This document shows positions 1 through 40,671 of a stretch of 40,671 nt of DNA, one piece after another. The stretch is from Alphaproteobacteria bacterium (lineage in GTDB: Bacteria > Pseudomonadota > Alphaproteobacteria > Rs-D84). Positions within the stretch are counted from its first letter, which is position 1. Each line of letters begins with the position of its first letter. The position numbers and the translations under genes were made by a program. The notes under the pieces are model-generated. The model made no database searches. It saw nothing but the letters and a program-made list of their open reading frames with translations, and was not told the origin of the DNA. Location: NCBI GenBank assembly GCA_009783855.1, contig WRCO01000010.1, positions 1 to 40,671 of the forward strand, in the 5' to 3' direction.

Positions 1-40
1 AGTTTTAATAACCACCGCAATCAAATATATGTAAAACATC

Positions 41-60
41 TTGTCTACTATAGTAGACAA
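41..60. repeat. Perfect 20-base palindrome TTGTC...GACAA
   Basis: Positions 41-60 read TTGTCTACTATAGTAGACAA, identical to their own reverse complement. Closely related palindromes occur at 524-541 of the 22 kb region (22524-22541, TGTCCACTATAGTGGACA) and, imperfectly, at 22484-22501. It could be an operator or a short palindromic repeat; the sequence does not decide. Confidence 0.6.
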
Positions 61-81
61 CCATAAATAACTGACGCAGTA

Positions 82-115
82 ATTCATCTTTCAGCATTCA
101 GTATTCAACATTAAA
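82..115. repeat. ATTCAGC-type heptamer repeat
   Basis: Four to five degenerate 7-base units run in tandem (ATTCATC, TTTCAGC, ATTCAGT, ATTCAAC, ATTAAAA). The same unit type recurs inside dnaX at 22343-22360. It lies between the left edge and a hairpin at 113-145. No gene is seen in 1-268. Confidence 0.6.
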
Positions 116-145
116 AACCCGCCGCATCTTTCGACATGACGGGTT
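113..145 (-). terminator. Probable terminator of the 269-604 gene
   Basis: On the minus strand a stem AACCCG/CGGGTT with a long loop is followed by a T run. It lies downstream of the minus-strand gene at 269-604, beyond a long inverted repeat at 171-251. The stem is short, so strength is uncertain. Confidence 0.45.
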
Positions 146-170
146 CTCCCTTCCTTCCCTTAACGGGAAA

Positions 171-268
171 CTGGTGGCTTGTGGTTCGTGCCGGTGACTT
201 GTAGTATGGGTTTATGGAAATATTGCATACATCCAAACCACAAGCCACCAGCACAAACACCAGCACGA
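171..268. repeat. GGTGGCT-type inverted heptamer element
   Basis: Two perfect 16-base inverted arms, CTGGTGGCTTGTGGTT at 171-186 and its complement at 236-251, flank about 50 bases that contain further related heptamers. More copies of the arm unit run up to the stop codon of the next gene. Other members of the family lie at 7813, 12311, 12811, 13515, 15944 and 18294. Confidence 0.75.
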
Positions 269-604
269 CTATGCGGCCATCGCGATTTTTTCGGATGTGC
301 TGCCCGCCGCTTCGTCCATAATCTTTTTCGCTTCGGCAAAGACCATTTCTTTTACCTTGGCGGCAAGATTTGCGGTATCAAGCGATTCCGCGGCAACGGT
401 GAAATCATCGCTTCGAATCTGCAAAGACACATACGCACCGGTAAGCGATGCGCGCGGCAGGTCTTCGATGGTGCGCGGTGCCGTTCCCGCGCCGATGCAA
501 AGTTCGTCGGCCAGCGACACAATCTGGCGGTCAGCATTGACCCAGACAGTCGTGGTCAGGACTTTGTCAAGCGCGGCCATGATTTCTTTCAGGTTTTTCG
601 CCAT
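269..604 (-). CDS. Small acidic protein of unknown function (111 aa)
   Basis: I do not recognise this gene. The start at 604 is well supported by a strong ribosome binding site (AAAGGAGG) just upstream. The protein has no signal peptide, membrane segment or cysteine cluster; it has one internal Cys near residue 36. It is predicted soluble and mostly helical toward the C-terminus, with an Ala/Lys/Glu-rich end. It is transcribed divergently from mraZ across a 350-base AT-rich gap and ends in a GGTGGCT-type repeat. Coding character (good codon use, strong SD, no overlap with another gene) makes a real gene likely. Confidence 0.7.
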   Translation of the reverse strand: MAKNLKEIMAALDKVLTTTVWVNADRQIVSLADELCIGAGTAPRTIEDLPRASLTGAYVSLQIRSDDFTVAAESLDTANLAAKVKEMVFAEAKKIMDEAAGSTSEKIAMAA

Positions 605-954
605 TCCTTCCTCCTTTTAGTTAGTGTTATCGTTTAGTGATAAACATTAATGGTTTTTGTTTGTATATACTGTGTATAGACTAAATCATTAACCAATAAC
701 ACTCATCACTTGCTGTTTTTCTGCATATTCCGCAGATTTCCGCGGCTTTTGCAAATTCTTTCCCTGTCTATACACCAAGTCTAGTAAAAAAACGAATCGG
801 CAGTCAAGTAAAAAATTCATTCTATTTTAATTTTATTCGCCCTTTTTCAAATTTACACACCCAGACCATAAAATCCCATAAAAAAATTATAAATTGTCAT
901 TGACAACCACAAAACCCTTTGCTATAAATAAGAAGTAACGAATCGGGGGCACGA
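605..954. other. AT-rich divergent intergenic region upstream of mraZ
   Basis: No gene is seen here. The region holds the mraZ promoter at its right end and must also hold the promoter of the minus-strand gene at 604. A 10-base inverted repeat, GTGTATAGAC at 672-681 and GTCTATACAC at 766-775, brackets about 85 bases. A perfect 6+1+6 inverted repeat, TTGTCATTGACAA, lies at 894-906 over the mraZ -35 box. Confidence 0.5.
900..928 (+). promoter_or_regulatory. mraZ promoter, sigma70 type
   Basis: TTGACA at 900-905, a 17-base spacer and TATAAA at 923-928 give a near-consensus promoter 27 bases before the mraZ start. The -35 box is half of a TTGTCA-T-TGACAA inverted repeat, a plausible operator. 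Confidence 0.75.
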
Positions 955-1407
955 ATGTCATTGTTTCTCTCCACTTATGAAAATCGCCTGGATACCAAGG
1001 GCCGAATTTCCATTCCTGCCCCGTTTCGTTCGTCTGTAAATTCTGAAAAATTCACCGGAATCGTTCTTTACCGTTCTTTTACCAATGGCTGTATCGAAGG
1101 GTTGTCCATGTCCCGTATGGAAAAGATGGCGGCCGCAACGGACCAGATGGGCGTATTCGACGCTGAACTTGACGACTTGTCCGCGATGCTTTTCGCAGAC
1201 GCCCGCCCGTTGCAATTCGATGTGACCGGCCGTGTGATTGTCCCGGAAGATTTATTAAAGCATGCCGGCATTACCGACACCGCAATATTCGTCGGCCGCG
1301 GAAACAGTTTCCAGATATGGGAACCGACCGCGTTCAAAGCGGCCCAGGAGAAATCGCTTTCCAACCTGCGCGCCGCCCGGCCGAATTTGAAACTTGAAAA
1401 TAAATAG
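955..1407 (+). CDS. mraZ: Transcriptional regulator / division-cluster protein MraZ
   Basis: MraZ is an AbrB/SpoVT-fold DNA-binding protein that usually opens the division and cell wall (dcw) cluster and regulates its own promoter. The 150-residue length is typical. The paired signature is visible: an N-terminal half with ENRLDTKGRISIPAPFR near residues 9-25 and a second copy with FDVTGRVIVPEDL near 88-100. The start at 955 has only a weak SD, but a near-consensus promoter lies just upstream. Unusually, no rsmH or ftsL follows: a hairpin and a terminator come next, then pyrF on the opposite strand. Here mraZ is therefore a single-gene unit. The stop codon TAG is itself the first part of a TAGGGGCGCA hairpin repeat. 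Confidence 0.93.
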   Translation: MSLFLSTYENRLDTKGRISIPAPFRSSVNSEKFTGIVLYRSFTNGCIEGLSMSRMEKMAAATDQMGVFDAELDDLSAMLFADARPLQFDVTGRVIVPEDLLKHAGITDTAIFVGRGNSFQIWEPTAFKAAQEKSLSNLRAARPNLKLENK

Positions 1408-1429
1408 GGGCGCATAATTGCGCCCCTAC
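1406..1429. repeat. GGGGCG hairpin repeat
   Basis: A perfect 10-base inverted repeat, TAGGGGCGCA/TGCGCCCCTA with a 4-base loop, overlaps the mraZ stop codon. Related GTAGGGGC hairpins lie at 29852-29947 and 31808-31862. Confidence 0.7.
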
Positions 1430-1434
1430 AAAAT

Positions 1435-1474
1435 AAAATCCCGCTTTGGCCCACCCCGGGGGCGGGATTTTTTT
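1435..1474. terminator. Bidirectional terminator between mraZ and pyrF
   Basis: AAAATCCCGC and GCGGGATTTT form a stem with T runs on both strands. It serves mraZ (+) and the pyrE-pyrF end of the minus-strand operon. Confidence 0.8.
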
Positions 1475-2303
1475 AGCGCTGTCTGTTCCTTTCCCAGATT
1501 ACCAGCCGGTTGTTGATGTCCAACTGGCTTTGCGAAGACAATTTATTTTTGCCCCAGCTCGGCATGGCGTCATTGATTTCTTCCGCAATCATGTCCAGTG
1601 CCGCCACCGGGTTTTTGGCCTGGGTAATCGCACGGCCGATAACCATCATCGATGCGCCGTTTTCTATCGCTTCTGCCGGCGTTGTGACGCGCTTTTGTTC
1701 ATTTGCAGCCATGAACGCAGGCTGAATCCCGGGTGTGACAATCGTCGCGTCCGGCCCCAGGACATAACGCATAGCCGGCAGTTCTTTCGGCGAACATACG
1801 GCGCCGTCCAGACCCGCTTCCTTTATCAGAAACCCCAAACGCATGACATAGTTCATCACTTGCGCCTCTGCACCGATGCCATGATGGGCGATGCCCAGCT
1901 CATCCAAATCGTTACCGTCATGATCGGTCAAAAGCGTCACGCCGATGACTTTCGGAATGGGCAAGCCTTTTTTCTCGGCGCCTTCCTTTGCGCCATCCAT
2001 TGCGGCCTGCTGCGACGCGACCTTCATGGTCGCATGAATATTGAACATATCGACGCCAAGGCCTGCCGCAGCGCGCGCAGCGCCCTTGACCGTGTTTCCG
2101 ATATCCTTGAACTTCTGGTCCAGGAATATGTATCCGCCGGCTTTTTGGATTGCCTTTACTATTTGCGGCACGCCGGCCGCCGTGCCCAGCTCCATGCCGA
2201 CTTTGTATTTGACCGGAACGCCTTTAAGCCGGCGAATCAGTTTCATCGCAGATTTCGCGTCCGGATAATCAAGCGCGATTATGATTTTTTCATACGGATT
2301 CAT
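1473..2303 (-). CDS. pyrF: Orotidine 5'-phosphate decarboxylase
   Basis: PyrF decarboxylates OMP to UMP, the last step of de novo pyrimidine synthesis in the cytoplasm. The TIM-barrel catalytic motif LDQKFKDIGNTV is visible with Asp62, Lys64 and Asp67 as the Asp-Lys-Asp set; an early Asp in ALDYPD (residue 12) and a late PGI/phosphate-binding region (VTPGIQ) also match. The 276-residue length is slightly long for the short bacterial class, owing to a C-terminal tail of about 35 residues. The start at 2303 lies 12 bases after the pyrE stop, so the two genes are almost certainly co-transcribed. It ends in the bidirectional terminator shared with mraZ. Confidence 0.95.
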   Translation of the reverse strand: MNPYEKIIIALDYPDAKSAMKLIRRLKGVPVKYKVGMELGTAAGVPQIVKAIQKAGGYIFLDQKFKDIGNTVKGAARAAAGLGVDMFNIHATMKVASQQAAMDGAKEGAEKKGLPIPKVIGVTLLTDHDGNDLDELGIAHHGIGAEAQVMNYVMRLGFLIKEAGLDGAVCSPKELPAMRYVLGPDATIVTPGIQPAFMAANEQKRVTTPAEAIENGASMMVIGRAITQAKNPVAALDMIAEEINDAMPSWGKNKLSSQSQLDINNRLVIWERNRQR

Positions 2304-2315
2304 GATTGTTCCTTT

Positions 2316-3080
2316 TTATTTTGTATTTTGTGCCAGATATTTTTCGATAATCGGTTTCATCGCCTTGTGATGCGGTGTTGTCGGGTTCCAGTATTTAATC
2401 GCTTCGCTTTGGGTAAGGACTGAATGCAGGCGCACGGGATGGGGGCCGTCATTGTTCATTACCACTGCATGACCGGAATCCTTGTCCGCGGTGATATGCC
2501 ATCCGGCGGCCAGATTTTCGGTCGCGCCCTGCTGGCGGTCCAACAGAACGACGGCGTCCTTGACATTTTTGGCCCCTGAAAGTTTCTGCAGTTTCAGCGC
2601 GGCTTCGCTTAATATGGACAAGCCGGTTGTCGCAACGTCTTCAAGGACAAGCACCCTGTCTTCCGGCTTCAAGTTTCCGACAATCATTCCGCCCTGGCCA
2701 TGGCTTTTTTCCTGTTTTCTGATTGTCAGGACACCTTTGCCGAATTCATATCCGACAACCGCCGCGGTCGCCGTCATTCCTTCGGGCACGCCGGCAACTT
2801 TGTCGAATTCCAGACCCAATTCTTGTATTCTGTTTACCAGCAACGACACGGCAAGATACCACAAGCACGGATTGTCCTGGATGGTTTGGATGCTCCAAAA
2901 CAACGGAGACTTTGCCCCGCTTTTCAGCGTGAACCAAAAATTTTCATCCGCCGGGCCCGATGTTTCTTTCGTTTGTAATTTTTTGGGGTCGGGCGCTATC
3001 AAAAGCATATTGTTGTCGATAAGGCCTTGGACAAATTCGCCCTTCATGCGAGCTATGCACTTATTGAATGTTTGAGACAT
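2316..3080 (-). CDS. pyrE: Orotate phosphoribosyltransferase
   Basis: PyrE joins orotate to PRPP to give OMP, the substrate of the next gene's product. The PRPP-binding motif VLVLEDVATTGLS is at residues 143-155, with the acidic pair Glu-Asp followed by TTG. I chose the start at 3080 (MSQTF) because AAGGA lies about 7 bases upstream; an in-frame start 48 bases earlier at 3128 has no good binding site. This gives 254 residues, somewhat longer than the typical 190-230 residue enzyme, with an N-terminal extension of about 30 residues before the first conserved part. It sits between the HAD gene (75-base gap) and pyrF (12-base gap). Confidence 0.93.
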   Translation of the reverse strand: MSQTFNKCIARMKGEFVQGLIDNNMLLIAPDPKKLQTKETSGPADENFWFTLKSGAKSPLFWSIQTIQDNPCLWYLAVSLLVNRIQELGLEFDKVAGVPEGMTATAAVVGYEFGKGVLTIRKQEKSHGQGGMIVGNLKPEDRVLVLEDVATTGLSILSEAALKLQKLSGAKNVKDAVVLLDRQQGATENLAAGWHITADKDSGHAVVMNNDGPHPVRLHSVLTQSEAIKYWNPTTPHHKAMKPIIEKYLAQNTK

Positions 3081-3155
3081 TGCAATTCCTTTTTTGCTGC
3101 CTCTCTCCACGGGGTTCACCATAGGCAAAAAAGTAAATTAAAGCAAGGAGATTTC

Positions 3156-3560
3156 TTAATCATGCGGGTTGCCTATCACATGCGCGACGGGCATTCCGTG
3201 GTTGTGCAGCAATCCGACCACGGCGGAATGGTCGTCGAATCCCATAAAGAATTCATAACCTTTTCCCTCTAATTCCTTTACCGTGGCAAGTTTGTATTCC
3301 GCCGTCGTGCCCGGATAATCCCGCGGCTTGCAGAATATTTCACAATCAATATCAGGCAGGAATGATTTTATATGCGCCGCAACTTTGTCGCTTCCCGCGG
3401 CCCACCGGCCGGTGATGAATACGATTGTGAAATCGCGCGCCAATGATTTGATTACGCGCACCATATGTTCGTTCGGTTCGCCAAAGCAATCCCAATTTGG
3501 CGTCGCAAACTTTTTTGTCGTCACGCCGTCGATGTCGAAAAATATGGCGGGGGTTTTCAT
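3156..3560 (-). CDS. Small HAD-superfamily hydrolase
   Basis: The N-terminus carries the HAD motif I, FFDIDG, with the nucleophile Asp9 and acid/base Asp11. Motif II is the Thr of FITGR, and a late acidic motif (GFDDHS) supplies the metal ligands. With 134 residues it is a minimal HAD with no obvious cap domain, like small polynucleotide- or sugar-phosphate phosphatases; the substrate cannot be read from sequence. The start at 3560 has a good SD (GGAGAG). It lies between rpoC and pyrE on the same strand, so it is probably carried on the rpo-pyr transcript; a nucleotide-related role is a guess from context. Confidence 0.8.
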   Translation of the reverse strand: MKTPAIFFDIDGVTTKKFATPNWDCFGEPNEHMVRVIKSLARDFTIVFITGRWAAGSDKVAAHIKSFLPDIDCEIFCKPRDYPGTTAEYKLATVKELEGKGYEFFMGFDDHSAVVGLLHNHGMPVAHVIGNPHD

Positions 3561-3582
3561 TTGCTCTCTCCGTTCGCAAATG

Positions 3583-3671
3583 AACCAACAGCTAACAACT
3601 GTTGCGTTCGCTTCGCTCACAGTTGTTTATTCTTAGCGCCCTGGTTGTTAGCTGTCAGCTGTTAGTTATTA
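3583..3671. repeat. GTTAGTT-type inverted heptamer element after rpoC
   Basis: Left-arm units (AACAGCTAACAACTG) and right-arm units (GGTTGTTAGCTGTCAGCTG) face each other around a core with a short GC-rich palindrome. The right arm runs into the rpoC stop codon. The same family occurs at 20931-21038 and 23775-23896. Confidence 0.7.
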
Positions 3672-6600
3672 GATAGCAAGCATCTGCTGTTCGCCGCCGG
3701 CGTTCTCCGCAAGCAGGCGTTCGGCCTTTTCTTCTTCTTTCGCGATTTCGCGAACCCGCCGCACGTATGCGCCGGTTCCGACGGGGATAAGGCGGCCAAC
3801 CATAAGGTTTTCGTTAATGCCGACCAATTTGTCCGTAGACCCGCCAATCGCCGCATCCACCAAGACCTTTGTCGTCTGTTGGAACGACGCGTTGGATATG
3901 AACGAACGCGACGTAAGCGATGCGCGCGTAAGTCCGACAAGAATGCGCGACGCTTCGGCCGGGCGACCGCCGTCTTTTATCACGCGTTCGTTTTCTTCTT
4001 CGAACACGACGCGGTCTATGACGTTGCCGGTAAGGAACACGGTATCGCCCGGATTTACGATTTCGACGCGGCGCGTCATTTCGCGGATAAGGATTTCAAC
4101 GTGCTTGTTGTTAATCGTCACGCCCTGAAGTCTGTAAACCTGTTGAATCTGTTCCACCATAAATTGCGCCAACGCTTTTTGGCCAAGTATGCGAAGGATG
4201 TCCTGCGGCACCGGGTCGCCGTCGACAATCTGGTCTGCTTTTTTCACGATGTCGCCCGCGCGGACAAGAAGATTGACGCCTTTTGCAATCGCGTATTCGA
4301 CCGGCATTGTCCCGTCCGCCGGAATTATGCGCACGATGATTTTCGATTTGCCTTCGTCTTCGATTTCGATTTCACCGTCGACTTCGGCAAGTATGGCGGG
4401 GCGGGAGCTGCGCCGAACTTCAAGCAATTCGTTGACGCGTGGAAGTCCCCCGGTAATGTCGCCCGTCTTTTTGACATCGACCGGTATACGCGCAAGCACG
4501 TCGCCTGCGTGAACATCCTGGCCGTCGGCCACCGAAAGAATCGCATACATGGGAAGCATGTATTCCGCAACCTTTTTTCCGCCAAGCGAAATCACTTCGC
4601 CGTTTTCGCCGACAAGCGATACGGACGGCGACAACGATTTCTTTGTCGCGGATTTCCAATTGGCGACCTTGCGCGTTGTGATTCCGGTCGTCGCGTCCAT
4701 ATCTTCGGAATACGACACGTTTTCGATTAAGTCGTTGAACTTTACCCGGCCGGATTTTTCCGCAAGTATGGTGTTGGAATACGGGTCCCATTCGGCAAGC
4801 TTGGCACCCTTTTCAACTTCCGCGCCATCATTTGCAAGCAGCATGGACGCATATGGAAGTTTTTGCGTAAACAGTTCCTTGCCCTTTTTGTCGACGACGG
4901 AAATCTTTCCGTTGCGCGACAAGACGACGATGCGGCCCGCGCTGTTTTGTATAGTATGAACGCCGTCAAGTTTGACAGTGCCCGCGGCGTGCGTTTCGAT
5001 AAAGTGCCCGGCCGCCGCGCCGCCCGTCGCAATTCCGCCAACGTGGAAGGTACGAAGCGTCAACTGGGTTCCCGGTTCGCCGATTGCCTGTCCCGCGATA
5101 ACGCCGACGGCTTCGCCGACATGGACAAGGGCGGACCGCGACAAGTCCATTCCGTAACATTTCGCGCAAAGTCCGTCGGACTGGCATGTAAGGACGCTGC
5201 GAATATCCGCGGACGGCACACCCGCCGCGTCGATTTCTTTTGCAAGAACCTTTGTCACGATATCATTGGTCGCGACAATTACTTTGCCGGTAATCGGATG
5301 TATGATGTCTTTGGCGGCGGTGCGGCCCAATATCACGCTTCCAAGCGATACGGAAAGAACGCTTCCGTTATAAATCGGCATCATGGCGACAAATTCCTTT
5401 GTCCCGCAATCGTGTTCGGTGATGACCGTGTTGTGGGCAAGCGATACAAGACGCCGGGTAAGGTATCCCGCTTCGGCGGTCTTAAGCGCGGTGTCGGCAA
5501 GGCCTTTGCGCGAACCGTGCGTCGACGTAAAGTATTCCGCCATGGTAAGGCCTTCTTTAAAGTTCGATATAATCGGAACTTCAATCAAATCGCCGGACGG
5601 CTTTTGCATAACGCCGCGCATTCCGGCAAGCTGGCGTATCTGGGCGGGAGAACCGCGGGCGCCGGAGTCGGCCATCATTATGATGCTGTTCCAATAAAAG
5701 CCGTTAAGTTTGCGCATGTTTGTAAATGCAAGTTCGCCAAGTTTATCGGTGACCCGCTGCCACATGTCGGTGATTTTGTTATACCGTTCGCCGTGCGATA
5801 TAAGTCCGTTCTGGTACTGTGATTCGATTTCTTCGACGTGCTTTTCGCCGTCCGCTATCATCTTTTGCTTTTCTTCCGGAATCACGATGTCGGCGAATCC
5901 GATGGATATTCCGCTGCGCGCGGCCTGTTCGAATCCGGTGTCTTTAAGGCCGTCGGAAAGGATAATCATATCCTTGTCCCCGCAATGTTCGTAAACCGCT
6001 TCCATAAGTTGCTCGATTTGCGGACGTCCCATCGGCTTGTTGACAAGGTCGAACGCAATGCCCGGTTTTTTCGGCAAAAGTTCGCCAAGCATCATGCGGC
6101 CCGCGGTGGTCTTTACGGTAACGGTGCCGTCCGCGCCGCTCCAGCGCGCGACAATCGGTTCGTGAAGCCGGATGGCCCGGTTATGCAGCGCAAGTTTGAT
6201 TTCATCCATATTCGCAAAGCGCGGCGAATTGTCCTCGTGCTCGCCTTCCATAAGCGAAAGGTAATACACGCCAAGCACCATGTCCTGTGACGGCACGATG
6301 ACCGGTTTTCCGGATGCGGGCGACAGAACGTTATTGGACGCAAGCATCAATGTGCGCGCTTCCAATTGCGCTTCCAACGAAATCGGGACGTGCACGGACA
6401 TCTGGTCGCCGTCAAAGTCGGCGTTGAAACCCTGGCACACAAGCGGGTGCAGACGGATGGCCTTCCCTTCGATAAGGACCGGGTCGAACGCAAGAACGGA
6501 AAGACGGTGAAGCGTCGGCGCGCGGTTTAACAGTACCGGATGCTGGTGCACGACTTCGCCAAGGATTTCCCAAACGATGTCTTCGCCCGCTTCGACCATT

Positions 6601-7796
6601 TTTCTTGCGGTCTTTAATGTGTTGGCGTAATCGCCGGCAAGAAGGCGTGCGAACACGAACGGCTTGAACAGTTCAAGCGCCATCATTTTCGGAAGGCCAA
6701 CCTGGTGCAATTTAAGCGTCGGGCCCGACACGATTACAGAGCGGCCGGAATAATCGACGCGTTTGCCAAGAAGATTCTGACGGAACCGTCCGGTTTTTCC
6801 AATCAAGGAATCCGACAGCGATTTCAAAGGCCGGCGGTTTTGCGAAACAAGCGGACGCGTTTTGTGCCCGTTGTCGAACAGCGCGTCGACCGCTTCTTGA
6901 AGCATTCTTTTTTCGTTGCGGATGATGATTTCCGGCGCGTGAAGGTCGGCAAGCTTTTTCAAACGGTTGTTGCGGATGATGACGCGGCGGTACAAATCGT
7001 TAAGGTCGGATGCCGCGACATGGCCCGCATCAAGAGTGACCAAAGGACGCATATCAGGCGGGATAACCGGCAATACGTCGGGAAGCATCCACGCGGGTTC
7101 CGTCTTGGAATCCATGAACGATTCGACCAATTTCAAATGCTTTACGATTCCCTTGCGCTTTGCTTCGGATTTCGTTTCGGTAAGTTCGGCGCGCAAGCGG
7201 GTGCGTTCGTCGCCCATGTCCATATTCGCGATGACTTCGCGCACGCCCTCTGCGCCGATGCCGACGCGGAACGCGTCCGGCCCGTGTTCTTCCAAAGCGG
7301 CCTGATATTCGTCTTCGCTGATTACGTCGAACAGTTTAAGGTTGGTAAGACCCGGCTCCGTCACGATATAGGCGTCGTAATAAATAACCTGTTCAAGCTT
7401 TTTCTGCGGCAGATTGTTCAGAAGGGTCGCAATCTTTCCTTCGCGCAGGAACCATGTGTGCGATACGGGCGTGGCAAGCTTGATATGACCCATGCGTTCG
7501 CGGCGCACGGCGGATGCGCCGACTTCGACGCCACAGCGTTCGCAAACGACGCCGCGGAATTTTATGCGTTTGTATTTTCCGCACGCGCATTCGTAATCCT
7601 TGCTTGGCCCGAATGTCACCTGACAGAACAGTCCGTCCGATTCCGGTTTCATGGAATGGTAATTGATTGTTTCGGGCTTTTTGACTTCGCCGAACGACCA
7701 CGACAGGATTTCTTCGGGCGATGCGATTTTTATCTGCAGCGCGTCGAACTGTTCCTTGGTTTCAATCTGTCCGAAAATTTTCTGAAGCATATTCAT
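3669..7796 (-). CDS. rpoC: DNA-directed RNA polymerase subunit beta'
   Basis: RpoC is the catalytic large subunit of RNA polymerase. Visible landmarks: the N-terminal zinc site CACG...CERCG near residues 70-88, the conserved clamp and lid regions, the magnesium-binding NADFDGDQM near residue 460, and the second zinc site with [12 protein letters not shown]. The length of 1375 residues matches alphaproteobacterial RpoC. The start at 7796 has a good SD (AAGGAG). It follows rpoB after an 82-base gap that contains a GGTGGCT-type repeat hairpin, and it is followed by the HAD, pyrE and pyrF genes. No inserted repeat is apparent inside the reading frame. Confidence 0.98.
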
Positions 7797-7812
7797 TGTT
7801 TACTCCTTGTAT

Positions 7813-7880
7813 AGTGGCTGGTGGCTTGTGCCGGTGACTTGTGACTTTATACCAGCCACCGGTCACCGGCACCAACCACT
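7813..7880. repeat. GGTGGCT-type inverted element between rpoB and rpoC
   Basis: AGTGGCTGGTGGCTTGTGCC and, at the other end, ACCGGCACCAACCACT form inverted heptamer arms that fill the rpoB-rpoC gap. The right arm overlaps the rpoB stop codon. Confidence 0.75.
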
Positions 7881-10800
7881 AATCGATTTTCTTCGGCGTC
7901 ATGGCAAGGCCAAGACCGCGCAATTCGCGCATAAAGACGTTGAACGCTTCGGGCGTTCCGGTCTGTATGTCGGTGCTGCCGGAAATCACGGCTTCGTACA
8001 TTTTGTTGCGACCCGTGATGTCGTCGGATTTGACGGTAAGCATTTCTTTAAGAAGATGCGCCGCGCCGTGCGCTTCCAACGCCCAGACTTCCATTTCGCC
8101 GAAACGCTGGCCGCCGTTGTGCGCTTTTCCGGACAGCGGCTGCTGTGTGACAAGCGAATACGACCCGACGGAACGCGCGTGGATTTTTTCGTCCACAAAG
8201 TGATGCAGTTTAAGCATGTGCATGATACCGACCGTCACGGGACGTCTGAAAGGTTCGCCCGTCATTCCGTCGATAAGCGTAACCTGACCCGTTTCGGGAA
8301 GCTTTGCCATTTTAAGCATCTTGCTTACGTCGTCGATGGTCGCGCCGTCGAATGTGGGCGACGCCATCGGCACGCCGTCGCGGACAAGCGCCGCGGCCGC
8401 GCGGACATCCGTGTCGGTCATTTTTTCAAGGGCGCCCGCGATGTCTTTGCCGTATATCTTGGACATCTGCGTGCGAAGGTCGTCGGTCACGGCGCGCTTG
8501 TTTTTAATTTCGTCCAGCGTCCGGCCAATCTGGTGCCCCAATTCGCGCGCGGCGGCGCCAAGGTGGACTTCCAAAATCTGACCCACATTCATACGCGACG
8601 GCACGCCAAGCGGGTTAAGAACGATGTCGACCGGCGTTCCGTCTTCCATGTGCGGCATGTCTTCGATTGGAACAACCTTTGACACGATGCCTTTGTTTCC
8701 GTGGCGGCCGGCCATTTTGTCGCCCGGCTGTAATTTCATCTTGTGGGCGATATATACCTTTACCTCTTTCAGCACGCCCGCGTTAAGCGAATTGCTTTCG
8801 CGAACTTTGTTGATTCCGTGGTCGGCTTTGTCGTTAAGTTCTTTAAGGATGAACAGATGTCCGTCGCGGATTTCGTCGATTTTCGCCTGAACCTCTGCGT
8901 TTTTCAGGACAAGTTTTTTGACATCGGCCGGGCGGATTGCTTCGGCGATTTCTTCGGAAAGCTTTTTTCCGATAAACGGTTTTATCGAACCGGTGCCGTT
9001 TGTTATAACCTGTCCCTCTGCCAATTGGAAAACCTGATGAGCGAATCCGCGCTCCATGATGGCGGTTTCTTCTTCGCGGTTTTTATTGATGGCGTCTATT
9101 TTTTGAAGCTCGATTAACTGCGTGCGTTCGTCTTTTTTGACACCGTGGCGGGTAAGGACGTTGACGCCGATGACGACGCCTTCTTCGTTGGGCCCGACGC
9201 GAAGCGATGTGTCTTTAACCGAAAGCGCCTTTTCGCCGAAGATATTGCGAAGAAGCGATTCTTCCGGTGTAAGCAGGGTTTCGGATTTCGGGCTTACGCG
9301 GCCGACAAGTATGTCGCCCTGTTTCACGTGCGCGCCGATATATATGATTCCGGATTCGTCCAGGTTTTTAAGAGCCTCTTCGGACACGTTCGGAATATCG
9401 CGCGTGAATGATTCCGGCCCCAATTGGGTATCGCGGACCTTGAATTCCTTTTCGACGATTTTGATGGACGTGAAAACGTCGCCCTGTGAAATGCGTTCCG
9501 AAATCACGATAGAGTCTTCATAGTTATATCCGCGCCACGGCACGAACGCGACCATGACGTTCTTGCCAAGCGCGACTTCGCCGTAACTTGTCGACGCGCC
9601 GTCGGCGATGATGTCGCCGGCATGCACGCGGTCACCCACTTTGACAAGCGGTTTTTGATGAATAAGCGTTTCGGAATTCGAGCGGCCGAATTTTTCAAGA
9701 TTGTACACATCGACACCCGATACGACGTTGCGGGAATTCATGCGTTTCACCACAATGCGGTTTGCGTCGACGGATTCGACGACGCCCGAATGCCTTGCGA
9801 TTTTCACGCTGCGCGAATCGCGCGCGACTTCGCGTTCGATGCCGGTTCCGATAATGGGCGCTTCGGCGCGCAGAAGCGGCACACCCTGTCGCTGCATATT
9901 GGAACCCATAAGCGCGCGGCTTGCGTCGTCGTTTTCGACAAACGGGATAAGCCCGGTCGCAATTGATACAATCTGGCGCGGCGCGACGTCGATAAGAGTC
10001 ACTTCTTCGCGCGGTATCACCGTGAATTCGCCGTCGACGCGGGCGGTGACCATTTCTTCGGAAAGCGTTCCGGCGGACGTTGTCGGGGTGTTGCCCTGGG
10101 CGATTTTGTGACCGACTTCTTCATCCGCGGTAAGATAGACTATATCCTCCGTGATTTTGCTGTTCTTCACGACATAATACGGCGTTTCGATAAATCCGTA
10201 CGGATTGACGCGCGCATAAGACGACAATTGCGTGATAAGCCCGATATTCGGACCTTCGGGCGTATGCACCGGACAAAGGCGGCCGTAATGGGTCGGATGA
10301 ACGTCGCGAACGTCGATGCCGGCGCGGTCGCGGTTAAGTCCGCCGGGGCCAAGCGCGGACACGCGGCGCTTGTGTTCTAATTCGGCAAGCGGGTTGTACG
10401 CGTCCATAAATTGCGACAGCGGCGACGTTCCGAAGAATTCGGAAATAAGCGCCATCATCGGCTTTGCGTTTATGGTGTCCTGCGGCTTCATATTGACGAT
10501 GTTCGGACTGGACAAGTTTTCGCGCACAAGGCGTTCGATGCGGACCATTCCGATACGGAACTGTTGTTCCAACAATTCGCCGACAACGCGGACGCGGCGG
10601 TTTGAAAGATTGTCGATATCGTCGACAATATCCTTGTTGTCGATGATATTGGCAAGCGTCTGCAAAGTCGCGATGACGTCTTGTTTGGTAAGCACGCGTT
10701 CGTCTTCCGGACGTTTTCCGGATTCGATTTTAAGGCGCTTGTTCATCTTGAAACGACCGACCGCGGACAGGTCGTAATAAGTCGGGTCGAACCCCTGATG

Positions 10801-12015
10801 CACGAACAGGTTCGTCGCGGCTTCGACCGTCGGACGTTCGCCCGGGCGGATGACGTTATAGACTTCGATAAGCGCTTCCTCGCGCGTTGCGGTTTTATCG
10901 GCGACAAGCGTGTTGCGCATATGGGCGCCGTACGCCATGTTGTCGATGGACGCGATGGTGATGTTTTTGATGCCAAGCTTTTCAAAGTCGGCAAGAACTT
11001 CTTCGGTGATTTCGGTCCCGGCGGGATACAGGATTTCTTCGCCCCGCATAACCGGGTCGAACAGATATTCCGCGACCATCTGTTCCTGTGTGATTCCGAA
11101 CGCTTTCGATTGCGCGGCGATTTTTTCGATTTTCTTTGCGTTCAATCTTTCACCCTTTGCGGCAAGGGCTTTTTTGGTCTTTGGGTCAAGCACGTCGTAA
11201 TTAACGCGATACGTGCCCAAATCTTTGTACGATGAAATATCGCCAATCCATAACTTGCCGTCGAACGAGAACGGGATTTTTTTATAAAACGCGCCAAGTA
11301 TTTCGGCGTCCGTCATACCTTGAACCGACGCGCGGCGCATATCGCCCACCCATCTTTTTTCGTCCGCCGCAGTCGGCAGACAGCGAAGCAAAGTCGTCGC
11401 CGGAATCTTGCGGCGGCGGTCGATGCGGACATACACGATGCCTTTGGATTCTTCGAAATCAATCCACGACCCGCGTTCCGGAATGATGCGCGCGGTGTAT
11501 GTGGTCGGATTGCCCGAAATCTTCGATTCTTTCGTCACGCCGAACACGACGCCCTGGGCGCGGTGCATTTGCGACACGACGACGCGTTCGACTCCGCTTG
11601 CTATGAATGTTCCGCGGTCGGTCATAAGCGGTATGTCGCCCATGAATATTTCCTGTTCTTTAATATCGCGCAAAGTTTTTTTGCCGTTTTCGGCAATATC
11701 CCAAAGAACAAGGCGTAATTTAAGTTTCAACCGCGCGCCGTACGTCATGTTGCGAAGCACGCATTCCTTTACATTATATTGCGGCTTGTCAAGCGTGTAT
11801 TCCACGAATTCAAGGTCCGCGACGCCGGCATAATCGCGTATCGGGAACATTGATTTGAACACATTCTGAAGACCGATGTTCTTGCGTTGCGACGGCTCGA
11901 CATCCGCTTGCAAAAAATCGCGGTACGAATCATATTGTATTTCGACAAGGTCGGCCAGCGGCGTCTGCAAAAAGCTTTTTCCGAATGTTTTGCGAAGTTT
12001 CTGAATTATTGCCAT
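7879..12015 (-). CDS. rpoB: DNA-directed RNA polymerase subunit beta
   Basis: RpoB forms the other jaw of RNA polymerase and the rifampicin pocket. The stretch FFGTSPLSQFMDAYNPL, then HKRRVSALGPGG and RDVHPTHYGRLCP, is the central fork/Rif region; the C-terminal block GDKMAGRHGNKG is also present. I start it at 12015 (MAIIQK), preceded by GGAGC; a longer in-frame reading from 12060 would translate a repeat and lacks support. The product is 1378 residues, normal for Alphaproteobacteria. Residues equivalent to E. coli D516, H526 and S531 are unchanged, while 510, 517 and 518 read P, A and Y. Confidence 0.98.
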   Translation of the reverse strand: MAIIQKLRKTFGKSFLQTPLADLVEIQYDSYRDFLQADVEPSQRKNIGLQNVFKSMFPIRDYAGVADLEFVEYTLDKPQYNVKECVLRNMTYGARLKLKLRLVLWDIAENGKKTLRDIKEQEIFMGDIPLMTDRGTFIASGVERVVVSQMHRAQGVVFGVTKESKISGNPTTYTARIIPERGSWIDFEESKGIVYVRIDRRRKIPATTLLRCLPTAADEKRWVGDMRRASVQGMTDAEILGAFYKKIPFSFDGKLWIGDISSYKDLGTYRVNYDVLDPKTKKALAAKGERLNAKKIEKIAAQSKAFGITQEQMVAEYLFDPVMRGEEILYPAGTEITEEVLADFEKLGIKNITIASIDNMAYGAHMRNTLVADKTATREEALIEVYNVIRPGERPTVEAATNLFVHQGFDPTYYDLSAVGRFKMNKRLKIESGKRPEDERVLTKQDVIATLQTLANIIDNKDIVDDIDNLSNRRVRVVGELLEQQFRIGMVRIERLVRENLSSPNIVNMKPQDTINAKPMMALISEFFGTSPLSQFMDAYNPLAELEHKRRVSALGPGGLNRDRAGIDVRDVHPTHYGRLCPVHTPEGPNIGLITQLSSYARVNPYGFIETPYYVVKNSKITEDIVYLTADEEVGHKIAQGNTPTTSAGTLSEEMVTARVDGEFTVIPREEVTLIDVAPRQIVSIATGLIPFVENDDASRALMGSNMQRQGVPLLRAEAPIIGTGIEREVARDSRSVKIARHSGVVESVDANRIVVKRMNSRNVVSGVDVYNLEKFGRSNSETLIHQKPLVKVGDRVHAGDIIADGASTSYGEVALGKNVMVAFVPWRGYNYEDSIVISERISQGDVFTSIKIVEKEFKVRDTQLGPESFTRDIPNVSEEALKNLDESGIIYIGAHVKQGDILVGRVSPKSETLLTPEESLLRNIFGEKALSVKDTSLRVGPNEEGVVIGVNVLTRHGVKKDERTQLIELQKIDAINKNREEETAIMERGFAHQVFQLAEGQVITNGTGSIKPFIGKKLSEEIAEAIRPADVKKLVLKNAEVQAKIDEIRDGHLFILKELNDKADHGINKVRESNSLNAGVLKEVKVYIAHKMKLQPGDKMAGRHGNKGIVSKVVPIEDMPHMEDGTPVDIVLNPLGVPSRMNVGQILEVHLGAAARELGHQIGRTLDEIKNKRAVTDDLRTQMSKIYGKDIAGALEKMTDTDVRAAAALVRDGVPMASPTFDGATIDDVSKMLKMAKLPETGQVTLIDGMTGEPFRRPVTVGIMHMLKLHHFVDEKIHARSVGSYSLVTQQPLSGKAHNGGQRFGEMEVWALEAHGAAHLLKEMLTVKSDDITGRNKMYEAVISGSTDIQTGTPEAFNVFMRELRGLGLAMTPKKID

Positions 12016-12174
12016 TTTGTTTTGCTCCTTCGTCGCAAACAGGCTCTGGGTTCTAGGCACCAGGCGCTTGTTGCTTACGGTGATGTCCCTGACTTTTTAT
12101 GAATAATTTTTACAACTCACCGTTTTTGTAAAAATCATTTTTATCTTTTGTTTTGGTTTTGCCTATTGCTTCTT

Positions 12175-12193
12175 GGGCAAATGATATTTGCCC
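12175..12193. repeat. GGGCAAAT hairpin repeat
   Basis: GGGCAAAT-GAT-ATTTGCCC, a perfect 8-base stem followed by CCTACA. It belongs to the same family as the hairpins at 29137-29187 and 31808-31862. Confidence 0.65.
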
Positions 12194-12231
12194 CTACACA
12201 AACCAATAATCAAAACCGTCCCGGATGCGAC

Positions 12232-12263
12232 AAAACCCCGGCCGGGAATCCCGCGCGGGTTTT
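12232..12263 (-). terminator. Possible rplL-rpoB attenuator hairpin
   Basis: AAAACCC and GGGTTTT bracket two smaller GC palindromes, with T-rich flanks on either strand. Position between rplL and rpoB fits the partial terminator that lowers rpoBC expression relative to ribosomal proteins. Function is inferred. Confidence 0.35.
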
Positions 12264-12310
12264 ATTATTTTTGTTACAAATCGTTATACAGTTTTTTCAA
12301 TTTCGCGGCC

Positions 12311-12421
12311 GTTGGTTGATGTGGTGGTTGGCTGGTGGCGGCCGGTGGTTCGTGGTTTTGTCATTGTGAAAATTATTCCCACAAATCCACACCACCAGCC
12401 ACCAGCACGGGTCACCAGCCA
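12311..12421. repeat. GGTGGCT-type inverted element after rplL
   Basis: Arms built from GGTGGTT/GGCTGGT units at 12311-12355 face complementary units at 12388-12421. The element abuts the rplL stop codon. Confidence 0.7.
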
Positions 12422-12787
12422 CTATTTCACTTCAACCTTCGCGCCTGCTTCTTCAAGTTTTGCTTTCAATGCGTCCGCCTCTTCTTTCGATACGCCTTCT
12501 TTCACCGCTTTGGGTGCGGATTCGACGAACGCTTTCGCTTCGCCAAGCCCAAGTCCCGTCGCGTCTTTCACAACCTTGATAACGCCAAGCTTGTTCGCCC
12601 CGGCGTCGGCCAAGATAACGTCGAATTCCGTCTTTTCTTCGGCGGCGGCGGCGGCCGGTCCCGCGGCAACAGCCACAGCGGCAGCAGCGGACACGCCCCA
12701 CGCTTCTTCCAAAGCTTTGGACAATTCAACCGCTTCCAGAACGGAAAGTTTTGACAGTTCGTCTACTATTTTTTTTATATCAGCCAT
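12422..12787 (-). CDS. rplL: 50S ribosomal protein L7/L12
   Basis: L7/L12 forms the flexible stalk of the large ribosomal subunit that recruits translation GTPases. The 121-residue protein has the N-terminal dimerisation helices, an Ala/Pro-rich hinge near residues 34-50, and the conserved C-terminal globular domain ([12 protein letters not shown] and [12 protein letters not shown]). The start at 12787 has a GAGAGGT binding site. It follows rplJ after a 90-base gap containing a repeat. Confidence 0.97.
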
Positions 12788-12810
12788 TTTTTTACCTCTC
12801 TTTGTTCGGT

Positions 12811-12875
12811 GTGGCTGGTGGCTTGTGCTGGTGATTCGTGGCTAAATACCCGCCACCAGCACCAGCCACCAACAC
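12811..12875. repeat. GGTGGCT-type inverted element between rplJ and rplL
   Basis: GTGGCTGGTGGCTTGTGCTG and its inverted counterpart flank a central GTGGCTAAATACC core. The same CTAAATAC centre appears in the copy at 13515-13560. Confidence 0.75.
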
Positions 12876-12877
12876 GA

Positions 12878-13354
12878 TTAATTCTTCTTACCATACTCTG
12901 CACTGACCCGTGCCAATCTTGCGCCCGGTTCGACCAGGATGCGCGCGATAGTACCGCGGATTTCAAGCAGAGAAGGCAGTTTGGATAATTGCTCTACCCC
13001 TTTTGTGTCCAAAAGGCCGCCGTCCATTTTTCCGCCGATAATCGACAGTTTCGGATTGGCTTCGGCAAACTTTGCCAAGACCTTTGTAACGGCCAACGGG
13101 TCGGTCGCGATTGCAACCGCGGTCGGACGTTTCATCATGTCTTCAACGTCTGCAAAACCGGTGTCTTTGACAGCCAGTTTGAACAAACGGTTTTTGATGA
13201 CTTTGAACACTGATACGGACGGTTTTAATTGTTTGCGAAGGTCTTCGAACTGTTTTACGGTCAGTCCTTGATTTTCGATGACAAACACGCCGCCTGCATC
13301 TTTCAAAAGGGTATGCAGCGATGAAATCAAATCAGATTTTTGGTTTCTTTTCAT
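12878..13354 (-). CDS. rplJ: 50S ribosomal protein L10
   Basis: L10 anchors L7/L12 dimers to the ribosome. The 158-residue protein begins MKRNQKSDLISSLHTLL and shows the family core, including the TVKQFEDLRKQL and VIKNRLFKLA segments. The start at 13354 has AAAGG about 9 bases upstream. A structured leader lies immediately upstream, consistent with autogenous control by the L10-L12 complex. rplL follows, 90 bases downstream. Confidence 0.96.
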   Translation of the reverse strand: MKRNQKSDLISSLHTLLKDAGGVFVIENQGLTVKQFEDLRKQLKPSVSVFKVIKNRLFKLAVKDTGFADVEDMMKRPTAVAIATDPLAVTKVLAKFAEANPKLSIIGGKMDGGLLDTKGVEQLSKLPSLLEIRGTIARILVEPGARLARVSAEYGKKN

Positions 13355-13383
13355 CTCTGTGCCTTTCTTGTTTTGTTATTTTT

Positions 13384-13460
13384 CCATCCGCCTTCGTCCT
13401 TTGGACTTTGGCGCGATGGGGCTCTCTTCTGTGTCCCAAAAGAGATTATCTCTTTTGTCT
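13384..13460 (-). promoter_or_regulatory. Candidate L10 leader RNA structure
   Basis: On the minus strand, just before the rplJ binding site, CCATC/GATGG, CGCC/GGCG and TCC/GGA pair in register (13384-13419) with small purine-rich internal loops. A second stem, AAAAGAGAT/ATCTCTTTT, lies at about 13437-13457. L10 leaders in other bacteria bind L10(L12)4 and repress rplJL translation; the location is right, but I could not test the fold against the family model. Confidence 0.45.
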
Positions 13461-13514
13461 ATGATGGAGATTAAGTCTTTCGACACCATCAGTCTTGGAC
13501 AAGAATTTTGTGGC

Positions 13515-13560
13515 GTTGGTGGCTGGTGCTGGTGGCCCGTGACTAAATACCGCCACCAAC
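13515..13560. repeat. GGTGGCT-type inverted element between rplA and rplJ
   Basis: GTTGGTGGC at 13515 and GCCACCAAC at 13552-13560 close a hairpin with a GTGACTAAATACC centre. This is the most compact copy of the family (46 bases). Confidence 0.75.
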
Positions 13561-13564
13561 ACGA

Positions 13565-14236
13565 TTATATCGTTACCCTCAACCCCGGACCTTGCGTTGT
13601 CGACACGGATATGCCCAAAAGATATTGACCTTTTGATGCGGACGGTTTCGCTTTTTTCAAAGCGTCGACTATGGCTTCGCAATTTTCAACCAACTTGTTC
13701 GTCGCGAACGAAAGTTTGCCCGCGCCGGCATGCACGATGCCCTTTTTTTCGGCGCGAAGTTCAACCTGGCCCGCTTTGGCGGTCTTGACCGCATCGGCGA
13801 TATTGTTGGTCACTGTGCCAAGTTTCGGATTCGGCATGATTCCCTTGGGCCCCAATACCCGCGCGACTTTCGCCATTTTAGGCATCATGTCGGGCGACGC
13901 GATAACGCGGTCGAATTCCAAAAATCCACCGGCGATTTTATCGATAAGCTCTTCACCGCCGATGACATCCGCGCCGGCTTTTTTTGCTTCGTCCGCTTTG
14001 TCGACCGTTACGACCGCAACGCGCGCCGTCTTGCCCGTGCCGTTCGGCAAAGACAGCATAAGGCGGATATTCTGGTCGGCCTTTGTAACATCAACGCCAA
14101 GACGGACGGCAATTTCCAACGTCTCGTCAAACTTTTTGGACGCGTATCCGCGCAAGATTTCAACAGCATCGGCCAGCGCATAGGTTTTATCCAAATCAAG
14201 CGCGGCCCAAGTTTTCATTCTTTTTGTAATTTTCAT
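13565..14236 (-). CDS. rplA: 50S ribosomal protein L1
   Basis: L1 forms the mobile stalk that helps release deacylated tRNA. The 223-residue length is near normal. Family landmarks include GRLGV-type AVRLGVDVTKADQNIR, the GLPHGTGK equivalent LSLPNGTGK, and the conserved LGPKGIMPNPKLGTVT. The start at 14236 is 3 bases from the rplK stop, and its SD (GGAGGG) lies inside the rplK 3' end, so translation is probably coupled. Confidence 0.97.
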   Translation of the reverse strand: MKITKRMKTWAALDLDKTYALADAVEILRGYASKKFDETLEIAVRLGVDVTKADQNIRLMLSLPNGTGKTARVAVVTVDKADEAKKAGADVIGGEELIDKIAGGFLEFDRVIASPDMMPKMAKVARVLGPKGIMPNPKLGTVTNNIADAVKTAKAGQVELRAEKKGIVHAGAGKLSFATNKLVENCEAIVDALKKAKPSASKGQYLLGISVSTTQGPGLRVTI

Positions 14237-14239
14237 GAT

Positions 14240-14671
14240 TTAACCCTCCACCTTTACGCCCATGGAAAGGCATTGCCCGGCGACGGTTTTCATTGCAGCC
14301 TCGACAGATTCAGTATTAAGGTCCGGCATTTTTTCTTCGGCGATTTTGCGAATCTCCGCTTCGGTAAGCGTTCCGATAAATTCGCGGCCGGCTTTTTTTG
14401 ACCCGGATTTCGCGCCCAACGCTTTCTTTATATAGAAAGACACCGGCGGCAATTTCATTATGAATTCGAACGAACGGTCGGTATAGACGGTGATGACAAC
14501 CGGAATTGGCATTCCCGGTTCTTTGTTCGCGGTCGCGTCGTTGAATTGTTTACAGAATTCGGCAATATTCACGCCATTGGCACCAAGCGCGGGACCAATA
14601 GGCGGCGCAGGGTTTGCCTGTTTTGCGGGAACGACAAGTTTGACGTATCCCTTTACTTCTTTTTTTGCCAT
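14240..14671 (-). CDS. rplK: 50S ribosomal protein L11
   Basis: L11 binds the GTPase-associated centre of 23S rRNA. The product of 143 residues has the N-terminal proline-rich switch [16 protein letters not shown] and the RNA-binding C-terminal domain ending in a [16 protein letters not shown] region. I start at 14671 ([11 protein letters not shown]) with GGAG 9 bases upstream; an in-frame extension to 14707 would translate a repeat. Confidence 0.97.
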
Positions 14672-14688
14672 TTTACAACTCCGTTGTA

Positions 14689-14797
14689 GGCGCCGGGCAC
14701 TAGGCACTAGTTATCCAGCAGTTAGAGTTTGTGGTGCGACATTGGCGTATCTACCACGTCTTTCGGCGCTTTCACCGGTGCCCGGTGCCTGGCGCCT
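14689..14797. repeat. GGCACTA-type inverted heptamer element between nusG and rplK
   Basis: GGCGCCGGGCACTAGGCACT at the left end faces CCGGTGCCCGGTGCCTGGCG at the right end; the outermost GGCGCC pair is exact. A separate perfect 11-base stem CCCAACAAAAT/ATTTTGTTGGG with 5-base loop follows at 14814-14840. Confidence 0.7.
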
Positions 14798-14813
14798 CGG
14801 CGCGCCCCCGGGT

Positions 14814-14840
14814 CCCAACAAAATCTGCGATTTTGTTGGG
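14814..14840. repeat. Perfect 11-base stem-loop near the nusG stop
   Basis: CCCAACAAAAT, CTGCG loop, ATTTTGTTGGG. It lacks a T run, so it is not a simple terminator. A diverged sequence with the same CGGGTCCC flank lies at about 29892-29930. Confidence 0.6.
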
Positions 14841-14852
14841 CGGGCTTCGCGC

Positions 14853-15371
14853 CTAAACTTTTTCGACCTGACTGAAATCCAATCCGACCGATGTTTCCCG
14901 CCCGAATACCAAAACCGTGACGGTCATTTTTTGTTTTATATTGTCGACTTCGGACGCGATGCCGTTAAAATTCGCAAACGGTCCGTCGATGATGTGTATT
15001 TCCTGTCCGACTTCGTATTCGGCATCCGATAATGCCGGGCCTTCTTCTATTTGTTTCATAAGGCGGCGCGCTTCCGTTTCGGAAATCGGAACCGGTTTGT
15101 TTTTCTGGCCAAGGAACATGACGACCTGTGGCATTAATTTCACAAGCGAGAATGTTTCATCGGTCATCGTCATCTGGACGACAATGTATCCCGGGAAAAA
15201 TTTCTTTTCCGTCTTGACGCGCTTGCCGGCTTTGATTTCCGTGATTTCGCGCGTGGGGACAAGTATTTCGCCAAACAAAGGATTAAGTTTGGCCGCGTCG
15301 ATTTTTTCGCGCAGCTCTTTTGCGACCTTGTTTTCGCATCCCGTGTGAACATTGACGATGTACCAGTTCAT
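14853..15371 (-). CDS. nusG: Transcription termination/antitermination factor NusG
   Basis: NusG binds RNA polymerase and modulates pausing and Rho termination. The 172-residue protein opens with MNWYIVNVHTGCENKVA (NGN domain) and ends with a KOW domain (VGQEIHIIDGPFANFNG near residues 120-137). I start it at 15371; a longer reading to 15419 would translate the GGCACTA repeat and is unlikely. The SD is weak. It follows secE, separated by the repeat at 15394-15472. Confidence 0.96.
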   Translation of the reverse strand: MNWYIVNVHTGCENKVAKELREKIDAAKLNPLFGEILVPTREITEIKAGKRVKTEKKFFPGYIVVQMTMTDETFSLVKLMPQVVMFLGQKNKPVPISETEARRLMKQIEEGPALSDAEYEVGQEIHIIDGPFANFNGIASEVDNIKQKMTVTVLVFGRETSVGLDFSQVEKV

Positions 15372-15393
15372 TTTTTGCTCGCTTTGCTTCGCA

Positions 15394-15472
15394 GGCACTA
15401 GGCACTGGGCACTAGGCACTATTTTTCATCTCTGCACCGGACACTAGTGCCTAACGCCTAGTGCCCGGTGCC
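15394..15472. repeat. GGCACTA-type inverted heptamer element between secE and nusG
   Basis: Four tandem units (GGCACTA, GGCACTG, GGCACTA, GGCACTA at 15394-15421) face inverted units (TAGTGCC, GCCTAGTGCC, GGTGCC at 15445-15472). It fills the whole gap and touches the secE stop codon. Confidence 0.8.
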
Positions 15473-15652
15473 TCAAAATATCATTCCGACCAACCAATTC
15501 AATATGCTGTCGATAAAAAACAGGAACAACGATACCAATCCTGCGAATATGAATATCATGATGGTGGCGCGGACGGTCGCTTCGCGCGATGGCCACACTA
15601 TTTTGAACCATTCAAGACGGACCGCTTTGATGTATTCGAATGCTTTTTTCAT
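15473..15652 (-). CDS. secE: Protein translocase subunit SecE
   Basis: SecE is the small membrane subunit that clamps SecY. The 59-residue protein has an amphipathic helix with the conserved E-x3-V-W-P (RLEWFKIVWPSREA) followed by a single transmembrane helix, the usual short SecE form. I start at 15652 (MKKAFEY); an upstream in-frame TTG at 15676 has no proper binding site. It lies between tRNA-Trp and nusG, its standard place. Confidence 0.93.
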   Translation of the reverse strand: MKKAFEYIKAVRLEWFKIVWPSREATVRATIMIFIFAGLVSLFLFFIDSILNWLVGMIF

Positions 15653-15670
15653 GTTATCTGTCTCGTTTTT

Positions 15671-15745
15671 GGCCAACCTTCGCCAAGGCTACGGGTGGCA
15701 CTCAATTTTCGGGGGATTCGCGCTTTGCGCTCATCCGCGAAAATT
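15671..15745. repeat. GC-rich palindromic modules between tRNA-Trp and secE
   Basis: The gap contains the motif AACCTTCGCCAAGGCTACGG and a palindromic TCGCGCTTTGCGC-like module followed by TCATCCGCGAAAA. Similar GCTTTGC/GCAAAGC three-base-loop hairpins recur in the GTTAGTT elements at 20931 and 23775. Confidence 0.4.
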
Positions 15746-15747
15746 TG

Positions 15748-15821
15748 TGGCAGGGGCGGAAGGAATCGAACCCTCACCAAAGGTTTTGGAGACCTCTATT
15801 CTACCGTTGAACTACGCCCCT
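15748..15821 (-). tRNA. tRNA-Trp (anticodon CCA)
   Basis: On the minus strand the acceptor stem AGGGGCG/CGCCCCT is followed by the discriminator G and an encoded CCA. The anticodon loop reads CTCCAAA, giving anticodon CCA, and the T-loop contains GGTTCGATTCC. At 74 nucleotides with CCA it is complete. A tRNA-Trp just ahead of secE is a conserved bacterial arrangement. Confidence 0.96.
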
Positions 15822-15943
15822 ATTCCATTGTTTTTACTTGATTCCACATCTAATATACCCCGTGATGCCCGCGTACGATACCACACTATTTCGTAAAATC
15901 AAGCGGAAAGTGGAGTGCAGTGTACTGTATTTTCGGCAAGTGA

Positions 15944-16025
15944 TGCAAGGGAAAAATGGTGGCTGGTGACTGATAAATATTACGAACCGCCAACCACCGG
16001 CACCAGCCACCATTTTTCCCTTGCA
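15944..16025. repeat. Long perfect inverted repeat with GGTGGCT core
   Basis: Positions 15944-15968 and 16001-16025 are exact reverse complements over 25 bases; the loop is 32 bases. The inner half of each arm is the GGTGGCT heptamer unit; the outer half (TGCAAGGGAAAAA) is specific to this copy. The right arm supplies TTGCA of the putative -35 box of the following virB8-like gene. Confidence 0.8.
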
Positions 16026-16050
16026 CCGCCCTTTGTTTTTCTTCTAATAT
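16021..16050 (+). promoter_or_regulatory. Putative promoter of the virB8-9-10 operon
   Basis: TTGCAC at 16021-16026, an 18-base spacer and TAATAT at 16045-16050 lie just before the first start codon. The -35 box overlaps the end of the 25-base inverted repeat. Confidence 0.45.
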
Positions 16051-16078
16051 GCCCACTGCAGAGGGGGAAAAGGAGAAA

Positions 16079-16771
16079 ATGAAGACCATCGAACCGCCGG
16101 CATTAATGTCAAGAATCATAACTTTTGTTTTCGCGGGCGCTCTTGCGACGACGATTGTTTTGGCCGTGACTTTGGCCAATCTTATGCCGCTTCACAGGAC
16201 CCAGGTTTTCTTCCTTACCACCCAGCTTCGCGAAAACACGGTCGTTCGTCTTGAATCGTTTTCCGTTTCGGAATCAAACATCGGAATTTACAAGGAAAAT
16301 TTCATCAAAGAATACATCCGGATGCGGAATGAAATTGTCCCCGCTATCTCTGCAATGCACACGCGGTGGGGTCGCGGACCCGGCGGACTTGTCAATCTTT
16401 GGTCAAGCAACGCGGTCTTTGCGGACTTCATGGACACAAGCATGTGGATTGCGATAATGAACGCGGACGAAGATACCGGATGGCGGTGCCGGGTTGAATT
16501 CACAAGACCTATCCAGCCATATCGCATTGCCGCCCAAAACGACGAAAGACAATTGTCGGAACACCGCGTAAGTTTTCGCTATTTTTGCGCCGATAATACT
16601 GGACAGACCGACCCGGAAGATTATACAATCGTCATAGGAATCGAATTTCAGCCGGCGATAAGATGGTTCGACCGGTTGGAAAATCCGCTTGGTCTTATCG
16701 TGTCAGAGTACCGCGTAGAAGCCGGTCGCCGCGACCCGCTTGACCAATTCGATTTCTTGATAAGAAGGTAA
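16079..16771 (+). CDS. VirB8-like type IV secretion inner-membrane protein
   Basis: VirB8 proteins are bitopic inner-membrane scaffold proteins of type IV secretion systems with a periplasmic NTF2-like domain. The 230-residue protein has a short cytoplasmic tail, one transmembrane helix at about residues 11-33, and a periplasmic domain ending with RWFDRLENPLGLIVSEYRVE, the family's NPxG-type motif. The start at 16079 has AAGGAG 4 bases upstream; 16049 is an alternative without a site. The next gene, a VirB9 homologue, begins 16 bases after its stop, which supports the call. A DotI/IcmL-type member of the same fold is possible but less likely, because the neighbours are VirB9- and VirB10-like. 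Confidence 0.82.
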   Translation: MKTIEPPALMSRIITFVFAGALATTIVLAVTLANLMPLHRTQVFFLTTQLRENTVVRLESFSVSESNIGIYKENFIKEYIRMRNEIVPAISAMHTRWGRGPGGLVNLWSSNAVFADFMDTSMWIAIMNADEDTGWRCRVEFTRPIQPYRIAAQNDERQLSEHRVSFRYFCADNTGQTDPEDYTIVIGIEFQPAIRWFDRLENPLGLIVSEYRVEAGRRDPLDQFDFLIRR

Positions 16772-16787
16772 GGAAAGGAAGATGCTC

Positions 16788-18293
16788 ATGAAAAAAATTA
16801 TGCTGTCTGTTTTGTGTTTGGCGCTTTTTGCGCCTGATGCGCGCGCCAACGTTCAAACCGCATGGAACAATCCGAACGCGAACATGGCGCCGGGCTCTGC
16901 CCGCCCCGGTTTTGCACAGCTTACCTGGTCGCCCGGAACCGTCATGCCGATAAGGCTTCGAAGCGGCATGGTCACGATGATTAATCTTCCCATGGGCGAA
17001 GTTGTCGAAGACGCGACCGTCGGCAATACAGGCTTGTTCCAAGCCGAACTTCAAGGCGGCGGACGCACCATAATGCTTACGCCCGAACCGTCCAATCAGG
17101 GTTCCGACACCAACCTTATCGTTACGGGAAGGTCCGGAAACGTATATCTGTTTTATCTGCGAAGCGAGCCTGCGAATTCGCCGGAAATATCATATTCGAA
17201 AGTGGACATCACTCTTGACGGCAACGCGCACATGCCGATGGCAGGCGGAATGAACGCGCCGCAAACCGGCGGTATGAATTCCTTATTCCCGCGGCGGGGC
17301 GCCGGCGGAGGAGTCGGGGGACTTTCGCCCGCAGGCGAAGATTTCGGATGGATACAGACTATGAAAATCGACCCGTCGGAATTTCGTTTCGACCTTGACA
17401 TATTTGTTCCGAATCCGGACGACTATGTGATTGCGCCGGAGCGCGTGTGGCGCGACCGCATATTCACCTATATCGACTTTGGCGACAAGGTTATCGCGAT
17501 GACACAGCGGCCGGTTGTATCGATACTTATCGAAGGCGGCGAAAGCCCGGTCGGATTCAGAACGGACGGCGAACACGGAAGATTGATAATCGTCGAAGCC
17601 GTCGGCGATATGGTGCTTCGCAGCGGACAGCGTTTGGTATGTATCAAGAAGCGCTCGCGGCCGTTCCTTGTCGCGGACACGGCAAGCGTCATGAGATTGG
17701 CCGAAGCCAACGTGATGCAAAGCATGTTCAGCAACCAGTCGTTGAACAACGTCGTATTTGGCGGAATGCCGATGATGCCCGCTCCGGGTATGGTTGGTCA
17801 TCCGATGATGCCGGGCATGGGCGGCGGAATGCCGATGATGCCGATGCAACCGCAACAGCCGATGATGATGCCGCAACAATTCGCGCCACAGGGCGGCGGC
17901 GGCGGTCGCGGGATGAATATGATTCCACAGGAAAGGACCACTGCGGGCTCGTTCCTTCCGCAAAGCAATATACCGCTGATTCGAAGCAACCAGGTCGGCG
18001 TCGCGGTGGAATTGCGGTCGGACACATCGGTTAAAGCGCTTAACGATTATTGGACGCGCCTGCTTGCGCAGTTCAGCGGGGACGAAGGCGCGGGATTGTT
18101 AAACCCGTACCGTGACATGGTATTCTTCGCGGTCGATGAACAGGGGGTCGGCGATTTGGGCGCATCCGGCAACACGGCGCGCCTGTACCGTTTGCGCATC
18201 GGACCGCTGTCCAACATAGACGAGGCCCAGGTTCTCTGCGACCATCTGCAAAGATTCCGGTCCATCCCATGCCATGTGGTGAGGGTACAATAG
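16788..18293 (+). CDS. VirB9-like T4SS outer-core protein with C-terminal SPOR domain
   Basis: VirB9/TrbG proteins form the periplasmic/outer-membrane core ring with VirB7 and VirB10. The 501-residue protein has a signal peptide (MKKIMLSVLCLALFAPDARA, cut before NV) and a VirB9-like region at about 25-300 (for example VVEDATVGNTGLF and VWRDRIFTYIDFGDK). A Met/Gly/Pro/Gln-rich linker spans about 323-380. From about 400 to the end is a SPOR domain with YRLRIGPLSNIDEAQVLCDHL; SPOR domains bind denuded septal peptidoglycan. I prefer the start at 16788, correctly spaced from AAGGAAG, over 16782. VirB9 normally ends without SPOR, so this is an unusual fusion. Confidence 0.85.
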   Translation: MKKIMLSVLCLALFAPDARANVQTAWNNPNANMAPGSARPGFAQLTWSPGTVMPIRLRSGMVTMINLPMGEVVEDATVGNTGLFQAELQGGGRTIMLTPEPSNQGSDTNLIVTGRSGNVYLFYLRSEPANSPEISYSKVDITLDGNAHMPMAGGMNAPQTGGMNSLFPRRGAGGGVGGLSPAGEDFGWIQTMKIDPSEFRFDLDIFVPNPDDYVIAPERVWRDRIFTYIDFGDKVIAMTQRPVVSILIEGGESPVGFRTDGEHGRLIIVEAVGDMVLRSGQRLVCIKKRSRPFLVADTASVMRLAEANVMQSMFSNQSLNNVVFGGMPMMPAPGMVGHPMMPGMGGGMPMMPMQPQQPMMMPQQFAPQGGGGGRGMNMIPQERTTAGSFLPQSNIPLIRSNQVGVAVELRSDTSVKALNDYWTRLLAQFSGDEGAGLLNPYRDMVFFAVDEQGVGDLGASGNTARLYRLRIGPLSNIDEAQVLCDHLQRFRSIPCHVVRVQ

Positions 18294-18352
18294 TGGTTGG
18301 TGACTGGTGGCTGGTATTTAGCCACAAGCCACCAGCACAAGCCACCAGCACG
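18294..18352. repeat. GGTGGCT-type element between the virB9- and virB10-like genes
   Basis: TGGTTGGTGACTGGTGGCTG faces CACAAGCCACCAGCACAAGC around a GGTATTTAGCC centre. It directly follows the TAG stop of the virB9-like gene and separates the two genes of the operon. Confidence 0.75.
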
Positions 18353-18356
18353 AAAA

Positions 18357-20906
18357 ATGAACAAAATAAAACAAAAGTTCGCCGAATTCAGACAGAGCAC
18401 TCCCATCCATGTGCAGTGGTTGCTTTTGGCGGCCGCGTTTCTTGTTGTATTTATTCTGTTGCTTCTTCTTTTGTCCGGACGGGGCAGTCCGGCTGCCGGC
18501 AACCGCGATGCACAGGTTGCAATACTTTCAATCAACCCTTCAAGGGTTGAATGGCGGAATACTCCCACAGGCGATGCGCGCGAACAAAGAATCGTCGTAT
18601 CGTCAACTGTCGACACTATCATCACAGACGTAAGGATTTCCGGAATCGACGACCCGTCGGCGATTGGTCTGTCGCGCCTGTCTACTTGTGAAAACATGGG
18701 GCGGATTTCGCATAATGTTTCGTGCCGGATTACGTTAAATTGGCGCCCGACCATACCTTTGGACAACACGGACCTTGAAATCCGGATAACATACCACGCG
18801 GCAAGCCAATCGGCGGAAATGGCGAATATGGAGGTTATACCGGTGCTGCTCTCAACACATGGCGGCAGGCTTGTTGCAAACGATAGGGAGGGCACAGAAG
18901 ACTTACAGGATTTTGACAACTTCACAGGCGATGCATTCCTTGACAACATATTCGGCGGCACAGACGACTTTAATAATGACGACGATTGGAATTTCATACC
19001 GCCGTCGTTGAACGATGATTGGGATTTCGACCCGCTGTCATTCCCATTGCCCGCGCCGCTGGAACCTTTGCCGTTTCCCCTTCCCGCGCCAGAACCTATA
19101 TTCACAGGCTTTGCGCCCGCGCCCGTTTTCAACGATTGTCTTGAATTCGCATTTCCGGGATATAATCTTTCGGGCGCGCAAAACGGCTGGATACGGCCAA
19201 GCGCCGGACGCTATCTGTTCCATCCGTTCGGGGACAGCGAATGCACAAATCCGATTGGCGTGTATAACATCAACACCGGCATGATTTCGGACATCGCGAA
19301 TCCCGGAACAATTATCGGAACCGACGCGGACCGTATCGGTCACCGCTCATTTTTTGCAAATAATACGGGGTTGCCCGGCCTTGCGCCAAGTCCGCGGACG
19401 GCGCGTGCGCAAAACCGCGCCGCACCGGCGATGGGTATGCCGGCGGCTCCATTGGCAAGGGGTGGCCGCCTTCGGGATGAAAACGGCAATCCGGTTAACT
19501 TTGGTGCACGGACAACCCGCACTTTCCGACCGACATCCGTACATGCCGACGAACAAGGGTCCGGAAGACACGCCACCATATCAAGCCTTCCGATTGACCG
19601 TACTTTTGTCCTGCGCCAGTACAAGCCGATACCGGCAACCATAGTCAACGAAGTCCGCGCCGACGCCCGCACCATGGGTCCCGGCCCCGGCAATATGGGC
19701 CGCCTGCCGGTTATGGCGACTGTGGACCGCAATGTATTCGCCGACAACGGCCGCACTATCATACTGCCCGCCGGAACACAAATGATGGGGTATGTTACGG
19801 GCGAACTTCCGGGGCCATACCGGACCATTGGCCGGATGCAGATAAACTGGTACCGCTTTATCCGCCCGGATAACGTCGAATTCAATTTTCAACAAAGCGA
19901 CAACCGGCCATTTGCGGCGGACGCCCAGGGTCGCACCGGCGTGCCCGGCCGCGGTTCGACGGATTATATCGAAAGCATGATAATGCCGATGATGACCGCT
20001 TTGGTACCGGCGGCTGTCAACCTTATCGCGCCGATATCGGACCGCTTTGTAAACCAGATAGACCTTGACAACAATACCGTAACCCAAACCGGCACGGTAC
20101 GGTCAAGCGAACTTGCCAAACAAGAAATCATATCGTCATGGAACCAGGTTGTTCAAAGACTGGTCCTTGATATGATGGACAATACCACGCCGCCGTTTTC
20201 GATTGCGGCCGGAACAAGAATCACGGTATTTTCGCCGACGGACCTGGTTGTTACATGCGCGGATGCCGATGCCGACCCCAATGCCGACCCGCGCAGTTGC
20301 GCCATGGTTGCTCCAAATATGGAGTATGCGGATTTTCGCCCGAGCGAAGTGCAATTGGTTGCGAACTTTGACAACGTTTCGGACTGGATGGGTCAGGTGC
20401 GCTCGCTTAACGTAAGGATGGACGGCCTTTGCGAAACAGACTTTAACGGCAACTTTACCGGTCGGCCGGTCACCGACGCACACCGGCTGGCGGCAGAGCG
20501 TGGCATAGATTTCCGCGCGGTTGTCTTCCATTGCCAATCGGGTCAGTTCCAGGCAATGAACAACGTCCGCTGGAACCAGTTCTTTAATCAACAACACCAA
20601 CTGGGCCAAGGCAACCAGGTTGGCATGACGCAAATGCCCGGTCTGCAGCCACAGCAACCAATATTCTCGCCGGAATTCCAACAGAACCAACTGGGGATGC
20701 AGGTGCATCCGGAAACCGGTCTGTTGCTGAACCCGTTTGCTCCGCTTCCGCCGCCGCCGCCCGGACCCGCTGTTCTTCTTTGCGAAGACGGAACGCATCC
20801 GGACTCGAACGGCTGTTGCACCGGCGAAATACTTACCGATATGGGTGATTTGGGGATGAATTGCTGTCCGGTTACCGGCGGCGATTGTTTCCCGCCATTG
20901 CAATAA
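18357..20906 (+). CDS. VirB10-like T4SS core protein with long periplasmic insert and Cys-rich tail
   Basis: VirB10/TrbI proteins span both membranes and link the inner-membrane complex to the outer pore. The 849-residue product has a 20-residue cytoplasmic tail, one transmembrane helix (about 21-40), a beta-rich region to about 150, an Asp/Pro-rich linker (about 178-252), then the VirB10 domain at about 440-640 (TVDRNVFADNGRTIILPAGT, later IAAGTRITVFSPTDLVV). A Gln-rich stretch follows, and the last 45 residues hold a cluster of seven or more Cys (GCCTGEI, NCCPVTGGDC). Typical VirB10 is about 400 residues, so half is extra. The start at 18357 lacks an SD because a repeat sits upstream; translation may use a start inside the repeat (TTG at 18297). 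Confidence 0.82.
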   Translation: MNKIKQKFAEFRQSTPIHVQWLLLAAAFLVVFILLLLLLSGRGSPAAGNRDAQVAILSINPSRVEWRNTPTGDAREQRIVVSSTVDTIITDVRISGIDDPSAIGLSRLSTCENMGRISHNVSCRITLNWRPTIPLDNTDLEIRITYHAASQSAEMANMEVIPVLLSTHGGRLVANDREGTEDLQDFDNFTGDAFLDNIFGGTDDFNNDDDWNFIPPSLNDDWDFDPLSFPLPAPLEPLPFPLPAPEPIFTGFAPAPVFNDCLEFAFPGYNLSGAQNGWIRPSAGRYLFHPFGDSECTNPIGVYNINTGMISDIANPGTIIGTDADRIGHRSFFANNTGLPGLAPSPRTARAQNRAAPAMGMPAAPLARGGRLRDENGNPVNFGARTTRTFRPTSVHADEQGSGRHATISSLPIDRTFVLRQYKPIPATIVNEVRADARTMGPGPGNMGRLPVMATVDRNVFADNGRTIILPAGTQMMGYVTGELPGPYRTIGRMQINWYRFIRPDNVEFNFQQSDNRPFAADAQGRTGVPGRGSTDYIESMIMPMMTALVPAAVNLIAPISDRFVNQIDLDNNTVTQTGTVRSSELAKQEIISSWNQVVQRLVLDMMDNTTPPFSIAAGTRITVFSPTDLVVTCADADADPNADPRSCAMVAPNMEYADFRPSEVQLVANFDNVSDWMGQVRSLNVRMDGLCETDFNGNFTGRPVTDAHRLAAERGIDFRAVVFHCQSGQFQAMNNVRWNQFFNQQHQLGQGNQVGMTQMPGLQPQQPIFSPEFQQNQLGMQVHPETGLLLNPFAPLPPPPPGPAVLLCEDGTHPDSNGCCTGEILTDMGDLGMNCCPVTGGDCFPPLQ

Positions 20907-20930
20907 AAATCCGGCAAAGCCGGATTTTTC
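20906..20930 (+). terminator. Terminator of the virB8-9-10 operon
   Basis: AAAATCCGGC, AAA loop, GCCGGATTTTT: a compact rho-independent terminator overlapping the stop codon of the virB10-like gene. Confidence 0.85.
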
Positions 20931-21038
20931 AACTGACAATTATGGCCCTTGTCGCGCTTTGCGCGACATTTCTATTGCAAGAATCGCTTTGCGATTTTTG
21001 GCATCCGGTTGTTAGTTGTTAGCTGTTAGTTGTCAGTT
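20931..21038. repeat. GTTAGTT-type inverted heptamer element before dnaX
   Basis: AACTGACA at 20931-20938 and TGTCAGTT at 21031-21038 close the element. Inside are palindromes with AAA/TTT loops (GTCGCGCTTTGCGCGAC; AATCGCTTTGCGATT) and four tandem units GTTAGTT, GTTAGCT, GTTAGTT, GTCAGTT. It closely resembles 23775-23896. Confidence 0.75.
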
Positions 21039-21046
21039 TTTTTCAT

Positions 21047-21074
21047 TTGCAACCACCATATTTTCTGCTATCCT
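21047..21074 (+). promoter_or_regulatory. Putative dnaX promoter
   Basis: TTGCAA at 21047-21052, a 16-base spacer and TATCCT at 21069-21074, with TG one base before the -10 (extended -10). The dnaX start is 27 bases downstream. Confidence 0.4.
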
Positions 21075-21100
21075 TCCCGCGACAAAAATAAGAGAAGGAT

Positions 21101-22453
21101 ATGACAGAAAATTATACCGTACTTGCGCGGAAATACCGCAGCCAGGATTTTGATTCGCTTATCGGCCAAGATGTTCTGGTAAAGACCCTGACCACCGCTA
21201 TATCGACCTCTCGCATTGCGCACGCGTATATGTTCACCGGCATACGCGGCACCGGGAAAACAAGCGTCGCGCGCATACTTGCGAAATCGTTGAATTGCCT
21301 GTCGTCACAGGCGGCGACCGCAAAGCCCTGCGGCACTTGCGAAAACTGCACCGCCATCGCTTTGGGACAGCATATAGACGTTCTTGAAATCGACGCGGCA
21401 TCGCACACCGGCGTCGACAATATCCGCGACATTACGGATGCGGCGGGATACCGCCCGACCAACGGCCGGTACAAGGTTTATATAATCGACGAAGTTCACC
21501 AGTTGTCGCAAAGCGCGTTCAACGCGCTCCTTAAAACTTTGGAAGAGCCGCCCGCGCACGTGGTGTTCATGCTTGCCACGACGGAAATAAGAAAGGTCCC
21601 GGTGACGATACTCTCGCGGTGTCAGCGCTTTGATTTGTGCCGCGTTTCCGCAACCGAATTAAAAAAACATTTCGCATGGATTGCGACGCAAGAAAACGTA
21701 AAACTGTCCGACGATGCGAACGAAATGCTTGCCCGCGCGGCGGACGGGTCCGTCCGCGACGGCCTGTCACTGTTTGACCAGGCAATCGCGCAAACCGGCG
21801 GCAACGTCGACCATGTGGCGGTGCTTAACATGCTTAAACGCGCGGACCGCGGCGTGGTTGTCGATTTTATGAAAATACTTCTTGCGGGCGATGTCGCGGC
21901 CGCAATCGGACGCGCGGACGAATTGTATCAAAGCGGCGCCGACCTTTCGCTTATGCTGCAAGATATGATGGAATGGACGCATTGGGCGACGCGCATGCAT
22001 CCCGCTTTGCGCGCGGGCGACGCGCACGCCGCGCCGTTCTCCGCGGACCAGCGCGAGGCCATAATAAAATCAATGGACGGCGTGACGGTCAACACATTGT
22101 CGCGCCTGTGGCAGGTTATGGTGGCATCGGTTGAAGAAATGCAGAAATCGACAAACCAGAAACAGTGTTTCGACATGCTTGTCGTGCGGCTTATGCGTGT
22201 TGCGGATATGCCGACTGTTGCAACTTTGTTGCAACAGAATGATGAAAGTGGAATCAAGAATATTGAACCCGGCGCAACAAACATAAAAAAAACAGACATT
22301 GTACAAAATAATACGCCGACGGAACCCGTGCAACAACAAGGCGTTCAGCATTCAACACTCGACGCGGCGGCGCCCGCCGCCGCGGTATCCGCCGACCCGA
22401 TGCTTGCGAACGCATTGGACATGTTCGCCGGCGCACAGGTAATTACAAACTAA
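21101..22453 (+). CDS. dnaX: DNA polymerase III subunit gamma/tau
   Basis: DnaX is the ATPase of the clamp loader. The 450-residue protein has Walker A GIRGTGKTS at 47-55, the zinc cysteines Cys66, Cys77, Cys80 and Cys83, Walker B DEVH at about 130-133, and the SRC motif near 171-175. Domain III follows to about 370. The rest is a low-complexity Gln/Ala-rich tail, shorter than the tau tail of E. coli. An A8 run at 22285-22292 gives the slippery sequence A-AAA-AAA in frame; a -1 shift there would end translation after six more codons, yielding about 403 residues, a gamma-like product. A copy of the ATTCAGC heptamer encodes GVQHSTL near the C-terminus. Confidence 0.95.
   Translation: MTENYTVLARKYRSQDFDSLIGQDVLVKTLTTAISTSRIAHAYMFTGIRGTGKTSVARILAKSLNCLSSQAATAKPCGTCENCTAIALGQHIDVLEIDAASHTGVDNIRDITDAAGYRPTNGRYKVYIIDEVHQLSQSAFNALLKTLEEPPAHVVFMLATTEIRKVPVTILSRCQRFDLCRVSATELKKHFAWIATQENVKLSDDANEMLARAADGSVRDGLSLFDQAIAQTGGNVDHVAVLNMLKRADRGVVVDFMKILLAGDVAAAIGRADELYQSGADLSLMLQDMMEWTHWATRMHPALRAGDAHAAPFSADQREAIIKSMDGVTVNTLSRLWQVMVASVEEMQKSTNQKQCFDMLVVRLMRVADMPTVATLLQQNDESGIKNIEPGATNIKKTDIVQNNTPTEPVQQQGVQHSTLDAAAPAAAVSADPMLANALDMFAGAQVITN
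22285..22311 (+). other. Possible -1 frameshift site in dnaX
   Basis: Eight A residues at 22285-22292 are read ATA AAA AAA ACA. After a -1 shift the ribosome would read AAC AGA CAT TGT ACA AAA TAA, stopping at 22309-22311. This resembles the programmed slip that makes gamma from dnaX in several bacteria. No clear downstream hairpin or upstream SD-like stimulator is visible. Transcriptional slippage is an alternative mechanism. Confidence 0.45.
22343..22360. repeat. ATTCAGC-type heptamer inside dnaX
   Basis: GTTCAGC, ATTCAAC, ACTC read in frame as VQHSTL. Same unit type as the intergenic copy at 82-115. Confidence 0.5.
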
Positions 22454-22597
22454 CAACTAATAACTAAGAACTAGAGACTGACCTGTCCGATATATTGGAC
22501 AACGGATAAAACGAGAAACAAGATGTCCACTATAGTGGACAAGCATTAGTACGGGCACGGTTATTAGTTTTTAGTTAAAAGTAAAAAAGGCTTCAAC
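22454..22597. repeat. dnaX-pilin spacer with heptamers and two palindromes
   Basis: It begins with TAACAACTAATAACTAAGAA heptamer units, then the imperfect palindrome TGTCCGATATATTGGACA (22484-22501) and the perfect palindrome TGTCCACTATAGTGGACA (22524-22541), then TTAGTTTTTAGTT units. The two palindromes share the GTCC...GGAC ends and resemble the one at 41-60. Confidence 0.6.
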
Positions 22598-23080
22598 ATG
22601 ACCAAAAACCACATCCTCAACGAATCCGGTCGCTCACTCATAGAGGTGGTAAGCGCGCTTGCCATCGGCGCCGTTCTTATCGCCGCGACATTCCAGATTT
22701 ACCAGACCGTTGCATCGCGACAGGCGCGCGTCATGGCGACCGAAGAACTTCGCATTATCGCCCGCGATGCGAAAACTCTGTTCGCGGGCCGCGGCGGCGA
22801 CTATACCGGCATATCCGTGGACCATCTGATAAAAATGCGCGCGCTTAATTCCGACCGGCCGCCGCGCATTGCAAAAAGTTTCAGCCTTGCCGCCGCACCG
22901 GAATGGGAGGGATTCTTCATCAACCTGTACGGTCTTAATTTTTCCGATTGCGCGTGGATATCGGCCGTGCGCTTTGATTGGGCAATCGGCGTCATCGTAA
23001 ACGACAACGTGGACGGCGACGATATTGACGACATTTGCAAACGCGGACATGAAAACAAAGCCGCGATAGTTGTAAGATAG
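22598..23080 (+). CDS. Type IV prepilin-like protein
   Basis: The N-terminus has a class III (prepilin peptidase) signal: a short polar leader ending in Gly11, then RSLIE with Glu at mature position 5, followed by a hydrophobic helix of about 20 residues. The rest (about 125 residues) is a pseudopilin-sized globular domain with one Cys pair candidate (FSDCAW and DDICKRG). This matches a type IVb/PilS-like pilin or a minor pseudopilin; which of these cannot be decided here. An AAAAGG binding site precedes the start. The OmpA-domain lipoprotein gene follows within about 20 bases, so the two are likely co-transcribed. Confidence 0.75.
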   Translation: MTKNHILNESGRSLIEVVSALAIGAVLIAATFQIYQTVASRQARVMATEELRIIARDAKTLFAGRGGDYTGISVDHLIKMRALNSDRPPRIAKSFSLAAAPEWEGFFINLYGLNFSDCAWISAVRFDWAIGVIVNDNVDGDDIDDICKRGHENKAAIVVR

Positions 23081-23188
23081 AGCACAGATGGAGCATGAAC
23101 AAATGTTAAAATTAGAAAATAACTTTTTCAGACCTGCAAAAGCATATCTATTATCTGTGCTCTATGCTCTGTGTTCTGTGCTCTTGCT
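23078..23188. repeat. TCTATGC-type inverted heptamer element spanning a start codon
   Basis: An inverted arm at about 23078-23098 (AGAGCACAGATGGAGCAT) faces tandem units TCTGTGC, TCTATGC, TCTGTGT, TCTGTGC at 23154-23181. The element contains the start codon and signal peptide of the following lipoprotein gene. Confidence 0.7.
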
Positions 23189-23774
23189 TTCATCCTGCGG
23201 CGGATATAAGACGCCGGAACGCGGCACATGGGATACCATTCTTCGCGGCGCAAGCTTTGGCACAATGACCGAAACCGCGCGCCGTGCGAAACAGCCTATA
23301 TACCAAGGCGCGGGCGGCCGGGTCCTTTTGCCGCACGAAGTCGGCCCGTATATGGACACTTTGGAAGAAGAGCTTACCGACAACCTTCGTAAATTCGGAA
23401 TCCAAATATCGCGCGTCGGCGACGACGTCATGGTCGTAATCGTGCGGTCCGCATTCATGTCGGCGGACCATCCGGATATTTCGGACGAAGGCGTAGAAAC
23501 CCTTCGCACCGTGTCCCGCGCGCTTGCGCGGTTCGACCGCACATGGATAGAAATCGCGGGATACAGCGACGCAATGACCGACCAGAACGCCGCAACAAGG
23601 TTCAGTTTTGACATGGCGGAACGCGTCGCGCTGTTTTTGGCACAGCACAGGGTAAAGACCCTTCGGATGTTTGTTGTCGGCCGCGGGTCCGCCCGCCCGA
23701 TTGCGGACCAAAGCAGTATGGGGCGGCAGATGAACAGGCGTGTGGAGCTTCGCATTTCTCCCATCGTAAAGTAA
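23103..23774 (+). CDS. OmpA-domain lipoprotein
   Basis: The 223-residue protein has a lipoprotein signal peptide with lipobox LSSC (Cys32), then an OmpA-like peptidoglycan-binding domain over about residues 100-220, with EIAGYSDAMTDQNAATRFS and the late RQMNRRVELRI arginine motif. Such proteins tie the outer membrane to the wall; OmpA-domain lipoproteins such as IcmN/DotK also occur in type IVB secretion systems. The start at 23103 has GGAG 9 bases upstream; 23088 is an alternative. Residues 18-27 (SVLYALCSVL) are encoded by TCTATGC heptamers, so part of the signal peptide derives from a repeat. It is followed by a repeat-bearing promoter region and the Skp-like gene. Confidence 0.85.
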   Translation: MLKLENNFFRPAKAYLLSVLYALCSVLLLSSCGGYKTPERGTWDTILRGASFGTMTETARRAKQPIYQGAGGRVLLPHEVGPYMDTLEEELTDNLRKFGIQISRVGDDVMVVIVRSAFMSADHPDISDEGVETLRTVSRALARFDRTWIEIAGYSDAMTDQNAATRFSFDMAERVALFLAQHRVKTLRMFVVGRGSARPIADQSSMGRQMNRRVELRISPIVK

Positions 23775-23896
23775 CCAACTGACAGCCGACAGCCAACAAC
23801 TGTCGCGTCGCGCAAAGCGCGGCAAATGATTGTAAAAATTACGTTGTAAGTTTTGACATCCGGTTGTTAGTTGTTGGTTGCCAGCTGTTAGTTTTT
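23775..23896. repeat. GTTAGTT-type inverted heptamer element
   Basis: CCAACTGACAGCCGACAGCC at the left faces GTTGTTAGTTGTTGGTTGCC at the right, around a GCGCAAAGCGC palindrome and an AT-rich middle. It starts right after the OmpA-lipoprotein stop codon and its right arm carries a -35 box. Confidence 0.7.
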
Positions 23897-23906
23897 CTGA
23901 TATAAT
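23878..23906 (+). promoter_or_regulatory. Promoter of the Skp-like gene, formed partly by a repeat
   Basis: TTGCCA at 23878-23883, a 17-base spacer and perfect TATAAT at 23901-23906. The -35 box is inside the GTTAGTT-type right arm; the -10 lies outside it. Confidence 0.65.
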
Positions 23907-23940
23907 TCAGCAAATGCGTGCAAAAATAAAAGGAACAACC

Positions 23941-24618
23941 ATGTTAAAAAAATTGAGAATTAAACAAACTCCGCAAAACTATGCGAAAATGGGGATGATT
24001 GCCGGAGCGGTGATTCTTGTCGCGGCCCTTGGCGCGTTTGCTATATCGGCGATGCGCGGCGGCAAAGACGCGTCGGTCGCGCCGCTTGAACGCGCGCTTG
24101 CCCATGTTTCCGCCGACGCGGTATCGGCCGCGGACCTTCGCGTTGCGGTGGTAAGAATGGGCGAAGTCTATACGCGCGCCGAAGTGGTCGCCGACCTTCG
24201 CAGACAGCGGGAATCGTTCGACAACCGCCTTCGCACCGATGTCGAAAGGAATCAAAAAGAATTCGAACGCGCATGGGCCGAACTTGAAAAATCCCAAGGC
24301 ATGGTGACGCCGGACGCCCTTCAGCGTCGCGTCGCGGAATTGCAGCAGCGCATCGCCGCATTTCATCGCAGCATAACCGAACGCGCCCAAGCGGTCGAAG
24401 CGGAATACCATCGCGCAATGGTGGAAATCCATCGCCGCGACATTGACCCGATAATAGACGGCGTTATCGAAAGAAAAAACCTGTCCATGGTTTTCGAAGG
24501 TCAGTTCACCCGCGTATCGCCCACCGCGCCGGCGGGGCTTGACATCACGGACGATATTATCGATGCGATGAACAAACGCGCGACAACATTCCGGATGAGA
24601 ACGCCGCAAGGATTCTAG
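23941..24618 (+). CDS. Skp/OmpH-like protein with N-terminal membrane anchor
   Basis: The 225-residue protein starts MLKKLRIKQ at 23941, preceded by AAAGGA. One hydrophobic segment at about residues 21-40 lacks a clear cleavage site, so it may stay anchored. The remainder matches the OmpH/Skp pattern: a short beta strand with LRVAVVRMGEVY, a long coiled coil (about 80-170, rich in Glu/Arg/Gln), and the closing GLDITDDIIDAMN. Skp is a periplasmic chaperone for outer membrane proteins, normally next to bamA or lpxD. Here lpxD lies nearby (25678) but on the other strand, with a lipoprotein gene between. Confidence 0.75.
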   Translation: MLKKLRIKQTPQNYAKMGMIAGAVILVAALGAFAISAMRGGKDASVAPLERALAHVSADAVSAADLRVAVVRMGEVYTRAEVVADLRRQRESFDNRLRTDVERNQKEFERAWAELEKSQGMVTPDALQRRVAELQQRIAAFHRSITERAQAVEAEYHRAMVEIHRRDIDPIIDGVIERKNLSMVFEGQFTRVSPTAPAGLDITDDIIDAMNKRATTFRMRTPQGF

Positions 24619-24628
24619 AAATAAAAAC

Positions 24629-25510
24629 ATGAGAATGTGGGAAACGTTTTTAACCGACTTGAAACGCATATACCTTGTGCCCTGTGCGTTGCTTTTTGTG
24701 GCCGCCTGCTCAAGCGCGAACGTCGCACAGGAAGCCGACCAACACGACATGGTGCTTTGGGACGATGTGGAATATGTGGATTTGTACGACGATTGGAATT
24801 GGCAGGAATTCATATCCTTTGACGAGCTTACCATTATGTTTCAGTTGCCGCAGACGCATGAGGAAGCCTCAAAGGTCGAACCCGCACCCGCGCCCGTCAC
24901 CAATGATTCAAGGGGATGCCCGCATTACCTTACAACCCGCGAATGCGACATCTGGCTTACCAAGCCGCACTTTCGCGAAAGCCGCAAGAACATGCTGTCG
25001 GGGCTGCGCGCGGCGCACATGAATGAAATTGTAAATGTCATAAGGGCGGATGTGACCCTCACCGGCAATCATTCCGTGGCAAAGCCGCTTGTCGACCGGT
25101 ATCTTTTGCTTATGGCGGCGGCGAACGCATGCTGTCGCGACGGTATGAATCATCATCTTCGCCGTTCCGGCGCGTCACAGGGCCTGATTTACAAATTCGT
25201 CATGGACGATGCGAATTTTCATCTGTTCGGGCAAAGATGTCTTATGACGTCGGACCGCGACCTTGATTGGAATTTTACCGATATGATGCTTGCCGAAGTG
25301 ATGGCGGACGTCCGCAACACATGCCTGTGCCGGTCGCGCGCATGGTTCCGCGGTCTGCTTGAGCCGTTTACGCAACTGTATACCGTCATGCCGGAATTCG
25401 CAGAGCAGGAGTTTCTTTTTTCATACCGCGACGGGTTGCAGCGCACGGTTACGGTTTCGATAAACCGCGACGTTCAGAATGTGCTGTTCCTTCTGGGCGC
25501 ATGTCCGTAA
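24629..25510 (+). CDS. Cys-rich lipoprotein of unknown function
   Basis: I do not recognise the family. The 293-residue protein has a lipoprotein signal with lipobox VAAC (Cys27), then an acidic, Trp-rich stretch (about 40-70), and a domain with several Cys (CPHY, RECDIW, NACCRDG, GQRCLM, CLCRSR) that could form disulfides in the periplasm. A central part is predicted mostly helical. It starts 10 bases after the Skp-like gene and ends in a good terminator, so the two form an operon. The start at 24629 has no clear SD. A role with the pilin or type IV secretion proteins upstream is only a contextual guess. Confidence 0.7.
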   Translation: MRMWETFLTDLKRIYLVPCALLFVAACSSANVAQEADQHDMVLWDDVEYVDLYDDWNWQEFISFDELTIMFQLPQTHEEASKVEPAPAPVTNDSRGCPHYLTTRECDIWLTKPHFRESRKNMLSGLRAAHMNEIVNVIRADVTLTGNHSVAKPLVDRYLLLMAAANACCRDGMNHHLRRSGASQGLIYKFVMDDANFHLFGQRCLMTSDRDLDWNFTDMMLAEVMADVRNTCLCRSRAWFRGLLEPFTQLYTVMPEFAEQEFLFSYRDGLQRTVTVSINRDVQNVLFLLGACP

Positions 25511-25513
25511 AAG

Positions 25514-25533
25514 CGCGCCAAAGGCGCGTTTTT
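25514..25533 (+). terminator. Terminator after the Cys-rich lipoprotein gene
   Basis: CGCGCC, AAA loop, GGCGCG, then TTTTT. It overlaps the left end of an inverted repeat element. Confidence 0.8.
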
Positions 25534-25672
25534 GAGTGTGAAGTGTGCAGTTAATGTGCCGGGCTGAAGCCCGGCGACTATTTTTTGTGTTCGTGGATAT
25601 CTATACTTCTAACGCACGGACAATAAAATAAAGCGTCGGCAAAGCCGACACCACAACTTCACACTCAAAAAA
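25529..25672. repeat. AGTGTGA-type inverted element between convergent genes
   Basis: TTTTTGAGTGTGAAGTGTG at 25529-25547 and its near-exact complement at 25652-25671 (one extra base) flank about 105 bases that hold two small GC hairpins (CCGGGCTGAAGCCCGG; GTCGGCAAAGCCGAC). The arms contain two AGTGTG heptamer units. Confidence 0.65.
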
Positions 25673-25692
25673 CCCGCTTATTCGGGTTTTTT
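25667..25692 (-). terminator. Terminator of lpxD
   Basis: AAAACCCG and CGGGTTTT with T runs on both strands; the lpxD stop codon lies in the loop. Confidence 0.75.
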
Positions 25693-26727
25693 GATTTGCT
25701 TCCTTGTCCATGAGAACATTCGAAGGAATTCTATTCCGTTGGTCGCGGGGTACCCAAGTACTTTTTCCCCCGCCGCAATATTTTGGAACACGCCGGATTT
25801 CGCGCCGATTTCCGCGGCGTCGCCGATATTGACTTTGTTGGATATGCCGCTTTGCGCGCCGAACATGACGTAATCGCCCGCGACAACTCCGCCGGCAAGC
25901 CCGGTTCCGCCGGCCAAAAAGCATTCCTTGCCAACAATGACGCCGTGACCAAGATAGCAATGACTGTCGATTTTGGTCCCCTCGCCAATGGTCGTGTCCA
26001 TCATCATTCCGCGGTCTATGGCGGAATTCGCGCCGACATCGACACGGTCGCCAAGGATGACGCGCCCCGTATGCGGAAGGAATATATTTTTGCCGTCCTG
26101 TCTTGTGTATCCGAAGCCGTCGCGCCCGATGACCGCGGCCGGCTTTATTCTGCAATCCGCGCCCATCGTGGTGTTGTCGATATAAACGCCCGGCGCGATG
26201 TCGCAATTTGCGCCGATGACGGCGGCGCCCCCGATATATGCGCCGGAATCGATTGAAACGCCCGCCTCTATGACGGCGCCCGCGCGAATTGTCACGAACG
26301 GTCCGACATATACGGACGCGCGGTCGCGGAAGAACACGCCGCGTTCGATGTGCGCTTTTGAAGAAATTCCAACGCGGCGTTTTGGCGCATAAATATCGTT
26401 AAGGATTTTCACAATCGCGCTTCGCGGGCTGTCGGTGATAAGAAGCGTCGCGGACGCCGGCGCTTTTTTTGCAAATTCCGGCTGTACGATGATGACGGAC
26501 GCTTTGGAATTTTGCAAAAGCCCGACGGGAAGGATTTTGAACGCCGACGCATTTTGTTCGGTGGAATAAAACGCAAGCTGACCCGGCCCGGCATCCGCGA
26601 TTGGCGCGACGCCTTTGATTTCCGTCGCGGCATCGCCTTTTAATTCGAATCCGAATCTTTCGGCAAGTGCGCCTGCGGTCGTCGCGCGCGCGCGCGGCGC
26701 AAAAAGTTTCATAAGTAATTGCTTCAT
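25678..26727 (-). CDS. lpxD: UDP-3-O-acylglucosamine N-acyltransferase
   Basis: LpxD adds the second acyl chain in lipid A synthesis, in the cytoplasm. The 349-residue protein has the N-terminal uridine-binding domain and a long left-handed beta helix of hexapeptide repeats (for example VYVGPFVTIRAGAVIEAG). The catalytic His is in YLGHGVIVG, about residue 261, with another conserved His five residues earlier. The start at 26727 has GAGG 8 bases upstream; in-frame starts further up to 26766 have no site. It is convergent with the lipoprotein gene and monocistronic. Its presence shows that the organism makes lipopolysaccharide or at least lipid A. Confidence 0.96.
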   Translation of the reverse strand: MKQLLMKLFAPRARATTAGALAERFGFELKGDAATEIKGVAPIADAGPGQLAFYSTEQNASAFKILPVGLLQNSKASVIIVQPEFAKKAPASATLLITDSPRSAIVKILNDIYAPKRRVGISSKAHIERGVFFRDRASVYVGPFVTIRAGAVIEAGVSIDSGAYIGGAAVIGANCDIAPGVYIDNTTMGADCRIKPAAVIGRDGFGYTRQDGKNIFLPHTGRVILGDRVDVGANSAIDRGMMMDTTIGEGTKIDSHCYLGHGVIVGKECFLAGGTGLAGGVVAGDYVMFGAQSGISNKVNIGDAAEIGAKSGVFQNIAAGEKVLGYPATNGIEFLRMFSWTRKQIKKPE

Positions 26728-26799
26728 GTCGTACCTCACCGGCGGATTATAAAGCATAAAATCCACGGTTGCAAGAAATCCATCACGGCAGCAAAGTTG

Positions 26800-26829
26800 C
26801 CGTCATTCCCGCAAAGGCTGGAATGACGG
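26800..26829. repeat. CCGTCATTCC palindromic repeat
   Basis: CCGTCATTCC and GGAATGACGG form a perfect 10-base stem with a 10-base loop. Repeats of this look (CGTCATTCCCGC...) are widespread in bacterial genomes. Confidence 0.65.
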
Positions 26830-26857
26830 TTTCTGGAATTCGCCGCGCATATTTCCA

Positions 26858-26886
26858 TTGTATTTTCCCCCGTTTTCTGATATAAT
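26858..26886 (+). promoter_or_regulatory. Promoter of the Cys-rich exported protein gene
   Basis: TTGTAT at 26858-26863, 17-base spacer, perfect TATAAT at 26881-26886; the start codon is 16 bases downstream of the -10. Confidence 0.65.
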
Positions 26887-26901
26887 CGGGCACGAGAGAA
26901 T

Positions 26902-29079
26902 ATGAAAAAACTTGCCCGCATTTTTGCCTTGTGCCTGTTGCCTCTGGCGGCGTCTGCCATGACGCAGAATCAACACAACCAGATGATGACGGCGCGCGGC
27001 ACGGGTCCGACCGCGAATTTCGGCAATTGCGACGCGCTTATACAGCGCTGTGCGGCGCCGCGTTGTGCCGGCGGCGCGTGCGCGAATATGCAGGTTGCGG
27101 TTGGAATTGTAAACGGCTGTGTGATGGCGAGCGAGCCTTGCCGCGGGTTCGGCGATGCGTTGGTGCAATCGATTGCGGCGCAAATGGTGGCAAGCGCGAC
27201 GGTCCGCGCGAACGAAGCCGGGGCGCAACAGGCCGCCGCCGCCGATGCCGCCGCCGCGCAACAGATGCAAATGATGCAGGCCGAAATGGTACAGCAAGCC
27301 GCGGCAACCGCCGCCCAAATGCAACAGATGCAGGCGGAAATGGCACGGGCCCAGGCGGAATCCGCCGCGCGCGTGGAACAGGCTTTGGTACAGCAGGCAG
27401 AAGCAGCCGCAGCCGCGCAAGCCGCCCAAATGCAACAGATGCAACCGGCACCGATCGCACATGCCGCACCGGTTCAGGCTTCGCCTGCGGGAACCATAGC
27501 GGCCCAGGTTGCCGCCGCGAATGAAATCGCCGCGGACGCCGTGGCACGCGCGCAATTGATGGGAATGATTAACACGGAACTTGACAATGTTCGCGCGGCG
27601 ATGCGGACGCTTGACGCCGTGATGCAAACAACATTCACTTACGCCGGATGCGACCAGCGGGGCGATAATTGCACCGGTCCGCGCCGCGTTGCGAGATTTC
27701 GGCAACACGCCACCGGCTTTTTCGATCCGTTTGACAATGTTCTTGACAGAATGCTTACGGCATTGGAATTGGCGCAAGCGCTTGGCATGGAAGTGGCGGA
27801 TATATACATGATGCTTTCCGGTTCATGCAACAGATGGGGAATGTATTGGTGCGATCAGGATTGCGTTGGCTTTGATATTGAAAATCCGCTGGCAAGTCGT
27901 ATGAACCCCCACCCACGCCATTCCGATCCGATTAATGAATCCTCCTGCAATTGCCGACTGGTGCGTCCGCTTGGCAGTCAAGAGGAAGTTATACAATCCA
28001 TGCTTGACATAAATACCGACTCGGCGTCCCAAGATGTACGCAACAGGGTCGGCTGTATGTCGACCGTGGCGCGCACCGGTGTGTTTGCACGGCATGCCCA
28101 AAGAAGGAATACCAATGCCCTTGATATCAGGGCCCTTGAACTTATGGTGACCACCGACCCGTCTTCGACATTTTGTATGCGGCCGGGCACAACCCCGCCC
28201 TTGGAGGGCGCGACCGTACCGCAAAGTCAGGGCATCCCAGACTGCAAAATTAATGCCAATCACTGTTCAATTGACAGTATAGAAGATATGATGGAAACTT
28301 TGCGCCAGATTACTCAAAGCAAAAATTTGCCGCCCAATGCCTGTATTTCAAGAAGGCAGGATATGTTTAATGTGAGTCACCCCCCTCTTGTCATAGCTGG
28401 GAATGACACTTGCACCGAAGGTCTGAACGCGGGCACATCAACCATTCATCCTGTCCTTGCATTGTGTTCCGTGCATGCGTGGAATGTAGGAAAAATTGAA
28501 AATCCGGGCATGGGAGATAGCACCCCGGGCACGTCCAGACCGGACACCACCGCAGAGCGCGAACAGATGAACGAAGTTATAAAGTTAAAATCAACCGTCA
28601 TCACACAGCAAATGCACCGGCAATATGAAATGCTGAACGCTCTTGTGCGACAGTTTGAAACTCAACTTCGCCGCGCCGCACTGGCTAACAACGACGCATC
28701 ACGCGAAGACCGCGGCAACCTGCCCGCCGGCCGTACACCCGGCGTCGTGCTTGCCGGTGCCCGCAATTGCGCCACCGAATGGGAACCTGTGGCAAGAGCC
28801 GAATGTATCATAGCCAACACGCGGCTTGCCTTAAATGCGCCTCCTGCCGATGCACGCCGGCAATTAGAGATAGAGTACCGACTGCTTAACCCGGGCACCG
28901 GCACCGGACCGATGTCAGATCGCTGTGGTGCTATGTCTCAATCATCGGCAACAATACAAGCATGCGCAAATCAGATTGGAAGTCTGGCTACTCAGCAACG
29001 TGATGAGGCGCGCAGAACTCAGAACCGTGGTGGTGGAAGCGGCGGAGTTAGGATTGTCGCTGACAGCGGCAACATGTAA
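26902..29079 (+). CDS. Large exported Ala/Gln-rich, Cys-rich protein of unknown function
   Basis: I do not recognise a named family. The 725-residue product has a signal peptide (MKKLARIFALCLLPLAASA). A Cys-rich module follows (about 34-76, with CDALIQRCAAPRCAGGACAN), then an Ala/Gln/Met-rich coiled coil (about 105-190). The middle holds a domain with CNRWGMYWCDQDC near residue 310 and further spaced Cys. The last 200 residues are helical with scattered Cys and a Gly-rich end. A perfect TATAAT promoter precedes it and a strong terminator follows, so it is monocistronic. It resembles in style the 736-residue product at 31927-34137 (signal peptide, low-complexity Ala region, paired Cys, large size); both may be periplasmic or surface proteins. 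Confidence 0.75.
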   Translation: MKKLARIFALCLLPLAASAMTQNQHNQMMTARGTGPTANFGNCDALIQRCAAPRCAGGACANMQVAVGIVNGCVMASEPCRGFGDALVQSIAAQMVASATVRANEAGAQQAAAADAAAAQQMQMMQAEMVQQAAATAAQMQQMQAEMARAQAESAARVEQALVQQAEAAAAAQAAQMQQMQPAPIAHAAPVQASPAGTIAAQVAAANEIAADAVARAQLMGMINTELDNVRAAMRTLDAVMQTTFTYAGCDQRGDNCTGPRRVARFRQHATGFFDPFDNVLDRMLTALELAQALGMEVADIYMMLSGSCNRWGMYWCDQDCVGFDIENPLASRMNPHPRHSDPINESSCNCRLVRPLGSQEEVIQSMLDINTDSASQDVRNRVGCMSTVARTGVFARHAQRRNTNALDIRALELMVTTDPSSTFCMRPGTTPPLEGATVPQSQGIPDCKINANHCSIDSIEDMMETLRQITQSKNLPPNACISRRQDMFNVSHPPLVIAGNDTCTEGLNAGTSTIHPVLALCSVHAWNVGKIENPGMGDSTPGTSRPDTTAEREQMNEVIKLKSTVITQQMHRQYEMLNALVRQFETQLRRAALANNDASREDRGNLPAGRTPGVVLAGARNCATEWEPVARAECIIANTRLALNAPPADARRQLEIEYRLLNPGTGTGPMSDRCGAMSQSSATIQACANQIGSLATQQRDEARRTQNRGGGSGGVRIVADSGNM

Positions 29080-29100
29080 TCACACCCAAACAACATCAAT

Positions 29101-29123
29101 CCCCCGCGCCGCGGGGGTTTTTG
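29101..29123 (+). terminator. Strong terminator after the Cys-rich exported protein gene
   Basis: CCCCCGC, GCC loop, GCGGGGG, then TTTTTG: a 7-base GC stem with a T run. Confidence 0.9.
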
Positions 29124-29136
29124 TTTGATAATAATA

Positions 29137-29187
29137 TTGGGGCGAATATCATTCGCCCTTTAACAGGACAAATAATATTTGCCCTGT
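29137..29187. repeat. Two GGGCGAAT/GGACAAAT hairpins
   Basis: GGGCGAAT/ATTCGCCC at 29140-29158 and an ACAGG-x-CAAAT/ATTTG-x-CCTGT hairpin at 29163-29187. They belong to the GTAGGGGC hairpin family. Confidence 0.6.
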
Positions 29188-29322
29188 AAAAACCATAAAA
29201 TACCGTATTATATACATTGACTTCAATTCCTAATTGTATCAATTGCGTTATGTCTCTGTTTGATAGTATAGGAATATATGCCTATCAAGGGCCATGCATT
29301 AAATCAATCAAAGGAGAAAACC

Positions 29323-29661
29323 ATGCACCCAACCACAGACACAAACAACATCCAAAAATTCCGCGACGCGGAACACTTGTGGTTCTGGTTCGTGTCAAGC
29401 GCGCGAATCCGCGGCGACCTTCGCCGCGGCGGCGCATCTGAATCCCGGCCCTGTGAAATTCTGGACATTGAAACGCTTGTCACGCGGCTTCATCTATCGG
29501 GAAGAATCACCCGCGACCAGCTTGCCGTAATGATGCAATTCGGCCAGCGAAGGCGGCCGCCGACGCAACACATATACGCCGAAAACCGCGCGGCGGGATT
29601 ATGGCGGGGCGCGATGCGCACTCTGCAACTTGCCGCAAGCGCAAAAGGATGGGTGGAATGA
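29323..29661 (+). CDS. Small conserved-looking protein of unknown function (112 aa)
   Basis: Not recognised. The start at 29323 is supported by AAAGGAG. The protein begins MHPTTDTNNIQKF, has a Trp/Phe-rich patch (HLWFWFVSSARIR) near residue 22, and a C-terminal basic part (FGQRRRPPTQ, then AAGLWRGAMRTL...KGWVE) that looks like a helical nucleic-acid or protein-binding module. No signal peptide or membrane segment. Its stop overlaps the start of the next reading frame (ATGA), a typical sign of translational coupling. Small adjacent genes of this look are often phage- or mobile-element related, but nothing else here supports that. Confidence 0.6.
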   Translation: MHPTTDTNNIQKFRDAEHLWFWFVSSARIRGDLRRGGASESRPCEILDIETLVTRLHLSGRITRDQLAVMMQFGQRRRPPTQHIYAENRAAGLWRGAMRTLQLAASAKGWVE

Positions 29662-30068
29662 TAATCGCATTTTCCCCTCATTCGACCCGACCGCTTGCCC
29701 GGTTGTTCTGTCGCCGCTTTCGCCATTGCTGTGTTTTATTCCCCGCATGCGGCGGGGAATATACCCTTGTGCAAATCGGCGTCGACGGAGTACGACTTGT
29801 CCCCGTCGGCCGTCGCGAGATAAGAATTATGAAAAACAAAGGTTGGAAGTTTGTAGGGGCGCGTGCAAACGCGCCCTTTTGTTGGGCGCAAACCCGGGTC
29901 CCGACGCAATCGAAGATTGCGGTGGGTGGGCATATTGCGCCCCTGCAACTATTAACCTGTGTTGGTTTTGCCAAGCGCGCACTTGGTATTCGCAATCCGT
30001 TTATCTGGACGCCGGATGGGCTTTATCGTCGGCTTTGCCGACGAATCAGGAAACATCCCGTTTCTTGA
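29658..30068 (+). CDS. Small basic protein of unknown function, 3' end in repeats
   Basis: It starts at 29658, overlapping the previous stop by 4 bases (ATGA). The first 65 residues look coding: MIIAFSPHSTRPLARLFCRR, a Cys-containing stretch, then VQIGVDGVRLVPV and a Lys/Trp-rich end (MKNKGWKFVGA). From about residue 66 the frame runs through a GTAGGGGC hairpin repeat and its flank (29852-29947), and it ends at 30068, overlapping the convergent yidC 3' end by 23 bases. The genuine protein may originally have ended near the repeat. Function unknown. Confidence 0.45.
   Translation: MIIAFSPHSTRPLARLFCRRFRHCCVLFPACGGEYTLVQIGVDGVRLVPVGRREIRIMKNKGWKFVGARANAPFCWAQTRVPTQSKIAVGGHIAPLQLLTCVGFAKRALGIRNPFIWTPDGLYRRLCRRIRKHPVS
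29852..29947. repeat. GTAGGGGC composite hairpin repeat
   Basis: TGTAGGGGCGC at the left end pairs with GCGCCCCTGCA at the right end; inside are a GGGCGCG/CGCGCCC-like stem and a CGGGTCCC-flanked stem with CGCAATCGAAGATTGCG. The small gene at 29658 reads through it. Confidence 0.6.
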
Positions 30069-31647
30069 TGATATACATCTGCCCGATGCCAAACACGTTG
30101 GACACTGTCCAGTAAAGCACCAATCCCGCCGGCATAAACGAAAACATCACGGTAAATATGACGGGAAGCCATTTCATCATCTTTTGCATTTGGGCGGCTT
30201 GTTCGCTTGCGCCCGCGGACGCGGCGCCGGCCTGTTGCAATTTCTGTTGAAGCCACATAGTTCCGCCCATAAGTATCGGCAAAAGGAAATAAGGGTCGCG
30301 CGCGGCAAGGTCCGAAATCCAAAGAAAGTCCGCATTCCGCATCGGCACGGAGATAAGCAGAGCCTTGTACAGCGCAAAGAAAATCGGAATCTGTAAAAGC
30401 ATCGGAAGACATCCCCCCATCGGGTTGCCGCCGCCGGAAGTATACAGTTTCATCATTTCCTGTTGCATGCGGGCCTTGTCATGGCCGTATTCTTTTTGTA
30501 TGCGCTGCATTTCCGGTTGAAGTTTTTGCATGTTCGACATTGCGGTGAAAGACTTTTTGGTAAGCGGCCACATAATCATGCGAAGAAGTATGGTAAACAG
30601 GATAATCGCAACGCCGTAATTGCCGACAATCGCGTGAAGCGCGTTAATCGCCCAAAGGAACGGCCGCGCAAGGAACCAGAACCATCCGTAATCAATCGTA
30701 TGGTCTATGCCGGGCATAAAACCGGCGGCGGCGGATAAATCGGATTGATTTTTCGGTCCCGCAAATATATGCGCGGTCCATGTATGCGTTTGCCCGGGCG
30801 CGATGGATTGCATTTCGGCGCCGGCGTCCGCTTGGAACATGCCGTCGCCGCGTCCGCGGATGCGAAGCGTTTTGTCAAAAGCATCCATGCCGACGACGGT
30901 CTGCCAATACTGGTCGGTGAATCCGACAAAACCGGCCGCGGTTGAAAGCGAAAGGGGTCGCCGGGAAAGCGAGCGCCAAGATTCGCGTTCTATCGAACCG
31001 CCCGCGCGGGCGATTCCGCCGACGAACGCGGCGCGCGCGGAGGGTTCAGAGCCCTGACCCCGGACGATGCGGGCGTACCCGCCGATTGCCACCGGAACGG
31101 CGGAATTATTGGTCGCGGTATCGGAAACATTGATGACATAATCGGTGGACATGGTGATTGCGCGCCGGAATTCGACGCCTTCGGGCGATGTCCATGCCAT
31201 ATAGATTCTGTCGCCGCCGATGGCGCGATTAATGCGCCAAAGGGTATCGGGCATCGGCACGCTTGCGCCGGCGCCGGAGAATCCGATTTCCAAAAATTCA
31301 CCGACAGCGGACAGAAGGCGGACATTGCCGTCGTCATTTTCCACATAGTTTTTTAATTCAATCTCTGAAATGCGAATCCCGGCAACCCGTGCGATAATCG
31401 CTTCACCCATAAGCATCTGCGATGGCACTTCCGGCACCGCAACCTGTGCGGGCGCATCATCTATGCTCTTTGCTCTATGCTCTATGCTCTCTTTTCTCGG
31501 CGCGAACCAAGAAAACGCCAACCACCCGGCAAGCACGGCGATAAGCATCCATATAAGCATGCCGCTTGCGCCGGTTTTTTTTTCAGATTCGCGCGCGGCC
31601 ATGAATTGTTGGAACCCGCTTGACCCGCTGTTCATATATTGAACCAT
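30046..31647 (-). CDS. yidC: Membrane protein insertase YidC
   Basis: YidC inserts and folds inner-membrane proteins, alone or with SecYEG. The 533-residue protein has a cytoplasmic N-terminus of about 28 residues, TM1 at about 29-50, a large periplasmic beta-domain (about 75-320) and five C-terminal transmembrane segments in the Oxa1-type core, including the hydrophilic-groove region MIMWPLTKKSF and GCLPMLLQIPIFFALYK. The start at 31647 has AAAGGA upstream. Residues about 53-63 (ESIEHRAKSID) in the linker after TM1 are encoded by TCTATGC heptamers read in antisense, an in-frame repeat insertion in a region that tolerates variation. Confidence 0.96.
   Translation of the reverse strand: MVQYMNSGSSGFQQFMAARESEKKTGASGMLIWMLIAVLAGWLAFSWFAPRKESIEHRAKSIDDAPAQVAVPEVPSQMLMGEAIIARVAGIRISEIELKNYVENDDGNVRLLSAVGEFLEIGFSGAGASVPMPDTLWRINRAIGGDRIYMAWTSPEGVEFRRAITMSTDYVINVSDTATNNSAVPVAIGGYARIVRGQGSEPSARAAFVGGIARAGGSIERESWRSLSRRPLSLSTAAGFVGFTDQYWQTVVGMDAFDKTLRIRGRGDGMFQADAGAEMQSIAPGQTHTWTAHIFAGPKNQSDLSAAAGFMPGIDHTIDYGWFWFLARPFLWAINALHAIVGNYGVAIILFTILLRMIMWPLTKKSFTAMSNMQKLQPEMQRIQKEYGHDKARMQQEMMKLYTSGGGNPMGGCLPMLLQIPIFFALYKALLISVPMRNADFLWISDLAARDPYFLLPILMGGTMWLQQKLQQAGAASAGASEQAAQMQKMMKWLPVIFTVMFSFMPAGLVLYWTVSNVFGIGQMYIIKKRDVS
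31460..31490. repeat. TCTATGC heptamers inside yidC
   Basis: TCTATGC, TCTTTGC, TCTATGC, TCTATGC, TCT: four tandem units, read on the minus strand as a hydrophilic linker of YidC. Confidence 0.75.
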
Positions 31648-31807
31648 TGATTGTCCTTTATTCCGTAAGAGCGCATACTTGCACCCTTTTTGGGTCGAAA
31701 ATATTCGCCCTTACATTATCTTGCGCCCCTATTGATGCCCGGGAAGTATAGAACGAAAATCGGGAATAGTAAAGGTTAAACGTGTAATTCCGGAAAGAAC
31801 CGGGATA

Positions 31808-31862
31808 TGTAGGGGCAAATATCATTTGCCCCATTAAAGGGCGAATGATATTCGCCCCTACA
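31808..31862. repeat. GTAGGGGC nested palindrome
   Basis: TGTAGGGGC at 31808-31816 and GCCCCTACA at 31854-31862 enclose two smaller stems, GGGGCAAAT/ATTTGCCCC and GGGCGAAT/ATTCGCCC. The rest of the gap 31648-31926 shows only a degenerate TCGAAAATATTCGCCC-like unit near 31694 and no gene. Confidence 0.7.
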
Positions 31863-31885
31863 TTTTATGGTTTCCTCCGCCAAAC

Positions 31886-31911
31886 AAAAAACCCGCCGGG
31901 GTACCGGCGGG
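31886..31911 (-). terminator. Terminator of the 31927-34137 gene
   Basis: On the minus strand CCCGCCGG, a 4-base loop, CCGGCGGG and a run of six T. Confidence 0.85.
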
Positions 31912-31926
31912 GGATTTTGGGTGTTA

Positions 31927-34137
31927 TTACGAGCCAGGGGTGTGATGATTGTGTTGATTGCCTAAGATACTATCAGTCCCTGTACAGGACTGTGTAGCGT
32001 TATTGTCGAGGGCGACGGAACTGTCGGGATGTATCTGACACCACAGGCGATTCATAAACTCATTATCCGATTGTGTAGTTTGGTTTGTTAGATTTGCTAC
32101 AACACTGTGACAGGTCGTTGCCAAAGACCGACATGCATCCCTTGTCGTCATACGAAGAGTATTTGTTGTATCGCCAAAGCCCGTGACATTGTTTCGGGAA
32201 AGGCACATACGCACATCTTGGGAACAAGTTTCGGCAAAACTGGAAAGGACAAGGTCCTGCTGCGCCTTTATATTCATAAATGTGCGCGACAGGTATTCCA
32301 TAACAACAAGATTGCGCGTGTTATATATGCCCCTATCAGTCCTTGTAACATTCTGGCAACGGTTGAATACGCTTGCGCACATACCATGGGCACGACCATG
32401 TTGGTCAACGACACCGATTCTATTCAACAGAAAGATAAGCATCTCGCTTGAAGTCGTAGTGGCGGCAAATACATTGTTCGACGGGATGCTGCCAGGTACC
32501 GTCCCAATCAAGGCGTTTAAAGTGCTGGCTGAGGTGCCGGTGGAACTCCACGGGTTGAGGGTTCGAGTACCACCGGTGGTGCCAAACCACCATGACCTAT
32601 ATACGCCGGCGGTGGATAAGTCTGTGAGTGTTGTGAGTGCGGCCTGTGGACTACCAGGACGTGACCCAAGGACAAGCTCGCCATTCACAATAAACCGGCC
32701 GGTGGGGTCAAGGCAGTTTCGATAATCCTGACCGCATACGAATTCATTCTGCATACACGCGTCAAGCGCGTTGATACATCCGCGCGTGTCGAATTGATTA
32801 TGATTCCGGTTGACTTGCAAACGCGCATTGCGAAGCACGTTCTGGGCATTCAAAACCGTCCGGCGCATATTGGTGTTCGCATCGACAAGCGCGCGTTCAT
32901 ACTGAACGCAATCGCGGTCGATTTCCATATCGTAATGCCCGGTGATAAGCCGGATGTCAACACCCTGGGCCCGGCATTCGTCAAGCACGGCGCGGCATCT
33001 TGTGCCCGCGCTTCGGAACAAATCTTCGCCGCGTTGGCGAACCATGGATTGATTGCCGCCCGTAAACAGCGTGTCGAAATTAAACCCGCCGGAAAAATCA
33101 AACGCAAGCGAATTGAAATCAAACAGCATGCCGCCATCGCCGCCGGTCACTCCGCCGTCGACCCGCACGTCAAGCACCATGCGCTGAATCCGGTCCAAAT
33201 CCGCGCGAAGCTGGGTCGTGTCGGTCGTCTGTTGCATCGCCTGTTCCGCTTCGGTCGCGGTGAACAACGCGACGACTTCGTCCCGCGTAAGGCCAAGGTA
33301 TTGTATGCTTATCGCGATATTCTGTAATTCGTCCGTAACCTGTCGCAACGCTTCTTCGGTCTGTTGGTATCTTTGGACGCCGGCGCTGCATGCGCAGCGG
33401 CCCTGGTTGTCGTCGACAACCGCACAGAACCCGTCCATACACGCGGCATACCGCGCTTTGCAAAATTCGGTCAAATGGGCGATTTCTTCCATTGTCACGG
33501 ATGACGGCTGGGCCGCGGGGGTCGCGGCATCAAACGGAGTCGACGACCGTGCGACGGCCGTACGCGATATGGGCGGCAACGCCGCGCGTGTTGCGACATC
33601 GCTTGAAATAAACAGCGGATTCGAGGTGCCGACGGCGGCGCGCGCGGGCGTGGCGGCCGCGGCTACGGCGCCAAGGGGCGCGGATGCGGTGACGGGCACG
33701 GCGGCGACTCCGGGTGACGCGACCGTGGGAGCAACCGCAGAGCGGGTGGCAACGGCTGTTGCGGTCGGAGCGGTTGCGACGCGTGCGCGACTTACGCCGG
33801 GTTGGCCGACATTCGGTTGACCGCCGACGGGCACGACCGCGGTGCGGGCGGGCACGGCGCGCGACGGCGCAAGATTACGTCCGCCATCGGTGCCCATTGC
33901 GGCACCTGCGCGGGTCGGGGGAGTACGGGTCGCGGCGGCGCGCGGGTTCACAATATGCGCGGGCGGCATCGGCTGAATAACAGGGGCGGCGTGCGTTTGG
34001 GCGGCTTGCTGTTGCAGTTCGGCTTCGCGCGCGGCAAGTTCTTCCGCAATCAATTGTTCGACGTACCACGCCGGCACCATCTCGGCCACAACCGGGGTCG
34101 CAATAAGTCCAAAACAGACAAGCAATAATTTCTTCAT
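31927..34137 (-). CDS. Large exported Ala-rich, Cys-rich protein of unknown function
   Basis: Not recognised. The 736-residue product has a signal peptide (MKKLLLVCFGLIATPVVA) and a start at 34137 supported by GGAAAGGAA. Residues 20-210 are Ala/Thr/Val/Pro-rich and of low complexity. A Cys-rich module follows near 225-255 (ARYAACMDGFCAVVDDNQGR, then CACS), then a coiled coil, a Gly/Phe/Asp stretch, and repeated C-x4-6-C helical pairs (CRAVLDECRAQ, CINALDACMQNEFVC, CASVFNRCQ, CSQDVRMCLS). This suggests a helical, disulfide-bonded envelope protein. It lies just after lspA, with its own possible promoter and its own terminator. Confidence 0.75.
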   Translation of the reverse strand: MKKLLLVCFGLIATPVVAEMVPAWYVEQLIAEELAAREAELQQQAAQTHAAPVIQPMPPAHIVNPRAAATRTPPTRAGAAMGTDGGRNLAPSRAVPARTAVVPVGGQPNVGQPGVSRARVATAPTATAVATRSAVAPTVASPGVAAVPVTASAPLGAVAAAATPARAAVGTSNPLFISSDVATRAALPPISRTAVARSSTPFDAATPAAQPSSVTMEEIAHLTEFCKARYAACMDGFCAVVDDNQGRCACSAGVQRYQQTEEALRQVTDELQNIAISIQYLGLTRDEVVALFTATEAEQAMQQTTDTTQLRADLDRIQRMVLDVRVDGGVTGGDGGMLFDFNSLAFDFSGGFNFDTLFTGGNQSMVRQRGEDLFRSAGTRCRAVLDECRAQGVDIRLITGHYDMEIDRDCVQYERALVDANTNMRRTVLNAQNVLRNARLQVNRNHNQFDTRGCINALDACMQNEFVCGQDYRNCLDPTGRFIVNGELVLGSRPGSPQAALTTLTDLSTAGVYRSWWFGTTGGTRTLNPWSSTGTSASTLNALIGTVPGSIPSNNVFAATTTSSEMLIFLLNRIGVVDQHGRAHGMCASVFNRCQNVTRTDRGIYNTRNLVVMEYLSRTFMNIKAQQDLVLSSFAETCSQDVRMCLSRNNVTGFGDTTNTLRMTTRDACRSLATTCHSVVANLTNQTTQSDNEFMNRLWCQIHPDSSVALDNNATQSCTGTDSILGNQHNHHTPGS

Positions 34138-34158
34138 GAAAATTTCCTTTCCAAGTTC

Positions 34159-34191
34159 ATGATATTTTATCATAAACCAAAGGAAAAACAA
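34159..34191 (-). promoter_or_regulatory. Putative promoter with palindromic -10 region
   Basis: On the minus strand TTGTTT (34186-34191), a 16-base spacer and TAAAAT (34164-34169). The -10 lies inside a perfect ATGATA-AAA-TATCAT inverted repeat (34159-34173). It would serve the gene starting at 34137. Confidence 0.4.
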
Positions 34192-34196
34192 AGGTT

Positions 34197-34736
34197 TTAT
34201 TTTTTCCTAAATATCCAATGCGCAATGAATACCATAACGCCGGCCGTAATGCAAATATCGGCGAAATTAAACGCGGGCCAATGCCATCCGGCGTAATGAA
34301 AGTCAAGGAAATCAACAACCGCGCCGAACCGGATGCGGTCGACAAGATTCCCAAGCGCGCCGCCGACTATTAACGTAAGCGCGACCCGCTCCCACCGGTC
34401 TTTTGATTTGTACAGCATATGCGCGAAAAATCCGATAATCACGCCGGTGATGACGATTAATGCAAGCGGCGCCGCTTCGCCCAGATTTCGGAATAATGAA
34501 AACGAAGTGCCCGGATTCCACGTGAAGACAAAGTTAAAAAAGCTTGTCACGCGGGACATCAGAAACGGAAACGGCACAATGTCGAACGCCCGCCCGTAAA
34601 GCGGAATTCCGCCGGTCAACAGGTAAAGGAAATACCCCTTTGTGATTTGGTCAACGGCGATAATCAAGAGCATAGAGCATAGGGCATAGAGCATAGATTT
34701 ATCATTAATCGGTTTTATGCGTTTTGTTTCTGTCAT
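34197..34736 (-). CDS. lspA: Lipoprotein signal peptidase (signal peptidase II)
   Basis: LspA cuts the signal peptide of lipoproteins after lipidation, in the inner membrane. The 179-residue protein has four transmembrane helices. The catalytic Asp pair is Asp133 (GNLVDRI) and Asp160 (FNFADI), and the TM1 motif VDQITK is present. The start at 34736 has a strong AGGAGG site. Residues 14-23, SMLYALCSML, part of TM1, are encoded by TCTATGC heptamers. It lies 28 bases after tig on the same strand. Its substrates here include the two lipoproteins at 23103 and 24629. Confidence 0.96.
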   Translation of the reverse strand: MTETKRIKPINDKSMLYALCSMLLIIAVDQITKGYFLYLLTGGIPLYGRAFDIVPFPFLMSRVTSFFNFVFTWNPGTSFSLFRNLGEAAPLALIVITGVIIGFFAHMLYKSKDRWERVALTLIVGGALGNLVDRIRFGAVVDFLDFHYAGWHWPAFNFADICITAGVMVFIAHWIFRKK

Positions 34737-34778
34737 CTGGCATCCTCCTGTTATCTATGCTCTATTATCCATGCTCCG
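34668..34778. repeat. TCTATGC-type inverted element spanning lspA start and tig stop
   Basis: Units GAGCATA, GAGCATA, GGGCATA, GAGCATA at 34668-34695 face TCTATGC, TCTATTA, TCCATGC at about 34754-34774. The element contains the lspA start codon and binding site and the last codons of tig. Confidence 0.75.
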
Positions 34779-36045
34779 CCTGTTTGAACAATTCTTCCGG
34801 TTTTACAGTTTTTTCTTTTACTTTTGTTTCCGCAATCATCGCGTCAAGCGCCTTGTGTTCGAAAATCATTCCGCGGACCATTGACACCGCGTTCGGATTT
34901 TTATTGTAAAAATCAAACACCTGGTTCGGGTCGGGATACCGCGACGCCTCTTGCCAAATCGCCTTTTGAAGGTCTTCGTTCCCGACGGTGACTTTGTTTT
35001 CCGACCCCCATTCCGCAAGTATAAGGCCAAGCTTCACACGGCGTTCGGCGTCCTTTCGTTCGTGCTTTTCATCGAAAACTTTGCCGTTTCTTTCCGCTTC
35101 GGATTTCGCCATGTCGAATTCCTGAACCACCAACGATTCCGGTATGTCCAGCTTTGTCTTGTCGTGCAGAATATCCAAAAGTTCCGTCCGCATTTCGCGC
35201 TTTGCCGCGTCGTCGTATTGTTCGGCGATAATTTTTTTGACATGCTCTTTTAATGCGGCGACGGATTCCTGTCCCATCTCTTTCGCAAGCGCGTCGTTCA
35301 TTTCGGGAAGCAAGTGTTTGCGAATTTCATGTATCAGAATTTCGAACCGGGTCTTTTTCCCGGCCAAATTTTCCGCATGGTAATCGGCGGGGAACGTGAC
35401 TTCGATATCAAACTTGTCATTTATTTTTTTGCCGATGATTTTTTCTTCGAACCCGGGGACAAAGGACTTGCTGCCAAGCACAAGGCGGTGCTTTTTCGCG
35501 GTCCCGCCGTCGAACGCTTCGTCGCCCAAAAATCCTTTGAAATCAATGACGACAACGTCGCCGTTTTGCGCGGCGTATTTTTCGTCTTGTTTTTCAGCCG
35601 TCGACCGGCTTTTGCGAAGGTTTTCAAGCGCCTTGTCAATTTCGGACTCCGGCACTTCGGCGACTTTTTTGGTAAGCGTAAATCCGGTCAAATCAATTTT
35701 CGGCAAAGCCGGAAGTATGTCGAATTCGACCGAGTATTCTATGTCCTGGCCGACCGCGAATTTCGTAATATCGGCCTTTGGCGCCGCGGCAAGGCGTATC
35801 TTTTTTTCTTTGGCGTACGCGTCCATGGCATTGTTCATAAGGTTGTCGACGGCCTCGCTCCATGCCGCGTCGCCGAATTTCTGGCGCAGTGTGGCAATCG
35901 GCGCCTTGCCCGGACGGAATCCCGGAATCTTCGCCTTTGCGCCGTGTTTTTTCAATATTTCATCCGCCGCCGCCTGAACATCCGCCGCGGCCAGCGCACC
36001 TTCGATATGATAGTGTAAATCTTTGATTTTTTCTTTTTTGAACAT
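34765..36045 (-). CDS. tig: Trigger factor
   Basis: Trigger factor is the ribosome-bound chaperone for nascent chains. The 426-residue protein has the N-terminal ribosome-binding domain with the signature region around GFRPGKAP (about residues 42-49), the FKBP-like peptidyl-prolyl isomerase domain (VVVIDFKGFLGDEAFDGG to about 245) and the C-terminal helical arms. The start at 36045 has AAGGGG upstream. The final residues EQAEHG are encoded within the TCTATGC element shared with the lspA start. It is divergent from the carboxypeptidase gene. A downstream clpP, common in other bacteria, is absent. Confidence 0.97.
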   Translation of the reverse strand: MFKKEKIKDLHYHIEGALAAADVQAAADEILKKHGAKAKIPGFRPGKAPIATLRQKFGDAAWSEAVDNLMNNAMDAYAKEKKIRLAAAPKADITKFAVGQDIEYSVEFDILPALPKIDLTGFTLTKKVAEVPESEIDKALENLRKSRSTAEKQDEKYAAQNGDVVVIDFKGFLGDEAFDGGTAKKHRLVLGSKSFVPGFEEKIIGKKINDKFDIEVTFPADYHAENLAGKKTRFEILIHEIRKHLLPEMNDALAKEMGQESVAALKEHVKKIIAEQYDDAAKREMRTELLDILHDKTKLDIPESLVVQEFDMAKSEAERNGKVFDEKHERKDAERRVKLGLILAEWGSENKVTVGNEDLQKAIWQEASRYPDPNQVFDFYNKNPNAVSMVRGMIFEHKALDAMIAETKVKEKTVKPEELFKQAEHG

Positions 36046-36072
36046 AGCAATCCCCTTGTTTATAGTTCGCCC

Positions 36073-36100
36073 ATTATAATGTCAAAACGCCGGTTTGCAA
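36073..36100 (-). promoter_or_regulatory. tig promoter
   Basis: On the minus strand TTGCAA (36095-36100), a 16-base spacer and perfect TATAAT (36073-36078), 27 bases before the tig start. Confidence 0.65.
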
Positions 36101-36147
36101 CTTTTTTATCCTTTACATATGCACCCATTTTTCAGTACATTATTGCC

Positions 36148-37251
36148 ATGCGAAAATTGGTCGTCTTTTTTGCCCTATGCCTTGTGCCCTTTGCCATATA
36201 TTCGTCGGAATATCGCGCTGCGATTGTCGCGGATATGGACACGGGTCAGGTTCTGTTTTCCCACCGCGCCGAAGACCTTAATTACCCGGCAAGCCTTACT
36301 AAATTGATGACCCTGTACCTTACGTTCGACGCGCTTTATAACGAACGCATCCGCCTTAACGACCAGATTATAGTTTCGCGGACTGCGGCGGCGGCGCCTC
36401 CTGTGAAACTTGGACTTGCGGCCGGGGCCAAAATATCGGTCGAAGATGCGATAAAAGCGGTCGCGGTGCACAGCGCGAACGACGTCGCGCGGGCTTTGGC
36501 GGAAAACCTTCGCGGCGGGCGCGAGGCTACGTTCGCATCAATGATGACGGACGTCGCGCGACAGATTGGCCTTACCCAGACCAACTTTGAAAACGCATCC
36601 GGCCTTCCCGACGACGACCATCTGTCGTCCGCGCGGGATATCGCGTTGCTTGCCATCGCGATACACCAGCATTTTCCCCAATATTGGCATTTTTTCGGTA
36701 TACGAAGCTGGACATACGGCGGCCGTACGTTTACCAACGGCAACCGGCTTTTGGCGTCATATCCTGGCGCGAACGGGATGAAGACGGGCTTTACGAACGC
36801 GGCGCGGTTTTGTCTTGTCGCGACGGCGCAAAGGGACGGGCGGAATATTGTCGCCGTGGTTTTGGGGTCGCCCAACCGGGATGTCCGCGCGAATGTCACG
36901 CGGCGATTGCTTGACCATGGATTCGGGGTTAATGGTGCAAATCCGGAACCGCGGCCGATAACGCCGGCGCCGCCGACAACGCCTGTGCCGGCCGCGGCGC
37001 GTGCCGCCACCCCTACGCCCGCCGCAAGACCGGCAAGCGGCGGTACAGGGGTCCAATTCGGCGCATTCGGAAGCCGCGCCGCCGCAGAGACCCAGGCCGG
37101 CCACGTGCGAAGAATCACGGGCCTGTCGCCAACCATAGAACAGGCCGGCGGCCTGCACCGCGTCCGTGCGCACGGCCTTTCGGAAAGCGCTGCGAATAAC
37201 GCATGCCGTAAATTCCGCGCACAAAATTTCGAGTGTTTTGTTTTCAGATGA
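36148..37251 (+). CDS. D-alanyl-D-alanine carboxypeptidase with C-terminal SPOR domain
   Basis: A periplasmic class C-type low-molecular-mass PBP that trims pentapeptides in peptidoglycan. The 367-residue protein has a signal peptide (MRKLVVFFALCLVPFAIYSS), the serine motif SLTK (Ser49, Lys52), SAN (Ser109-Asn111) and KTG (Lys212). A Pro/Ala-rich linker (about 265-295) leads to a SPOR domain (VQFGAFGSRAAAETQAGHV ... NNACRKFRAQNFECFVFR). I start at 36148 because it gives a proper signal peptide; no SD is visible, and an upstream in-frame start at 36079 is less likely. Its stop overlaps the recR start (ATGA), so dacA-recR-rsmA form a coupled set. Confidence 0.92.
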   Translation: MRKLVVFFALCLVPFAIYSSEYRAAIVADMDTGQVLFSHRAEDLNYPASLTKLMTLYLTFDALYNERIRLNDQIIVSRTAAAAPPVKLGLAAGAKISVEDAIKAVAVHSANDVARALAENLRGGREATFASMMTDVARQIGLTQTNFENASGLPDDDHLSSARDIALLAIAIHQHFPQYWHFFGIRSWTYGGRTFTNGNRLLASYPGANGMKTGFTNAARFCLVATAQRDGRNIVAVVLGSPNRDVRANVTRRLLDHGFGVNGANPEPRPITPAPPTTPVPAAARAATPTPAARPASGGTGVQFGAFGSRAAAETQAGHVRRITGLSPTIEQAGGLHRVRAHGLSESAANNACRKFRAQNFECFVFR

Positions 37252-37874
37252 ATACCAAAATAGAAAAACTTATCAAGCAATTTGCAAAGCTGCCGCGTGT
37301 TGGCGGGCGGGCTGCTCAACGTATTACACTTGCCCTGTTACAAGACAAGACCGGGAAATCGGCCGCGCTTGCCGCCGCGCTTATCGAGACTGCAGAAAAT
37401 ATAAAACCATGCTCTATTTGCGGGTGCTTGACAGATAACGACATCCGGTATTCGGATACGGTATCCGGATACCGATGCGAATTCTGCAACAACGCATCGC
37501 GCGCCAACGGCCAACTGTGTCTTGTGCGCGATTTGGGCGATGTCTGGACATTGGAAAAATCGGGGGTATTCCGCGGCCGGTATCATATTGTCGGCGGCCT
37601 GCTTTCCGCCGCTATGGGCACAACGCCGGATGATTTGAATATTGACAATCTGTCCGCGCGCGTCAAAGACGAAAACATAACCGAAATCATTTTCGCACTG
37701 CCCAACACGGTCGAAGGCAAAACGACCCAGCATTTTATTATGAATAATCTGAGATTTGAAATTTGTGATTTGAAATTTACCGAACTTGCGTCCGGTGTGC
37801 CGCTTGGCGGCGATTTGGACTATATCGACGACGGGACTTTATCCATTGCGTTCAGCGGGCGTAAAACTATATGA
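37248..37874 (+). CDS. recR: Recombination mediator protein RecR
   Basis: RecR works with RecF/RecO to load RecA at gaps. The 208-residue protein has the HhH region (LPRVGGRAAQRITLALL), the zinc finger cysteines Cys55, Cys58, Cys77 and Cys80, and the Toprim domain (GVFRGRYHIVGG, NTVEGKTT, VPLGGDLDYID). Two in-frame repeat segments stand out: residues 67-76 (RYSDTVSGYR), encoded by a 29-base palindrome within the zinc finger, lengthening the spacing between Cys pairs to 18 residues (E. coli has about 8), and residues 169-177 (about RFEICDLKF), encoded by GAAATTT heptamers before the VPLGG motif. It overlaps its neighbours by 4 bases at each end. Confidence 0.93.
   Translation: MNTKIEKLIKQFAKLPRVGGRAAQRITLALLQDKTGKSAALAAALIETAENIKPCSICGCLTDNDIRYSDTVSGYRCEFCNNASRANGQLCLVRDLGDVWTLEKSGVFRGRYHIVGGLLSAAMGTTPDDLNIDNLSARVKDENITEIIFALPNTVEGKTTQHFIMNNLRFEICDLKFTELASGVPLGGDLDYIDDGTLSIAFSGRKTI
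37446..37474. repeat. GGATACC palindrome inside recR
   Basis: CGGTATTCGGATAC, G, GTATCCGGATACCG: 14-base arms with one mismatch. Read in frame it gives RYSDTVSGYR. The same family encodes PDTVSGYRIPDTE in rsmA. Confidence 0.8.
37751..37778. repeat. GAAATTT heptamers inside recR
   Basis: GAGATTT, GAAATTT, GTGATTT, GAAATTT: four units, read in frame as LRFEICDLKF. Confidence 0.7.
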
Positions 37875-38761
37875 ATCCGAACTCTGAACTCTTAACTCTA
37901 AACTCTCTTCCGCCTGTGTCGGAAATGATGCGCGCCGCAAATCTTGAACCCAAAAAGCAATTCGGTCAGAATTTTTTATTTGATTTGAATTTAACCGGGA
38001 AAATCGCGCGCGCGGTTCCGAATATTGAAAATTCAACCGTTGTCGAAGTCGGCCCCGGCCCCGGCGGCCTTACCCGCGCGCTTCTTGCCGCCGGCGCCGC
38101 GCGCGTCATCACGATTGAAAAAGACCGCACGGCCGAACCAATCCTTCGCGAAATAGAGCGTGCCGCGGCCGGCCGACTGGAAATCATATTCGGTGATGCG
38201 TTAAAGATTGATTTTTTCCGCCCCCCTTGGGGGGCGGGTGCCGCCGGAACGGCGGCGGGCGGGGGGTATGCGATATGTTCCAACCTTCCCTATAACGTTG
38301 GAACGGAATTATTAATCCGATGGCTTCATATCATGGCCAATTCACGCCTTACGCCTCACGCCATAGGCCTTACGTCTATGACCCTGATGTTCCAACGCGA
38401 AGTCGCCGAACGAATTATCGCACGGGTCGGCGATAAACAATACGGCCGCCTTGCCGTTTTGACGGCGCTTGTTGCGGATGCGAAAATCCTGTTCGACGTT
38501 CCGAATACGGCATTCGTCCCAAAACCGAAAGTGCAAAGTTCAGTGGTGCAAATAATTCCCAAAAACCCGGATACCGTATCCGGATACCGGATACCGGATA
38601 CCGAGGCCCTTACCGCCAAATTATTCGGCCAGCGCAGAAAGATGATTCGCGGAATCATGCCTGGCGTCGACTGGTCCGCGTTTGGTCTTTCCGGCACGGA
38701 ACGCGCCGAAGAATTAACCCCCGAAAAATTTGCCGAAATCGCCGCCGCAAATATGATATAA
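37871..38761 (+). CDS. rsmA: 16S rRNA (adenine1518-N6/adenine1519-N6)-dimethyltransferase
   Basis: RsmA (KsgA) dimethylates two adenines at the 3' end of 16S rRNA late in small-subunit assembly. The 296-residue protein has the SAM-binding motif VVEVGPGPGGLTRALL (about 57-72) and the catalytic NLPY (138-141). Four segments are repeat-derived or look inserted: residues 3-12 (NSELLTLNSL), about 117-132 (a GC hairpin encoding PPWGAGAAGTAAGGG), 158-168 (RLTPHAIGLT) and 233-245 (PDTVSGYRIPDTE). They lie at the N-terminus and in loops between core elements. The start at 37871 overlaps the recR stop by 4 bases. Confidence 0.94.
   Translation: MNPNSELLTLNSLPPVSEMMRAANLEPKKQFGQNFLFDLNLTGKIARAVPNIENSTVVEVGPGPGGLTRALLAAGAARVITIEKDRTAEPILREIERAAAGRLEIIFGDALKIDFFRPPWGAGAAGTAAGGGYAICSNLPYNVGTELLIRWLHIMANSRLTPHAIGLTSMTLMFQREVAERIIARVGDKQYGRLAVLTALVADAKILFDVPNTAFVPKPKVQSSVVQIIPKNPDTVSGYRIPDTEALTAKLFGQRRKMIRGIMPGVDWSAFGLSGTERAEELTPEKFAEIAAANMI
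37879..37906. repeat. GAACTCT heptamers at the rsmA 5' end
   Basis: GAACTCT, GAACTCT, TAACTCT, AAACTCT directly after the start codon region, read as SELLTLNSL. Confidence 0.7.
38218..38267. repeat. GC-rich hairpins inside rsmA
   Basis: CCGCCCCCC, TT, GGGGGGCGG is a perfect 9-base stem; a second stem GCCGCC/GGCGGC follows. Read in frame they insert a Gly/Ala/Pro-rich loop before NLPY. Confidence 0.65.
38344..38374. repeat. ACGCCTT heptamers inside rsmA
   Basis: ACGCCTT, ACGCCTC, ACGCCAT, AGGCCTT, ACG: read in frame as RLTPHAIGLT. Confidence 0.7.
38567..38603. repeat. GGATACC repeat inside rsmA
   Basis: GGATACC, GTATCC, then three GGATACC units. Read in frame as PDTVSGYRIPDTE, the same reading as the recR copy. 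Confidence 0.8.
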
Positions 38762-38765
38762 TGCA

Positions 38766-38832
38766 AACCGGTATTCGGGACTGGTTGCGACCAAAAACAA
38801 ACCCCGAACACCGTATCCGAATACCGATAAAA
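38766..38832. repeat. GGATACC-family inverted arms between rsmA and the antiporter gene
   Basis: CGGTATTCGG near 38768 and CCGAATACCG near 38817-38828 are exact complements flanking about 40 bases, with GGTTGCGACC inside. Confidence 0.65.
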
Positions 38833-38842
38833 GGACCCGTCC

Positions 38843-40546
38843 ATGAATTCATCCATCCTTATCATCCTTGGCATTGCGTTTGCGCTTGTGTATCTTTTGC
38901 GCGTGGCGCGCGTCGGCACTTTGATTGCGTTTCTGTTCGCGGGAATCGCGACGGGGCCGTATGGTCTTGGCCTTTGGGAGCTTACCGAAACCTGGTCCTT
39001 CCTTGGCGAACTTGGGATAATATTTTTATGGTTCAGCATGGGGTTGGAACTGAACACCCGGCGGCTTTGGCAAATGCGCAGTACGATTTTCGGATTCGGC
39101 GCGGCACAGGTATTGGTCGTCGCGTCAATGCTGTTTCCGATATTGTACGGCCTTACGCCTTGGGGAGTCCTTCCCGTCGCAATGGCTTGCCTTTTGCTTT
39201 CGATGTCGTCGTCGTCGAACGATTTGGATATGCTTGCCGAACGTAACGAATTACAGACAAGCCTTGGCCGGCAGAGTTTTTCAATCCTGTTGTTCCAAGA
39301 CCTTCTTGCGATACCGCTTATCGCGATGGTTCCGATTTTCGCAGGCCGCAACTTTAACCTTGGCGCGGAAGTCATCGATATATTCGTAATGTCCGTCGGA
39401 TTGATAATCGGCGTTATGGTCATCGGACGCCTTGTATTACAGCCGCTGATGCAGCATATATTAAGGCTTAAATCACGCGAAGCGTTCCTTATCGCGATTT
39501 TCCTTAACATCATCCTTTGGGTTGTGGTGATGGAATTCATCGGCCTGCCTCCGGCAATCGGCGCGTTCCTTGGCGGTATGTTGATGAGCGAAACACTATA
39601 CCGGCACCAGGTAAGGTCGGACATCGCGCCGTACCGCATATTGTTCCTTTCGTTCTTTTTCATCGCGCTTGGCATGGGGCTTGACATTCCGATGCTTGCG
39701 AATAATTGGTGGGTGATAATCCTTGGCACGGTTGCGTTGATATCCATAAAATTCTTTGCAATATATATCGTGGCGCGGGTGCGCAAAGTTCAAAACCGCG
39801 AAGCATTCCTTATCGCGTTGATACTTGCCCAGGGCGGGGAATTCGGCCTTTTGATATTACAAATGATGAAACAGAACGGTATCGAGGCGATACCCTTCGC
39901 ACATTCCGAAATCCTTATGGCGGTTATAATCATGTCGATGATATTGTCGCCCATACTGATTGCCGTATACGACCGGCTTTATGAATCCGGCCGACTTGTA
40001 TCGGGCACACGCGCACGAAAGGTTAACATATACATCGACCAGAAACCCGAAGTAATAATTTGCGGATTCGGCCGCGTGGGCCAGACGATTGCAAAGATGA
40101 TGGAATCGCAAAACATTCCGTACGCGGCGATTGATATGAATGTAGACGCGGTTGTTCGCGGCCGGAACGAAGGGTTTAACGTGTTCTATGGCGATTCGAC
40201 CAAGGCGGCGGTGCTTTCCGAAATCGGTCTTGCCCCGCGGCGGACGCGCGCGGTTGTTGTCGCGCTTGATAACGCCTATATCGCGAAAAGCACAATCCGC
40301 ACGATAAAGCAAGTTGCAAAAGGCGTCCGGATATTCGCGCGCGCGCGCACTTTGGAAGAAGCATCAATAATGCAAAAGGAAGGTGCGAAATTGGCATTAC
40401 CCGAAACAATCGAATCATCGTTTATGCTTGGGGAACAGGTGCTTTCAAACCTTGGCATAAAACAGGACAAGATAGACATATTGCTGTCCCGCATGCGCGG
40501 CGACAATTACGCAACGCTGTCGGGGATATTGGACCGGAATAAATAG
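38843..40546 (+). CDS. KefB/KefC-type monovalent cation:proton antiporter
   Basis: A CPA2-family inner-membrane transporter. The 567-residue protein has about twelve hydrophobic segments over residues 1-385 and then a cytoplasmic TrkA-N (RCK) domain from about 403, with the nucleotide-binding GFGRVG near 408 and an acidic end of the second strand (AIDMN). KefB/KefC act as glutathione-gated K+ efflux systems; other members exchange Na+ or K+ for H+. The start at 38843 has AAAGGA upstream. It stands alone, followed by a shared bidirectional terminator. The exact ion and gating ligand cannot be read from sequence. Confidence 0.9.
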   Translation: MNSSILIILGIAFALVYLLRVARVGTLIAFLFAGIATGPYGLGLWELTETWSFLGELGIIFLWFSMGLELNTRRLWQMRSTIFGFGAAQVLVVASMLFPILYGLTPWGVLPVAMACLLLSMSSSSNDLDMLAERNELQTSLGRQSFSILLFQDLLAIPLIAMVPIFAGRNFNLGAEVIDIFVMSVGLIIGVMVIGRLVLQPLMQHILRLKSREAFLIAIFLNIILWVVVMEFIGLPPAIGAFLGGMLMSETLYRHQVRSDIAPYRILFLSFFFIALGMGLDIPMLANNWWVIILGTVALISIKFFAIYIVARVRKVQNREAFLIALILAQGGEFGLLILQMMKQNGIEAIPFAHSEILMAVIIMSMILSPILIAVYDRLYESGRLVSGTRARKVNIYIDQKPEVIICGFGRVGQTIAKMMESQNIPYAAIDMNVDAVVRGRNEGFNVFYGDSTKAAVLSEIGLAPRRTRAVVVALDNAYIAKSTIRTIKQVAKGVRIFARARTLEEASIMQKEGAKLALPETIESSFMLGEQVLSNLGIKQDKIDILLSRMRGDNYATLSGILDRNK

Positions 40547-40570
40547 ATTGGTGGCTTGCACGCGTGCCAA

Positions 40571-40597
40571 CCTGCCCCGCTTGCGGGGCGGGTTTTT
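40571..40597. terminator. Terminator after the antiporter gene
   Basis: CCTGCCCCGC, TTG loop, GCGGGGCGGG, then TTTTT. It ends where the minus-strand partial gene stops, so it may serve both directions. Confidence 0.85.
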
Positions 40598-40671
40598 ATC
40601 GCACGTGATAAATCGTACCATCAACGTTCACGTTCAACGACCCGGTCCGGCGCCCTTGTACAAGCGGCGCA
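40596..40671 (-). CDS. 3' end of an unidentified minus-strand gene (partial)
   Basis: An open minus-strand frame enters from the right edge and ends at TAA (40596-40598), giving the C-terminal residues APLVQGRRTGSLNVNVDGTI then YHVR. Too short to name. The position directly beyond the terminator and the clean stop support a real gene end; another frame cannot be excluded. Confidence 0.45.
   Translation of the reverse strand, partial: APLVQGRRTGSLNVNVDGTIYHVR

Follow-up and report, generated by a model that had tools for sequence, protein, structure and literature searches.

How does a perfect inverted repeat with 25-base arms come to lie across the promoter of a vir-type operon, and does it switch that promoter? 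The repeat is located in a stretch of DNA of 40,671 nucleotides (hereinafter, the window) that is one entire contig (C10) of a 901 kb alphaproteobacterial draft genome (31 contigs, 93.7% complete). The named relatives are gut Alphaproteobacteria, one of them from sheep rectum, which we take to be those grouped under the order name RF32. The geometry originally predicted for the repeat proved accurate: the two arms (15944-15968 and 16001-16025) are complementary at all 25 of 25 positions around a 32-base loop, and each arm splits into 13 outer bases and a part made of GGTGGCT. The relevant features are as follows.

15748-15821, minus strand: tRNA-Trp (cca)
15919-15924, minus strand: candidate -10, TACACT (predicted, weak), 18 bases from TTGCAT
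15936-15940, minus strand: GCAAG (CTTGC on the minus strand), at the place of the tRNA-Trp -35 in relatives, 36 bases from the anchor
15943-15948, minus strand: candidate -35, TTGCAT (predicted), for tRNA-Trp/secE/nusG/rpl, supplied by the left arm, 9 bases off the relatives' position
15944-15968, plus strand: left arm; promoter-type part 15944-15956 (13 bases), then 15957-15968 (12 bases) opening the heptamer hairpin
15957-16012, unstranded: GGTGGCT-type heptamer hairpin, one of 16 facing clusters in the host sample
15969-16000, unstranded: loop of 32 bases; leftover imperfect heptamer units and an A/T-rich centre (TAAATA)
16001-16025, plus strand: right arm; heptamer part 16001-16012, promoter-type part 16013-16025
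16021-16026, plus strand: predicted -35 of the VirB8 operon, TTGCAC, spacing kept in 67 of 71 loci
16045-16050, plus strand: predicted -10 of the VirB8 operon, TAATAT, spacer 18
16079-16771, plus strand: VirB8-like gene, opening the vir-type operon (PF04335, 2.1e-08)
16782-18293, plus strand: CagX/VirB9-like gene (PF03524, 8.9e-21)
18297-20906, plus strand: TrbI/VirB10-like open reading frame (PF03743, 1.9e-16)

The repeat occupies the gap separating tRNA-Trp from the VirB8-like start at 16079. To its left, the minus strand encodes tRNA-Trp, SecE, NusG, L1, L7/L12, RpoB and RpoC; to its right, homologues of VirB8, VirB9 and VirB10 follow one another in this order, the arrangement that identifies a type IV secretion (vir-type) operon. 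The nearest relative of the VirB8-like protein is 62% identical, and the real start of the TrbI/VirB10-like frame is probably further in than 18297. One in-frame TGA was observed within the VirB8-like gene match of relative G008 (L036).

Within 280.7 kb of host sequence, comprising the window and 12 stretches of the same genome (hereinafter, the host sample), 50 inverted repeats are perfect over arms of at least 12 bases; the 25-base repeat is the longest of them, and 10 second-order Markov versions of the window contained no perfect inverted repeat longer than 13 bases (loop up to 150). The folded repeat strand yields z = -10.6 both as RNA and as DNA, with 0 of 200 shuffles equalling it in either case. 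The 31-contig draft state of this metagenome-assembled genome brings to mind a fold-back artefact of assembly or library construction; however, the loop is overall not self-complementary, both flanks are conserved with relatives, and similar arms are present in other assemblies (20 bases in G067, 17 bases in G137), so that such an origin appears very unlikely.

Back-to-back promoters at the repeat

The placement of the repeat at a vir operon promoter, with the -35 element in the right arm, was also part of the original prediction and is borne out: the VirB8, CagX/VirB9 and TrbI/VirB10 families match, the spacing between the -35 and -10 elements is conserved with the window included, and the first five bases of TTGCAC are inside the arm. 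This comparison was based on 96 upstream regions, namely, that of one named record (E02 bin305) and those of 95 family genomes, out of the 129 in which VirB8 was matched; the other 34 family genomes (mostly the weakest matches), order-level matches and two named records repeating G146 and G074 were omitted. In 81 of the 96 regions, the VirB8 gene is preceded by an antisense tRNA-Trp, and 71 of these 81 were automatically parsed as GCAAG...CTTGC; removal of one misparsed locus and addition of six of the remaining ten, parsed by hand, produced the set of 76 genomes used for the comparison of arms. The right CTTGC is separated from the TA of the -10 element by 20 bases in 67 of the 71 parsed loci, including the window, and on the left, GCAAG keeps a distance of 36 or 37 bases to the conserved anchor CAAGYGSAA in 68 of the 71. 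The comparison demonstrates that the -35 elements of these predicted back-to-back promoters, each consisting of an A/T tract and CTTGC, are an old imperfect inverted repeat found family-wide.

The outer 13 bases of the window arms are such a -35 region (A/T tract and CTTGC), present in back-to-back copies that are predicted to serve tRNA-Trp, secE, nusG and the ribosomal genes on the minus strand, and the VirB8-like operon on the plus strand. The left arm of the window carries its own GCAAG at 15945, as against the GCAAG at the conserved distance, at 15936, and the minus-side -10 element of the relatives, recognized in 70 of the 71 rows, is absent from the window alone. A simple scan of positions 15750-16150, which requires closer matches to TTGACA, detected neither a terminator nor a consensus promoter, and the tRNA was the sole Rfam match in the window. 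A transcribed hairpin or attenuator was considered and rejected: because the repeat sits between the two predicted -35 elements, it most likely escapes transcription. The vir promoter is expected to remain active, the arms representing its ordinary -35 element and upstream A/T tract, and the hairpin as such is most likely without a regulatory function of its own.

The positions of the -35 elements also bear on the idea, voiced in the original prediction, that a cruciform or an invertible segment switches the promoter, with a recombinase flipping the 32-base loop. The genome does encode one resolvase-type and two phage-integrase-type recombinases, but none of these matches is on the window contig. 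Because each of the two -35 elements is located within an arm or at its edge, outside of the loop, the segment that would be flipped does not contain the promoter, and its inversion would change neither of the two promoters. A loop of 32 bases is, moreover, short for site-specific inversion. Among the spacer pairs of relatives with forward identity of at least 0.82, none aligned better when inverted; over all 1214 pairs, 151 reached an identity of 0.65 in the forward orientation and 81 in the inverted one, which is near chance, the comparison being informative for the closest pairs only. The switch thus finds no support and seems most improbable.

In the proposed search for the outer arm elsewhere, made on the host sample, GCAAGGGAAAAA, that is, the 13 outer bases minus the last one, recurs at two further places, L020 and L027, and is mirrored in neither. 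Both copies are readable as a lone -35 element with a -10 element eighteen bases on (spacing by eye), TTGCCC-18-TATAAT in L020 and TTGCGG-18-TAAAAT in L027; the latter fronts a gene divergent from one that, judging by its sequence, we take to be triosephosphate-isomerase-like. At about 2340-2443 of L020, the promoter-type GCAAGGGAAAAAT has TATAAT eighteen bases from its CTTGC; behind it come heptamers with a different word (AGAGCAT), and a facing partner lies close by. More generally, 8 of the 38 CTTGC occurrences in the host are outside long reading frames (8% of the sequence is outside), as are 15 of the 30 in relatives (14% outside), compared with 2 of 36 and 7 of 63, respectively, for two control words taken together; only the plain CTTGC counts were used, the tally of A/T tract plus CTTGC counting single sites repeatedly.

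Heptamer hairpins in the host and relatives

Between the two promoters, the inner part of the repeat belongs to a hairpin made of GGTGGCT heptamers; this genome contains many such hairpins. The GTG-type heptamer word produced 95 matches in the host sample, against 7 expected, and of its 29 clusters, 16 are facing, 13 single and none diverging. An initial lag-autocorrelation test for period 7 was weak by itself; the 280.7 kb contain 57 period-7 arrays, as against 15 with period 6 and 2 with period 8, the Markov expectation being 0.0 for period 7. Further heptamer words are present in the host, and heptamer hairpins occupy many of its intergenic gaps, with only 22 of the 57 period-7 arrays located beyond the rough gene calls. 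Period-7 arrays are common in the samples from G009 and G006 and rare in other relatives; none were detected in the samples from G067 and G061, although both sites bear heptamer-like repeats. In several relatives, the spacer between the -35 elements holds another repeat word, such as GTTAGTT in G001 or GTGACAG in G012. Period-7 sequence is part of 12 of the 15 long perfect repeats (arms of at least 14 bases, loops of 9-150) of the host and of 7 of the 12 from relatives, compared with 91 of 2000 random places.

Several other occurrences of repeats in the window deserve mention. The TAG stops of rpoB, rplL and the VirB9-like gene (7879-7881, 12422-12424 and 18291-18293) coincide with the opening bases of GGTGGCT-type hairpins (TAGTGG...), which gives the impression that the heptamer element supplies the stop codons of these three genes. 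Heptamers of the GCTCTAT type are found within coding sequence, near the protein N-termini (34666-34698, 23158-23180 and 31460-31493), in the genes for signal peptidase II, an OmpA-type lipoprotein and YidC, where they are read as hydrophobic stretches, for example, MLYALCSMLL; a literature search for such heptamer-coded peptides returned none. There is also a second dispersed, inverted repeat family, GGGGCGAATATCATTCGCCCC-like, at 29133-29184, 31813-31864 and 12175-12198.

The dispersal of heptamer hairpins over many intergenic gaps would fit a mobile element, of the REP or MITE type, that delivered both arms as its terminal repeats. The outer 13 bases, however, are not mirrored around the other hairpins examined and are represented elsewhere in the host sample only by the two single -35-like sites, and the 93.7% complete draft yielded no Y1 (REP-type) transposase, which makes delivery by an element hardly credible.

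Covariation of the arms

One argument for copying between the arms is their likeness within genomes. Over the 12 bases inside CTTGC, arm identity in the 76 genomes is 0.592 within genomes versus 0.499 between genomes, a difference reached in 0 of 20,000 permutations. When each cluster is represented by a single genome, the covariation remains, with a median p of 0.0025 at 25 to 53 clusters and of 0.005 at 11 clusters. At a 60% identity cut, it is not significant (3 clusters, median p 0.34); this spacer clustering was discarded, the cut being within the range of chance identity (median 0.57, 99th percentile 0.68), which is so high that only 3 clusters result. In a block test on 70 genomes, the excess is clear from -14 to 0, weak from -20 to -14 and absent outside of CTTGC; because the excess ends at the arm edge, which is also the promoter edge, general base composition does not explain it.

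Two explanations without copying have to be weighed against these data. One is that the divergent promoters drifted to the same consensus and that the two ends of the heptamer element agree by chance. Indeed, the combination of an A/T tract and CTTGC is a general type of promoter in the host, and the identity of arms from different genomes is already 0.50. Nevertheless, the two free bases preceding CTTGC agree in 28 of the 76 genomes, whereas 11.8 would be expected, the within-genome excess does not extend past the arm edge, and the arm type of the window departs from that of its own VirB8 clade (see below); drift accordingly appears rather doubtful. The other is that both arms are bound by a regulator, dimeric or paired, and are kept alike by selection for co-regulation of the vir and translation genes. 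A symmetric binding site could be the source of the covariation, and symmetry is kept in most relatives; however, relatives differ in the length of the arm-to-arm stretch (52 to 200 bases) and there is therefore no fixed geometry, and the conserved part is the -35 element itself, which is also found singly. We consider such a regulator quite unlikely.

Counted from CTTGC inward, the perfect run is 24 bases in the window (25 with the outer base) and 5 to 20 bases in the other 75 genomes. The inverted repeat is, then, imperfect in relatives and perfect in the window, the pattern by which quasipalindrome correction is recognized. In G001, G003, G004 and G005, the vir-side arm consists of AAAAAA, CC or GC, A or G, and CTTGC. 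The vir-side arm of the window, alone in the sampled VirB8 clade, is the T-tract form TTTTTCCCTTGCA, which mirrors its own left arm; the CCGCC past the repeat edge, common to G001 and G003, is retained. The support for this clade is 88/87, under the mark of the tool. The apparent change from A-tract to T-tract would match the left arm as the template. A-tract right arms are found also beyond the VirB8 clade of the window, in G022 and G116, so that a change of arm type without copying is possible. Taken together, the excess of arm likeness within genomes and the departure of the window from its clade lend support to the suggestion, made originally from the perfect identity of the arms, of recent formation or active correction.

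Proposed copying between the arms and known systems

We propose that the 25-base repeat is probably a corrected quasipalindrome that formed over a divergent promoter pair, was seeded by the heptamer hairpin and had its arms homogenized by template switching, an explanation built on comparison of sequences. During replication, the nascent strand would fold back at the heptamer hairpin and take the opposite arm as its template; with copying running outward, one arm would be overwritten by the other up to the edge, CTTGCA. Such copying would convert the imperfect repeat into the perfect 25-base one and, consequently, replace the A-tract upstream of the vir -35 element with the T-tract of the other promoter. 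The arm type suggests that the right arm was overwritten, that is, that copying went from left to right; the displacement of the left CTTGC, 9 bases off its conserved place, suggests that the left side changed too, perhaps through a 9-base duplication. If this explanation is correct, a short repeat hairpin rewrote part of a promoter by copying its oppositely directed neighbour, and perfect inverted repeats at divergent promoters, readily mistaken for switches, would have a concrete and mundane origin.

A parallel case is found in G006 (L159, 95-259), where a 54-base perfect inverted repeat of GATAGA-type heptamers spans the ends of two convergent reading frames, both of which end in MIRKK-stop. 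Five relatives were searched for orthologues of these frames, and an end was recovered from G018 only: there, the orthologue of one frame ends in WWKIIRKGKK, close to WWKMIRKK in G006, which suggests that this gene was the template of the copied end. It is tempting to speculate, quite tentatively, that heptamer hairpins are recurrent seeds of copying which, at any place between two genes where they come to lie, fold, copy one flank to the other and thereby transplant functional sequence, here a -35 element with its upstream tract and, in G006, a protein C-terminus. Neighbouring genes would then come to share control or tail sequence, and such copying would be a recurrent path of promoter and gene-end evolution in the family.

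Our literature search, which covered few subscription journals, found nothing on heptamer hairpins in gut Alphaproteobacteria or on their arms over promoters, and nothing on the repeat locus in work on RF32. Several known systems are nonetheless comparable. REP sequences and REPINs are likewise dispersed intergenic palindromes but have a fixed sequence of 20-40 bases, in contrast to the tandem 7-base units of the host, in whose draft the Y1 transposase was not detected. The TAACTGA heptamers of Beggiatoaceae and cyanobacteria (PMC4679880) are also numerous intergenic repeats; they are direct and mostly precede start codons, with one inverted case reported, whereas facing pairs of GGTGGCT are common (16 of 29 clusters). 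The GGGAATC heptamers of Xanthomonas (PMC4692102) form intergenic arrays with many facing pairs able to form stem-loops and differ from those in the window in the word and the bacteria. For the copying itself, the counterpart is quasipalindrome correction, in which imperfect arms are made perfect by arm-to-arm copying; template switching between the arms of an inverted repeat homogenizes them and may invert the spacer (PMC8604942). That system consists of yeast coding genes, with spacers of up to 70 bases, whereas here the arms belong to bacterial promoters, the nucleus is a heptamer hairpin, and the case is drawn from species comparison only. More than 70 related genomes share the site, and the process, if correctly proposed, could therefore be traced in nature across the family. 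Arm homogenization and heptamer repeats are each known; what appears to be new is their combination over a promoter pair.

Follow-up and report, generated by a model that had tools for sequence, protein, structure and literature searches.

Little is understood about how the core rings of type IV secretion systems (T4SSs) are held in peptidoglycan or positioned on the cell, and one gene in the 40,671-nucleotide stretch analysed here (the window) raises the question of what a SPOR domain is doing on a ring subunit. The original prediction described a VirB9-like protein fused to a SPOR domain at 16788-18293, with a Met/Gly-rich linker, and proposed a domain search and a survey of related genomes. 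The fusion is borne out by profile matches and predicted fold. The gene lies in a single open frame (16782-18293, plus strand, 503 aa); the MKK at 16788 is the likely natural start, as first proposed, giving 501-503 aa. Residues are counted here from 16782. The parts of the gene are:

16788..18293, plus strand: virB9-SPOR gene, encoding a signal peptide, VirB9, a linker and a SPOR domain; the frame opens at 16782
16854..17219, plus strand: VirB9 N-terminal lobe, residues 25-146, with a CagX match, AlphaFold strands and a fold that matches the TrwF N-terminal domain (NTD) and X. citri VirB9
17334..17669, plus strand: VirB9 C-terminal lobe, residues 185-296, with a CagX match and family conservation
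17670..17993, plus strand: flexible Met/Gly/Pro/Gln linker, residues 297-404, with a conserved helix at 297-320 and a conserved motif at 383-400
17994..18290, plus strand: SPOR domain, residues 405-503, from PF05036 in relatives, the AlphaFold model and fold search

The linker of the window protein is about 108 residues long, and its 64-residue core contains 16 Met, 14 Gly, 12 Pro and 7 Gln, in keeping with the predicted composition. The stretch from the C-lobe to the SPOR domain ranged from 69 to 147 aa (median 104) in 25 homologues.

The VirB9 portion was readily recognised. Pfam CagX matched the window protein at 75.1 bits (E 8.9e-21) over residues 46-290, covering both lobes, with a curated cut-off of 34.2 bits, and it matched all 25 of the 25 homologues scanned. 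The NCBIfam VirB9 model matched at 1.1e-12, under its equivalog cut-off, and a PDB sequence search with the window protein ranked TrwF first, weakly. The full-length AlphaFold model had a mean pLDDT of 49.5 and was poor in the middle, leaving the VirB9 N-lobe and the SPOR domain as its only usable parts. Its ten best fold matches included X. citri VirB9 (3.2e-10), Dot/Icm T4SS chains, TrwF (NTD, target TM 0.78) and CagX, and the RlpA SPOR was also among the matches. The protein resembles the VirB9/TrwF/CagX family in its CagX match over both lobes, its signal peptide and the gene order virB8-virB9-virB10. Typical VirB9s are about 250-300 aa long and end after the C-lobe, whereas the window protein is extended by the linker and SPOR domain.

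The SPOR portion scored less clearly in the window copy. Taken alone it gave 18.4 bits (E 0.0027, residues 464-497) with Pfam SPOR (PF05036), which has a cut-off of 21 bits, and 21.3 bits in a genome-level scan. PF05036 matched in 23 of 25 relatives, at best with 1e-7, and the SPOR strand-3 motif formed the C-terminal end in all 92 of the 92 distinct homologues collected. The AlphaFold model of residues 400-503 had a mean pLDDT of 78 and the order b-a-b-b-a-b, and a PDB fold search with it returned two RlpA SPOR crystal structures as the top two matches (E 6e-4 and 8e-4; probability 1.0 and target TM 0.66 for the best), with the DedD SPOR at rank 11. Searching PDB sequences with a profile of the SPOR alignment returned no SPOR. 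Despite the borderline score in the window copy, sequence and predicted fold together confirm the C-terminal domain as a SPOR domain. That it is no SPOR, and that the match arose by chance in a low-complexity tail, draws on the sub-threshold Pfam score and the empty profile search, but is extremely improbable and was rejected because of the relatives, the motif count and the RlpA fold match, with purifying selection on the domain also against it.

The survey of related genomes found the same architecture in 48 of 60 close relatives. The host falls in the reduced-genome gut group of Candidatus Enterousia, order Rs-D84, and its nearest named relatives are metagenome-assembled genomes, many of them from guts (ruminants, birds and other animals) and several called Candidatus Enterousia. 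Candidatus Enterousia is assigned to this order, and its genomes are around 1 Mb or smaller (PMC12306168); that of the window measures 0.90 Mb, with a completeness of 93.7%. Across the Alphaproteobacteria the fusion was present in 20 of 385 sampled genomes, belonging to Rs-D84 and to families f8, f27, f37, f53, f56, f78 and f95, while the other VirB9s in this sample end without a SPOR domain. In total the fusion spans 13 alphaproteobacterial families. None was found outside the Alphaproteobacteria in 398 sampled Pseudomonadota genomes, where it occurred only in two genomes, both of the window's own family. Micavibrio was considered as a named carrier and rejected, as its genome paper reports no T4SS.

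In a maximum-likelihood tree of the VirB9 core, one branch with support of 100/100 separated 32 proteins with a SPOR domain from 13 without. A single origin of the fusion fits this tree, because all the SPOR-bearing VirB9s lie on one side of that branch. The stem between the two groups is long (2.4 changes per site), and the nearest sisters without SPOR have tails of different composition. When SPOR domains were compared, VirB9-SPOR grouped with the alphaproteobacterial SPORs that bear a Cys pair and a Trp, a subtype common in the class, making a source local to the Alphaproteobacteria likely; the alignment is short, has little resolution and does not by itself prove one origin. One genome (G125) has three T4SSs, and the VirB9s of its two extra systems are plain, without SPOR. 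A wall-type domain inside the ring subunit itself appears to have been gained once and kept across the 13 families, and its carriers include gut bacteria whose genomes are close to 1 Mb in size.

The domain has been kept under constraint. Mean family identity was 0.96 in the VirB9 C-lobe, the most conserved part of the protein (96%), 0.77 in the SPOR domain, 0.71 in the N-lobe and 0.41 in the linker. Pairwise dN in the SPOR domain was about 0.07-0.22 where dS was at least 1 or saturated, much like the VirB9 N-lobe. The SPOR domain is under purifying selection; unlike it and the N-lobe, the linker drifts.

The gene is flanked by two others of the T4SS:

16049..16771, plus strand: virB8 (Pfam VirB8, 1.8e-8), directly upstream of virB9-SPOR
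18357..20906, plus strand: virB10, 849 aa, likely ATG at 18357 (Pfam TrbI, 1.8e-16, residues 419-630)

This arrangement is widespread, with virB8 the upstream neighbour in 79 of 84 loci and virB10 the downstream neighbour in 73 of 84. In the window dnaX follows virB10, and the region upstream of virB8 contains a tRNA-Trp gene and, on the opposite strand, frames that are nusG-like and rplK-like by sequence. The T4SS genes of this genome are dispersed, since VirB3 and VirB4 (contig C1), VirD4 (C2) and VirB11 (C20) sit on separate contigs. VirB3, B4, B8, B9, B10, B11 and D4 were all found in the window's genome (G000); a VirB7-like lipoprotein was not seen in its incomplete assembly and is present in sister genomes. 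Judged by the components searched for in this genome, VirB3, B4, B7-B11 and D4, the system looks close to complete, with a VirB7-like protein in relatives.

The VirB7 candidate, so named for its size, lipobox and position, is a lipoprotein of 50-70 aa with the signature EPVGIGxDxxELKxSPCACxE. It is encoded directly upstream of virB8 in SPOR-bearing families outside Rs-D84 and also in the sisters without SPOR, and elsewhere in the genome in Rs-D84. One example next to virB8, on its upstream side, is L172:6347-6544, which has matches in about 20 other loci. We rejected the idea that SPOR is a general replacement for VirB7, as the lipoprotein occurs in families with and without SPOR alike. A mobile-element system was also rejected: the matches of a plasmid search, on 5 plasmids, covered only VirB9 and stopped short of the SPOR end. 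No PF03432 relaxase, the one relaxase family tested, was found in Rs-D84 genomes, and this absence, a weak test with a single family, fits a role in protein secretion. PADLOC gave no match.

VirB10 itself varies in the clade. The VirB10 (TrbI) proteins near VirB9-SPOR in f78, f95 and f53 are 1300-2350 aa long with up to 18 beta-flower repeats (PF21785), and f53 has a second large beta-flower protein with no TrbI match (the large proteins of these families lie at L172:8847-15890; L174:9882-16529; L170:1-3942 and 3908-7531). The end of the window VirB10, 20780-20906, is a Cys-rich tail (CEDGTHPDSNGCCTGEI...NCCPVTGGDCFPPLQ) past the TrbI domain. Further along, 23088-23774 encodes a protein of the OmpA family that resembles YiaD and Dot/Icm IcmN/DotK at sub-threshold scores; lying near the T4SS genes, it is possibly another wall anchor.

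RlpA holds its glycan through Q270, R302, R309 and R311, and Phe274 stacks on MurNAc by a CH-pi contact; in FtsN and DamX, septal localisation declines when the homologous Gln is mutated (PMC6895207). The corresponding features of the window protein are:

18009..18011, plus strand: E410 codon, aligned with the glycan-contacting Gln (RlpA Q270, FtsN Q251, DamX Q351)
18189..18197, plus strand: R470-L471-R472 codons, retained equivalents of RlpA R309 and R311
18237..18272, plus strand: invariant Cys pair of the SPOR domain, C486 and C497, possibly a disulfide

VirB9-SPOR shares the b-a-b-b-a-b fold and the strand-3 Arg pair with the SPORs of RlpA, FtsN, DamX and DedD, but Glu replaces the glycan-contacting Gln and there is no Phe or Tyr at the stacking position. 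Of 34 diverse VirB9-SPORs aligned, 33 carry Glu and one carries Asp at the Q270 equivalent, whereas in other SPOR domains this residue is Gln in 39 of 40 and Arg in the remaining one; the three other above-cut-off SPORs of the window's own genome keep Gln. At the Phe274 position, 36 of the 40 other SPORs have F, Y, L or V, and the 34 VirB9-SPORs have D, G, A, S, N or H, mostly Asp, Gly or Ser. R472 is invariant and R470 is His in 7 of 34, while the R302 equivalent falls in a variable loop, leaving two of the three pocket arginines. Trp424, the Cys pair and the strand-3 motif are invariant. Because the exchange of Gln for Glu or Asp and the loss of Phe are specific to the fusion and fixed across the 13 families, they point to altered function rather than decay. 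The window also encodes, at 36079-37251, a D-alanyl-D-alanine carboxypeptidase (Peptidase_S11) with its own SPOR domain, which keeps the canonical Gln and would suit as a control from the same genome.

When an outer-membrane ring subunit ends in a long flexible tail bearing a SPOR domain, the simplest role for that domain is a tether. We favour a lineage-specific tether that joins the T4SS ring to the cell wall through a remodelled SPOR site, a proposal that we regard as evenly balanced between acceptance and doubt. The T4SS would be of the VirB/VirD4 type, chromosomal and inherited vertically; the gene would encode its VirB9 ring subunit, and the SPOR domain on the flexible C-terminal tail of this subunit would tie the outer-membrane core ring to the wall. 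If the C-terminal lobe of VirB9 lies close to the outer membrane, as it does in core complexes of solved structure, the linker, with its median of 104 aa, could bring about a dozen SPOR copies per ring to the peptidoglycan, and contacts that were individually weak might sum up. This fits the recognition of both VirB9 and SPOR by profile and fold, the spread of the fusion in relatives and other families, the single branch in the tree, the constraint on the SPOR domain, its co-occurrence with T4SS genes, the plain VirB9s of the extra systems in G125, and the presence of an Amidase_3, a source of denuded glycan, in the genomes checked. Because the site is remodelled, with Gln changed to Glu, Phe mostly to Asp, Gly or Ser, and two arginines kept, classical denuded glycan bound in the classical geometry is probably not the ligand. 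In place of the Gln, a Glu should repel the carboxylate of MurNAc or neutralise the Arg patch, which speaks against standard glycan binding. The remodelled site may instead recognise an altered glycan or a wall-associated partner.

The same remodelling could mean that glycan binding has been lost and the fold co-opted to dock another part of the T4SS, such as the VirB10 extension, or an envelope protein. Both strand-1 side chains that contact glycan are replaced across the 13 families, the invariant Trp424, Cys pair and strand-3 motif describe a conserved but non-classical surface, and VirB10 is unusually elaborated in part of the clade. The retention of R472 and, with His in some families, R470 out of the three pocket arginines speaks against such docking, which we consider less likely than the tether yet a serious rival to it. 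A narrower form of the tether, which we hold as a rather doubtful suggestion from the site residues, is that in an entire alphaproteobacterial clade the T4SS ring carries a re-specialised Glu-type SPOR subfamily whose wall ligand is not denuded glycan but, for instance, strands that are de-N-acetylated or modified in some other way. If true, it would tie secretion to a particular wall state or site, and would represent a new class of SPOR ligand and a new way of positioning a T4SS.

Classical septal targeting, in which the SPOR domain would bind amidase-denuded glycan and put the T4SS at the division site, is improbable. Its ligand system is present: Amidase_3 enzymes are a source of denuded glycan, one was found per genome in 10 of 10 genomes checked, and the window's genome has three canonical Gln-bearing SPOR proteins. 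RlpA is the closest structure to the SPOR fold and the Arg pair is kept. However, Glu or Asp in 34 of 34 sequences against Gln in 39 of 40 elsewhere, and the loss of the stacking Phe, speak against it, and changes at this Gln lower the septal localisation of FtsN and DamX (PMC6895207). The original prediction had the SPOR domain tying the T4SS to peptidoglycan or to the septum; the link between ring and wall is still the likeliest role, while denuded glycan and the septum have lost ground with these two substitutions. The switch from Gln to Glu bears on whether SPOR domains have ligands beyond denuded glycan.

A wall tether built into a secretion ring has a precedent in Legionella, where a SPOR domain is predicted at the N terminus of LspD, the T2SS secretin (PMC9239104, PMC6617341). 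LspD too is an outer-membrane ring component with a fused SPOR domain, but the system is a T2SS, the carrier is unrelated, and its SPOR is N-terminal, whereas in VirB9-SPOR the domain follows a long C-terminal linker. Secretion machines have further wall anchors: SciZ/TagL (T6SS), OutB and GspA (T2SS) and the AMIN domains of PilQ (PMC9239104). These share the proposed role of holding a trans-envelope machine in peptidoglycan; their domains are unrelated, and in the literature found no VirB9 ring subunit contains one. The terms 'VirB9' and 'SPOR domain' gave no match together in the literature searched, which left out most subscription papers, and no such protein was apparent from the titles and abstracts returned for 'SPOR domain' with 'type IV secretion'. 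The layout is non-standard for a VirB9, as had been supposed.

The window has other features around these genes. Between genes, at 15944-16025, 14687-15473 and 20974-23901, there are inverted and direct repeats built from short degenerate units (GGTGGCTGGTG, GGCACTAGGCACTAG, GTTGTTAGTTGTTAG), and a stretch resembling them lies between virB9 and virB10. Two large open reading frames, 26902-29079 (725 aa) and 31927-34191 (754 aa), are without a significant Pfam match.
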